In this document: one piece after another, positions 1-64,000 of the stretch
Position numbering within the stretch: position 1 is the first letter of the stretch
Layout: every line of letters starts with the position of its first letter
From: Vicia villosa
Lineage: Eukaryota > Streptophyta > Magnoliopsida > Fabales > Fabaceae
Length of the DNA stretch: 64,000 nucleotides
NCBI RefSeq assembly: GCF_029867415.1
Contig: NC_081185.1
Location: forward strand, 137,671,191-137,735,190
Direction: 5' to 3'
Position numbers and translations under genes: made by a program
Notes under the pieces: model-generated
Database searches by the model: none
The model's input: the letters and a program-made list of their open reading frames with translations, nothing else
What the model was told of the DNA's origin: nothing

Positions 1-984
1 TGGATCACATCTTGAATTATGGATTGGATCTAGAATTTTACCAAATCTTTCACAAACTTTGAATCTTCTTCAAGAACACACAACCACAAGCCTTGATCTA
101 TCACAATTGATGAAGAAAAGTAGTGTTTATGTTGAGGTTTAGCTCTAAATTAGTGAGGTTCAAGATGTGACTCACTAATTTGTGTGGAAGAAAAAGAGCT
201 TTGAGTGATGGGTTTGGAAGAGGTGAGGAGAGAATTTGCAATAAGTTTCTTGGCTATCAAAGCTTGAAAAATGAAGAGGGGAGTGCCTCAATTTATAGCA
301 CTTAGGCTTGGGAAATTTTGTGGCTTGGAGTTAGGATTGGAAAATAGAATTAGGCTTGGAAAAGTGATTTGGAGCCAAAAATGAAATCCAATGGTCTTGA
401 TGCAATCACATGAGGGTACATGATTAGATGATGTAGGAAATCAAATGTAAGAACCAAGTCATGCTTCCCATGCTTGCAAATGATGTCAACACTTCAAAAA
501 GCTGAAATTTGCCTTCATTTTTCCAAATTCGTGCTGGTGCAATCGATTTGCACATTATGCAAATCTATTTACATGGCTGAAAAAAGGCAAAATCTGGGGC
601 AAAAACAGTTATGCAAATCGATTGCTGTCTTATGCAAATCGATTTGCACTGATGGCAGAAGCAAATCTGGTGCAGAAACAGTTGTGTAAATCGATTTACA
701 CCTTATGCAAATCGATTTGCACAGTGAAAATGTTGAAAAATGCTCCTTTGATGGGTATTTTGACTTGGTACCTACAAAACACAAACATACAAGAGCACAA
801 GGCAATATTTTTGGTATTTTGGTTAGTAAAACAATATACACAAACTAAAACATGGGTGCTCGATGATTCCTTTGCAGATGAATTGAGCACAACATTGCAA
901 GCAGAGATCTAGGTTTAAATTTCTTGATTGATGATTGGTATGCAAATGATGTGTGATCTTAGGGTCAAAAATTGGGGTATGACA
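1..984 (-). repeat. 3' LTR of the Ogre element (partial)
   Basis: Visible part of the 3' LTR, starting on the minus strand at 984 (TGTCATACC). It matches 14197-15180 without visible difference, so the insertion is recent. It includes one cluster of AAATCGATTT palindromes (about 537-722) and the minus-strand TATA box at 292-299. Confidence 0.93.
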
Positions 985-996
985 GATGCCCCTATT
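985..996 (-). other. Polypurine tract of the Ogre element
   Basis: On the minus strand AATAGGGGCATC directly precedes the 3' LTR start (TGTCATACC). This is the expected place and composition for the plus-strand primer. The other Ogre-like element has the similar AGGGGCAGC at the same position (right of 55333). Confidence 0.7.
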
Positions 997-1140
997 TAAG
1001 TTTCTTCGATTTGGAGATACGATGATTGGAAATCTTCGTTTTGACAAAAATCGAAGAGACTTAAATATATAAAACACAATTTTTGATCCTAAGATGCAAT
1101 GCAATGTTAATGAATGCATGTAATGATAATAAAGCATGAC

Positions 1141-1550
1141 AACACTGGGGAGTAACTGGTGATCCACTGGGGAAAACAAATGTCTTGCTATAACTCCGCT
1201 GGGGAAACAAATGTCTTAGAAACTCCACTGGGGAAAGCAAGACTTTGTTGGAGAGACGGAACTTTGGTGGAGAAAGAAACTTCTCTGAGGAAAACACTTC
1301 GCGTCAGAGAGGTTATAGCATCCTCTTTCACTGGGGATGAGAAAAGGGGATCATCCTCTTTCACTGGGAATGAGAAAGTATGCATCCTGAATCAGAATGC
1401 TAATCACACCATCGTACCACTGACGATAACACATACCAACGTTCCAATGGAGGCATTGAAGAGAAATACACTACCGTACCACTGATGTCATGAAAAGAGA
1501 TATACCACCGTACCACTGATGATAACACATACCCATGTTCCACTGAAGGT
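1141..1550 (-). repeat. Degenerate short repeats flanking the 95-bp array
   Basis: From 1141 to 1380 the motif CACTGGGGA recurs in slightly different settings (for example near 1145, 1166, 1197, 1227, 1330 and 1360). From 1400 to 1550 it gives way to units built on GTACCACTGA and GTTCCACTGA. The same CCACTG core is used three times per unit in the neighbouring 95-bp array, so this looks like the older, decayed edge of that array. It is 3' UTR of the Ogre element; no gene. Confidence 0.6.
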
Positions 1551-3010
1551 GAACTACCAACGTCCCACTGGAGGTAGAAGGAGATGTATATCGACGTACC
1601 ACTGACGATGAAGATAACAAAATACACCAACGTTCCACTGGAGGTGAACTACCAACGTCCCACTGGAGGTAGAAAGAGATATACATCGACGTACCACTGA
1701 CGATGAAGATAACAAAATACACCAACGTTCCACTGGAGGTGAACTACCAACGTCCCACTGGAGGTAGAAAGAGATATACATCGACGTACCACTGACGATG
1801 AAGATAACAAAATACACCAACGTTCCACTGGAGGTGAACTACCAACGTCCCACTGGAGGTAGAAAGAGATATACATCGACGTACCACTGACGATGAAGAT
1901 AACAAAATACACCAACGTTCCACTGGAGGTGAACTACCAACGTCCCACTGGAGGTAGAAAGAGATATACATCGACGTACCACTGACGATGAAGATAACAA
2001 AATACACCAACGTTCCACTGGAGGTGAACTACCAACGTCCCACTGGAGGTAGAAAGAGATATACATCGACGTACCACTGACGATGAAGATAACAAAATAC
2101 ACCAACGTTCCACTGGAGGTGAACTACCAACGTCCCACTGGAGGTAGAAGGAGATATACATCGACGTACCACTGACGATGAAGATAACAAAATACACCAA
2201 CGTTCCACTGGAGGTGAACTACCAACGTCCCACTGGAGGTAGAAAGAGATATACATCGACGTACCACTGACGATGAAGATAACAAAATACACCAACGTTC
2301 CACTGGAGGTGAACTACCAACGTCCCACTGGAGGTAGAAAGAGATATACATCGACGTACCACTGACGATGAAGATAACAAAATACACCAACGTTCCACTG
2401 GAGGTGAACTACCAACGTCCCACTGGAGGTAGAAAGAGATATACATCGACGTACCACTGACGATGAAGATAACAAAATACACCAACGTTCCACTGGAGGT
2501 GAACTACCAACGTCCCACTGGAGGTAGAAAGAGATATACATCGACGTACCACTGACGATGAAGATAACAAAATACACCAACGTTCCACTGGAGGTGAACT
2601 ACCAACGTCCCACTGGAGGTAGAGAGAGATATACATCGACGTACCACTGACGATGAAGATAACAAAATACACCAACGTTCCACTGGAGGTGAACTACCAA
2701 CGTCCCACTGGAGGTAGAAAGAGATATACATCGACGTACCACTGACGATGAAGATAACAAAATACACCAACGTTCCACTGGAGGTGAACTACCAACGTCC
2801 CACTGGAGGTAGAAAGAGATATACATCGACGTACCACTGACGATGAAGATAACAAAATACACCAACGTTCCACTGGAGGTGAACTACCAACGTCCCACTG
2901 GAGGTAGAAAGAGATATACATCGACGTACCACTGACGATGAAGATAACAAAATACACCAACGTTCCACTGGAGGTGAACTACCAACGTCCCACTGGAGGT
3001 AGAAAGAGAT
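1551..3010 (-). repeat. 95-bp tandem array (about 15 units) in the Ogre 3' UTR
   Basis: The word GAACTACCAACGTCCCACTG recurs exactly every 95 bp from 1551 to 2976 (16 occurrences, 15 full periods), with only a few substitutions between units. Each unit has three related subunits, each centred on CCACTG: CGTTCCACTGGAGG, CGTCCCACTGGAGG and CGTACCACTGACG. The array is therefore a higher-order repeat grown from a 23-36-bp ancestor. Decayed units continue to about 3090. Plant Ogre elements are known for tandem repeats in this 3' region, and some satellites are thought to have started there. The overlapping 88-aa minus-strand frames follow from the period and are not genes. Confidence 0.95.
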
Positions 3011-3727
3011 GTATCGCCGTACCACTAACGATAACACATACCCACGTTCCACTGAAGGTATGAAGAAGGCATACCACCGTACCACTGATGATATAAAAGA
3101 GATGGTGTACAAAGATGACATAATCAAGCATGTCCCAAACTGAACACCAGAGCAGAAACTGCTATCAATCTTTTGATGGCTTCAAAAATATATGATACCC
3201 AACACTAGGGAACATTGAAGCTGAGAGAACACCGTAGTTGAGTTCTAAACCAAACTCGAACCAGGCCAAAGGTATATTGAGTGTAATACGTTCTTCTGCA
3301 TATGAATACATCAACATATCCATTCCTTGTAATGCACTCATGAATCAAAGTAAAAATTCTTTTATAATTTTCAAAAGGATTTTGTTGAAATCAATTTTCT
3401 CTTTGTTTCAAAAATTACTATCAACAATAAATGACATTTTGAGAGATATGGAAGAAATAAGATTGCCAAATGAAAAGGTAAAGGCTCAAACTTTCTTAAT
3501 AGAATGGTAGCCTGCAAAAGGCAAGACCCCATGGATTAATACAAAGTTTGGAAAGTGGTAATTTTATGGAAAAGGTACATTGAAATGTAATGACCCCATC
3601 CTCTCTCTCAACTGGGAATTCCTGAGCAAAGGCTTCCGTTGAAAAGTGTTGGACTTCTTCATGATAAACAGATGACTGCTGATGATCAAGTCTTGTCTGA
3701 TGTAGTTACTTGCCATGAATCCCTAAC
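3011..3727 (-). other. Ogre 3' untranslated region, no gene
   Basis: Decayed array units run to about 3090, followed by unique AT-rich sequence. Short frames here (for example 3238-3510, plus strand) have no recognisable domain and lie antisense to the element. I see no gene. Confidence 0.6.
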
Positions 3728-3886
3728 TTTTGCCTGGACCGCCCTTTCGGGTTTTCAGTCCACCGGGTATTTTATTCTGTTTATGTCTCTAATTTTTGCC
3801 TGGACCGCCCTTTCGGGTTTTCAATCCACCGAGACGCTCTTTTTTGCCTAAGCCGCCCTTTCGGGTTTTCAACTTAGCGAGCTGTT
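3728..3886 (-). repeat. Three-copy motif just after the pol stop codon
   Basis: TTTGCCT is followed by a CCGCCCTTTCGGGTTTTCA block three times, starting near 3728, 3795 and 3842. The last copy ends next to the pol stop at 3897. CCCTTTCGGG can form a small hairpin. A diverged version lies at the equivalent place in the second Ogre-like element (57588-57690), so it appears to be an inherited part of the family's 3' UTR. Confidence 0.6.
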
Positions 3887-3896
3887 CTTTTATTAT

Positions 3897-6800
3897 TTAG
3901 GCGAAGTATTTCTTGACTTCATCAGCATTCACGGGACGTGGGAGCTCCTCTCCATCCATAGTTGCAAGAATTAATGCACCGCCAGAGAAGGCTTTCTTAA
4001 CAACATATGGTCCTTCAAAATTAGGAGTCCACTTGCCCCTTGAATCGGAGGTGAAAGACAAGATCCTTTTGAGCACGAGGTCGCCTTCTCTGAATACACG
4101 AGGTCGAACCTTCTTATCAAATGCTTTCTTCATTCTTTTCTGATATAACTGACCATGGCATAAAGCCGTCATTCTCTTTTCTTCTATCAAATTCAATTGA
4201 TCAAACCTACTCTGACACCATTCAGCCTCAGATAACTTGGTTTCCATTAAAACTCTCAATGATGGACTCTCAACCTCAATAGGGAGCACCGCTTCCATAC
4301 CATAAACCAAAGAAAAGGGAGTTGCCCCTGTTGAAGTACGGACAGATGTACGGTACCCATGCAAAGCAAATGGGAGCATCTCATGCCAGTCCTTGTACGT
4401 AACAACCATCTTTTGTACAATCTTCTTAATATTCTTATTTGCTGCTTCAACAGCTCCATTCATCTTTGGCCTATAAGGCGAAGAGTTGTGATGTTCAATC
4501 TTGAAGCTTTCACACAATTCTCTCATCATGCTATTGTTCAGATTCGAGCCATTATCAGTAATGATCTTGCTCGGTACACCATATCTGCAGATGATGTTGT
4601 TCTTGATAAATCTGACCACAACTTGCTTTGTTACATTAGCATATGAAGCAGCTTCTACCCACTTGGTGAAGTAATCGATTGCTACCAGGATGAATCGATG
4701 TCCATTCGAAGCCTTGGGTTCAATCATGCCAATCATATCAATACCCCACATAGAGAAAGGCCATGGAGAGGAAATAACATTGAGAAGTGTCGGAGGCACA
4801 TGAATCTTGTCAGCATACACTTGACATTTGTGACACTTCTTTACAAATTTGTAGCAATCAGATTCCATTGTCAACCAATAGTAACCTGCTCTAAGCATCT
4901 TTTTAGCCATCAAATGTCCATTGGCATGGGTACCAAAAGAACCTTCATGAATTTCATGCATCAACATGTCTGCTTCGTGTCTATCCACGCATCTGAGCAA
5001 AACCATGTCATAATTTCTTTTATACAAAACATCAGCATTGATGAAGAAACTGCCAGCCAATCTCCTCAAAGTTTTCTTGTCTTTATTTGATGCCCCAAGT
5101 GGGTACTCTTGAGTCTGAAGGAAGTGCTTAATATCGAAATACCAAGGCTTTTCATCTGTTGCTTCCTCAACTACAAATACATGAGCAGGTCTATCAAGAC
5201 GCCTGATTGTAATCTGAGGTTCCTCATTATGGAAATTCACTTTGTACATGGAAGACAATGTGGCTAATGCATCAGCCATCTGATTCTCATCTCGAGGGAT
5301 GTGGTGGAATTCAACTTTGTTGAAGAATGTCAATAGCCTTCTGGCGTAATCTTTGTAAGGAATTAAACCAGGATGACGAGTTTCCCATTCTCCTTTAATC
5401 TGATTAATCACAAGCGCAGAGTCTCCATAAACATCAAGAATCTTAATTCTCAGATTAATGGCCTCTTCAAGTCCCATGATGCAAGCTTCATACTCAGCAA
5501 TATTGTTTGTACAGTCAAAACATATCCTTGCAGTAAAAGGAACATGTGATCCATGTGGAGTGATGATAATGGCGCCAATTCCATGGCCATGAATATTAGA
5601 AGCTCCATCAAAAATCAAACCCCATTTGGATTCAGGATCCGGCCCTTCTTCTGGCAATGGTTCATCCCAATCTTGAGATCTCAAATACATTATATCTTCA
5701 TCTGGGAAGTCCATCTTGATAGACTGATGCTCATCAATTGGTTGGTGAGCGAGGTACTCTGCCAACACACTTCCTTTCACAGCTTTCTGAGCTCGATATT
5801 CAATATCATATTCTGATAGCAACATTTGCCAGCGAGCAATCCTTCCAGTTAATGCAGGTTTCTCAAATACATACTTAATTGGATCCATTTTGGAGATCAA
5901 TAGGGTGGTGTGGTTCAACATATACTGTCTTAGTCGGCGAGCAGCCCACACCAAAGCACAGCAAGTTTTCTCAAGCAGCGAGTATCTTGTTTCGCACTCG
6001 GTAAACTTTTTGCTAAGGTAGTATATTGCATACTCTTTTCGACCAGACTCGTCATGCTGACCCAACACACATCCCATTGAGTTTTCAAGCACTGTGAGGT
6101 ACATAATTAGAGGTCTTCCCTCAACTGGAGGGAGCAAAATGGGAGGTTCAAGCAGATATTCTTTGATGTTGTCAAAAGCTTTCTGACAATCTTCATTCCA
6201 CACACATCCCTGATTTTTCTTTAAAAGCTTGAAGATCGGCTCACAGGTAGCAGTCATATTGGAAATGAACCTGGAGATATAATTCAGACGTCCGAGGAAA
6301 CCTCTCACTTGTTTTTCAGTCTTTGGTGCTGGCATTTCCTGAATTGCTTTGACTTTATCAGGATCTACTTCAATTCCTCTCTGACTGACAACAAAACCCA
6401 ATAACTTTCCAGAACGGACACCAAAAGTGCATTTGTTTGGATTTAAGCGGAGACGATACTTTCTCAAACGCTGAAACAACTTTAAAAGATCCTCCATGTG
6501 CCCCTTCTCTGATTGGGACTTGGCAATCATGTCATCCACATAAACCTCAATTTCTTTGTGCATCATATCATGAAAAAGAGTAGTCATGGCCCTCTGATAT
6601 GTCGCACCAGCATTCTTCAACCCAAAAGGCATCACTTTGTAACAGAATGTCCCCCATGGCGTGATAAAAGTTGTTTTTTCCATGTCTTCAGGTGCCATCT
6701 TAATCTGGTTATATCCTGAAAAACCATCCATAAAGGAGAAAACTTCAAACTTTGCAGTGCTATCTACCAACATATCAATGTGGGGTAGAGGAAAATCATC

Positions 6801-7367
6801 TTTCGGACTGGCTTTATTCAAATCTCTGTAATCCACACACATGCGAACTTTTCCGTCTTTCTTCGGAACAGGCACAATATTGGCAATCCATTGAGGATAT
6901 ACAGAAGTGACAAGGAAACCTGCATCTATCTGTTTCAAGACCTCTTTCTTAATCTTTTCTGCCATATCAGGATGACTCCTTCTTAACTTTTGCTTGACAG
7001 GAGGACATTCTGGTTTCAACGGCAAACGATGCTCCACAATATCCGTGTCCAACCCAGGCATATCTTGGTAGGACCATGCAAAAATGTCAACATACTCTTT
7101 AAGAAGCTCTACCATCCTCTTCTTAACATCTTGACCAAGCAGTGCCCCAATCTTGACTTCCTTTTTATCCTCTTCAGAACCCAAGTTGATGACTTCTAAC
7201 GGCTCTTTATACGGCTGAATGGTGTCTTCCTCGTGCTCAAGCAGTCGGGAAATCTCATCAGGAATACATTCATCACTCTCTTCTTCCGCCTCATACACAG
7301 GACACTCGAAGTTAGGAGAGGGCGCAGGGTCATTACTTTCAACGGTTTTATTGATTAATCTGCACAA
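3897..7367 (-). CDS. pol: Ogre pol: reverse transcriptase, RNase H, archaeal-type RNase H and integrase
   Basis: An open 1156-codon frame for the replication and integration enzymes of the element. Reverse transcriptase lies at about residues 130-310 with the YVDDM box at 276-280 and the upstream catalytic Asp in FMDGFSGYNQ (D214). The first RNase H covers about 385-545. A second, aRNase H-like domain (about 580-705) keeps D587, E625, D649 and D699; two RNase H domains are typical of the Tat/Ogre lineage. Integrase has the HHCC finger (H814, H818, C845, C848) and a DD35E core at D877, D938 and E974. The C-terminal tail ends near the 3' UTR repeats. No key residue is missing. The nominal start Met lies across a likely splice acceptor (AG at 7360-7361), so translation probably enters by splicing from gag. 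No aspartic protease domain is present. Confidence 0.95.
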   Translation of the reverse strand: MCRLINKTVESNDPAPSPNFECPVYEAEEESDECIPDEISRLLEHEEDTIQPYKEPLEVINLGSEEDKKEVKIGALLGQDVKKRMVELLKEYVDIFAWSYQDMPGLDTDIVEHRLPLKPECPPVKQKLRRSHPDMAEKIKKEVLKQIDAGFLVTSVYPQWIANIVPVPKKDGKVRMCVDYRDLNKASPKDDFPLPHIDMLVDSTAKFEVFSFMDGFSGYNQIKMAPEDMEKTTFITPWGTFCYKVMPFGLKNAGATYQRAMTTLFHDMMHKEIEVYVDDMIAKSQSEKGHMEDLLKLFQRLRKYRLRLNPNKCTFGVRSGKLLGFVVSQRGIEVDPDKVKAIQEMPAPKTEKQVRGFLGRLNYISRFISNMTATCEPIFKLLKKNQGCVWNEDCQKAFDNIKEYLLEPPILLPPVEGRPLIMYLTVLENSMGCVLGQHDESGRKEYAIYYLSKKFTECETRYSLLEKTCCALVWAARRLRQYMLNHTTLLISKMDPIKYVFEKPALTGRIARWQMLLSEYDIEYRAQKAVKGSVLAEYLAHQPIDEHQSIKMDFPDEDIMYLRSQDWDEPLPEEGPDPESKWGLIFDGASNIHGHGIGAIIITPHGSHVPFTARICFDCTNNIAEYEACIMGLEEAINLRIKILDVYGDSALVINQIKGEWETRHPGLIPYKDYARRLLTFFNKVEFHHIPRDENQMADALATLSSMYKVNFHNEEPQITIRRLDRPAHVFVVEEATDEKPWYFDIKHFLQTQEYPLGASNKDKKTLRRLAGSFFINADVLYKRNYDMVLLRCVDRHEADMLMHEIHEGSFGTHANGHLMAKKMLRAGYYWLTMESDCYKFVKKCHKCQVYADKIHVPPTLLNVISSPWPFSMWGIDMIGMIEPKASNGHRFILVAIDYFTKWVEAASYANVTKQVVVRFIKNNIICRYGVPSKIITDNGSNLNNSMMRELCESFKIEHHNSSPYRPKMNGAVEAANKNIKKIVQKMVVTYKDWHEMLPFALHGYRTSVRTSTGATPFSLVYGMEAVLPIEVESPSLRVLMETKLSEAEWCQSRFDQLNLIEEKRMTALCHGQLYQKRMKKAFDKKVRPRVFREGDLVLKRILSFTSDSRGKWTPNFEGPYVVKKAFSGGALILATMDGEELPRPVNADEVKKYFA

Positions 7368-7626
7368 ATGATTATTATTTCAGAAAAAAGGAAAGATATA
7401 TGCAAACATGTAATCGTGCAGATTATGGAAAATGAAAACATTTTTTAAGGTTTTTTGTGTTACCACTTTCCAGAAAAAGCAAAAAGATAAAAAGCATTTA
7501 TATGCAGAAACAAAATGACTTTTATTGATGATTTTAATGTTTAAAACAAACAGAAAACAGCCCCAACAACTTCACTTTCATCTTGGGCAGAATGAAAGGA
7601 TTTTGAAAAACATAAAAGCAAATTAC
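7360..7626 (-). other. Candidate 267-nt intron between gag and pol
   Basis: On the minus strand a donor GTAATT overlaps the last gag codons (GT at 7626-7625, just before the TAA at 7625-7623). An acceptor TTTGTGCAG ends at 7360. Removing 7626-7360 leaves the gag frame continuous with the pol frame, with the junction inside one Lys codon. Ogre elements are known to carry an intron between gag-pro and RT that is spliced in part of the transcripts. The interval is AT-rich and holds no coding domain. Splicing itself is inferred. Confidence 0.6.
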
Positions 7627-9428
7627 TTTGAGACATGAGTACACTCAGGAATGTCAATGATGATCCAGTTCTTAATCATCTTTCCATGGGTCACAAAGTT
7701 TGGCACTTCTGGCTCTGGTTCATCTTCAACAATAGCGTTCACTTCTGGAGGAGTCTTCCCAAGACATCCATACACCATGTTCACGGCAGACGCTTCATGA
7801 GTTGGCAATGGATTGTTCTTCACATTTGGACCAATATCACGGAAAGAAAGCATTCCAGAACGGACCAATCTCTGAACTTCATTCTTCAGGGGCCAACAGT
7901 TTTCCAAATCATGCCCAGGAGCATTCTGATGAAAAGCACAAGTGGCATCAGCCTTGTACCACCAAGGGAGTTTCTCTGGAACAGGAAGTGGTGACCTTGG
8001 TTGAACCAGCTTCTTATGAATTAGAGCAGGATACAGTTCAGTGTATGTCATAGGAATAGGATCAACATTAACTCGAGGATACGGATTCCGCCTTGCTGGT
8101 TGTTGATTAACAGGAGCTACAGGCACTGAATTCACAACAGGAGTTACTGACGCCACTTGTTGAGATTGATTCCTGACTCGACTATTCCTCCCATGAGAAA
8201 CAGCATTGGCATCTGACTCTTTCTTCTTTTGGAATGAAGAACCATACTTCTTCGCACCACCAGATGAATTTTCATTTCGAACCAAACGACCTTCTCGCAC
8301 AGCTTCTTCTAATCTAACACCCATACCCACCATTTCGGTGAAGTCTACAGGAGCACTAGCAATCATCTTCTCATAATAAAACGGACCAAGAGTCTTCAGA
8401 AAAATCTTAGTCATCTCTTTTTCTTCCATCGGAGGAATCACTTGGGCGGCAACCTCACGCCATCTCTGAGCATATTCCTTGAAGGATTCCTTCTCTTTCT
8501 GCATCATAGCTCGCAATTGATCCCTATCAGGAGCCATGTCCACATTATATTTGTATTGCTTCACAAACGCTTCAGCCAAGTCATTGAAAGTGCGAATATG
8601 GGTGCTATCAAGGCCCATATACCACTTAGAAGCAGCTCCAGTCAAACTGTCTTGGAAATAATGGATCAACAGACGTTGATCATCAGTATGAGTGGACATC
8701 TTCCTTATATACATCACCAGGTGCGCCTGAGGACAGGAGTTTCCTTTGTACTTCTCAAATTCAGGAAGCTTGAACTTAGCAGGTACTTTCACATTAGGAA
8801 CAAGGCAAAGATCATGCACATTCTTTCCAAACAGTTCTTTCCCACGCAAGGCTTTCATCTCTTTTTGCAGTTCTTCAAACTGATCTTGGAAACCATCCAT
8901 TCTATCATGAATTTCACTTGGAGCAGCATCATAAATGGGCTCTGGGACAAAAGGACCAGTATGAACAATAGGAGAGGTGTTGACCATAACAGGAGTCAAC
9001 GGGCGAGTCATCTCAGGAACAGACAAATAACCTTCAGGCATGCCCCAGGGATATCCATTAGGCATTCGTTGCTGAGTAGCACCAACAGGAATAGCAGGAA
9101 TGGTTGTAGCAGCAATTTCAGAAATCACAGTGGTCTGACCCTGAGCTTGGGCATTGGGAGGAGGAACCTGATTCTGATTCTGAGTTTGATTCTGAGCAGC
9201 CATCAATGTCTCAACCAGAGCAGTGAGACGATCCACACCAGATCTCAAAGTAACAACCTCTTCACGTAGCTCACGATTCTCTTGTTCAAGACCTTCCATC
9301 TTCTTCTTGCAGTTAGCTCGAGTATTATACCGGTGAGACAGCTTGATTCTGTATGAAGAACACTGAATAAGACCTCGGGAATACTTTCGGAAGCAGGACC
9401 AAAATGCAGAATGATGCATGAAATGCAA
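7623..9428 (-). CDS. gag: Ogre gag polyprotein (601 codons), protease absent
   Basis: Encodes the capsid/nucleocapsid protein that packages element RNA. Residues 44-80 (MEGLEQENRELREEV...) predict a coiled coil. A Gln/Pro-rich linker follows, then a retrotransposon gag domain at about 200-370 (including the WYMGLD and TFNDLAEAFVKQY regions). Near 500-525 an atypical finger, CAFHQNAPGHDLENC, replaces the usual CCHC knuckle. A Met at 9299 (residue 44) is the more likely start than 9428, because the first 43 residues are unlike gag. The frame ends at 7623 inside the candidate intron donor. Autonomous Ogre elements have an aspartic protease after gag. I find no D[ST]G motif here or in the 255 bp before pol, so the protease appears to have been lost. 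Confidence 0.92.
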   Translation of the reverse strand: MHFMHHSAFWSCFRKYSRGLIQCSSYRIKLSHRYNTRANCKKKMEGLEQENRELREEVVTLRSGVDRLTALVETLMAAQNQTQNQNQVPPPNAQAQGQTTVISEIAATTIPAIPVGATQQRMPNGYPWGMPEGYLSVPEMTRPLTPVMVNTSPIVHTGPFVPEPIYDAAPSEIHDRMDGFQDQFEELQKEMKALRGKELFGKNVHDLCLVPNVKVPAKFKLPEFEKYKGNSCPQAHLVMYIRKMSTHTDDQRLLIHYFQDSLTGAASKWYMGLDSTHIRTFNDLAEAFVKQYKYNVDMAPDRDQLRAMMQKEKESFKEYAQRWREVAAQVIPPMEEKEMTKIFLKTLGPFYYEKMIASAPVDFTEMVGMGVRLEEAVREGRLVRNENSSGGAKKYGSSFQKKKESDANAVSHGRNSRVRNQSQQVASVTPVVNSVPVAPVNQQPARRNPYPRVNVDPIPMTYTELYPALIHKKLVQPRSPLPVPEKLPWWYKADATCAFHQNAPGHDLENCWPLKNEVQRLVRSGMLSFRDIGPNVKNNPLPTHEASAVNMVYGCLGKTPPEVNAIVEDEPEPEVPNFVTHGKMIKNWIIIDIPECTHVSK

Positions 9429-9585
9429 TGCAAATGATCTTTATTTTGGTTTTCCAGGAACTTTTAAGACATTAATTGTAAACATTAGTAAAAAACATCA
9501 TAAAACATAACAATATTCTTTCATTAATCATGGAAAAGCATACAAAAGGATTCAGAGATCCAAAATTACAAAACAAAGGAAAAAG
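9429..9585 (-). other. Spacer between ORF1 and gag
   Basis: AT-rich 157-bp interval between the ORF1 stop and the gag frame. It contains short homopolymer runs and no frame of note. Confidence 0.5.
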
Positions 9586-11192
9586 CTAAAAACTAGAAGG
9601 GAACACTTCTGACGAAGATCCAACTCCTCTCTGCAGCTTCCTACGGAGCTTCTCCAATTCATCTTCATAAAAGGCTTTCAAATGAGCATTCTCGATCAGC
9701 AGCTTATCAGCAACTTCTTTCCATGCAACTGAATCTTCTTGTGGTCTCTTTCGCTTTTCACCATGTTGTTGAAGCAACTCTTCTTGATGACGAATCTGAT
9801 CTTCCTTTTCCATCAACCAACCATCTTGGATATCAAGCATTTCATCTTTTTCTTTCAAGTGTATCTTCAACTCTTTGTTCTCAAACTCCAAAGCATCTCT
9901 TTCCGCTCTCAACTTAGCCACGAGCTCTAGATGTTCTTCACTACTTTCAACAGGAGTAGTGAGAGACAATGGTGGAGCAATGGGTAGAGAAGGCTCTTCG
10001 AGTAAATAAGGCATCTGAAAAGTATGAGCTCTAGCTTGAACCCAATCAGTGTAGTCTTTGAGAGCAACACATTGTTTCGTTCCCAAATGTCTCTTCCTAT
10101 CAACATGGTGCCAAGCACGCACAAACCGATTTCTCATATCCGAATTTCCATCTTGATTAAGATAGAAGATTCCTGACACAAGGATGCTAGCAGGTCGCTC
10201 CTTCATGGGGTAACAAAATTGACGTCTTGCAAGAATGGGGTTGTAGGTAATTCCTCCTTGTATACCAAGAAGAGGTACATTAGGGAATTCTCCACAACTA
10301 TCAATAATCTCACCAATGTCATAAGCAGGATTGTACCAATGGATATTCCCATTAGTAAGAGGCATGATTTTCTGAGACCATGAGAGACCATCAGGATTGT
10401 TCAGGAAACTCTTAGCTTGAGGTAAGTGAGAAATAAACCACTTATAGAGCAAAGGAGTGCAACAATTGATAAGTCCACCTTTCTTATCATTCCTATGGTG
10501 AATGGAATGATAAGTATCCCCAAGCAAAGTAGGCACAGGATTCCCAATCATGAAAATCCGAATAGTATTAACATCGACAAAATGGTCAATGTTGGGAAAG
10601 AGTATCAAACCATAGATGAGCAAGGCCAGAAATGTCTCAAAAGCAATCATACTTCCTTTACTAGCCAACATAGAAGCCTTTCCAATCAAGAACTTAGAAG
10701 TCAACCCCCAAATTCCTCCTTTTTGGTCATGTTTGCTTTTACATCTGATATTTTTAAATGAAGGAGTTCTGCTATCTCATCAACCTGAGGCTCTTTCTCC
10801 AAACCACTAAACGGTATGTCATCCGTAATCGGTAAACCAATCCAATAAGAATACTCCTCCAAAGTGGGCATAAGCTGATAATCAGGAAAGGTGAAACAAT
10901 GATAAACCGGGTCATAAAACTGCACAAGAGTCTCAAGAATCCCTTTTTCCACTTTAGTCTTCAAAATAGAAATCAATTTCCCATAACGACTTTTGAAGTT
11001 GTCAAGATTAGGAACCAAAGTTGCTAGCTCTTTCAATTCCTTTGCACTTGAATTTCTGAAAGTGTACTTCTTGATGCTTCTCTTTTGATTCATGGTACCT
11101 GTTATGTTTACAAAAAATGTCTCTAAGTTCCTTGAAAACCATTTGTGAATGTTATTTTTTATGAATGCATGAATGCATGGTTTATGCACCAA
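9586..11192 (-). pseudogene. Ogre ORF1 (DUF7745-like protein), split by one frameshift
   Basis: Ogre-type elements carry an ORF of unknown role between the 5' LTR and gag. Here it is in two pieces: 11192-10701 (likely true start Met at 11093) and 10704-9586 in another frame. The first piece has the FYDPVYHCFTFPDYQLMPTL and YSYWIGLPI segments. The second continues with SKFLIGKASMLASKGSMIAF and LLYKWFISHLP, and ends in a long charged coiled coil (about its residues 250-365). The two pieces read as one protein interrupted at the homopolymer A run at about 10722-10726, consistent with a one-base indel. I recall this pattern as the plant retroelement domain DUF7745; no function is established. Either a recent mutation or a sequencing error could explain the break. 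Confidence 0.8.
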
Positions 11193-11867
11193 TCACAATC
11201 AAGAGCACACAAGATCACATCAAATCACACAAAATCATACAGTCCAGGTTCAAAGGTTCGACGTCACGAGCATGGAGCCATGGGTCTACCCATCCCACAA
11301 GGAGTGATCTAGGGAAGTTTGTACCTGCCAATCGGGTTCTACAAAGGTTCCCAGAGTTTTCAATCTTCTATCGGATATTACCGGCACGCACAATTGCTCA
11401 TGGGCGCCAATAATATGCCTAAAAAGACCTCGTCTGAGCGTAGTATCGCATGACAACAAGCTCAAATTGGTACTTGATCTTGTTTCTGCACTACATCCTA
11501 AAAAGGCTTAGATTGGTTAAAAAGGGTTCTAGGCCATTCAGCTTCTACGGACACTCACTATTGAAAGTAATAGCGTTATCACGATGGTTCGTAACAACCT
11601 CTACTACCTTCCATGAGGCCTCCACTGATTGGGGTTCCACCATATGACGCTCATGGTAAGGATTGCTCCTGACATGCGACTATTGGTCTTACCACCTCCT
11701 ATCTCAAGTTACTCACCAAAGTTCGGGTTAGAACTTTATCTCATCACAGAGGAACCATCGAGCACCAAAAAAGAAAAAAAAAAGAAGATAAACAAACAAA
11801 GCACACAACAATATATACAGGTAAAAACACACAGATAAACAAAAATAGGCTTAACACACTTAAAACT
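11193..11867 (-). other. Ogre untranslated leader between PBS and ORF1
   Basis: About 675 bp with several short frames but no recognisable domain. It presumably holds the packaging signal and leader of the genomic RNA (inference). Confidence 0.5.
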
Positions 11868-11888
11868 GGGTCCCCAGTGAAGTCGCCA
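11868..11888 (-). other. Primer-binding site of the Ogre element
   Basis: The minus strand reads TGGCGACTTCACTGGGGA six bases after the LTR end (11895). It resembles the TGGCGACTCTGCTGGGGA site of the second Ogre-like element. In the Ogre family this kind of PBS is assigned to a tRNA-Arg primer; I have not checked the tRNA. Confidence 0.85.
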
Positions 11889-12059
11889 TTTTTCTGTAGC
11901 GGGGAAAATCTGATATCGAAGCCATGGGATTGACTCGAATCAATATTCCGTTTGAAATCGCCACCGCGCTTTATTTTTTCAAAGGAAAAGGGAAAAGAAC
12001 GTAAAACCCAAAGTTTTGTTTTTAAAACAAGAAAGAGATCTCAGGTACGGGTGTTGATT

Positions 12060-12108
12060 ATATGAGGGGAAGGTTTAAAGCACCCCTCATATCTGTGGTA
12101 CTCCACAG
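12060..12108 (-). ncRNA. Conserved double hairpin in Ogre LTR RNA (copy 1)
   Basis: Stem 12060-12069 pairs perfectly with 12083-12092 (10 bp) around a 13-nt loop. Stem 12093-12098 pairs with 12103-12108 (6 bp) around a 4-nt loop, with no spacer. The second Ogre-like element has the same geometry and nearly the same 13-nt loop (one difference), but different stem sequences that still pair perfectly. This suggests a structured element of the minus-strand RNA near the end of R-U5. Function unknown. Confidence 0.6.
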
Positions 12109-13923
12109 GAACCTTTTTGAAAATCTGTGTCGTGTGTGCTAAAAAAGGGCTTGTTTTATTTTTAAAATAAGCTCGGCAAAGCGTTAAGCTTTGGGCCTAC
12201 ATACCTCCTCGGTGCAATGGAGAAGTCAGAGCTAATGTAGTTCCGCTTTTGGGAAAAACGTTTTAAAAACGAATAAACACTTTGGTGTCGTTAGAGAGAA
12301 ATACTCAGCCATTGATTTTGAGCATGAGAACAAACAAGTTCTTTGCATCACAAATGAAAGAAGGGCTCCAACTCGGATAAAATCAACGAGTATGCCACTA
12401 GCTCTCTCACGCGGAAAAGATCTCGTTATTATCAATCAATTTCAAAATCGTGGGGTATAACCACTCGTTTCGACAGTTAACGGTGTCTAAACTTTTGAAG
12501 AAAAGCCACTAAGGGCGAAAGATATTTTTAAGAAAAAGGTTTTGAAAAGATTTGCAAACATAAGAATATTTTTGGAAAAAGGGAGAAGATTTTGAAAATT
12601 TAAGAATGGGAGGAGATGAAGAGGCTAACCTAATGCATAAAATAAAAGCTAAGGAAAGAAACGGTCTAACCGAATAAGAAGCCAACACTTGACATTAAGA
12701 GCCAAGGTAATTTTCCCATCCTTTGGATTTATCAATACCAACACATTAACACTTGGGGATCCAGATGAACTTATTATCTTAGCACCATTTTTTCATTAAG
12801 CACATTAAGATTCTGACAAAAATTGGGCAGAGTAACGGCTGTTTTTGGGTAAAATCCTTATCTCAATGCCTTGGAATTAACCATCAAGGGCTTTCAAGGA
12901 AATACCTGCACACATAAACATACAACAGAACAATGCCAGACAGACAGAACAATCACAGGATAGTAATAGAATGAGTCCAAAGGTACTAGGTCCATAAGTC
13001 CGAATCTCCAAATTGCTAGGGATAGTAACTGATAGTCCAAAGAGAACCTTATGTATTTTTTAGATTTTGGTTATTTATTAGTGTTTTAGCAAGAAAAATA
13101 GAGTATGGTCCAAGTGGACAAAAGAAAAAATGACGGAAAGTAAATATGATGAAATGATAAAATAAAGCGATAAAGCGAGAAATATAAAGAGCGGTAATAT
13201 AAAGAGCGGTAATATAAAGAACGATATAGTAAAGGTGCGGAAATTAAAGTTAGTTGTTAAATGTTAAAGATAACCATCTTGAAGCTTGTCAAGTATGTTA
13301 TCAAAGTTAGTAGGAGATCGATGGTGAGTGAATGATGTACTCGGATTTAAATTCAATGGGGTTTATCAGAAGCTTGATAAAATCATAGCGACTACACGAT
13401 AAAAACCTCCACAAGTCTTAAATCAACCGCATACAATTCTCTTCCATATTTGATCTTTTTTATTCGGGACACGAAATATTGCGCTATGTTAAGCAGATCG
13501 CCAAGTGATTTATATAGAAATCACCCTACAACGAGGCCGGTCAAAACTTTATGTGCTAATGCATGCGAGAAGAACGATATGTAGATCGCCTTCCGAAAGC
13601 AATACCGCACGAAAAGAAAATAGGTGAGTGATCTAGTCTTTACCAAGAATCCATAAGAATTCTCAAGGCATTAAGACTTTCATCGACCAAAATAAAAAGA
13701 AGTAAAAGATGGAACCACATTAAAAGCTCCTTTCATCCATAATTTCAATCACTTAATATTGCGGATTTGGATTCTCATCCTATCAACGCCCTAAGTCCAT
13801 TGAAATTAGAGAGAAATTAGGCCTCTAACTTGTGATTCAAAGAAAATATCAAAAGAATGGAGTAGAAGATGAGTTAGAACCAAAAACAAGTCAAAAACCA
13901 CAAAAATAAGCATTCTGCCCAGA

Positions 13924-14034
13924 TGTAAATCGATTTGCACAGAGTGTAAATCGATTTGCATAACTCTGTTTTTAAAATCTGCGCAGTTTTCAGTTATGTA
14001 AATCGATTTGCACAAGATGTAAATCGATTTGCAC
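13924..14034 (-). repeat. Palindrome doublets, cluster downstream of the TATA box
   Basis: Two doublets of AAATCGATTT (centres 13931.5/13952.5 and 14004.5/14025.5). Within each doublet the centres are exactly 21 bp apart; the doublets are 73 bp apart. Outer bases extend the palindrome toward TGTAAATCGATTTGCA. Confidence 0.85.
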
Positions 14035-14487
14035 AACACAGTTTTCAAAAAAACAGCAAATAAAGAGAAGAAAACTTGTTTAAACATAAAACCAAACACC
14101 TTGTGATCTTGGATCAATTTGTGCACGAAAATGTATCAATTAAGCAAGCAAATCTCATCAATGTAGCACCAAAGGTGCATCAAGCATAAACAACAATGGA
14201 TCACATCTTGAATTATGGATTGGATCTAGAATTTTACCAAATCTTTCACAAACTTTGAATCTTCTTCAAGAACACACAACCACAAGCCTTGATCTATCAC
14301 AATTGATGAAGAAAAGTAGTGTTTATGTTGAGGTTTAGCTCTAAATTAGTGAGGTTCAAGATGTGACTCACTAATTTGTGTGGAAGAAAAAGAGCTTTGA
14401 GTGATGGGTTTGGAAGAGGTGAGGAGAGAATTTGCAATAAGTTTCTTGGCTATCAAAGCTTGAAAAATGAAGAGGGGAGTGCCTCAA

Positions 14488-14495
14488 TTTATAGC
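14488..14495 (-). promoter_or_regulatory. TATA box of the Ogre LTR promoter
   Basis: The minus strand reads CTATAAATTGAGG, a good plant TATA box, followed by a C/T-rich stretch where transcription could start about 30 nt downstream. The same site in the left LTR is at 292-299. Confidence 0.6.
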
Positions 14496-14732
14496 ACTTA
14501 GGCTTGGGAAATTTTGTGGCTTGGAGTTAGGATTGGAAAATAGAATTAGGCTTGGAAAAGTGATTTGGAGCCAAAAATGAAATCCAATGGTCTTGATGCA
14601 ATCACATGAGGGTACATGATTAGATGATGTAGGAAATCAAATGTAAGAACCAAGTCATGCTTCCCATGCTTGCAAATGATGTCAACACTTCAAAAAGCTG
14701 AAATTTGCCTTCATTTTTCCAAATTCGTGCTG

Positions 14733-14918
14733 GTGCAATCGATTTGCACATTATGCAAATCTATTTACATGGCTGAAAAAAGGCAAAATCTGGGGCAAAA
14801 ACAGTTATGCAAATCGATTGCTGTCTTATGCAAATCGATTTGCACTGATGGCAGAAGCAAATCTGGTGCAGAAACAGTTGTGTAAATCGATTTACACCTT
14901 ATGCAAATCGATTTGCAC
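14733..14918 (-). repeat. Palindrome doublets in the putative U3 of the Ogre LTR
   Basis: Six sites centred at 14740.5, 14761.5, 14815.5, 14836.5, 14888.5 and 14909.5. They form three doublets with 21-bp internal spacing and 73-75 bp between doublets. The full motif is near TGCAAATCGATTTGCA and contains the octamer ATGCAAAT on one side. They lie 250-430 bp upstream of the TATA box on the transcribed (minus) strand. Copies in the left LTR are at about 537-722. Confidence 0.85.
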
Positions 14919-15180
14919 AGTGAAAATGTTGAAAAATGCTCCTTTGATGGGTATTTTGACTTGGTACCTACAAAACACAAACATACAAGAGCACAAGGCA
15001 ATATTTTTGGTATTTTGGTTAGTAAAACAATATACACAAACTAAAACATGGGTGCTCGATGATTCCTTTGCAGATGAATTGAGCACAACATTGCAAGCAG
15101 AGATCTAGGTTTAAATTTCTTGATTGATGATTGGTATGCAAATGATGTGTGATCTTAGGGTCAAAAATTGGGGTATGACA

Positions 15181-15879
15181 GCATCGAATGCCAGATGCTT
15201 CGCCACTGTAAGACTTCGACTGGCTTTTGCCTTTCTTCTTGTCGAACTTACCATCCTTTCGTAAGAGTTTTCCTTTAACGGCCAAACCTTCGCCAACAGT
15301 CGAAGGTTTATGCTCCTTTCGTTCATTCAAGTCCTTAGAGTACAAGGCTGATTGAACTTCTTCAAACGTCAGGGACTCCCTTCCATACAAGAGAGTTTCT
15401 TTGAAGTGAGCATGTGATCGAGGCAAAGAACACAATAGTAACAGCGCTTGATCTTCATCATCGATCTTCACATCAATATTTTCAAGATCAAGAATCAGCT
15501 TGTTGAACATATCCAACTGCTCAGCCAATACTTTGTCTTCAATCATCTTGAATGAATACAAAGCTTGCTTCAGGTAGAGTCGATTTACCAGCGATTTGGT
15601 CATATACAAACTTTCAAGTTTCACCCATAACCCTGATGCCGTCGTCTCCTTTGATACCTGCCGGAGAACCTTATCACCAAGGCTCAACAAAATTGCGCTG
15701 TGTGCTTTCTCGATCATATTCTTCTTCTCCGCTGCCGTCAATTCTGCATTCATGGCTGCCTCTCCCGTCAACGCTTCCAAACACCCCTGCTGAACCAGTA
15801 GGGCTTTCATCTTCAAGCGCCACAGACCGAAATCATTCACTCCGGTGAACTTTTCAATCTCATACTTTGTTGAAGGCAT
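15181..15879 (-). pseudogene. gag: Ty1-copia gag, 5' part, interrupted by the Ogre insertion
   Basis: The minus-strand frame from ATG at 15879 (MPSTKYEIEKFTGVNDFGLW) is a typical copia gag N-terminus of the UBN2 type, open for about 230 codons. It stops making copia sense after ...GEASGIRC, where the zinc knuckle would begin and where the Ogre LTR starts (15180). The frame then runs into LTR sequence by chance. The rest of the copia element must lie left of the Ogre, outside the window. The annotated frame can start at 15894 with GTG, but the ATG at 15879 fits the family. Confidence 0.88.
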
Positions 15880-15880
15880 C

Positions 15881-16350
15881 TTCTCCACGCTCACCGCACC
15901 AATTTGTTGTGAAAAACGATACCAATAACAAAGTATAATAGGGAATTATGGAAGAGAATAAGAACACAAGAATTGGTTATAACTGCTATTCTTTTACTTT
16001 CTCTTAAAACAAGATTACAAGTTTACAAGAATAACAAATAACCTCTCTCACCCTAAATTAGGATTTGCAGCTTAGCAATGATGAGAGACTAGTATGCTAT
16101 TTATAATAAAACCTAACATACTAACTAATGGGCTTTTTCAGCAAGGCCCATTACACAAGCCAACTTAATACACAAGCTAACTTAACAAATTAGGGTTTAA
16201 ACATTAAACCTAATTTAACATGCTAACAACACTAGCATCTTCGACATCTGCATGCTAGACCCATCTTCGACTACAGCATGCACACTTCGACACCAGCATG
16301 TGAACAACCTTCGACTTCATGCTTAACTCTGTCGAACTGTCAAACCAAGA
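15881..16350 (-). repeat. Copia PBS region and 5' LTR (right end approximate)
   Basis: Immediately upstream of the copia gag, the minus strand has ...CACAACA at 15905 (LTR end) followed by ATTGGTGCGGTGAGCG as the PBS region. The LTR contains a minus-strand TATA-like TTATAAATAGCAT near 16100. Repeated TTCGAC words fill 16235-16375. I cannot fix the far end; it lies around 16340-16380, where Athila-like coding sequence begins. Confidence 0.6.
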
Positions 16351-16380
16351 AGCTACCATTCGACCATACTAGAGTTCGAT

Positions 16381-17312
16381 CCAATATCTCACAATATTTG
16401 AAAGAAATTATTAAGGAAATGGCTGAAAATAATAAGCGAATGACTGAAAATAATTTGCAATTTCAACAACATATGCAATCTATGTTTCCAGTTAAAAAAG
16501 TCCAAGGTGAACAAATAATCTCAAGTGTCCATCAAATTCAAGAGAATGTGATGTTTCATGATGATGTACAACCTGTTGCATCATTAGAGTTAACACGATG
16601 TGATACCAGCCTTGATGAAATTTCAGGCGAGCCCATTAAAACAGTGTTTGTTTCATATGATGAACTAATAGTAAGAAACAAACATTCAAGTGAATGCATG
16701 AAAGAGATTATGCCACAAAATTTCTTGAAATCTGATTTGGATGAATTATATACTTCTCTCGAAGTAGGTAACTCTCTTGAAATTTTTGCTTGTGAATGTG
16801 GTGTTTGTAATGTTTGTCTTGAGATCAGTGCAGCCATTTTAGGTGAAGATAGTTTGATGCCGACAACCACTTGTGCAGAAATTCTAGCAAATTCAACAAC
16901 TCTTGAATTTGACAAAAAGAATGTGGATTTTTGTCATAAGCAACCATTGTCCATAGCAGAATTTTTTTTGGTGGAAACTCTAATTAAGCCAAACAACATG
17001 GTGTTATCTTTCACCATTTGTGCATCTCTTCCACCTATTTTATCTGACTCACAAGCTAAATGTGGATTTTCTATTTTTCATACTTTTGTTATTGCAGGTT
17101 TACCATATGTGCAGACTATTCCTCCTAAGCCACCAGATTTTTTACTAATATCCAAGTTCACTAGCTATTTACTTTTTCCTATTTCATGTGTTCGTAGTGC
17201 AGAAAGGCCTCCACCAAAACCACCAGACATGAAAGCTACATTCCACCTTAACCCCTCGGGTGTATTCTTTCCTTTCTCTCACTCTTATTTTATATTTATG
17301 TTCTTTCATTGA
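16381..17312 (+). pseudogene. Athila-like Ty3-gypsy internal fragment
   Basis: A plus-strand frame (within 16278-17312, 344 codons) starts in copia LTR sequence by chance. From about residue 35 it shows a coiled-coil segment (YLKEIIKEMAENNKRM), then ISGEPIKTVFVSYDELIVR, a Cys-rich CECGVCNVC motif and a Pro-rich tail. I recall similar acidic segments from Athila-type elements. No RT or integrase is present. The downstream LTR (18220-19301) in the same orientation fits a 5'-truncated Athila-like element. Confidence 0.5.
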
Positions 17313-18219
17313 GGACAATGTATGTCTTAAGTGTGGGGGAGGGAATCATTTATTTTCTTTGCTTTTGTTTGTCGTTTTGTTTTATTTTTAGTTATTTCAA
17401 AAAAAAAAAACTTCTTTGAAATTTTTAGGCTATAGATTAATATGAGGTTAGTTGTGAAGACTTGGGAAAAATTCACAAGATCGGTATCGTTTTAACACCG
17501 TAAGTCTCCTGCATATGGAAATTGATTTGAATTTTTTATTATGTTTTAGCCTTAAATTCTCATTCTCTGACAGCTCTTGAGTAGTTTATTTCAGCAGTCG
17601 GCACCATCTCTCACACACTTTACGCAGGGAAGCCGATGAATATAAGTGAGTGTTCCGAAAAAAAAAAGGAATGCACCTTCTAAGTTTGGTGACCCTCACC
17701 CGGTCACTTAACCCAATGGTTGTAGAACCTACAAAAAAATTTCAAGTCCCGTTGTTAGTTGGTTCAAATGTTTCTGGTGTTGAACTTGGTAGGGAGGATT
17801 ACGGTCCGATCCCCCGCAACTACAATTAGGAAATAAAAGGGGTATACCACTTAGGTACCAGAACCCCATGCAAAAAAAAAAAGAGATCAGAGTCGCTAAC
17901 CGGTAGCCTTACTATGAGTGTATGGAGATAAAGGGCTTAATGTGATTGCGCCAGAATGAAAAAGAGTAAAAAGGAGGATGAGTAAGTTAGACTTTGGCAT
18001 AATAACATGACTCAAAGTGGTTTGTATGTTCAGGAGGCTTATGACCGCACAATTGCGGAATTGTGTTCCTACGATATCTTTAGTGTGAAAGATTAGTACC
18101 TATTGATGCAACCTTAACCGCAGAAGAGTTTGTAGTCTGGAATGAGTAACAGATGTTGTGTGTTTCTTGAGTTTGATTTAATTTTGCTCGGAATGCAAAA
18201 GTTCAAGTGTGGGGGAATT
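17313..18219 (+). other. 3' untranslated region of the Athila-like fragment with two PPT-like tracts
   Basis: Two similar purine tracts occur: AAGTGTGGGGGAGGGAA at about 17330 and AAGTGTGGGGGAATT at 18206-18219. The second directly abuts the LTR start TGATCAGTGCA. Between them there are poly-A runs (17658, 17873) and no convincing gene. Confidence 0.55.
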
Positions 18220-19301
18220 TGATCAGTGCATTTTGATGCACATTCCTCTATGTTTTTTACTTAGGCATTTCCATGGTTTGTTTTGTTTATTTTTATATTT
18301 TATGATGTTTTTATAATTTAGTTTATTTGTGTCTTTATTTGATTTTCGCACTTTATTTTCAGCATTAGCAGTCTGCACTAAAATGATCATAAGTGGAGCT
18401 CCAGGAATCCGATTGAGGCGTTCTAATAATCGCCGGAAAGCTAAGAGAAAGAGCTACAACTTTTATGTTGGAGTCAAAGTCAGATTCGGAGCGCATATTT
18501 TCCAGAATTTTCGTTTGAAGCTGCAGCATTAGTTTTATTATTTAATTTTGGATCATTAGTTTATGGGCTTGGGTTATGTTTTTGACCCTGTTTGAGTTAG
18601 TAGAGAAGAAAACCTTATTTTGTTTTATAAGGGTTGGCAGCCGCTAGAATACTAGAGACCTTTTTTGCCACAAATTTTACTTTTGGTTTCATGATTAGAA
18701 TGAAGAACTAATTCCCGAAGGCAAATCCTGCTGCTTATGGGTTCCATTGCTTTGAGGTTATTCTAATACTAATTTAAATTTGATTTCTGTTCAATCCCTT
18801 TCTATGAAATCATTTGCTTAATTTGATTACAATTGTTTGCTTAATTCGATTGTTGTTCATAGGATAGAATTGATTAAATTCGATTGTATGCATGTTCCTA
18901 AATTTAATTGCGTGCTATCGTTTGCTTAATTCGTTAACTCGTCATATTATTAACCGTTTGCTTAATTCGGTAAACAGGAACATAACTCATATGATTTTGA
19001 TAAGCGCTTGTCTGATTAATCTCATAATCGAATAGGATCGAAGCCGTTTAGGGATTGATGTTATTATAACCGATGATAAGTCGGAACCTGAATCAGTAGG
19101 ATTAGCCGTTTAGCTTAATTTGATAATCACTTATTTTACTCTGTTTTATAAATTGATTCTAAAACCATAAACCCCCATTTTTATTTATATTAGTTAATAA
19201 CAAAACAAGAATCCTTGTGAGAACGATACTCAAGTTGTCGTTACCGCTAAACTACCATTTTACAAAATACTCGTTTTTGACCCGTGTGCGACAGCGGATC
19301 A
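18220..19301 (+). repeat. Athila-like 3' LTR (1082 bp)
   Basis: Starts TGATCAGTGCATTTTGATGC right after a polypurine tract and ends ...GTGCGACAGCGGATCA. The TGATCA termini and the PPT fix both ends. The interior repeats the word TTGCTTAATTCG (18840-18970). The matching 5' LTR is not in the window. Confidence 0.7.
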
Positions 19302-19805
19302 GTACCACATGCATTAGAGTCGAGGTGTTGATCGCATTGCACACATATTTGCATTGTGAATTGATTGTTGTTGTTGTTGTTTAGAATAATTTATACATTG
19401 ATGATTATTATAAATGATGCTGCCTTGCTAACGTTTACACCGTTAACATGTTTTGAGCGCATTCTTACCCTTGTTTATTGTGGTTTTATGTATTCTCTTG
19501 GAGTATAGATAATCAGGTAGAGGAGTAGCTTCTATTTGAGCTGAACAATGGCGTTGAGGCCTATTCACTTATTTAATGTTTTCTGTGTCATTTAGTTTCG
19601 TTGAAGCTCTGATCTGTAATACTAGGACGAGATACTTGTTAGTGTTTTGTGTTTGAGTTATTTAATTATATGAAGTACTGTATTTTACTAAGACAATTAA
19701 AGTATGACTAAATCTTTGAATTTTGTTGTTATTTTCTTATCATGTTGTTGTTAAAGATGTATGTTGAGTATGTGTAACACCAATGTTGAGCTTAGGGTGT
19801 TACGG
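19302..19805. repeat. Unclassified LTR-like fragment
   Basis: AT-rich sequence with a short TTG repeat (19366-19381), ending near 19800 with ...GGTGTTAC at the start of a copia fragment. No coding content. It may be the end of another gypsy LTR, but no termini or target duplications are visible. Confidence 0.3.
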
Positions 19806-19940
19806 TAAGCCTTGCAGGCATCAATGTCTCTCCCTTCAAAACTCCAATACACTTCTCTTTAGTTAAAAGTGCTTGCATCTTAATTTTTCACAACCTAAAA
19901 TCGTTGTCTCCAGAAAATTTTGTGATCTCCTATTTAGCCA
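19806..19940 (-). pseudogene. Second copia gag N-terminus, with in-frame stops
   Basis: The minus strand from ATG at about 19940 reads as a copia gag N-terminus (EITKFSGDNDF, then KIKMQALLTKEKCIGVLKGE), with stop codons at the fourth codon and at the usual DFxLW tryptophan. It is cut off at about 19806. An LTR lies in the right place upstream. Confidence 0.6.
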
Positions 19941-20390
19941 TGGTGCTCACCTGTAAACAATATCCATTTGCCCGCGGTGGGCGCCACTTGTTGTGAAAAT
20001 GAAAAGGTTAAATTCAAATCAAGTACTTTAATATGTGAGGCAAAGAACAGTAGCAACCAAAATAAATGGCATTCAACAATAATAATCAATAAGCATAAAG
20101 TATAACAAAATAAGACGAGAAAAGATGAAAGGTTTTTTTTACCTAGTTCGATTAAAAGATCTACGTCTGGGGGAGAGAGAAGCTCTCTAATTCACTCTCA
20201 AATTTATATTTTCTACCCAAGTGTTTCCCAACCTCTCCAACTCTCAATGTATGAATCACTCATTTATGCAATTTTCATATATATTTTCTTTTTCTCAACG
20301 ATGTTTTAAGACATACTATTAGAGGTCTCTGAGTGCAAGTTGGTAAAAAATGTAAGGAATTTTCCAATTTCCACCCTAGACTAATTCTTA
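19941..20390 (-). repeat. Copia LTR and PBS of the second copia fragment
   Basis: The minus strand has ...TTTTCACAACA at about 19989 followed by AGTGGCGCCCACCGCGGGC, the PBS region. To the right is LTR-like sequence including a pyrimidine-rich stretch. The right end near 20390 is approximate. Confidence 0.5.
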
Positions 20391-21043
20391 AAAAGAGTTA
20401 TTTTTTAGGTAATTTAAATGGTCAGACTGGTTAAGGAGATGGTTGATTTAAACTTATTTTTATTTTTAAAATAAAATGAATGAGTGATTATATGTGAGAA
20501 TGGGTGTTGAGCTAAATAGCAAAATATTATGAAATAAATATGTAATTTTAATTTAAATTATAAAAATTTGAGAAAATATTAGTTCAACTAACAAAAATCA
20601 ATATTATTAAATAGAACGCTTTCATCAAAATTCAATTATTGACACTGTGATTTTATATATATAATTCATAATAACTATTATCAGTTTATCTACGGACAAA
20701 TAAAAGATGTTGCGAGTTAAATTATTTTTTTTTTATAAATTCTAAGCACCGTAAGTTTTGGTTTATTATCAATATTTTTAGAGAAAATTAATTAAATTTT
20801 TTAAAAATAAATTATTATATAAAAATGATATGGTATTTGATAATTGAATGAATAATGAGTAAGTAAACTTTAGACATATCCGATTAATAAGATAATAAAT
20901 AATTTATAGTTTATGATTGGTGGCTGGTGACTAATAACTTATAATTTATAGTTGATAACTGATGACTTATAGCAGATAAGGTAATTGAACGGTTTGATAA
21001 AATTAGCCGTTCAATTAGTTGATAAATTAAAATAATCTGAAAA
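20391..21043. other. AT-rich intergenic DNA, possibly a MITE split by later insertions
   Basis: No gene. Words such as ACTTATAATTTATAG and GATAAGTTATA occur here (20920-21030) and again right of the hAT elements (22555-22690). The flanks may be two halves of one older MITE into which the hAT elements went; I could not define termini. Confidence 0.3.
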
Positions 21044-21617
21044 TAATGTTTTAAAAACCGAACCGAACCGGCAAGTCGGACCGTTCAGACCGAGAACCGG
21101 AGGAGTCACTGGTCTTGTCTGATTGCTGAACGAAGTATGCTATTGAACCAGTGACAACCGGCCAAAACCAGTCAAAAGTGGAAAAAACCAGTGAACCGAG
21201 AGTTTTAGAAAACCGATGGTTCAAATGCATGTTTTTTTTTCCGCACAAAATGACGTCGTTTTCATGATTTTTTTTTTAAAAATATAATTAAAATATAATT
21301 AAACTTTATTCAAACCTTATTTGGAACAACTTTTTCCCTATTTGTAATTAGACCTGATTTAAAATTTTATTTAAATTTATATTTATTTTATTTTATTGTG
21401 AGTGATTATTTTATTTTAAAATTTTGTAGGTGTTGTGATATTTTTTAGAGACTAAGTCATCCGGTTCGACTGATTTAATAAATATATAGTACTGCAGTTG
21501 AGATCAGTTTATTCTGATTTAGTCATGCGGTTCGATCAGTGATTCAGTGGTTCAACCAATAAATCAGTGACCCAATATCCTTACCGGTTTGATGACCGGT
21601 CCGACTTTTAAAACACT
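21044..21617. mobile_element. hAT-like non-autonomous element, older copy
   Basis: Left end TAATGTTTTAAAAACCGAACC and right end GACCGGTCCGACTTTTAAAACACT are inverted versions of each other, built on the same CCGGTT/AACCGG-rich termini as the neighbour at 21626. No transposase. The flanking 8-mers TCTGAAAA and TCTAAACC agree only in part, so the target duplication is uncertain. Confidence 0.55.
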
Positions 21618-21625
21618 ATCTAAAC

Positions 21626-22452
21626 CAGTGTTTTAAAAACCGGACCGGTCATCGAACCGGTGAGGGTACTGGGTCACTGGTTTATCGGTCGAATCACTGG
21701 GTCACTGGTCGAACCGCACGACCAAACCGGATTAAACCGGATAACTCGATTGAATAGACCTGTCATTATATAGGTATAAAACCGGTCGAACCGGATGATT
21801 CAGTCTCTAAAAAAATATAACTAGCTTTTAAATTTTTTAAAAATATCATATCATAAATTCACAATTTCATAACTTAAATTCAAATTTTAAACAAAGGTAT
21901 CACACATAATAAAATAGTAAAAAATTACAAAGTCTAATTGCAAACAAAGTCTAATTATAACATAATCTAAACAAAGTCTAATTACAACATAATCTAATTG
22001 AATAGTTTATAACAAAATAACTCCAATATGTACCAAATTTAATTCAAAATAGGATCCTCCTAAAAAGAAAATCAAATAGAATTCAATATGTTTATGCTAT
22101 TTAAGAAAATTTATTAGCAAAGATAACAAATAGACAATAAAGTTTTTAATTTGTCACTAACGAAAAAAACTATGTGAGAATGCTATTTAAGTAATACACT
22201 ACTAAATATATTAAAAAAAAAAGTTTAAAAGAAATGTTAAAAAAAAAGTTTAAAAAAAATTTTAAAAAAAAATTAAAAAAAAAGTTTAAAAAAAAAACAA
22301 AAAAAAGTAATTGAACCGCCGGTTTTCCGGTTTTTCCGGTTTTCCCGGTTTGATGGCATACCCGATCTGACTATTGAACCAGACCGGTTACCTGGCCGGT
22401 TCCCGGTTCGACCGGTCCGACCGGCCGGTCCGGTCCGGTTCTTAAAACACTG
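21626..22452. mobile_element. hAT-like non-autonomous element with perfect 8-bp target duplication
   Basis: Ends are CAGTGTTTTAAAAACCGGAC and, inverted, ...GGTCCGGTTCTTAAAACACTG. ATCTAAAC occurs directly on both sides (21618-21625 and 22453-22460). An 8-bp duplication and CAGTG termini are hAT hallmarks. The 827-bp interior is AT-rich with subterminal CCGGTT repeats and no coding frame. Confidence 0.85.
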
Positions 22453-22672
22453 ATCTAAACGATATTTAATATATAATTATTTTATTTTAAATTAAATTAA
22501 ATTATAAATAATTTTAGTGAATTTTATTTAAAATAATAAGGGCAAAAAAAATAATAAATAAAAGTTATAAGTTAAAACGCTATTTGAAATAACGTTTTGA
22601 AAATAAGCTATATGCTCGTGATAAAAAAAATGTTACCAAACAAATCTTTCATTATCACATGAGCTTATAAAT

Positions 22673-22915
22673 GATAAGTTATATAACTATATAAAATAAA
22701 ATAAAAATGAAGAGAAAGATTGGAATTGAATATTGGAATAAAATATATTGGAATTGAATTTTGTTTTAACTAAAATAAAATAAAATATATTGGAATTGAA
22801 GATTACAATCCAAAGTTTACTAAATAAAATAAAAATAAGTTATATAACTATATTATTTTAACTATAACCATGAAGAGAAAGATTGGAATTGAATATTGGA
22901 ATAAAATATATATTC
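22673..22915. repeat. 163-bp local tandem duplication upstream of the GATL gene
   Basis: The segment starting ATAAGTTATATAACTAT at 22673, which includes GAAGAGAAAGATTGGAATTG, recurs at 22835 with few changes. It lies 170-400 bp upstream of the GATL start codon, so it may alter promoter spacing. Confidence 0.65.
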
Positions 22916-23080
22916 CCTCCGAGTAATATTCTCTTCCCTACAATTTATTCCATTTCCCTCAACCATTCCCTACCATCCTTTTTCACCTTCATTCTCAATG
23001 TAGCCTCACAAAAATCAACAATGCCTTCTCTTTGACATTATCATCACACCCTCCCTTTTTCAACATTAGGGACAGGAAGG

Positions 23081-24148
23081 ATGGGGTTTGGGAACCCAAC
23101 ATGTCAACAACATGTCAAACTCCCCTTCCTACTCCCATCTCTCCTTCCCTTTCTCCTCCTCCTCAACCATTTCCATGTCGCCGCCGTCACCACCACCGTC
23201 ACCAACATCCACCTTGCTATCATCCTAAAACCCGTCACCTTTCAAGAAGCACCGTCCTTTCGCAACGGCGACGCGTGTAACCGCGAGAGAATCCACATTG
23301 CCATGACCCTTGACTCGAACTATCTACGAGGCACAATGGGAGCTATTCTCTCCATTTTGCAACACTCGACGTGTCCTGAAAACGTTGAGTTTCATTTTCT
23401 TTGGGCGAGGTTCGAACCTGAAATATTTTACACCATTAAATCCACATTTCCTTATCTCAAGTTCAAGATTTACCGGTTTGAATCGAGTAGGGTACGTGGA
23501 AAAATCTCGAAATCGATTCGTCAAGCGTTAGACCAGCCTCTAAACTACGCAAGGATATATCTTTCGGATATTATCCCGGGCAATGTAAAGCGGGTCCTAT
23601 ACCTTGACTCTGATCTTGTCGTTGTTGATGACATTGCGAAACTTTGGGAGGTTGACTTGGGTGGCAAGGTAGTGGCTGCACCTGAGTATTGTCATGCGAA
23701 TTTCACAAGATATTTCACCGACATGTTTTGGGCGGACCCGGAACTTCCACGCGCGTTTCTCGGTCGGAAACCTTGTTATTTCAACACGGGTGTTATGGTC
23801 GTGGATGTTGAAAAATGGAGAGAAGGAAGGTATACACAAAAGGTGGAAGAGTGGATGCGGGTGCAGAAGAAAAAGAGGATTTATCATTTGGGTTCGTTGC
23901 CTCCTTTTCTTCTTGTTTTGGCGGGCGAGATAAAAGGCGTCGATCATAGATGGAACCAACATGGTTTAGGAGGAGATAACATTGAAGGTAAATGTAGGAG
24001 TCTTCATCCTGGACCTGTTAGTTTGCTTCATTGGAGCGGGAAAGGCAAACCTTGGTTGAGACTGGATTCCCGGAACCCTTGTACCGTTGATCATCTTTGG
24101 GCACCTTATGATCTCTATCGCCCAACCTCGCATTTTTATGAAGGATGA
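23081..24148 (+). CDS. GATL-type galacturonosyltransferase-like protein (GT8)
   Basis: A 355-codon intronless gene for a family 8 glycosyltransferase of the GATL group (PARVUS/GATL1 relatives), which acts in the secretory pathway on pectin and xylan synthesis. An N-terminal hydrophobic stretch (residues about 14-36) can serve as signal peptide or anchor. The catalytic domain starts near [20 protein letters not shown]. The DxD-type metal/nucleotide-sugar site is DSD at 176-178 in [12 protein letters not shown]. Other family blocks are [57 protein letters not shown] and HWSGKGKPW (317-325). Length and lack of introns match the GATL group. The Met at 23081 gives the full signal region; an overlapping frame from 23032 lacks domain support. 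Which paralogue it is cannot be decided here. The neighbour RPH1-like gene is convergent. Confidence 0.93.
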
Positions 24149-24809
24149 AAACGATAGTAGAAAGTTTGAACACTCTGTAGCAAATATAGAGCCGTTGAAT
24201 CCAAGACAAAGAAACTTTGAACTTAGATCAAACAGTCTTGCAGTTGCTAAAAGTCTGTAGCCAGGATTGACGGACGATATTGTCGGGGGAGGAAGAGGAA
24301 GATACTCTTCTGTTCTTCAGATATGATGATGCCTACAATTGTCATTATGTCTAAACAGCCAGATAGGTTTTGTAGATGTTCTTAGTTCAATTGCATTGCC
24401 AATGTTAGAATACAAAAAATTGTTGTTTTTATCAATGATGCAATATTAACACTATAAACCATGAAAAAGATTACATTTCATCTTTGGGAGATTGTTGATC
24501 AAACTCAGTAATGTCAATATTTCTGCTAGGTTACATATGATAAAAATGAAAAACTTATAAAGAACGTATAAGCATTTTCTTCATTTGACATTAAGAAAAA
24601 ATTGCAACAACGATATCTAGATCCCGTAGTAGATGCAAAAGAACCTGGAATTTCCCCGAGTAATTCTTTCATCCTTGGTGTTGACGACTGTGATATATCA
24701 AACACTTGATGAAATTCCGCATCTCATTTGCTCTTTAGTATACAATTGAAATTCATGAGAAATTCAAGAGCCAGCTAGCCTTGAAAACAGTTGATCACCG
24801 AGTTGGTAG
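24149..24809. other. Intergenic region between two convergent genes
   Basis: Must contain the 3' UTRs of the GATL gene (plus) and the RPH1-like gene (minus). It is AT-rich, with no further gene visible. Confidence 0.6.
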
Positions 24810-26316
24810 CTAGTCTGTTTTCTGGAGCCATCCGAGCTGCAAGAAAAAGAAAAGGCAAATCTTGATAACCAGAACTCCAAATTCGCTTGCACTTTTTCGT
24901 ACAAAGTAACACTTTTCAACTATTGATAACTAAGAATATTTTACTTTATCTATTGCTCGTTAGAGGGATTAAATATTTAGAAATCGTGAGTACCTTCCAT
25001 GCATACATTCCGAAGAAAGCTATTATATCTGCTGACCAAACAACAGGAAAGGACTTCCAAAAGAATGGGATTCCAACATTGAGCAATGGGACTAGTAGAA
25101 AAAGATAGTTGAGAGCTTCTTTCTCATTCTTTGAGCAATCTCGAGCTCGTAACGAAGGAATTGCTACAAACATATAAATGAATAGCATTCATCATATGAC
25201 TTATTTTATTACACTAACTAAACAATCGTAGCAATCAAGACACGTATAACATCTCGCAAGAAGCTACTACTATTAATCACATCGATTTCAAAAGCACAAA
25301 CAATATTTACTGAAAATTCAAAGTCTCGCCCATTGGTTAGAGATAATGTCTATAAATAGAGGTTAAAAAGTCTAGACAATCTTCATATTTCTGTAAGGTC
25401 GTGAAATTTAAGTACTGATCAATCAAGCAAGCACTTGTTCATTCATGCAACTATCAAAACTAAGATAGAAATCGACAGGTACGAACTTACTGAACATCCA
25501 AATGGACCACATTCCCATCAATCTCCAAATATCAGGTTGATCTGAAGGGAAAATGAGATTAAAAGACAAAGCTCCACCTAACAACATTGATACATAAGCT
25601 TGAACCTCAAAAACAGTATACAAGGTAGTTCCAGGAACTGCAGGGTTTTTCGAGGCCGTAGAAGCCCTTGGTGCAAAGGTTGCAGCTGTCTTCTGAGCAA
25701 CCTATAAAGTTCAAAAACAAACATTTAGGTCTCTAGACAAAGTGCTCATAACCACTAAAAACTCACATACACAACCGTAAGTATCAGGTTCAAACACCCG
25801 TGATAATGTTCAATCTAGCAATGTCGGCTTTTGTCAGTTGAACTAGGATTTGCAGACCAAAAACTAACATTTAAAAAAACACAATTTTTCTTAATCTTTC
25901 TAATACCTTCCTTAACTCTTAAGCAACATACAACAACAAAAACCTTTCTCAAGCAAACTACTCAATTTCAAGTAGAGTAACAATTTTTGAAAAATGGGCA
26001 TACTTAAAATATGATTTAAATTGAAAATTGAAAATTAAAAAAAAAAATTAAAGACTTAGAAACATACCCTTTTAAGCTCTTTGTCAATTGGAGTAGAAAA
26101 ACTATTGGAAGTGGTTCCATCATTGGTGTTGGGTTCAACCACTTTAATCTCTTCTGCAAACTCTTCATTGGAAGTGGCACATGCAATGGGATAAGGTGAG
26201 CGTTTAGTGGTTATGATGAACCTTGGAAGGTTGGTGTTGTTGGTTGGAACCGGAGAGAGTGAAGGGTAGGGTACCCTACAGAGGTAATGGTTTGCAGAAT
26301 GGATTAAAGTGTTCAT
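24810..26316 (-). CDS. RPH1: RPH1-like chloroplast membrane protein, four exons
   Basis: Spliced minus-strand gene, exons 26316-26068, 25701-25491, 25163-24994 and 24836-24810, predicting 218 residues. All three introns have GT..AG ends (donors GTATGT, GTAAGT, GTACTC). The first exon is Ser/Thr/Pro-rich, as expected for a plastid transit peptide. The mature part has four hydrophobic segments, including YVSMLLGGALSFNLIFP, WRLMGMWSIWMF, ALNYLFLLVPLLNVGIPFFW and WSADIIAFFGMYAW; it ends LGWLQKTD. This pattern matches plant RESISTANCE TO PHYTOPHTHORA 1, a plastid protein with a reported role in defence in Arabidopsis. The match is from memory of the family. Open frames running past the splice sites (into 25188, 25423 and 24946) are intron read-through. 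The gene looks intact. Confidence 0.88.
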
Positions 26317-27002
26317 GTTTTTTTGTTTGGGAGAGGGTTTGGAAATTAAGGTGGCATCGGAAAGTTGATGGTGGAAGATAAGGAATGTGAGGTGGAGTGA
26401 GTAGGAACGCCGCAATGATGTGTCGGAATGATGGCTTTGGAAACTACCTTAACTTCTTAATGGTTGGGATTTTATGTTTTTTTTATTGATTGAGTTTATA
26501 GGTATTTATTTTTGAGTTGAATATGTTTTTTTTAATAAATTTTTAAAATTTATTTTTGATATCTATAAAAAGGAAAAACATATTTTGGTTACTATAAAAT
26601 TATTATGCAAATTTTAATCTCGGTGAATTTTTAAATGATTATTTTTCAGACATGTTTATAACGTTATAAAAAATTTCCTTAAAAAAATATAAAATTTGAT
26701 TTCTAAGTCAAAATTTCCATTACTTTAATCAATACATCTTTTAAATTTTAAAAGATTCATATTTAATTCTTCTCATTTTAAAAATTTTAAAATTTAATAA
26801 ATAAATATTTTAAAAATTATTTTAAAATTTAAAAGTTAAATAATAATAAATAATTTTAAAAATTTTAAAAAATAATAGAGACTAAAACTAGCCTACATAA
26901 AATTTTATAGTGACCAAAATATATTATTTTTTAATAAGAATTAAAAATAAAATTTAAAATATTTATAAAAACAACATATTTAATCTGGAGAAAATGGGTG
27001 AT
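26317..27002. other. Upstream region of the RPH1-like gene, AT-rich
   Basis: 5' UTR and promoter to about 26450, then very AT-rich DNA with repeated TTTAAAATTTTAAAA words and no gene. Confidence 0.5.
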
Positions 27003-27156
27003 GCACTGACAGTGTAAAATATTTTTACACTGTCAATCAATCACCACCCATGTATTCAATTAAATCATTTTTTTATTTAAAAAAATTTAATGACATGACA
27101 CATTTATGATTTTCTATTGGATGACAGTGTAAAACTATTTTACACTGTCAGTACAG
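27003..27156. mobile_element. MITE with hairpin termini (copy 1)
   Basis: Each end is itself a hairpin: GACAGTGTAAAATATTTTTACACTGTC on the left and the similar GACAGTGTAAAACTATTTTACACTGTC on the right, about 100 bp apart. The same family occurs at 29121 and 49755. No coding capacity. Target duplication not resolved. Confidence 0.6.
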
Positions 27157-27471
27157 TACCTTTTAACTCTTTAATCTGTTGTATTCTAAGGAATGATTTG
27201 TAGATATTCAAAGTATGTCTCGTTGTATTTGCTTTAAAAATAACAACAATCGAACTATTTATTTAAGAGAGTTACTACTACATGATAGTGTTTTCTTTGA
27301 GAAGAATTTACATATTGGGAGTTTAACATCAGCCAATATAAATATTAATTTAATTATATTAATATATAACATTTAAAAAAGATAAAATTTAGTAAGGTGA
27401 GAAATATTTGCGTGTTATTTTGAAGTTAAACAACATAAATATTAATTTAATTTTTAAAATTTATAATTATA

Positions 27472-28070
27472 CGGGTCTAATGAGTTATTTGTGGTCCATA
27501 CAAACTTGCCTTAATAAATAGCGAACTTTTTAGCGCCGGAATTTTTTTGACATTATCATTAGTTAACAAGTCAAATTTATAAATTGAGAGTTCTAACAAT
27601 TAGATTCATCCTTTTAAAATTTTGTGGTATCTAAAAAAATAATTCACATTTTTCATATTTATAAAAATATTTAAAATATATTTTCAATTATGAAATTGCA
27701 TGAAAGATCTAAAAGATTCACAACATGTTTTTGAAAATATTTGTTTAAGACTATATACTGGTTTAATGAGTTATTCGTGATCATATGAACTAGTCTTAAT
27801 TAGCCTTAATAGATAGCGATTTTTTTAGAATCGGAGCTTTTTTGACATTATCATTAGCCAACAAGTCAAGTTTACAAATTGAGAGTTTAACAATTAGATT
27901 GATCCATTTAAATTTTTGTGGTATCTATTTAAAAAAATAATTCACATTTTCCATATTTATAAAGATAATTAAAATCTATTTTCAATTGTGAAATTGCATG
28001 AAAGAGTTAAAAGGTTCACAATATGTTTTTGAAAACATTTTTTTAAGATTATATAATTTTGATGACGCAA
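27472..28070. repeat. Two tandem copies of a ~295-bp AT-rich repeat
   Basis: 27472-27766 and 27767-28067 share the order CTAATGAGTTATT.. / GACATTATCATTAG / AATTCACATTTT / TGAAATTGCATGAAAG with moderate divergence. A partial third copy, covering the last part and the sequence that follows copy 2, lies at about 28805-29040 inside the left arm. No coding content. Confidence 0.65.
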
Positions 28071-28227
28071 CTGTTGTTTTGGTAAATTAATATAAGACTC
28101 AAAATTTTGAATGAAGTATAATTATATTATATTATAGAAGATTTTAAGTTTATCCTTTTTAAAATAATTTTTAATATTTTTATAATTGAATTATAGAAAG
28201 TATTGAATGAATTATATTTATATTATA

Positions 28228-28737
28228 GAACAGTCTTCGCCCAAAGGAGGGATTCGGCGATCTTCAACAGAATGAGTGTTTGATTCCTTCACCAATGGAC
28301 GGGCAATCAGAGCCAGGATACTCGAGAAAGTCGATAGGGTTTCCAAAACTGCATCACTCTTGGTTAAGTGTATTGGCTGCCTTATAAGTCAGAGTTGCAC
28401 TTTATCATCCATATGACTTGCATTGAGTTATGGGGAAAGCAAGTACGTCAACAACAAGCAGAGTAAACAAAAAAGCCCAAAAATTCCAGGGCTTACCACA
28501 GATGGTCATTCTCTCTTCCTGAGAACGGGCATCTATCAGCAATCAGACGTCAATAAGGCGCCGAGGCGTTTCTTTTCGACTTTCTCCTAAGTATCCCAAA
28601 TTGTTGATAAACTTCATCATCTGGGTCTCCTGGTACCGAGCCTTATTAGAGAGATCCTCTTTGTTATAAACGTAACAATAGTTCTCCGGCAGAAAGTGAC
28701 GTCTCTCAGTCCAATACTCGAGAAACAACTAAGCACA
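28228..28737 (-). pseudogene. Truncated retroelement ORF fragment (left-arm copy)
   Basis: The minus strand encodes LEYWTERRHFLPENYCYVYN...ETQMMKFINNLGYLGESRKE, then decays. The right-arm copy (50290-51177) continues well past the duplication boundary, whereas this one stops there. Family uncertain; see the right-arm copy. Confidence 0.45.
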
Positions 28738-29120
28738 TATGCCTTCTAACCACAAATAATTCATAATTGGGTAGTATTCAACCAAGATATGTATAAATGA
28801 TATCCTTGATAACCATTTTACAATTTTTTATTATAAAATTGCATGAAAAAGTTGAAAGGTATTTCACAACATGGTTTCGAGAACTTTTTTTAAGACTATA
28901 TAGTTTCGACGACTCGAAACTATTGTTTGGGTGGATTAATATAAGATTAGAAAATATTGAATGAATTGTATTTATATTATAGAACATTTTAATTTTATTT
29001 TTTAAAATAATTTTTAATATTTTATAATTCTATTTGTAGGAATAAAATATTTAAATTTTCTAAATTTTGAAGACGAAAAATTTTCAAAAGGTAATAATAT
29101 AACAAGAGTTTAATTTATAT

Positions 29121-29275
29121 GCACTGACAGTGTAAAATTATTTTACACTATTATCCAATAGAAAACTAACAAAGTGTCTTGTCATTAAAAGAATTTTTAA
29201 TTTAAAGTGGGATTTATTCTGATACAAGGTTGTGATTGGTTGACAGTGTAAAATAACTTTACACTGTAAGTGTAT
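29121..29275. mobile_element. MITE with hairpin termini (copy 2, left arm)
   Basis: Ends CACTGACAGTGTAAAATTATT and, inverted, CACTTACAGTGTAAAGTTATT. Same family as 27003-27156. Present at the mirrored position in the right arm (49755-49908), so it predates the duplication. Confidence 0.6.
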
Positions 29276-29523
29276 GAATCTTTTTCTCATATAACAAATA
29301 TTTTATAAATAGTAAATTAGTTAGAAATATATAATTTTTTCTACATGATGTTAGTAAAATAGTAGATAAGTTGAGTTTGTGAATGGTATAAAAACATGAA
29401 TAAAATAAATTCATAATTTATGAAAAAAGCTTTTTGTATCTTTACATGTGACGTGACATACACGCGGATTATTAAAAGCAGACTGTGAGACTTGGTGTAT
29501 TAAAAGCGAAAATATATGGAAAA

Positions 29524-29605
29524 CGTCGACAGCAGGGTTCGAACCTGCGCGGGCGAAGCCCAACAGATTTCAAGTCTGTCTCCTTAACCACTCGGACATA
29601 TCGAC
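29524..29605 (-). tRNA. tRNA-Ser(UGA), left-arm copy
   Basis: An 82-nt cloverleaf on the minus strand. The acceptor stem GTCGATA/TGTCGAC pairs with one G-T. Anticodon stem ACAGA/TCTGT holds CTTGAAA, so the anticodon is TGA. A long variable arm (GGGCTTCGCCC) is typical of tRNA-Ser. The B box GGTTCGAACC is intact. A TTTT polymerase III terminator follows immediately (AAAA at 29520-29523 on the plus strand). It is identical to the right-arm copy at 49423-49504. CCA is not encoded, as expected in eukaryotes. Confidence 0.95.
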
Positions 29606-30059
29606 AACTGATGATATCTTTTCATTCTTACCGATATTATTATAACTGTTCTTTTTATTTTATCCTAATGTTGATTTGGTTTCCATTCTAAGCTAAATAT
29701 TGCTTCTTTAATAAATAACAGGTGTTGAAATTTGGCAAATGGCTAGGTATCATCGATTTTTATTTGGAACAAAACAAAGGGTATTAATTATTATAGCTCT
29801 AGAGTGAATCAATTTACTATTTTTAATAGAAACATCAAACATGTATGCCAACGATCCTCTTTCGTATTTTATATATTATATATTGAAAATGTTGACTAGT
29901 TATAAAATGTAATGCTCAGTTTCATTTCTCTTTTTATCAAGCCATATGTTGAGAAAGTGATTACATATTTTTAGGCTACTTCACTTTAACTTTAAATTGT
30001 CACATAAGCGCAGTGGCGGAGACAGAAATTTTAGGGAATCTGGGGAAAAAATTTTACAC

Positions 30060-33000
30060 TGTTATAAAACTAACTAAAACAATAGAGAGATCAAAGAGAG
30101 ATAGAGAAGAAAGAGAGCAATATTATCTTATCTTATTTCAAGTGTGCTTAAATTGTAATATGAGTCTCTATTTATAGGACTCAAGGGAGATAGAAAATTA
30201 CACATATTAAACACATATTAAGTATGGAATAGGAAGATGAAAAACTAGGAGATGGATGGACATCCACTAACATAAATATTCATAACACTCCCCCTTGGAT
30301 GTCCATTGAGGATATGCCTCGTTAAAACCTTACTAGAAAAAACCCAGTGGGAAAAATTCTAGTGAAGGAAAAAGAGTACAATATCCTTTGAATGTGAATT
30401 GCCTCGTTAAAAACCATACCAGGAAAACCCAATGGGACAAAACCATGGTGAAGGAAAAAAGAGTGCAAAATATATGTATTTCTCCCCCTCATGCAGACAT
30501 TTACATGTGAGACGATATTCTTTGTAGTCGTTGCTTAAAATGTCTTCTTCGAAGTGACTTCATGTAGTGGTAATAGTATGCAGGATTTTATGAAGTTGAT
30601 GCCATGATTTGTTTCATAGATCTCCATGAAATGGTTGTACCATCACATGTAAATAAATAAACTCTTTCTGATCTACCATTGTGAGAATCTGACAAGTAAC
30701 CTGCATGTCTAAGATAACGAAGTATATGTTTGACCGTTTTCCAATTTCTTCGTGTAGGCGAATAATTCTATCTTACTTATAGATTGACCGCAAATGATAT
30801 ATCATGATGTGTATATTTAGCAAGGTGCATTAGTACTCCAATTGCACTAAGATATGGTACTTCAGGACCAAGCAATTTTTATCCTTTTCTCGAGGCCTAA
30901 AAAGATCTTTCTCCACATCTAATGATCTAACAACCATATTGGAGTAGGCAACACGTGACATTTGTCCATGTAGAATCATTTCAACACTTTTCTATATAGC
31001 CTTCTTGATGTACAAATATTCTTTTATCCACATGCTCAATTTGCAAACCTAGACATATTTTGTCTTTTCTAAGTCCTTCATCTCAAACTCTTTATTTAAG
31101 CAATTTATAGGTTTTGGAAGCTCTTTAGGAGTTTCAATAATACTTATGTCATCGACATAGACAACTATTATTGCAAATACTTTTCCACATCATTTTATGA
31201 AAATAAAAGGACAAATTGATCATACCACATGCGTCTAGATTGTTTCAATCCATATAGAAACTTGTTCAATTTGATGGAGTGGTTTTCTCGAGATCCAAAA
31301 TTACGTGCCTTTGGTATATTGAACCCTTCAGGGAGTTTCACGTAAATGTCACTATTAAGTGAACCATATAAATAAGATGTCATAACATTCACCATGTTCA
31401 AATTAAGCCCTTCATGTGCTACAAGGCTAATTAAATAAAAAAATCGATTGAATCCACTACAGGTGGATATGTTTTATCAAAATCAATCTTAGGTATTTGT
31501 GAAAATCATTGAGCAATAAATCAAACTTTATATCATTCTTATTTTTCTTTTTCACAAAAACTCATTTATATCCAATTAGTTTCACACCTTGAGGTGTTCG
31601 GACTACTGGTCCAAAAGTGAGTAACTTGTACAGTGAGTTTAATTCTTCTTCAATTGAATATATTTATTTTGGCCAATACTCACTTAATCTCTAATCTTTA
31701 ATAGACTTTGACTCATGATCCTCGTTATCATTGATCACTTTTAGCGTTATATTGTATACAAAGACATTGTCAATATTGACTTTATTTGGTTATCTCAATT
31801 TCGGTTTCATTCCATTTCATCCATGACATAATTTATCGAGATCTCTTTATTTCATATTTCAAGTACTTGATTTGTTCTTCTGGAACTGAAAATTAAATTA
31901 GGTCAAAGTGCTCTTAGCATTTTCATATCCTCACTTGGGTCATCTTTAGTTTCTTTTCTTAGTAGAGGACTTTTAACATTGGAACCGACTTTCATACCAC
32001 GCTTCAGGCGCAACAACAACTCATTTGCAATATTATATTATCCAATAGGAGAACCCACTTTGAGTGGAGTATTACCAGCTGATAATTTATTTCATAAACT
32101 TTACAAATGAATAATATTTTAAACTTTTGGTTCATATTGATTTGTACGAGGATCAAGACAACAATTTATTTTAACTTGTTCATTTGAACTTCTTGTTCAT
32201 GATTTCAGCTGTTCATTTCCCTCCCCCTAATATTGGGAAAATTAATTTATCGAGTGATAATCAGCCTACTGGGCTGCAATCAAGTATTTGATTATTTTCT
32301 CAAATTATATCCTCAAAATTGAGAGTCATATTAATTATATTTTTCCAATATTCTATCATGACTCATCTTAATGTATTATATTGGAGCAATTGGAATATAC
32401 ACAACACATCCAAATGTTCATTTAGATGAGAAGTATTGGAATAAATTAGGGAGGACTAAGATATAGTATCTTGTTGGCTTAATGCGAATAAATATCTTAA
32501 TATCATAGTTTGGGTGTTTCAAATATATAATTTAGAATTGATGATCTCATAAGTATCAACCATATAATTAACTTTAGACGTCTAAAGAATAGATCTTTGG
32601 GTCCATTTTCTTTTTATGAACATATATTACATGATATTCAATATCAATTTTAATAATATATGTGATACTTATACATGAATTTTTTTAAAAAAATCCAGAA
32701 AAACAAGATCTTAGTCTAATTAGTTGAGAAAATAATTTCACAAACTTCTGGTTGTGAATAGAGACATATGCATGATATTTTAGTCGATGCAACAGTTAAT
32801 GTCATAAAAACGCAATTTCTCAAATTTTTATTTTCTTTTAGAAACACACAAAAATTTAATGGATTGAAGAAACTTCTGGTTCTTCAATACAAATTATTCG
32901 CATCATATTATATCCGAGATGACCCAACCGGTTTTACCAACGACACATTTAAGTGTAATTTGTAAACTACTGGTTTACAATGACATGTGCTTAAATTGTA

Positions 33001-34315
33001 CTAATATAAGTGTAGTACGAGCCCAAGGAAAAAAAGACGGTAGCTTTTCTATTATACATTTTATGTCCAAATTCATTTGTGTAATACAAAGATATTCAAT
33101 ACCTCCAGTATAATTCAAAACCAATATAATAATAGTATCTCAGTATTAAACACTTTAATCAAACACATTCATATGAACATATTATCATATAATTATCAAA
33201 CAATTACCCCTTATAAAATTAAACATATTTAATCAAACAATATTATATTACTAAAATTATATCGTCATATAATTAATTTGATTTACTATCCTTTAGGGAT
33301 GGATAAGTTCTTCAAAAACTATAAAAATAATTTATTTTTCTATCCTTTAGGGATGCTTGATAAGTTCTTCAGGAACTATAAAAATAATTTGTTATATACA
33401 ATAATCTAAAAAATATATATAATCATCCTTCTGGGACGCGTTAAAATTATTTGTGTCATTTTTCTAGAATGACAATATTTTAATGAGCATATTACAAGTT
33501 ATGAATTTTTAGATCGATACAAAAAAAATTATGAAATCCTTCTGGGATTCAATAATATTATAGATGCGACCTTTTAAAGATTATCGAACTTTGAATTCTT
33601 CTGAAATTCATCAATTATTGATAAACACAAAACTCAATTAAACTCGATCTTTGAATAATAATTTGGAGATAGTTTAATAATAATAATCTTTAGTTCTACA
33701 AATATCACATCACAAATTATTTCCATAAACAACAGTCGAGAAAAATTATTCTTTGTGCAATCCTTCAGGGATGCTTGAATATTAAATTAACACTTTTATG
33801 TGTTAAAATTCAATTTCGGACAAACATATAGAAATGCTTTAATGTTAAATTCTTCTGGAATTTAACAAGAATTATCAAAGAAATCTAATATTATTGTACA
33901 AGGTAAATAAATTTCTCTATAAAATATATAAAAAATAAACATATTTATATGAAGAAAAAAAATAGTAACAAAATCATGAATTATATTATACTGGTTCAAA
34001 TATATTAAGATTAGAAAATTAACCGTAGAACCTGGCTATATGATTACTCGCGTTGTAGAGTATCGTGCTGATAACGTGTTATGAAATTCACCAAATCAAT
34101 ATAGAGATGAAGGATACATGAAGGAGAGAAAGAGAAGATAGAAAGCAATATTGTATTATCTTCTTTCAAGTGTGCTTAAATTGTAATATGAGTCTCTATT
34201 TATAGGACTCAAGGGAGATAGAAAATTACACATATTAAACACATATTAAGTATGGAATAGGAAGATGAAAAACTAGGAGATGGATGGACATCCACTAACA
34301 TAAATATTCATAACA
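30060..34315 (-). mobile_element. Ty1-copia element with TSD tacac, present only in the left arm
   Basis: LTRs 30060-30287 and 34078-34315 begin TGTTAT and end ATAACA. TACAC flanks both sides (30055-30059, 34316-34320). The minus strand carries AAGGGGGAG as polypurine tract before the left LTR and TTATCAGCACGATACTCTAC, a usual copia PBS region, after the right LTR. The LTR parts nearest the PBS are identical, but the first ~80 bp on the left of each LTR differ. The right arm of the inverted duplication has the empty site, which proves insertion after duplication. The interior (3.8 kb) is decayed. Confidence 0.92.
31195..31401 (-). pseudogene. Copia reverse transcriptase remnant
   Basis: The minus-strand segment TSYLYGSLNSDIYVKLPEGF...SIKLNKFLYGLKQSRRMWYDQF matches the copia RT region between the first catalytic Asp block and the LYGLKQ motif. 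Neighbouring sequence holds further decayed pol. Stops and indels are frequent, so the element is not autonomous. Confidence 0.75.
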
Positions 34316-34927
34316 TACACCTTATTTTTATTAATTTTAACTAATTTTACACGCTGTTTCTACTAATTTTACCCTTAATTTCATCTAAAAATTTTGCCAT
34401 TGATTTTTTTCAAAAATTTTACACCCTATTTTTACTAATTTTGCCTCTGGTGTGATCTAAAAATCGACTATTAAATTGGGAGCATACAATGAAAAGAGGG
34501 GTTGAGCCCGGACGCGTGCCCGGACTCGCTGGGCTGTAGCTCCGCCCCTACTCATAAGATTGCACGCAAACTAATGAAAAACGATAAAAAATACAAATAT
34601 GTAAAAATTTGCTTAATTAATTTTATGTGTAAAATAATTTTTACAATAGAAGTAGAATAGTATTTAAAAATATGTGTAAAAATTTTTACAGCTTAAAGGT
34701 TTATGTTTTGATTGTTTGTCTTTTATTCTTTGATTTTGTTCTTATCGCTATTGAGTTTTCTCCGACGATTAAGCTGTTGGATTTGTTCATAATCTTATGG
34801 TTTTTATCAATATAGAAATCCATAACAAAATTCTAAACTAATCCCTATGCGTCAAATATGTCATCGACTCACGTCCCTTAAACCCATACAATAATTCAAT
34901 CAGAGAATGGAATCGAAAGCGTACATG

Positions 34928-35670
34928 CAGGGACGGATCTACCTTATTAACAATGGGGGCAGTTGACCCCACACCATATATATTTTCATATCTAATAATA
35001 TACTATTTAATCCCATTGACCCCAGAATAAGTAAATAAAAGTCTCCACTTCTTACATAATATTTTTTTTACTTAATAAGCTTTATACGATAAGAATAATT
35101 TATGTAAAATTTATGGTACTTGCTATAAGTTTGAAATCATATCATGAATGTTTAGTAAATTGATTTTTAATTTAAATGGAATTAATGACCTTTTAAGAAT
35201 GTTGGTGGGAAATAAAAAATGCAGTGTATATCTAATGATCTGAAATTTCTCTACATAAAATTATGGAAAATACAAATGTAAAGTTGCATTGATGGATTCT
35301 TGAATGGTTGTCTAGTTAAATGGTATATTTAATAGTGTGGGAAGTATATAGAAAAGTCTTATAACAGTACCATCAAAATATTAAATATACTGATTAATGT
35401 GTTTTCTATTTTAAATGAATTTTTTTTACAAAAATACTTTTTAATCTTTCATTGAAAAACATAAATGTTTATTTAATATTTTAAAAAATTATAATTTTAA
35501 CAATTATATGAATAGTAAACATAACAGAATTTTGAAAAAAATATCTTATCACAACTAATTTTTTTTAATTTTTTTTTTAAAACCATATAAAAAGAAAAGA
35601 AAAAACATCTTATAAATATTCATAATAAAAATTTTGACCCCACTTATTAAAATTTCTGGATCCGTCCCTG
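34928..35670. mobile_element. hAT-like non-autonomous element, TSD cgtacatg, left arm only
   Basis: Termini CAGGGACGGATC and GATCCGTCCCTG are perfect 12-bp inverted repeats. CGTACATG is duplicated on both sides (34920-34927, 35671-35678). 743 bp, AT-rich, no transposase. The right arm has the empty site with a single copy of the target (near 48392-48405), so it inserted after the duplication. Confidence 0.9.
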
Positions 35671-36812
35671 CGTACATGAGTTTGTCATTGAAATCGTTAA
35701 ATGTTTGTGGGTATGTGATCTTCTAATTTGTAGAGTTTCTTATGGTTCTTTGAATCTCTTCTGATGGGGATGAAGAGAGGATCCTGATAAACAGTGTACT
35801 CCGATCGCTCTACAAATTAGATATTGACTTATGATATTTACACAATAACATTATTCAATAGTAATTCTATTTTTTGTTCGAGCAATTGTGTCTATCTCAT
35901 TTAGTTGTTGAGTTTCTAAAAAACACTTCACATTTTGTAAAAATTGAGATTCTGGATTCGAATCACAAACATGTATGACTTGAATCAGTATTCCAGAATG
36001 TCCATGAATTATTCTCAATTTGTCATGATTCAAATCACATCATAGAGGTTTGATTTGAACCACATGTTGTCCGATTCAAATATACACTATTTGCATAAAT
36101 TTGGAATTTGGTTATGTAAATGTGATTCTAATCATACACAATTTGCATATTTTGGAATTTGGTCTTGTAAATGTAATTTAAATAAGAAATTTTCATTACT
36201 ATAATCACATGACTCAAATCACATAAAGTATGACTTAAATCACATAGTTTATTTTTTTCGTTTCTTGGATCTTGATTTAAATCACTTGATCTCTTGACTC
36301 GACTCACACTTTTTTCTTGCAACTCGAATCAAATACCATTTTTCTCCCATTTTTTTGTTATATCTCCAGCTCATTTATAAATAATTTTCTTAAAACTCAT
36401 CCAGAATGTTGGAAAACATACACATTCACTGTTGATTTAGAATTCACAACACACTTGTTCTCTCAACTTTCAAAAGAGATTTGAATCTTGTTTTGAGTTT
36501 TGAAAACAAAATATTTCATCTTCAACCTATTTCTTCATCCATTTTCGTTTTGACATAACTCTTATCTTAGGGTATGAAATTTGTGAGGAGGATTTTTATT
36601 GCGATTAACGTTTCCTTTGAAGATTTCTTGAGGATTTTAGGGGTTTGCAAATTATGTGTGTGGTTGGGGCTGGGGTTTACTAAAGGCATCTTATACGAAA
36701 CTACTATAAAATTGAGGATTTCCTTTCTCTCGATTTTTCCTTCTTTGAGTGATGGTGTCAAATTGTTATTGTTGTTGTTTATACTAATTAGTTTCAAATG
36801 TGGTTCAAATTT

Positions 36813-37525
36813 ACCGGCTTACTATCTTCATCTCGGTCTAAATTTACCACGGTAGGCATCGGAGTGTCAATAATCTTTGAGTTGGCCATATAGATGTGCT
36901 TAAGTAGCTCATGGTAATACTTCGTTTGGCTCACAAAAGTTCCTTCCTCGAGTTGCTTGATTTGAAGCCCGAGGAAATAGTTTAACTCCCCCATCATACT
37001 CATATCAAATTCTCCCTGCATTAATTTAGAGAATTCCTTTACTAAGGACATGTTAGTAGACCCAAAAATAATGTCATATACATAAACTTGAACTAAAATA
37101 GAGTGTTTTCCTTGGTTCTTAAGAAAAAGAGTTGTATCAACCTTCCCTCTTGAGAATCCTTGATCTAGTAAGAATTTTCTAAGATGCTCGTACCAAGCCC
37201 TGAGATCTTGTTTATGACCATACCAAGCACGCTTAAGTTTGGAAGCATAGTTAGGAAATTCAAAATTTTCAAAACCAAACGGTTGAGATACATACACTTA
37301 TTCATTAATGTAGCAATTTAGAAAGGCACTCTTAACATCCATTTGAAATAATTTGAAGTTTTGTGAACATGCATAGGCAAGCAAAAGGCATATAGCCTTG
37401 AGTCGGGCAACCGGCGCATAAGTTTCCTCATAGTCGATGCCTTCCTCTTGGTTATACTCTTGAGCAACAAGACGATCCTTGTTGGGAGTTATAATTCCAT
37501 TTTTGTCTAATTTGTTCCTAAACAC
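36813..37525 (-). pseudogene. SIRE-type copia reverse transcriptase, broken
   Basis: Minus-strand RT in two frames (37525-37298 and 37297-36794), separated by a stop after AFLNCYINE. The catalytic YVDD is altered to YVYD in VQVYVYDIIFGSTN, losing the first Asp. The sequence ends abruptly at 36813, exactly where the inverted-duplication arm starts, so RNase H and the 3' LTR are missing. Confidence 0.85.
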
Positions 37526-39622
37526 CCATTTGGTACCAATTACTTGATGGTCTCACGGAAGGGCGACAAGGTCCCTAACCTCATTTCTCTTGAATTGATT
37601 TAGTTCCTTTTGCATAGCCAAGAATCAATGTTCATCGAATAAGGCATCTTTGGAGTTTTTAGCCTCGATTTGAGAGACGAAAGCAAAATGATAACAAAAG
37701 TCACTTATCTTAGACCGTGTGGTAACTCCCTTGGATATATCTCCTAGAATATTGTCGATGGGATGATCCTTCGTAGCTTTCTACTCCAAAGGAAGATCAT
37801 TGTCATTTGTAGGAAGTTTTTCCTCTTCTTTGTTAGATACTTGATCCGGATCCTCTTCAACTTTCACCGGCTTGCGTTCATCACTCTTTTCATCTTGATC
37901 TTTTAGTATCTTTTCCGAAGAAACACCTGCACCATCAACACAAATACCTTTTCCAACATATTTCGAACAAGATTCATCCAAGGAAACATGCACGGATTCT
38001 TCAATGATATGTAACCTTTTATTGTATACTCTATATGCTTTACTTGATTGAGAGTATCCAAGAAAGATACCTTCATCGACCTTTGAATAAAATTTACCAA
38101 GGTTTTCTTTACCATTATTCAACACAAAGCATTTACATCCGAAGACATGAAAATGTCAAATATTAGGCTTCCTTCCTTTCAAAAGTTCATAAGGGGTTTT
38201 GTTAAGAATATAACATATTAGAATTCTATTTAAAACACAACACGCCGTATTTATGGCATCGACCCAAAAATATCTGGGAAGACCATGTTCATTGATCATA
38301 GTTCTTCCAAGCTCTTATAAAAACACGGTTTTTACGTTTCACTACTCCATTTTATTGTGGAGTTCTTGGAGCTGAAAAATTATTATCAATGCAATGATTT
38401 CACAAAATTCATCAAAGAGGTGGTTTTCAAATTCACCTCTGTAATCGCTTCGGATAGCAACAATACTAGTGTTCAATTTGTTTTGGGAAAGCTTGGCGAA
38501 ATTTTCAAAAGCGGAAAAGGTGTCACTTTTACTTGCTAAGAAAATCTTCCAATAAAACCTAGAATAGTCATCCACTATGACAAAACCGTAATAATTTCCA
38601 CCTAGACTTTTTATTCTAGATGACTCAAATAGGTCCATATGAAGAAGTTCAAGGGGTCTTGATGTAGAGATACCATTCTTATATTTAAACGAGATCCTTG
38701 TTTGTTTTCCCATTTGGCAAGCATCACATAAGTGATCATTTTAAAATTTTATCTTGGGTAAACCAACAACTATCTCTTGAGACAAATTTATTTAGCAAGT
38801 TAAAGTTGACATGCATTAATATCCTATGCCAAATCCATGAGACTTCACTCATGGAGAGAAGGCATTTAGTTCCGGTCAAAGATACTTCATTCAAGTCAAG
38901 CATGTATACATTATTTACCCTTAGGCCCTTAAACACATCATCTTTCTTATGATTATTTTCAATCATGCAACAATCTTTTGAAAAAGATACTTTATATCCT
39001 TCGTCACATAATTGGCTAATGCTAATAAGATTAGGTTTAAGACCTTCAACTAAAAGGACGTCTGAGATAGTAGTAGAAGAAGGATTACCTACACTACCTT
39101 TATCGAGTATAGCTCCCTTGTAGTTATCACCATAGGTCACATATCCTTTCTTATTTGCCACAAAGTCAAAGAATAAAGAGATGTCACCAAACATATGTCT
39201 TGAGCATCCACTGTCGAGAAACCATCTTCTCTTCGAGGACTCAACACATTTAACCTACATGTTTAAACAAGGGAAATAGGTATCCAATTTTATTGGGTAC
39301 TTGTGTGTGAGTGAAACTTTAGTTTCTTTTGGGGAACCAGTTGAAAATGCCTTTAGGAACCAAGAATCTCCTGAACCGACAATTACCAATAGTGTAACCC
39401 TTCTTGCAACAATTTAGACAAATCAAGATTAAGTGAGATTTACTTTTCCTAGCTTGATCTCTTATCTCATAAGTGTATTTTTGATAAGGATTAATCATGC
39501 TATTTCTAAAATTTGATCAATCAATAGCAAAAGTAACTTTAGGTTGTAAAGCCTTGTCTAGTTTAGCTCTAAGAGTTCTAGCCTCTCTTTGCCAAATATG
39601 ACAAGTTTCACATACGTGCCAG
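37526..39622 (-). pseudogene. SIRE-type copia integrase and gag-pre-integrase region, broken
   Basis: Minus strand. 39194-38736 is the protease-to-gag-pre-integrase segment (VLLVEGLKPNLISISQLCDEG; HVNFNLLNK). 38713-38342 is the integrase core (LHMDLFESSR, VIVDDYSRFYWKIF, then RSDYRGEFEN where RSDxGGEFEN is usual). 38125-37781 is the acidic linker before RT. Frames are broken several times by stops and indels. Confidence 0.8.
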
Positions 39623-40150
39623 TTAAACCAAGAACTCTCGTATTTTTCGCTTTTTACCTTCTATATCCTCTATCATGGATACTTTGAGAGCTTCTAATTC
39701 CTTTTCGGAATCGGAAACCTTTTTCTCTAAGTATGAAAAAATCTTCATATTAGAGGCCAAGCGTTTAAAAGCTTCCTTAGCCTCATTATGTAAAGTATCA
39801 AAGGATTTTTGCAATTCAAAATAAGACATTTGATCAACATGATCATATTTAGAATGAATTTCATTCTTGTTCTTCTTTTGATGAGCCATGAGACAAATAT
39901 TGACCGTTTCTTCTTTGTTACTAGAGTCATTTTTTCTTGAGGATTCACTATCACCCTCCCAAGAAATGTATGCCCTTCTAGCGTTGTTTGATTTTTTTGG
40001 TACTCTTCTTTACCTTTGTCTTTCTTAATTAATGGAAAATCCGGCTTGTAGTGACCGACCTTTCAAAAATTATAGCATGATCCTCTTGATTTAGTGTTCT
40101 TGCCTTCATATTGCTTTGAGGGTTTTGTTTGACGTCTATAGTTGATGATA

Positions 40151-40534
40151 TTTTTATCCAAATGTTGGACTTCGTTCTTTCTAAGATATCTATTGTATCT
40201 TATTACAAACAATCCCATATCTTCATTCTACTTTTCATCATCATCACTTGAGTCACTATCACACGAGTCTTTGGTGGATGAATTAAAGCTTGAAGTCTTT
40301 AACGCGATAGACTTCTTTTCGGTGTCCCTTGATTTCACTTTCTTTTTATCCAAATGTTGGACTTTGTTATTTCTAAGATATCTATTGTATCTTTTTACAA
40401 ACAATCCCGTATCTTCATTCTACTTTTCATCATCATCACTTGAGTCACTATCACATGAGTCTTTGGTGGATGAATTAAAGCTTGAAGTCTTTAACGCGAT
40501 AGACTTCTTTTCGGTGTCCCTTGATTTCACTTTC
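40151..40534 (-). repeat. 192-bp in-frame tandem duplication within copia gag
   Basis: TTTTTATCCAAATGTTGGAC starts at 40151 and again at 40343. The 192-bp copies are nearly identical. 192 bp is 64 codons, so the duplication kept the gag frame. Confidence 0.85.
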
Positions 40535-40858
40535 TTTTCCTTCTTTCATGTTTTTCAAGGTCCATGAGCTCTTTCTCATGTTCTTCAAGCTTACCAAACA
40601 ATTTTGTGATGTCCAATGTTTTGATATCATTTGATTCCTTGATAGCCGTGATCTTAGATTGTCATTCCCTATTAAGTCATATCAAAATTTTGTTAGTAAC
40701 AGCAACAACATTGGAAGGGACTTGACCAAGTGTATTTAAACGGTTGACTATGTGAAAAAATATCTTTTGCATTTCCACAATGGTTTCACCATGCCTCACA
40801 TGAAAGAGATCAAATTCTTGAGTTAAAGTGTTGATTCTAGCCAATTTGATGTTGAAAG

Positions 40859-41765
40859 TATTTGTGGGTAAATATTTTCGGTAATATATCGTATCCACAG
40901 GGATTGGTTAATATCACTGCCGTTCTATAGTTGTTTATTTTGAGTTGGGAAAATTGAGTTGGTTTGTTTTATGATTCTAATAATATCAAAAGTAAACAAT
41001 AAATTAAAAGCGAGTAATGAACTGTTGTTAACGATTAGAGAAATATGTTGAACCTTAGGGTTCATCAACCTACTCCTATACAATTATCACTTAATTCACA
41101 ATTGAACAATCTTTTAAATCATTATCTTCACTTATCCTCAAATAAGATTCCATGTCTGCAAATCAAATTAGATAACTTTTACCGGTATGAGATTCGATCT
41201 CTCCAAATATCAATAACGATAACAGTAATTAAGAATGATAATTATGAAAACTCAATCCCAATTCCATCTCTGCAAATTGGTATTGAATCAATATAGTAAC
41301 CTAGGGCAAAAGTTAAATCCTTTCTTTCGATCAAAGATTCAACGGTAATTTAAGAGTAAAAACAAGATTACTTATTGATAATGAATTCAAACAATTGTTC
41401 ACAGGAATTAATTAATGGTATTGTATATTCATAGGTTAACTACTACCTTAGATTCAACAAAAGGGGTTTAACTCTCCATAGACATGAAGAACACACAAAG
41501 ATTAATGGAAGGATTCATCTTCATCAAAGGAATGTCTTCGCTTGATAGAGAATTGGTCTTCAATTGATGATTGTGGCTGCACCTTCAGATTGCTCTCCTA
41601 ATTTCGCTCTTCACAAAGTTCTTTTTCTCTTGGAAGCTAGGGCTTTTAAATAGAAGTTTTGGGCTTTTAACGCCGAGGCCGCGGCGCGGCATCGGACTGG
41701 CGCGGCGCGCTTCAAAACAGAGATATTTTCACGGCGCGCTCTAGGACTCTCGCGGCGCGCTCTTT
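40859..41765. repeat. LTR-like insert inside the copia gag
   Basis: A non-coding 0.9-kb block containing CGTATCCACAGGGATTGG near its left end (a phrase common in plant gypsy LTRs). It ends in a GC-rich stretch with repeated CGCGGCGCGC (41672-41765). Probably a solo LTR, but I see no target duplication. Confidence 0.4.
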
Positions 41766-41999
41766 GCAATCATAAGCATAATCTTTCTCATCTTTTTTAT
41801 TCCATTGAGCTTCCGGTTTTGGTATGGTGGCACCCACCTCATTGGTCATGGTTATTTCCATAGGACCTTCGAGGATAACCTTCCATATTTTTATATCAAT
41901 AGAATTGATATGTACCCGCATACTATCTTTCCAATAACTATAGTTTTCACCAGTAAAAACAGGTGTTCTAGTATACGCCCCTTTTGGATCGTTATCCAT

Positions 42000-43212
42000 T
42001 GTCTAAAAAGTTATATGTGAAGCACTAGATAAACTGGAGCTCGTGGTACCACTTGTTAAACGATAGTACTGATCTAGAATGGGGTTGAATAGATCACTTG
42101 AATTTTATTGATGCGCTTTTTAAATTCTTTTTCTTCCAACACTACGAAAGGTGTTTGGATCACAATCGTCTAAAACGATCCATTATCAGTAAGATCGGAT
42201 ATTCGAAACCGAATGGAATGATTAAGTTGAGCCTAGAATCAATACTCTAGACAATCAATCATTTTAAACAATATCACTTAATAATAGCTACTCTCAATGA
42301 CTTGATAAATTAGGGTAAAGCTAGACTAATAAGGCAATAGTTTATGAGTGATCAAAATATTAAACACTTGGTGTGCACTACACCCCAAGTTCAATTTCGC
42401 TTCATTGTAGTGGAATATTTGAAAAATAGCAATCAACATGAATGCTATGGATTATTGAAAAACTTGATAAACACTACAATTTATGCAAAACAATTTCAAT
42501 ACTTAATATCACCCAAACTATGATAAAGAAAATCAAAGCAATAGAGAAGGAGAAAATAACACCAGATTTGTTTAGGTTGTTCCCCTTGTCGTCCTCGCGT
42601 AGGGTACGTCAGCTCCCAATTCTAAATCTCGAATTGGGAAGTTTTATTATTAGGTAGCAAAGTTTTACAAGAGAAGAAATAGTCACCAAACATCCAATGA
42701 AAATTGTTGTAGATGAAAATATTCTCTTCTCTCCCCTTGATTCAAGATGAATCAAGTGCATTAAACTTTTCGAACAAACCTTTGGTTACCGCTATTTGTT
42801 TGCACGCACACTGCATTTCGCAAACCTTTCACTCGGCTGATTTCAATCGCAAGACGTTTGACCATAAATATTTCTTTACAATCCTTCGGTTGTTGCTACT
42901 TGAGTGAACAAACCGACCATTTCCCAATCCTTTTTCTCGGCAAAATCTATGAATCCAAGACTTATGCAAAAACCCCAAATCCTCAAGATCTTGGAGGGCA
43001 AAACCCCAATGGTTTTATTCAAGAAAAAACCCACAAATGCTCAACCTAAATCTGAATCACAATCTCCAATTTAAATGTTATTAACATAGCTCTACATTTT
43101 GATTAAACAAAATTGTTATGTGTAAATGTTGATGAATGCAATGAGAGGATGATGATGATGAGTCCAATGTGTATATATTTCACTTTTTCTTATTATTTTC
43201 AATTATGAAAGA

Positions 43213-43289
<77 letters not shown>

Positions 43290-43600
43290 TGTGTGTGTGT
43301 GTGTTACCAAATAGCCAAGACCTAAAAGCATAGCAAGAAATTTGTAAAAAACAGTGAGAAATTTGTAAAAGCATGGTGGGAAAACTTTTGGAAGAGCGAT
43401 GCCTCGACCGTAATAGGGCATGGGTCGACGCAAACAAAAATTATTTTTCTCCCAGTATGAGTCGACTGAAAGGGTCGACGCGAGCAGTCCCGAGCTTGAT
43501 GCAATGTCCTTCTTCAATCCATGAGTCGACCTAACTTTTGCTTGAGTCGACGCACATAGTAAAATCATCCAAAATGCTTATTTTTCAAAGATTTTCATGC
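42000..43600 (-). repeat. 5' LTR of the SIRE-type copia element (right end approximate)
   Basis: The minus strand has ...CGTTTAACA at 42055 followed by AGTGGTACCACGAGCTCC (PBS region) and then the gag start at 41999. The LTR extends right over repeated TCGACGC words (43385-43560) and contains the AT/GT microsatellite. The outer end is not fixed. Confidence 0.55.
43215..43303. repeat. (AT)n(GT)n microsatellite
   Basis: About 35 AT units from 43215 to 43286, directly followed by a GT run to about 43303. It produces spurious YIYIYI frames on the minus strand. Confidence 0.95.
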
Positions 43601-43811
43601 CAACCATTCCACTAGCAAGTTTTTCCATGGAGCCAACCCAGATCAAGAGCATAAATGTTCAGTACGATGAATGTTTTGACATTATTAAAATAAGGATAGA
43701 GGTACCTTGCCCTCACATATATCACTAACAGTCTAGCCTTGATGAAAAAGCTAGTCCTCCAATTTGCCACAACCAGGCATCGAAAGTTTACTGCTACCAT
43801 TCTGTTCAACA

Positions 43812-43932
43812 TATGTCAACATTCACTTATACAACGATGACCATATGGTTATCAACGTTCAATCCACTGATAGGGATTTCAAAAGAGTCTTTATTGACAA
43901 GGGAATCTTCGATGACATTATCTATTAGGGAA
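43812..43932 (+). pseudogene. Gypsy aspartic protease fragment, decayed
   Basis: One plus-strand frame reads DDHMVINVQSTDRDFKRVFI followed by DKGIFDDIIY. This resembles the Tat/gypsy protease core, where IDxGSSxDIxY is usual; the small residues after DxG are lost. No surrounding pol was recognised. Confidence 0.4.
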
Positions 43933-44039
43933 GAACATAATAGTTCTAAAAACAAAAGATCATGGTCCCGATGTTATGTATCAGAGCAAGACTCCCTTTA
44001 TTAAAAACAAACGCTAAAAAGGACTCCACGAAGCTATAC

Positions 44040-45640
44040 TTTAAACTTTAGTGGACTACTCCTAATTACCCGCGTGTTACCCACGTGGACGCAACATTCA
44101 AACAGAAAGGTGAGTATTTCATAATTATTATATAAGACGTGAGGAATAAATATAGTAGTGGTACACAAGTATCAACAATCACATATATACTGATACAAGC
44201 GTATCCTCATGCTTCACATACTTACTCACATGTGCACATCATCATTTACTCACAATATCATCATATAATCCAATCACACTCATCATCTAAATCATCATTT
44301 ACATCACAGGTAGTCAAAACATCACTCAATCCAATATTATGCAATGTCACAAACAATGTAATGCAACATCAATGGACTCATGCATGTGGTTCCAAAACTT
44401 CACTAATGACTCAATCATCGTTCTCCAAAGATCCCCACCAATAGGATAGATTTACGCATGGAACCGGAGCACTTCACAATATCGCACCTAATCCGCACTA
44501 TGGGATTGAGGCCATCACTAGGCCAATTGTCATGCAAACATCACTGGACTATCGTCCTGAAATGTGCTATGAATGTATGATGCACAATGTCATATTATAA
44601 TTATCATTCACTTAACCATTAAATCATATCATCATTATCCAATTTCATAACACTCATACAACACATCACATTCTTCATATTATAAATCATCACAACAACA
44701 ACTTACTACAACAACCAACAATGCACACATATAGTCAATTAATCAAGTTCCACGTCATTTACAAATTGCCTCTCAAACCCATCTAAACGTGCTAATTAAA
44801 TTCCATAAAATTACTCAAAAATTAGTATAAAATATAAGCTTCCTTATTCCAAAATTATTTTTCAAAAATATTAATTTTTGTCCCAGACTATCGCGCTAAG
44901 CGGCCTCCTCATCGCGCTAAGCACGTTCTTCTCTGACTTGATCTTTATTTTATTTTCGAAAGTGCACTAGGCGGGCTCTATCGCGCTAAGCGGGGTATGT
45001 GATTTCAGTAGAAATTCCCGCGTAACCTGCATCATACCAGTCAGAACCTTTCACCCAAAAACCTGTTTTAATCATTATTTTCCTGCGATTTAAGGCCTAT
45101 TAACCTAATTCTAACATGTATTATCCATTACAAACATCAAAACACAATTGTTCATCATAACTCCAAGAATCATTATCAAAACCCTAGACCTTCAAATCCA
45201 TTAAAATGGTGGATTTGACTCTAGATCATGTTATTACTCACCAAATCATCAATTATTAACATCATACATCATATTAACCATACAATTCAAACATCAATCA
45301 TCATAGTTTCATCATAATCATCAAATCCATCACAAAACCCCAAAGTACAACCCAACCTACAATTATCTAAACCTTAGATCAAAGATAAGAATTATGATAA
45401 ATCCACTTACCTTAGATTATTGGCTAGCTTGATTCTCTTGCCATATTCTTCGTTTGATTCTTCCTTCTCCTCTTCTTTCCCTAGCTCTCTCTTTTACGCT
45501 TCTTCCAAATTTTCACGATAATGAATACTTCTCCTCTTTTTCCCTTTTTAATTAGTTAGCCTTAGGACCCCTAATATGATCTTCCTATTATGCCCTCACT
45601 AACTCCACCTCACACTATCACCTTTATTTTAATTTAATTA
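44040..45640 (-). repeat. Gypsy LTR-like sequence
   Basis: No coding content. CA/AT-rich blocks (CATCATCAT, AATCATC), the triple TATCGCGCTAAGCGG-type motif (44890-44995), and a C/T-rich segment near 45440-45540 resemble the reverse strand of a gypsy LTR with its leader. Termini not found. Confidence 0.35.
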
Positions 45641-45699
45641 AAAAATAATGCTATATGCCTGGAGAGGCGTTCCCTCATCTCCTCCGAGGAAATCTCAAA

Positions 45700-46666
45700 C
45701 ATCTTCTCTAAACAAAGACGAAGAGAAACAATTAACATGAGTTATACCAACAACAGTAAAGGGAAACATCTCTATAACTTTCTTTTATATTTTTCCCAAG
45801 ACTCGTCATCCTCTTGATCCAGAATTATCACGGTACGAGACTCCATGAACTTAAACACATCCAAGGTTCACACCACTTAACCTCATAATCAGTAAGGCAA
45901 ATATAGTTGTACCCATTGATCATAATAGTGTTATTGATTTAGGTAAGGGGAAACCTAGGGGCGTCATCTACCCAATAGTAAATTAGGAGGAAATATCATT
46001 CCCCGTCATTCTCGCAAAATTTTACCTCCAACCTTTGAAATCATTGGAGTAAGTTTTAAATAAGGCTCTCCCAGAAAAATTGGCTAGGGTTACCCAACCA
46101 TAGGAAAAGAACGCCTTGGTACGGTAAAAAGAGAAGAACATTTTGATAGTTGGGTTAACCCCTAGCCGACGACATAGAAGACTCTATTAGTTAGGTGTGA
46201 TTTAGGAAGGGGCTGTGTTAAGCACCGTAATAACCTCTGCCACAAAGGAAGAAAATGGGAGGTGAACCTCAACCTTACGAATGGTGGGTAAATAAAATTA
46301 AAAGGAGGAGGTAGAAGAGGTGGCTTTGTTGACCTTCTACACCACAGAACAACCCTATAGAGAAATTTCTTCATTGTCATCAAAAAAAGAAAAAGCAAGT
46401 TGCTTCTAAAGGGAAACTATGTCATCACCAGTGGTGTAGACAGACCTAACTTTCCTTACATCTATGGGCTCAATGTTGGAGGTAGTCATGATCTTCCCAT
46501 TTCTTGGGAAAATATAAGGAAAATAGGAGTCATTATCACTTACACCACTACCATCACTCTCATAATTTAGAGAACTCCTGCAGTTATCAAACATGCCTAG
46601 TTCCACTAATCTACATACATAACTTCCGTCGGGACACCTAACATTCCTTACGACAACAAAAAGCAC
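45700..46666 (-). pseudogene. Decayed 'putative gypsy-type transposon' ORF
   Basis: Reading the minus strand across several frameshifts gives an acidic N-terminus (46666-46406), then KVEVHLPFSSFVAEVITVLN and, after stops, KMFFSFYRT, YGWVTLANF and TPLGFPLTW. This order resembles the plant retroelement protein family once called transposase_28 / putative gypsy type transposon. At least four stops and two frame changes are present. Confidence 0.45.
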
Positions 46667-47204
46667 ATTTTACCTCGATTAGAAATAGGGTTTAACATCG
46701 GTTTCTTATGTGAGGTAACGTAGGACGTTATCATAAGTGCGTCACTTTTTCCCTCGATTGTTCTTACACCGAGGGGAAAGTCTTAATGGCCATGAGTTTG
46801 ATCTTAGCAAGTTTATTTTTTGTATTTTCAGAACTGGATAGTGGGTCCCATTCCCCCCCTCAATTATTTGAATCATCGAGGTGATAAACTTACTCTTACT
46901 ACCTCGATTTATTAATATAACTGAGGGGAAAATCCTTGTTATTAAATTTTTTCTATATATTTTTGTTTTAATCTGTATTATTTTAAACAGAACCTAAATT
47001 GCCAATTTTTGAAACAAAAACAATCATATGTATAAAAAAAATATTCATTGTTTACACCAATTATAAAGCCAAAATGCACACACATTACCTTTTTACAACA
47101 AAACTAAAACAAAAGATTAGCCAACAAAATTAAAAACCAAAATGAAAATTCTAGAACGGTCGTTCAAAAGTTTTCTTTTGTGAATTTTGTAACTGGTTGA
47201 AGCA
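46667..47204. repeat. Sequence with inverted ACCTCGAT/CGAGGGGAAA motifs
   Basis: TACCTCGATT, CCCTCGATTG, ACCGAGGGGAAA, CTACCTCGATTT and CTGAGGGGAAAA alternate in both orientations between 46670 and 46935. Such short inverted motifs occur in subterminal regions of CACTA-type DNA transposons. No TIR seen; no gene. Confidence 0.3.
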
Positions 47205-48721
47205 CCTAAAATTTGAACCACATTTGAAACCAATTAGGATAAACAACAACAACAATTTGACACCATCACTCAAAGAAGGAAAAATCGAGAGAAAGGAAAT
47301 CCTCAATTTTATAGTAGTTTCGTATAAGATGCCTTTAGTAAACCCCAGCCCCAACCACACACATAATTTGCAAACCCCTAAAATCCTCAAGAGATCTTCA
47401 AAGGAAACGTTAATCGCAATAAAAATCCTCCTCGCAAATTTCATACCCTAAGATGAGAGTTATGTCAAAACGAAAATGGATGAAGAAATAGGTTGAAGAT
47501 GAATGATTTTGTTTTCAAAACTCAAAACAAGATTCAAATCTCTTTTGAAAGTTGAGAGAACAAGTGTGTTGTGAATTCTAAATCAACAGTGAATGTGTAT
47601 GTTTTCCAACATTCTGGATGAGTTTTAAGAAAATTATTTATAAATGAGCTGGAGATATAACAAAAAAATGGGAGAAAATGGTATTTGATTCGAGTTGCAA
47701 GAAAAAAGTGTGAGTCGAGTCAAGAGATCGAGTGATTTAAATCAAGATCCAAGAAACGAAAAAAATAAACTATGTGATTTAAGTCATACTTTATGTGATT
47801 TGAGTCATGTGATTATAGTAATGAAAAATTTCTTATTTAAATTACATTTACAAGACCAAATTCCAAAATATGCAAACTGTGTATGATTAGAATCACATTT
47901 ACATAACCAAATTCCAAATTTATGCAAATAGTGTATATTTGAATCGGACAACACGTGGTTCAAATCAAACCTCTATGATGTGATTTGAATCATGACAAAT
48001 TGAGAATAATTCATGGACATTCTGGAATACTGATTCAAGTCATACATGTTTGTGATTCGAATCCAGAATCTCAATTTTTACAAAAAGTGAAGTGTTTTTT
48101 AGGTTCCAACCTTGACAAGACTTGAACCATTCTCAAATGTGGTTCTTGATTCAAAAACTCAACAACTAAATGAGATAGACACAATTGCTTGAACAAAAAA
48201 TAGAATTACTATTGAATAATGTTATTGTGTAAATATCATAAGTCAATATCTAATTTGTAGAGCGATCGGAGTACACTGTTTATCAGGATCCTCTCTTCAT
48301 CCCCATCAGAAGAGATTCAAAGAACCATAAGAAACTCTAAAAATTAGAAGATCACATACCCGCAAACATTTAACCATTTCAATGACAAACTCATGTACGC
48401 TTTCGATTCCATTCTCTGATTGAATTATTGTATGGGTTTAAGGGATGTGAGTCGATGACATATTTGACGCATAGGGATTAGTTTAGAATTTTGTTATGGA
48501 TTTCTATATTGATAAAAACGATAAGGTTATGAACAAATCCAACAGCTTAATCGTCGGAGAAAACTCAATAGCGATAAGAACAAAATCAAAGAATAAAAGA
48601 CAAACAATCAAAACATAAACCTTTAAGCTGTAAAAATTATTTTACACATAAAATTAATTAAGCAAATTTTTACATATTTGTATTTTTTATCGTTTTTCAT
48701 TAGTTTGCGTGCAATCTTATG

Positions 48722-49004
48722 AGTAGGGGCGGAGCTACAGCCCAGCGAGTCCGGGCACGCGTCCGGGCTCAACCCCTCATTTCATTGTATACTCCCAATT
48801 TAATAGTCGATTTTTAGATCACACCAGAGGCAAAATTAGTAAAAATAGGGTGTAAAATTTTTGAAAAAAATCAATGGCAAAATTTTTAGATGAAATTAAG
48901 GATAAAATTAGTAGAAACAGCGTGTAAAATTAGTTAAAATTAATAAAAATAAGGTGTAAAATTTTTTTCCCAGATTCCCTAAAATTTCTGTCTCCGCCAC
49001 TGCG
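48722..49004. mobile_element. 283-bp TIR element, uninterrupted (right arm)
   Basis: Ends AGTAGGGGCGGAGC and, inverted, ...TCTCCGCCACTGCG, flanked by CTTATG on both sides (48716-48721, 49005-49010). Non-coding. It shows the empty site for the copia insertion found in the left-arm copy. Confidence 0.65.
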
Positions 49005-49422
49005 CTTATGTGACAATTTAAACGTAAATATATGAAGTTAAAGTGAAGTAGCCTAAAAATATGTAATCACTTTCTCAACATATGGGCTTGATAAAAAGAG
49101 AAATGAAACTGAGCATTACATTTTATAACTAGTCAACATTTTCAATATATAATATATAAAATACGAAAGAGGATCGTTGGCATACATGTTTGATGTTTCT
49201 ATTAAAAATAGTAAATTGATTCACTCTAGAGCTATAATAATTAATACCCTTTGTTTTGTTCCAAATAAAAATCGATGATACCTAGCCATTTGCCAAATTT
49301 CAACACCTGTTATTTATTAAAGAAGCAATATTTAGCTTAGAATGGAAACCAAATCAACATTAGGATAAAATAAAAAGAACAGTTATAATAATATCGGTAA
49401 GAATGAAAAGATATCATCAGTT

Positions 49423-49504
49423 GTCGATATGTCCGAGTGGTTAAGGAGACAGACTTGAAATCTGTTGGGCTTCGCCCGCGCAGGTTCGAACCCTGCTGTC
49501 GACG
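49423..49504 (+). tRNA. tRNA-Ser(UGA), right-arm copy
   Basis: Identical to the left-arm gene. Anticodon TGA at 49456-49458, long variable arm, intact A and B boxes, discriminator G, and a TTTT terminator at 49505-49508. Both copies look functional. Confidence 0.95.
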
Positions 49505-49754
49505 TTTTCCATATATTTTCGCTTTTAATACACCAAGTCTCACAGTCTGCTTTTAATAATCCGCGTGTATGTCACGTCACATGTAAAGATACAAAAAGCT
49601 TTTTTCATAAATTATGAATTTATTTTATTCATGTTTTTATACCATTCACAAACTCAACTTATCTACTATTTTACTAACATCATGTAGAAAAAATTATATA
49701 TTTCTAACTAATTTACTATTTATAAAATATTTGTTATATGAGAAAAAGATTCAT

Positions 49755-49908
49755 ACACTTACAGTGTAAAATTATTTTACACTGTCAACCAATCACAACC
49801 TTGTATCAGAATAAATCCCACTTTAAATTAAAAATTCTTTTAATGACAAGACACTTTGTTAGTTTTCTATTGGATAACAGTGTAAAATAATTTTACACTG
49901 TCAGTGCA
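49755..49908. mobile_element. MITE with hairpin termini (copy 3, right arm)
   Basis: Mirror copy of 29121-29275 in the right arm, with small differences. Here the 3' hairpin is the more perfect one. Confidence 0.6.
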
Positions 49909-50289
49909 TATAAATTAAACTCTTGTTATATTATTACCTTTTGAAAATTTTTCGTCTTCAAAATTTAGAAAATTTAAATATTTTATTCCTACAAATAGAA
50001 TTATAAAATATTAAAAATTATTTTAAAAAATAAAATTAAAATGTTCTATAATATAAATACAATTCATTCAATATTTTCTAATCTTATATTAATCCACCCA
50101 AACAATAGTTTCGAGTCGTCGAAACTATATAGTCTTAAAAAAAGTTCTCGAAACCATGTTGTGAAATACCTTTCAACTTTTTCATGCAATTTTATAATAA
50201 AAAATTGTAAAATGGTTATCAAGGATATCATTTATACATATCTTGGTTGAATACTACCCAATTATGAATTATTTGTGGTTAGAAGGCAT

Positions 50290-51177
50290 ATGTGCTTAGT
50301 TGTTTCTCGAGTATTGGACTGAGAGACGTCACTTTCTGCCGGAGAACTATTGTTACGTTTATAACAAAGAGGATCTCTCTAATAAGGCTCGGTACCAGGA
50401 GACCCAGATGATGAAGTTTATCAACAATATGGGATACTTAGGAGAAAGTCGAAAAGAAACGCCTCGGCGCCTTATTGACGTCTGATTGCTGATAGATGCC
50501 CGTTCTCAGGAAGAGAGAATGACCATTTGTGGTAAGCCCTGGAATTTTTGGGCTTTTTTGTTTACTCTGCTTGTTGTTGACGTACTTGCTTTCCCCATAA
50601 CTCAATGCAAGTCATATGGATGATAAAGTGCAACTCTGACTTATAAGGCATCCAATACACTTAACCAAGAGTGATGCAGTTTTGGAAACCCTATCGACTT
50701 TCTCGAGTATCCTGGCTCTGATTGCCCGTCCATTGGTGAAGGAATCAAACACTCATTCTGTTGAAGATTGTCGAATCCCTCCTTTAGACGAAGACTGTTC
50801 TTATTTGACTAATCTGTCGAGCCTGCTCTTAAGGAAGAACTGGCTCTCTGGCTTGGTATACCAGACATGCTTATGCTTCTTTAGCCCTTGGTGGATCTGG
50901 CCACTAGGAGGCTCTTTGGTTTGACCAGCACCGTACTGAGAAGCAAGGGCTGGAGGAGAGTGCTCGGGATCTGAAGCTCCGACAAGATAAATACCTACAA
51001 GAAGTAGAAAAAATACCTACCTCTCTCATCGGAGTGGAAAATGCCTTGCTTCCCGTGAATCTTGTTGGTTCTCTCTCCGAACAGGTGACTCGTCTAGTGA
51101 GGTCCATGGTGAAGAAGAATCATACTCTGACCTCTGTTCAAGGCACTTTAGCATATGCTCAAAGAGAATTTTAGTCA
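50290..51177 (+). pseudogene. Decayed retroelement ORF with coiled coil (right-arm copy, longer)
   Basis: The plus strand encodes LEYWTERRHFLPENYCYVYN...FINNMGYLGESRKE (50300-50485), degraded middle parts (50682-50880), then an 85-codon stretch to a stop at 51177 that predicts a coiled coil (QHRTEKQGLEESARDLKLRQ and onward). It may be the C-terminal half of a 'putative gypsy type transposon' protein like the one at 45700-46666; that link is tentative. Confidence 0.4.
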
Positions 51178-51349
51178 TTGCACCCTCAACCTGCTTTATT
51201 GACTCAGTAGTTGGCCGAGTGTACGAGTGCTACCCTTGAGGCAGTTTTGTGTCGTTTGAAAATACTTTGCAACAAGTGGAGCACTTCCACCATCCATTGA
51301 CTATCTCTAGGTGACTCCTCTCTATCTCTTTTACCGCCCTTGACATGTT
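51178..51349. other. Short unassigned interval
   Basis: No recognisable feature between the decayed ORF and the LTR-like sequence. Confidence 0.4.
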
Positions 51350-52260
51350 CAATTGAAATTCTGGCACTTTAAAATAGATGTCAAGACTGATGTCCCAACA
51401 CCAAAACACAATGTCAAGATAGATGTTAAGACATCATCTAACTGACAGAACATTTTTACCAAATAATATATTATGCTTTGCAGAAGGTAAAAGACACAAT
51501 CAATTATTAACCCAGTTCGGTGCAACTCACTTACTCTAGGGGAATCCAAGCCAGTAAGGAAATTCACTATGATAATATTGGTTCAAAGCTAAACAACACT
51601 AGTTTACAACTTATTGCCTAATCACTACCTTGTGCAACTTCTATCTAAGACCCTCCTAGACATGAGATCCTCCTCTCACTTCCCAATCACCTCAGTGACA
51701 ATAACAAAAGACCAAAACAGAAGAACATACTTCCAATCACACATAATACACTCTTTGCTTAAAATCTCATGAGTGATTGACAATGACTAATCAGTCAACC
51801 TCAATGCATCAAAAGATACATGAGTGACACACAAACAGAGCACACTAAAACGACTCTCAAAACCTAAGACTCGAAATTTCCCTTTTTCTTTACAAAGTTG
51901 TGAAAAGCCAAATTACATTAGGATTTTCTTTATATACACCTCAACTGTCCATGGGCTTCGAATTCTTCACCAAAATATTTCTTGATCCATAAGTTGAGGG
52001 CTGCACCAATTATAGAGAAAAATCTTCTTGAATCTTGGAACAAAACATCACAAGTTCCCTAAGTTGTCTCATTATCCAATTTTAGAAACTTATGCACAGT
52101 TAGAGGTTAAATCAATTGTTCCAAATAAACTCTTATTGACGTGCACAAATAAGTGAAATATATCCATAGAGAATCTCATACAATCAAATCAAATCAGTCA
52201 AGAAAAATAATAGTTGTCAAAACATCTGGCATGGATACATGTTTTATTAAATGCAACATG
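51350..52260 (-). repeat. Copia LTR-like sequence, probably solo
   Basis: Contains CCCAGTTCGGTGCAACTCAC and repeated GATGTCAAGA-type words near both ends (51380-51440 and 52215-52235), as in large copia LTRs of the Maximus/SIRE type. No gag or PBS adjoins. Target duplication not found. Confidence 0.45.
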
Positions 52261-52925
52261 TTTTAGCAAAATTGCTTCCAATCATAAAACCAAGGAACTT
52301 ACAAATCCGCTGACCCTTCTTAATCATCCCCTTGACGACATCATTCAGTTAGATGTAATGACCAGTGTTATGGTTATGACTCATGTGGAAGCAGCAGTAC
52401 TTTGATTTATTATTACGGGGAATTTTGGAGACAAAGTAAGGATGTCGGAATCATGCCTTCCTAAATTCAGTATTGTCGTAACTTCCCTGTATAACCCGGT
52501 CAGGTTACTTTTGGCACAGATGGGACTTATTCTTGGTCGGGAGACTAGAATGGGTTTTTAATGAAGCAGGGTTAATTAAACGTGTGCTCAGCTTCTCCTC
52601 TAGGAACATGTATGATTCGTCCATGGTGAGCGCCTCTTAGATAGTCTTCACTTTCTTCCTTCCTATTTTTTATCTGAATGGGTGGTCCCTCATGAGGTCG
52701 TTCTTAAAGATCCAACACTGAAGTTTGTTCCCCGCTCCCTTGACTTTGAAAACAACTTGTGTGAATTGATTTATGTAAGACTACAATCTTCCCTACTTTC
52801 CCTAAACGATTTCGGTGAGGGAGGCTTCAGTCACTGGTCATCTTTTCCGGGCTGTGAAGCGAGTAGGAAACCGCTCAAAGAAATTTGTCTATAATGTAAT
52901 GCTCTAGTCAGGTAGACCATTGAAC
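52261..52925. other. Unassigned region left of the young element
   Basis: Short plus-strand frames (for example 52682-52894) without a domain that I recognise. Probably older retroelement remains. The last bases (52926-52930, CATAG) are the target duplication of the next element. Confidence 0.35.
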
Positions 52926-52930
52926 CATAG

Positions 52931-55333
52931 TGTAACACGGTGAACTGACTTTATATCGAAATATCGCGGTTAAGCATGAGTCGCCACCGACTTTTATTTT
53001 ATCCAATTGGAAAGGCTAAAAGAACAGGAAAGACCTTTTTAAAAGATTTTGAGTTCGGGGGGTAAGTTATACAAAGGGAAGGTGTAAAGCACCCTTTGTA
53101 TCCATGGTTTTCCATGGGCTCTTAATTGCTTAGCTCACTTTGTTTTCAAAATGTTTGAATTATTTGAAAAGATTTTTGAAGAAGAGCTTTAGCTTGTAAA
53201 TAAGCGTAGTCTTTTTGAATTTGATTTTGAAAAGAGGTGTGAAAAGTAATTTGATTTTTAGAGCAAGCAATTAATAGCAACTACCCTAAGTTAGAAAATT
53301 TGTTCTTTTAGTCTTTCGGGCGAAAGGATCTATCCATACCATAAGAGGGCAGGAAGTCTTTCAATTGGATGTTTGAAGGGTCTCGAGATATCGTTCACCA
53401 TAAGACTGTCCCGGGCAGGTAGTCTAAGGGAAGGATATAATAGTCATTTTATCTGTTTAGACATCATGCGAGGATACCTTAGCAATTTGGGGACAATCCT
53501 TTTATAAGGCAACATCGAGGGAGTTTTCAATAACTTTGAAGGCGACAGGCAGCATTGCTTTAGGTATCCTCGGAATCGAGGGACTTGACTATTTAGTACA
53601 ATTAAAGGCAACAGACAACAATAAGGCAACAGTATAAGGCAACAAGAGGGATTACCCTAAAGGTGTGTGGGTGCAACAATCACGTGATTGTATTCAGATA
53701 ATATTTATCTTATAATTATAGTTATTCTAATTCTGTTAAAGGCTTGCACTCCCTAAGATTACTAACCACGCAGTTTAAAATGAGCAGAAATTAAAGGCAG
53801 AAATTAAAGTTCCTACGCTATTACAATAAACACCTGCGGGCATAAAATAAAAGAGCAAAAATTATAAACCTAAACTATTACAATAAACACCTGTAGGGAA
53901 ATAGAGGCAAAATATAGAAGGAACATACATAATAAGCCATTATAAGGCTTTGGGATAGTTACGTGGCAGAGGAAGAAATGAGCGCGAAAATGAAAACCTG
54001 ATTCAGTGTAGTGGAGGTCTATGATGGAGCAGCGCGTTCTGGTCCTTTAAATACGGAACTAACGAGATCAATGGAGGAGATTGGGGATGAATTTGCGATT
54101 ATCCACGAGAATAGGTAAACAGCTCGAATGTACCTCGCAATAAACAAGAAAGTGTTAGTAAAAACGTTAATTAAAATTGACGGAAAAAATCTAGAAATTC
54201 AAATTAAATTCTAACAAACTTGAGTAGAAGCCAAAAAATTTAAATATGAAAAAATAAAGTCTAATCCTATTATTATTATTATTATTTTTGTATTTTTATA
54301 TATATAAAAAACCTAATTAATCTAATTCACTAAAAATACTTTTATATTTATGAAATCATACTTTTGATAAATAAAAGAACATGCTACTAAATCAATTTAA
54401 GAAAAGAAGAGGAAAAAAATAAAAAAAACTAATGAAAGTATTTAAGTGAACTTATTGGGTCTAATGGTGAGGTCCAAGGATGATAAATCTGTCCAGGAGG
54501 GGGGTGTGGTTCGCTGCAAGTGAGGTGCAAGGATAATGAAACAGGACCGGGCTTTATAGCCATGGGGATGCATCGATTACAATAGGTGTAATGAGCAAAC
54601 TCGAAATTGGGCCCATGGGAAGATTGAATTGCAGGGCCCAAATCGACATGACAAAACAAACTGAATGACTCAAAAGAGTCCACCTCTCTCAATCATGTTC
54701 CCAATTCCCCTTCTTCGTTCATCTCGTTCAACTCTCAACCCTCTGTTCTCTCATCTCTATTTCCATTATTTCACTAAACAACCTAACCAAGACTTCACAT
54801 GTTCTATCAAATCTCTTAAACAAAATTAATAAGGTTAAAGCAAAATGATAATCACTGGAAAAACCCATCCAATCACAAATCGCAAAGGTCGAGAACATTA
54901 CCGTTGGAGCTGTTGCTGTGATGTTGAGCTTGAATCGTTGCAAATAGAAGCCGCGTGTTGGAGGCGTGGGTGGTGGTGGTGTCGTTGGGAACGGCGTCGC
55001 GCGATAAGGCCGCCGTCGGATCTACGGTTCGTCGACGCGGTGCCTTCTTGCCTTCACGATCTGATGATGGTCGTAGATGGCGGAGATTTGGATCGGTTCG
55101 GCATAGTAGTATCGGTTGTTGGTGCTGCGTTGCTGAGTTGATCGATGACTGAGGAAGATTGAAGTATGATGATGTGCGTTGCTGCGTTTGTTTGTGGTGT
55201 TGTGCGGCTGAGCGTGAGCAGAGGGAGTTTGATTTGAATGTCCTTCTTTTCCTCTGTATCAATTGGGCTATGTCAATTATTTGTAATAAAATGACATTTG
55301 CAAATATGTGAGGGCAAATTTTGGGGTATGACA
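52931..55333 (-). repeat. 3' LTR of the non-autonomous Ogre-like element
   Basis: 2403 bp, paired with 60133-62533. It has an extra ATT unit in the TTA run near 54270-54285 and lacks one A at about 53383 relative to its partner. TATA box on the minus strand at 54553-54558; double hairpin at 53069-53117. GC-rich frames around 54845-55262 lie in the U3 and have no domain support. Confidence 0.93.
53069..53117 (-). ncRNA. Conserved double hairpin in Ogre-like LTR RNA (copy 2)
   Basis: Same structure as 60271-60319: a 10-bp stem with 13-nt loop next to a 6-bp stem with 4-nt loop. See that entry. Confidence 0.6.
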
Positions 55334-55342
55334 GCTGCCCCT
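55334..55342 (-). other. Polypurine tract of the non-autonomous element
   Basis: The minus strand reads AGGGGCAGC directly before TGTCATACC. Confidence 0.75.
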
Positions 55343-55461
55343 GTTCAATCTTCTTATATCTGAAGATGTAGATTGACGTGTGCGCCTGTCGGAATCTGAA
55401 GGTAGAAGAGGATTGAACACTAGAATATCAAGAAATTTGCCCTTGCTGATGATGAATGGAC

Positions 55462-55575
55462 TTTTTAGAGATGGGCTTAAAGATGTCATCCAGGCAGAGT
55501 ATTGTTGGAGATGGGCTTAAAGATGCCATCCAGGCAGAGTATTGTTGGAGATGGGCTTAAAGATGCCATCCAACT
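55462..55575 (-). repeat. Three-copy 47-bp repeat
   Basis: GAGATGGGCTTAAAGATG occurs at about 55460, 55507 and 55547, with CATCCAGGCAGAGTATTGTT between. Part of the 3' UTR. Confidence 0.75.
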
Positions 55576-55599
55576 TGATATACTTGAGAGTCAGAATGT

Positions 55600-56130
55600 G
55601 TCGTACGTTAGACTGTTTCTGAGGAATAGACTTAGGTTGAGTCGTACGTTAGACTGGGTCTAGTTTGCATCAGCAGATGTCTGGAAAACCGTGCGTCAGG
55701 CTGAAGGATATGTCGTATGTCAGATCAGATCCAATTTGCATCCGTAGATGTCTGGAGAAACCGTGCGTTAGGTCGAGGAATGAGTCGTGCGTTAGACTAA
55801 TCCCAATTGCATCCTCAGATGTCTGGAAAACCGTGCGTTAGGTTGAAGAATAAATCGTGCGTTAGACTATTCTCAATTGCATCCTCAGATGTCTGGAAAA
55901 CCGTGCGTTAGGTTGATGGATACGTCATGCGTTAGACTATCCTCAATTGCATCCTCAGATGTCTGGAAAACCGTGCGTTAGGTTGAAGAATAAATCGTGC
56001 GTTAAACTATTCTCAATTGCATCCTCAGATGTCTGGAAAACCGTGCGTTAGGTTGATGGATACGTCGTACGTTAGACTACCCAATTTGCATCCGTAGATG
56101 TCTGGAAGGCCGTGCGTTAGGATTTGCTTT
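55600..56130 (-). repeat. 70-bp tandem array (about 7 units) in the 3' UTR
   Basis: GTCTGGAAAACCGTGCGTTA or a close form starts at 55679, 55750, 55821, 55891, 55961, 56031 and 56100, a 69-71-bp period. Each unit holds two GTGCGTTAGACT/GTGCGTTAGGTT half-units, so the array grew from a shorter ancestor. It lies in the same place as the 95-bp array of the Ogre at 1551-3010, but its sequence is unrelated. Confidence 0.9.
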
Positions 56131-58324
56131 GAATAAGATTCGAACTTTTGTAATGTACCTGTCTGATAATATTCACTTGGTAACAATGTCAGTTTTACGC
56201 AATGTTTATGATGTATGTAATGAATGAGATGGAGTTCTCAAAAATAAAATGGGACGCTTTGTATGTTATGTATGAATTATAATCGCATGCAATGTATGGA
56301 TATGCATGTGATGTATACGATGTATGGCTATGATTTATGTTACTCGAAGCATCTTGATTGAGAAGATAAATCTCTATGTCATTGTGAGTTTGATGTTTTG
56401 ATCTTTGCTTGGAGATGCTCAGCCGGGGATTTATGATTTCTGCTTGGGGATGATCAGTAACTTGATGGATCCTGACAGGGGATAGAAGATATTAGTAGAC
56501 CATGTTGGAGAAGAGCAAAGTGTTGGAGAAACGGTAGTGTTGAAGATGTAAACTCTGTTGGGGAGCCATGTCTTTGTCGGGACGAGAGTATTTGAAGGTA
56601 TCTTTATAGTGATTACTCTGTGGGGATATGATCTTGCGAAATCAGCTTTGTGGGAAGACGTGGATGTCTTGAATGTTGCCCATAATATTATAGTACCTAC
56701 CATTCCTGGATTTAATTAGGACCCGCCACTGAATGTTGATCAAGATGTCAAACTGGACTTGCATAGATTTGCCCCAGTTAGTAGGAACTTTAGAAGGATT
56801 CGCCTCGCGAGGACTTTATGAGGTGTGCATTATGGGCGACATGCCCCTAATACTTAGTATAATGCCCCTGATTGTTGATGCTTCTGAGAGATTTTTGAAG
56901 TTTGACCTGATTGCCCCCATATTGATTGGATAAACCATGTCGTCCCCCTTGAATACATAAGAGACATTGCTTCTAAAGTGATTTTGTCTGTCGGGATAAC
57001 TTTTAGTCATTAGTTGTACCCTGTGCAAATTCTTTCTGTTGCTAACATTTGAAATTATGTAGCAGAATATGTTTAATAATGAATTCATGAGATGCAATGC
57101 ATACGTCTGTCTTGAGTTTTTGAAAAACATTAAAACAGGAGATGTAAAGGCGTGATATTTGTAAAAACATGATGTTTGTAACAATGTGATGTTTGTAAAA
57201 ACGTGATATCAACTCGGCATTTGTGGTAAACCTTAAGGAGTCAGGATACCTTTTTGGTGACAGTATGCTTTCGAACTAACCATGCTTCAATTAGGACTTT
57301 CAAGGGTTGTAACGTGGCTTGGTTCACGGTTTAAGAAACAAAGGATAAAGGCTCAAAATTTGATTGTACCCACCCCTCTTCGTGATGATCTTCAGTCCTA
57401 AGCTCAGTTAACTTTAACTTATGCATTCAGGTTCCAAGAGACTTTTGGATTTGCACCTTTGATAACGATGATGGTTCACAAGCAAAGAGAGCTTTTGATA
57501 TGGCAATCACTTCTTCCTTTTGGTAGTCACAATATTGTGTTGTTCAGGAATTTATTGACTTCTCTTTTCATCTTTTTGATATCCCTAACTTTTGCCTGAA
57601 CTGTCTATTTTGAGTTTACAGTCAGCGGGATGCCTTGGTTTTTGCCTAAGTCTTCGTTTTGATTTTTGACTTAGCAGGCTTTTCTTTGTATGTATGTTTT
57701 TTCATCATCATTTTTTTTTGAAAGATATTGACTTCCTTGCTTAATGATTGAATAACCCTCATTGGTTTTTGATTGACATCTCCAACACTTCTTTGATGTG
57801 TGCGGATGAACGCTTGTGATTGAAACCTTTGTTGAAAGGTGTATTGAATGATTCTCTTAAAATAGAATGCACAACCAAATTAACTGAGAACTACCCTGCC
57901 CCAGGTTATGATCAAGGTTTTTTTTAATTAGTAAGAAAGAAACTTCTACTTCTTAGGCTCAAAGGGGTTGGCGAGGGATTAACATCCTTATATCTCCACT
58001 GTTTAGGAATTGAAACAATGCCTGTACATCGTCAGCATAGTCCGTTCAAAAGCATACTGTATGAGGTTGCGGTATCATTTTCGTCATCCTCCCTCAAAAG
58101 GCTTACAGCTTAGCAGGAGTTGAATATCACAAAACACATGCAAAGTAAAGACATTATTTAAAATGAGTGATAGCGAAATAATTAATTCAAAACAAACATA
58201 TGCAATGCACTGATGATGATTATTAAGACAGATAATGTCTATCATAAGTCGAATGTTTAAACAAATAGAATAGAAATTGAAAATGAAAGTAAAGCTAATG
58301 ATTAAAAGTTCATCCACTTAGACC
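56131..58324 (-). other. 3' UTR and deleted-pol region of the non-autonomous element
   Basis: No protein domain. ATGTATG-rich stretch (56205-56340), GGGGA-containing short motifs (56400-56650), and a diverged copy of the GCCTGGACCG motif (57588-57690) that in the full Ogre follows the pol stop. Pol would lie between 57690 and 58325 and is missing. Confidence 0.6.
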
Positions 58325-58555
58325 TTAATCAGTCTTGTCGTGATTGTGCCTGGGAGCAGTGATCACTACAGGAATCTTGGGCTGAGGGAATTCAATTTCA
58401 TCAGCATCGATCATATCTTGGATCTTGTTCTTCAGCATCCAGCAACTATTTGTATCGTGACCAGGGCTACCGGAGTGGTATGCACATCTCGCATTGGGAT
58501 TATAGCCGCGAGCGGAAGTACTAGGATTCTTAGGGGGATCCTTTAAAGTGATCAA
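58325..58555 (-). pseudogene. Gag finger fragment of the non-autonomous element
   Basis: Minus-strand frame with CAYHSGSPGHDTNSCWMLKN, the same kind of finger as CAFHQNAPGHDLENCWPLKN in the full Ogre gag, followed by a short acidic and proline-rich tail. The capsid part of gag is absent. The 76-codon frame is too short to supply gag function. Confidence 0.75.
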
Positions 58556-58649
58556 CTATGACTTCAACAGGTGTTGTAATGCTTGAGCCAGTGACATATT
58601 GATCTTGGTGAATTGATGCTTAGGTACGTCTGGCTTTCTTCGTTGTTGT

Positions 58650-58950
58650 GGAACTGGTGTAGAGATTCAGAGTATACGGGGTTCGAGCTTCCGGAATGTG
58701 TATTTAATAAGAATGTTTCAGAATGTCCGGGGTTCGAGCTTCCGGAATGTATATCTGAATGTTTCAGAAGTCTGGGGGTCAAGCTTCCAGAATGTTCATC
58801 TGATTGGAACTTTCAGAATGTCCGGGGTTCGAGCTTCCGGAATGTATATCTGATTGTAATGTTTCAGAAGTCTGGGGGTCAAGCTTCCAGAATATTCATC
58901 TGATTGGAATGTTTCAGAATGTCCGGGGTTCGAGCTTCCGGAATGTTCAT
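58650..58950 (-). repeat. Alternating ~50-bp tandem repeat
   Basis: GGGGTTCGAGCTTCCGGAAT and the variant GGGGGTCAAGCTTCCAGAAT recur about six times (near 58679, 58731, 58777, 58823, 58877 and 58925), each followed by TTTCAGAA. Located where the gag capsid region would be expected. Confidence 0.85.
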
Positions 58951-58989
58951 CTGATAGAAATTGATTTGTTGATGGTATTTGTCTGACCA

Positions 58990-60110
58990 GTTGGTCGACC
59001 TGAAAGGCAAATTTAGTTTTATGAATGCAAATGCAATCTTTTCAAGGATCTTTAGGAAATTTAGTTAGCGACATTGGAAAATGATTTGGTCGCATCTTTG
59101 TTTGAAGAATTCTGATTTTTTGATGTTCTTCTATAGTAATCAAGCTCACCATGTCCAGTGGGTCATAGCCTTTGATTCGGGATACTTCTGAATTTGAAGG
59201 TACACGACTAGAGGAAAATAAATCCTCTTGCCCCTTGATAAGTGTTGAGTCTCTGAATTGGAAGGTATGTGGCCAGAGGAAAATAAATCCTCTTGCCCCT
59301 TGATAGGAATTCAGTCCTTGATAAGAGCACCTGAAATTGTGCGCCCTAAATTCCTAAGATCCTTGAAAGGGTTAGTTAAATCATGTTATGCTTATGATGT
59401 CATGATGTCATGATGTTATACAATGCATCAGGCAAAGCGTAAGATAGTAAGGACGAGTGAGTCCCACAAGAAAAACCTGCAAGAAAACCAAAGGGTTAGT
59501 AGCAAGCACAGACAAGTCACACAAGTGTCCTTAGGTTTAAAGACTTGCGTTAAGTTCGTAGGTAAGTACCCTCCCCACTGAAGTTAAGTTGGTTCAACCT
59601 GTCCTAGTATAGTAACCGGGTTCTATGGTGCTCATATCCTTGATCTTTCTCGCGGGCATTGTCTCAACATGGCACTCGATCGGCCAGCCAAAAGCATCCC
59701 TAGAGTCCAATCTCAATGAGTGTAGCATCGAGTATCAACCGGCTTCAGTCAGGAATCCAAAGCCAGCTATCTCGCTACTTCCTATAGGCCAAAGTCAAGT
59801 TCAACTAGGGTTCTAGGGGCGAATTAGTGCTTATGACACCACGCGGTAGCCAAATGTCTTCTCGATCATATTCAAGGGCCATCAGGACAAACCAAGGCGT
59901 CGCACTAATGGTGGCCACCAGTTCAACCATAACGATACATGTCGTACAACCTCCCTGGTCTAATGCCACATACCTAAGGCACACTAGATCTGGGTGTAGG
60001 ATCTTTTACACAGCAGAATACCCAAAACAGCCTTTAAAGATAAAGCAAACAAGTCAAACAAATTTAAAGTGATCCTAGCTCTAAGGTAACCCCTCTTTTA
60101 TTCGAAAGCA
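58990..60110 (-). other. 5' untranslated interior of the non-autonomous element
   Basis: No gene. Contains a two-copy repeat with GAGGAAAATAAATCCTCTTGCCCC (59212 and 59276, in part) and unique sequence up to the PBS. Confidence 0.55.
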
Positions 60111-60128
60111 TCCCCAGCAGAGTCGCCA
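60111..60128 (-). other. Primer-binding site of the non-autonomous element
   Basis: The minus strand reads TGGCGACTCTGCTGGGGA four bases after the LTR end at 60133. Same type as in the full Ogre, with three differences. Confidence 0.85.
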
Positions 60129-60270
60129 GTTCTGTAACACGGTGAACTGACTTTATATCGAAATATCGCGGTTAAGCATGAGTCGCCACCGACTTTTATT
60201 TTATCCAATTGGAAAGGCTAAAAGAACAGGAAAGACCTTTTTAAAAGATTTTGAGTTCGGGGGGTAAGTT

Positions 60271-60319
60271 ATACAAAGGGAAGGTGTAAAGCACCCTTTG
60301 TATCCATGGTTTTCCATGG
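60271..60319 (-). ncRNA. Conserved double hairpin in Ogre-like LTR RNA (copy 3)
   Basis: 60271-60280 pairs with 60294-60303 (10 bp) around a 13-nt loop. 60304-60309 pairs with 60314-60319 (6 bp, CCATGG palindrome) around TTTT. Compared with 12060-12108, three base pairs in the long stem and two in the short stem differ, all compensated; 12 of 13 loop bases are the same. Confidence 0.6.
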
Positions 60320-61752
60320 GCTCTTAATTGCTTAGCTCACTTTGTTTTCAAAATGTTTGAATTATTTGAAAAGATTTTTGAAGAAGAGCTTTAGCTTGTA
60401 AATAAGCGTAGTCTTTTTGAATTTGATTTTGAAAAGAGGTGTGAAAAGTAATTTGATTTTTAGAGCAAGCAATTAATAGCAACTACCCTAAGTTAGAAAA
60501 TTTGTTCTTTTAGTCTTTCGGGCGAAAGGATCTATCCATACCATAAGAGGGCAGGAAGTCTTTCAATTGGATGTTTGAAGGGTCATCGAGATATCGTTCA
60601 CCATAAGACTGTCCCGGGCAGGTAGTCTAAGGGAAGGATATAATAGTCATTTTATCTGTTTAGGCATCATGCGAGGATACCTTAGCAATTTGGGGACAAT
60701 CCTTTTATAAGGCAACATCGAGGGAGTTTTCAATAACTTTGAAGGCGACAGGCAGCATTGCTTTAGGTATCCTCGGAATCGAGGGACTTGACTATTTAGT
60801 ACAATTAAAGGCAACAGACAACAATAAGGCAACAGTATAAGGCAACAAGAGGGATTACCCTAAAGGTGTGTGGGTGCAACAATCACGTGATTGTATTCAG
60901 ATAATATTTATCTTATAATTATAGTTATTCTAATTCTGTTAAAGGCTTGCACTCCCTAAGATTACTAACCACGCAGTTTAAAATGAGCAGAAATTAAAGG
61001 CAGAAATTAAAGTTCCTACGCTATTACAATAAACACCTGCGGGCATAAAATAAAAGAGCAAAAATTATAAACCTAAACTATTACAATAAACACCTGTAGG
61101 GAAATAGAGGCAAAATATAGAAGGAACATACATAATAAGCCATTATAAGGCTTTGGGATAGTTACGTGGCAGAGGAAGAAATGAGCGCGAAAATGAAAAC
61201 CTGATTCAGTGTAGTGGAGGTCTATGATGGAGCAGCGCGTTCTGGTCCTTTAAATACGGAACTAACGAGATCAATGGAGGAGATTGGGGATGAATTTGCG
61301 ATTATCCACGAGAATAGGTAAACAGCTCGAATGTACCTCGCAATAAACAAGAAAGTGTTAGTAAAAACGTTAATTAAAATTGACGGAAAAAATCTAGAAA
61401 TTCAAATTAAATTCTAACAAACTTGAGTAGAAGCCAAAAAATTTAAATATGAAAAAATAAAGTCTAATCCTATTATTATTATTATTTTTGTATTTTTATA
61501 TATATAAAAAACCTAATTAATCTAATTCACTAAAAATACTTTTATATTTATGAAATCATACTTTTGATAAATAAAAGAACATGCTACTAAATCAATTTAA
61601 GAAAAGAAGAGGAAAAAAACAAAAAAAACTAATGAAAGTATTTAAGTGAACTTATTGGGTCTAATGGTGAGGTCCAAGGATGACAAATCTGTCCAGGAGG
61701 GGGGTGTGGTTCGCTGCAAGTGAGGTGCAAGGATAATGAAACAGGACCGGGC

Positions 61753-61758
61753 TTTATA
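61753..61758 (-). promoter_or_regulatory. TATA box of the non-autonomous element LTR
   Basis: The minus strand reads GGCTATAAAGCCCGG. The same box is at 54553-54558 in the other LTR. It would start the genomic RNA about 30 nt downstream, near 61725. Confidence 0.6.
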
Positions 61759-62559
61759 GCCATGGGGATGCATCGATTACAATAGGTGTAATGAGCAAAC
61801 TCGAAATTGGGCCCATGGGAAGATTGAATTGCAGGGCCCAAATCGACATGACAAAACAAACTGAATGACTCAAAAGAGTCCACCTCTCTCAATCATGTTC
61901 CCAATTCCCCTTCTTCGTTCATCTCGTTCAACTCTCAACCCTCTGTTCTCTCATCTCTATTTCCATTATTTCACTAAACAACCTAACCAAGACTTCACAT
62001 GTTCTATCAAATCTCTTAAACAAAATTAATAAGGTTAAAGCAAAATGATAATCACTGGAAAAACCCATCCAATCACAAATCGCAAAGGTCGAGAACATTA
62101 CCGTTGGAGCTGTTGCTGTGATGTTGAGCTTGAATCGTTGCAAATAGAAGCCGCGTGTTGGAGGCGTGGGTGGTGGTGGTGTCGTTGGGAAGGGCGTCGC
62201 GCGATAAGGCCGCCGTCGGATCTACGGTTCGTCGACGCGGTGCCTTCTTGCCTTCACGATCTGATGATGGTCGTAGATGGCGGAGATTTGGATCGGTTCG
62301 CCATAGTAGTATCGGTTGTTGGTGCTGCGTTGCTGAGTTGATCGATGACTGAGGAAGATTGAAGTATGATGATGTGCGTTGCTGCGTTTGTTTGTGGTGT
62401 TGTGCGGCTGAGCGTGAGCAGAGGGAGTTTGATTTGAATGTCCTTCTTTTCCTCTGTATCAATTGGGCTATGTCAATTATTTGTAATAAAATGACATTTG
62501 CAAATATGTGAGGGCAAATTTTGGGGTATGACACATAGATTAGCCGGCCCCTATAAGAG

Positions 62560-63333
62560 TTAGTGAAAATAACTTTCACTTAGATGTGTCATTAACACTA
62601 AAGCAGTTTAGTCGATCGCTTAAGAGCTACACATGCCCGATGAGGTCTCCCTTTTCATCATATTAACTTAACTTGTATGGCTTTCCTGTGGATCTCAGGA
62701 TCTTGCTTTCTAGAATCCAAAGTGACACCAGATGCTTCAGTTTCACCTTTCTTGGTTAATCTTTTTCTTGAACAGTGGGACTACCTCGGTCTCCACAGGG
62801 CTCTAGGTAGGAGTCTGATGCTTCTTGCTCCTATGTTGGTCTCTATATCTAAGAGATTTATCTTTCTTTGCCCCGGACGAATCTGAAACGGAGGTATGCG
62901 TCCTTTTTAACGTAACTTCCTAGATGGTGCTTTCGGAAGGTGGTGCCTTGTGGAGGCTTTTTTCTAGACATTGTAATCTTTCTTCGAATGCGTGTGATTT
63001 CTGTTGCCGAGAAATGTTATACACTTTATTCAAAAGTTCATTAGCATCTTTCACTTTGAGTGTGGTTGTAATAATTGGAGGCCATGTAAGGCTTCTGGTT
63101 GCTAAACTAGAGGTGGAACAGGAGTATTGATCGGAGTAACTTGAATAGTTATGGATACCCGTGGAGCCTGAACTTGATATGGATTTAACGAAACCATGGT
63201 CTTAGGATTCACAATGTGTTATAAAGGAGGTAGAGGCGATAGATTGATAATTGCTATAGCAACAACGACATCTTCATGTGCAACATCATCTTTGCGCACG
63301 GCATCATATCGAGTAACTTTAGATCCATCCATT
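62560..63333 (-). pseudogene. Gag-like N-terminal fragment of another Tat-lineage element
   Basis: The minus strand from ATG at about 63333 gives a frame with MDGSKVTRYDAVRKDDVAHE, then, with a few stops, Pro-rich sequence and a coiled-coil-like part (ANELLNKVYNISRQQKSHAF). It is cut on the left by the young element's target site. Assignment rests on position next to an LTR and on composition, so it is tentative. Confidence 0.35.
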
Positions 63334-63379
63334 ACTTAAAGTCATATAAATTGGAGATTTGGAAATTTGGGGAATCAGA

Positions 63380-64000
63380 CTTGAGACGATGATCAATCAA
63401 GTCAAAACACGATGGATCCTCGTGTTTAATTCAGAATTCTCTAGATTCAGTGACCTGAAGAGGTTACCAGCTGATGAATTGGAGAGTGAACATGAAATTA
63501 TGGAAATTGTAGGAATTAAAAACCGATTATCACAGACGACGCCGCTATTTTGTTCGGGAACCATAATTGAGTTAAAAAGGGGTGGTGATGGCAAATCAAG
63601 GTTCGTAATGTGGTGGAGTGGGGGCCCTGCAAGGTTAGCACTCCAACACTTAAGTCACTGTGTGAGGAAGAAGAGTGAAGTAAAATTGAATTTGAAACTT
63701 GTTACCTCAATTTGGCAGCATCTCTATATTTAAAGAGGGGAAAATAACGTACTTGTTATTTGTTAGAAGTGGATTACGGAGAGTCGTTGGATGTACTTGC
63801 AATTGGGATCTTTTGTGATCAACGAGATAATAATTCTTGTGTAATGAGAAGATTCTAGAAGGAGGGATGTCCTTTTTTGATGGTCGTTTAGGGTTGATAT
63901 GGCCTGCCTAAAACAATATTATTTATTTATCTTTCTTTGTTCAATGTCCTGTGTAGCCTTTCCATTATATTGCTAAGATTACTCTTAGTGTTGCCTTCTA
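63380..64000 (-). repeat. Tat/Retand-type LTR, partial
   Basis: Contains GGTGGAGTGGGGGCCCTGCAA followed by GGTTAGCACTCCAACACTTAAG, similar to the GTGGGGGTACCTGCAA..CACTCCGACGCTCAAG phrase of many Tat LTRs. A minus-strand TATA-like TTTAAATATAGAG lies at about 63725-63737. The right part runs off the window. Confidence 0.5.

Follow-up and report, generated by a model that had tools for sequence, protein, structure and literature searches.

On the minus strand of a 64,000-nucleotide stretch of Vicia villosa DNA (the whole of which is called the window below), two LTR-retrotransposons, E1 and E2, each carry two abutting hairpins close to one end of the LTR. The question raised by this locus is whether the double hairpin is an RNA structure kept by selection and, if so, which step in the life of the element it would serve. 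Structured leaders are a known kind of feature in LTR elements and retroviruses, and the retroviral leader hairpins (for packaging, dimerisation and poly(A)) occupy the same genome region and follow the same general plan.

An Ogre element and an apparently non-autonomous relative

The 5′ LTR of E1 spans 3286 nt (11895–15180, minus strand, TGTCATACC...CGCTACA), both of its ends having been read, and the primer-binding site (PBS, TGGCGACTTCACTGGGGA) lies at 11871–11888. The other LTR is represented by 985 nt at 1–985, which match 14197–15181 at 100%; the element runs off the start of the window. Its coding part, likewise on the minus strand, consists of an ORF upstream of gag with a DUF7745 domain split across two overlapping frames (9586–11192), the gag ORF (7623–9428) and a stretch for reverse transcriptase (RT), RNase H, a second RNase H (RVT_3) and integrase (3897–7367). 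One element encodes an ORF1 protein, part of which has 95% identity to a protein of Vicia villosa. According to the excerpt of PMC6317226, the Tat clade has two RNase H domains, Ogre/Retand elements have the second of these between RNase H and integrase, and the position and orientation of the extra ORF serve as a criterion. In E1, RT_RNaseH/RT_RNaseH_2 is found at 390–520, RVT_3 follows at 596–703, ahead of the integrase parts at 795–967, and the DUF7745 ORFs stand upstream of gag on the same strand. We take an extra sense ORF upstream of gag to denote Ogre rather than Retand.

E2 extends from 52931 to 62533 on the minus strand, with a 5′ LTR of 2401 nt (60133–62533) that is 99.6% identical to its 3′ LTR of 2403 nt (52931–55333), a target-site duplication CTATG and a PBS (TGGCGACTCTGCTGGGGA) at 60111–60128. 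Given the near-identity of the LTRs and the target-site duplication, the element appears to have moved recently, and its sequence suggests that it is non-autonomous. Its interior holds no ORF of 150 aa or more. When four E1 ORFs were compared with E2 by tblastn, a single gag stretch was found (32% over 93 columns, E 7e-11), with no match to RT, RNase H or integrase. Of its 13 minus-strand frames of at least 70 aa, 10 were scanned and had no Pfam domain above cut-off; the other three (one mostly LTR, two in tandem repeats) were left out.

At the DNA level, the interiors of E1 and E2 share one stretch of 125 columns at 71% and another of 50 columns at 80%. In both elements the LTR starts with TGTCATACCCCAA, and a PBS starting TGGCGACT lies within 4–6 nt after the LTR; a tRNA-Arg PBS is described as Ogre-specific in the excerpt of PMC2206039. 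The initial annotation had called both elements Ogre-type. This name suits E1, with its Ogre set of protein domains, but not E2 to the same degree: the RT, two RNase H domains and integrase of an Ogre did not appear there in the searches above, and the LTR ends, PBS and gag trace that it has in common with Ogre are those of a non-autonomous relative.

Some further features of the two elements may be recorded here. A 95-bp unit is repeated 15.8 times in an array at 1537–3032, downstream of E1 pol; tandem arrays at that place are known in Ogre as a source of satellite DNA (excerpt of PMC7004042). E2 contains arrays of ~70-bp units (55665–56121) and ~50-bp units (58666–58959). The start of the E1 LTR at 15180 falls within a minus-strand ORF (15019–15894) that has a Ty1/copia gag domain, which suggests that a copia gag gene was the insertion site of E1.

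Position, folding and rarity of the double hairpin

In E1, a hairpin with a 6-bp stem and a 4-nt loop (12093–12108) adjoins one with a 10-bp stem and a 13-nt loop (12060–12092, loop 12070–12082). The same layout recurs in the 5′ LTR of E2, with the short hairpin at 60304–60319 and the long one at 60271–60303 (loop 60281–60293), and the description first given of 12060–12108 and 60271–60319 was thereby borne out. A third copy at 53069–53117, in the 3′ LTR of E2, has the same letters as 60271–60319, and all three copies of the hairpin-bearing LTR part in the window have the double hairpin. Since E1 and E2 both lie on the minus strand, the short hairpin precedes the long one in the RNA.

In the element RNA, the hairpins are upstream of both an AATAAA, a possible poly(A) signal that lies 84 nt downstream of them in E1 (11970–11975) and 70 nt in E2 (60195–60200), and the PBS, which follows 140–170 nt downstream. 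The distance of 165–215 nt initially proposed between the hairpins and the PBS-side end of the LTR holds for E1 (165–213 nt) but not for E2 (138–186 nt). On the other side, a TATAAA at 60704–60709 in E2, a possible promoter, lies ~385 nt upstream of the hairpins; in E1 there is no TATA[AT]A nearer to them than ~1.4 kb. Separately, the letters TGGCGA, with which the PBS starts, also occur inside the LTR, 56–69 nt before its end (11957–11963 in E1, 60182–60188 in E2), perhaps as a second primer-related site, or by chance.

In a context of 273–301 nt running past the PBS, the predicted pair probabilities are 0.77–1.0 overall, with 0.77–0.78 for the short and 0.91–1.0 for the long stem of E1, and 0.99–1.0 and 0.90–1.0, respectively, for those of E2. 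The 49-mers fold at z −4.0 to −5.1, a value reached by none of 200 shuffles; with flanks of 20 nt on either side, z falls to −2.5 and −2.8 (3 and 1 of 200 shuffles as good). One reading frame is open through the hairpin region in both elements. A search of predicted proteins with a two-row alignment of this frame gave no candidate with three words in common.

The geometry itself is rare. A scan of the window (loops of 6–16 and 3–8, Watson-Crick pairs only, GC above 15%) returned exactly the three known sites on the minus strand and, on the plus strand, no double hairpin in this hairpin order; the GC limit served to keep out the AT repeat at 43215–43286, which otherwise flooded the scan. None was found on one strand of 60 dinucleotide shuffles. 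The exact geometry was met once, with an unrelated loop (L131), in 142 other loci that total 1,215,068 bases, scanned on both strands with G-U pairs allowed. A looser scan for abutting stems of 8 and 5 bp found no site in the window but 7 sites in the 60 shuffles; as it misses longer stems, it is no test of these hairpins. With the covariance model R1, the three known sites in the window were followed by their own antisense (E 0.17–0.61) and then by noise (E 4.9 and above).

Paired changes in the stems and a conserved loop

Between E1 and E2, 5 of the 16 base pairs differ (three in the long stem, two in the short one), every one of them changed on both sides and none broken. The other 11 are unchanged, one-sided changes do not occur, and all 16 pairs are intact in both families. 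In the loop, 12 of the 13 bases are identical. Both counts agree with what had been noted at the outset.

If the 10 stem substitutions are scattered at random over the 32 stem positions, five complementary pairs arise with a probability of 2.8e-7. This rises to 6.8e-5 when all changes are taken to be transitions, which they are here. Sliding the partner strand by 1–3 columns leaves 0–1 double changes, compared with 5 when it is not slid. In a covariation test that is weak with two sequences, the observed score was reached by 19 of 500 column shuffles. One reading of the data is that the hairpins were accidental in an ancestor and that their agreement, by chance or shared descent, has no function. 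The comparison is indeed based on two element families only, the feature was selected by eye within 64 kb, and the 19 shuffles also speak for this reading. Nevertheless, it is hard to reconcile with the probabilities of random placement, or with a geometry that is absent from the 60 shuffles and has a single occurrence in 1.2 Mb of other DNA, and we regard it as very improbable. Within the limits of two families, the double hairpin is beyond chance.

The conservation of the region was compared by global alignment. Identity is 47% upstream of the hairpins (68 of 146 columns), 73% over the hairpins as a whole (36 of 49), 69% in the stems alone (22 of 32) and 54% from the hairpins to the LTR end (73 of 134). 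Against the 47% upstream, 12 identical bases out of 13 in the loop have a binomial P of 8e-4. The proposition that the surroundings are much more diverged is thus sound with respect to the loop and the whole hairpins, but less so with respect to the stems alone. By local search, the LTRs resemble each other clearly in only one part, that from the hairpins to the AATAAA (66% over 152 columns, E 2e-10); the LTR start comes second (E 0.011). Downstream, AATAAA...GGTGGCGA and the end of the LTR together with the PBS are conserved as well. Judging by these alignments, the hairpins are the best conserved spot of the LTR, though not the sole one.

All five double changes are transitions, grouped in two clusters, and the antisense strand of the hairpin region folds equally well. 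Both observations would suit a feature that matters as DNA: either the inverted repeats bind a transcription factor or another protein, or the arms are kept palindromic by templated correction between them during replication or reverse transcription, the folded RNA then having no function. Neither correction between arms nor a plain dimer site, however, would lead one to expect an asymmetric 13-nt loop conserved at 12 of 13 positions, or two unlike stems of fixed size side by side. We consider a DNA-level explanation rather improbable.

Counted against an RNA function are the sample of two families, the restriction to transitions, the folding of the antisense strand and the conservation of other LTR motifs. 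The claim of a selected RNA structure is nevertheless supported by the compensation of all five changed pairs, the conserved loop, the stable predicted fold and the retention of the hairpins by E2. On the strength of these comparisons, the double hairpin is probably an RNA structure under selection.

Possible functions of the structure

The explanation that we find best, and put forward tentatively as a whole, is that the double hairpin is a cis-acting element of Ogre-type genomic RNA, located near the 3′ end of the LTR (in R or U5, at a guess), whose loop is recognized by a protein for packaging or reverse transcription. The two abutting hairpins would have their stems kept by pairing and their 13-nt loop kept by sequence. 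Displayed by its stem, the loop would be bound by a protein that marks the RNA as the genome of the element, and the RNA so marked would be packaged into Gag particles or reverse-transcribed from the PBS 140–170 nt downstream. That the hairpins form in vivo, that they act in the sense RNA and which step they serve are all matters that we infer.

Several observations bear on the nature of the partner. The longest word complementary to the loop elsewhere in the element is 7 nt in both E1 and E2, no more than in shuffles, and the idea that the loop pairs elsewhere in the element was dropped. As no longer complementary word was found in either element, a protein seems a likelier partner than a loop-loop contact. 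Dimerisation, one of the roles suggested in the initial annotation, loses ground as well, because the sole change in the loop turns TTTAAA (E1) into TTTACA (E2) and so alters the 6-nt palindrome through which dimers would form.

A role in translation had also been suggested, the hairpins acting in ribosome handling (shunting or internal entry) within a long leader. The leader of E1 is indeed long: ~870 nt separate the hairpins from the upper end of its first ORF (11192). E2, in contrast, keeps the hairpins with no interior ORF of 150 aa or more and only a weak gag trace, which makes this role highly unlikely. Showing neither RT nor integrase in the searches above, E2 favours a cis-acting signal over one for translating its own proteins: an element of this kind would need the signals that act in cis, namely promoter, poly(A) site, packaging signal, PBS, polypurine tract (PPT) and LTR ends.

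A location close to the PBS and the AATAAA fits packaging or reverse transcription, and it fits 3′-end formation as well. The latter is the main rival among RNA functions. The hairpins, being upstream of the poly(A) signal, would choose or expose the cleavage site, or else mask the signal in the 5′ copy. The AATAAA in both elements belongs to the conserved block, and a non-autonomous element would need 3′-end formation too. The poly(A) signal is less conserved in plants, however (excerpt of PMC3601003), and simple spacing would require no fixed loop; we judge 3′-end formation to be unlikely. For the step served by a cis-acting mark, packaging or reverse transcription is our provisional choice, put forward with less than full conviction. 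It is possible, though doubtful, that the fixed-loop double hairpin is a signal found throughout the Ogre/Tat lineage and kept by non-autonomous elements for mobilisation across families.

Relation to known RNAs and retroelements

A scan of the window against Rfam 15 returned only two tRNAs, and no family, the hammerhead included, reached its gathering score at the hairpins. A known Rfam RNA was ruled out: near the sites, even with hits up to E 10 considered, every score was far below cut-off. In viral contigs, the loop pattern was found in 110 stretches, the best three of which had 4 further pairs where 8 are needed; in six of the 110, a PBS-like word of 8 nt lay no more than 600 nt away, but these had no additional pair. 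The PBS pattern occurred in 23 viral contigs, in none of which the 400 nt upstream contained the loop, and the LTR-start pattern in three, viewed only in the letters around the match. The E1 RT protein had no match in the viral contigs. In prokaryote contigs, six matches were obtained with 0–1 further pairs each. Neither collection yielded a relative.

Hairpins near the 5′ end of the RNA of an LTR-retrotransposon are known from the pseudoknot and kissing-loop hairpins of yeast Ty1, in which compensatory changes restored retrotransposition (excerpt of PMC5454406). Ty1 belongs to Ty1/copia, and its pseudoknot has complementary loops, whereas the search for a loop partner here found none longer than 7 nt. 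In minimal Ty1 and Ty3, sequences at the RNA ends are required in cis when the proteins come in trans, so that protein-less elements in donor-helper assays move if their RNA ends are kept, as E2 apparently did (excerpt of PMC4974528). The double hairpin is not among the Ty3 features given in that excerpt.

Among plant elements, the BARE1/BARE2 pair includes one without Gag that is mobilised in trans and retains conserved signals for dimerisation and packaging (excerpt of PMC3735527); these are Ty1/copia elements, and the likeness to E2 noted here is one of general description. Sireviruses, also Ty1/copia, likewise combine conserved non-coding boxes and inverted repeats with otherwise diverged LTR elements. 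Their palindromic repeats, however, lie upstream of the TATA box and their inverted repeat at the PPT, and the excerpt of PMC2829016 describes no double hairpin before the PBS. Retrozymes provide another case of structured RNA in the LTRs of non-autonomous plant elements related to Ty3/gypsy, their RNA being a hammerhead ribozyme (excerpt of PMC4918200), unlike the hairpins described here, near which no Rfam family reached cut-off.

The literature was searched by topic and by motif strings of 12 and 18 letters, and in the material returned, mostly titles and the beginnings of abstracts, no description of the double hairpin was found; the 12-letter strings matched papers on other subjects, judging by title, and the 18-letter strings had no match. 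It is not described in the excerpts of PMC3601003, PMC3735527, PMC12786077, PMC6911290, PMC2829016, PMC5407846, PMC6317226, PMC11963269, PMC12218528, PMC4918200, PMC2206039, PMC7004042 and PMC4974528. Of these, PMC12218528, on structured RNAs in 130 plant genomes, does not mention retrotransposons in its excerpt. The double hairpin is thus apparently undescribed in Ogre elements, although its absence from print is not proven and it could have been noted in early work on Ogre.

Ogre-like elements make up more than 20% of the pea genome (excerpt of PMC2206039). A survey of LTR structure gives no models for plant Metaviridae, because their LTRs vary in length (excerpt of PMC3601003). With a conserved structured site, plant Ty3/gypsy LTRs, otherwise difficult to align, would have an anchor for alignment, and tests of packaging or reverse transcription in such an element would have a single defined target.

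Other features of the window

Elsewhere in the window, one region is present in inverted copies at 28227–36776 and 47242–50801, with a longest arm of 1717 nt that is 99% complementary, and each copy contains a tRNA-Ser(TGA) gene. An insertion at 30060–34315 has terminal repeats of 228 nt (which agree at 200 of 228 positions without gaps, and at 95% over 203 nt), TG...CA ends and a target-site duplication TACAC. As it is present in one inverted copy and absent from the other, it is probably younger than the duplication. Finally, an ORF at 23081–24148 encodes a 355-aa product that contains a glycosyltransferase family 8 domain and is probably a host gene.
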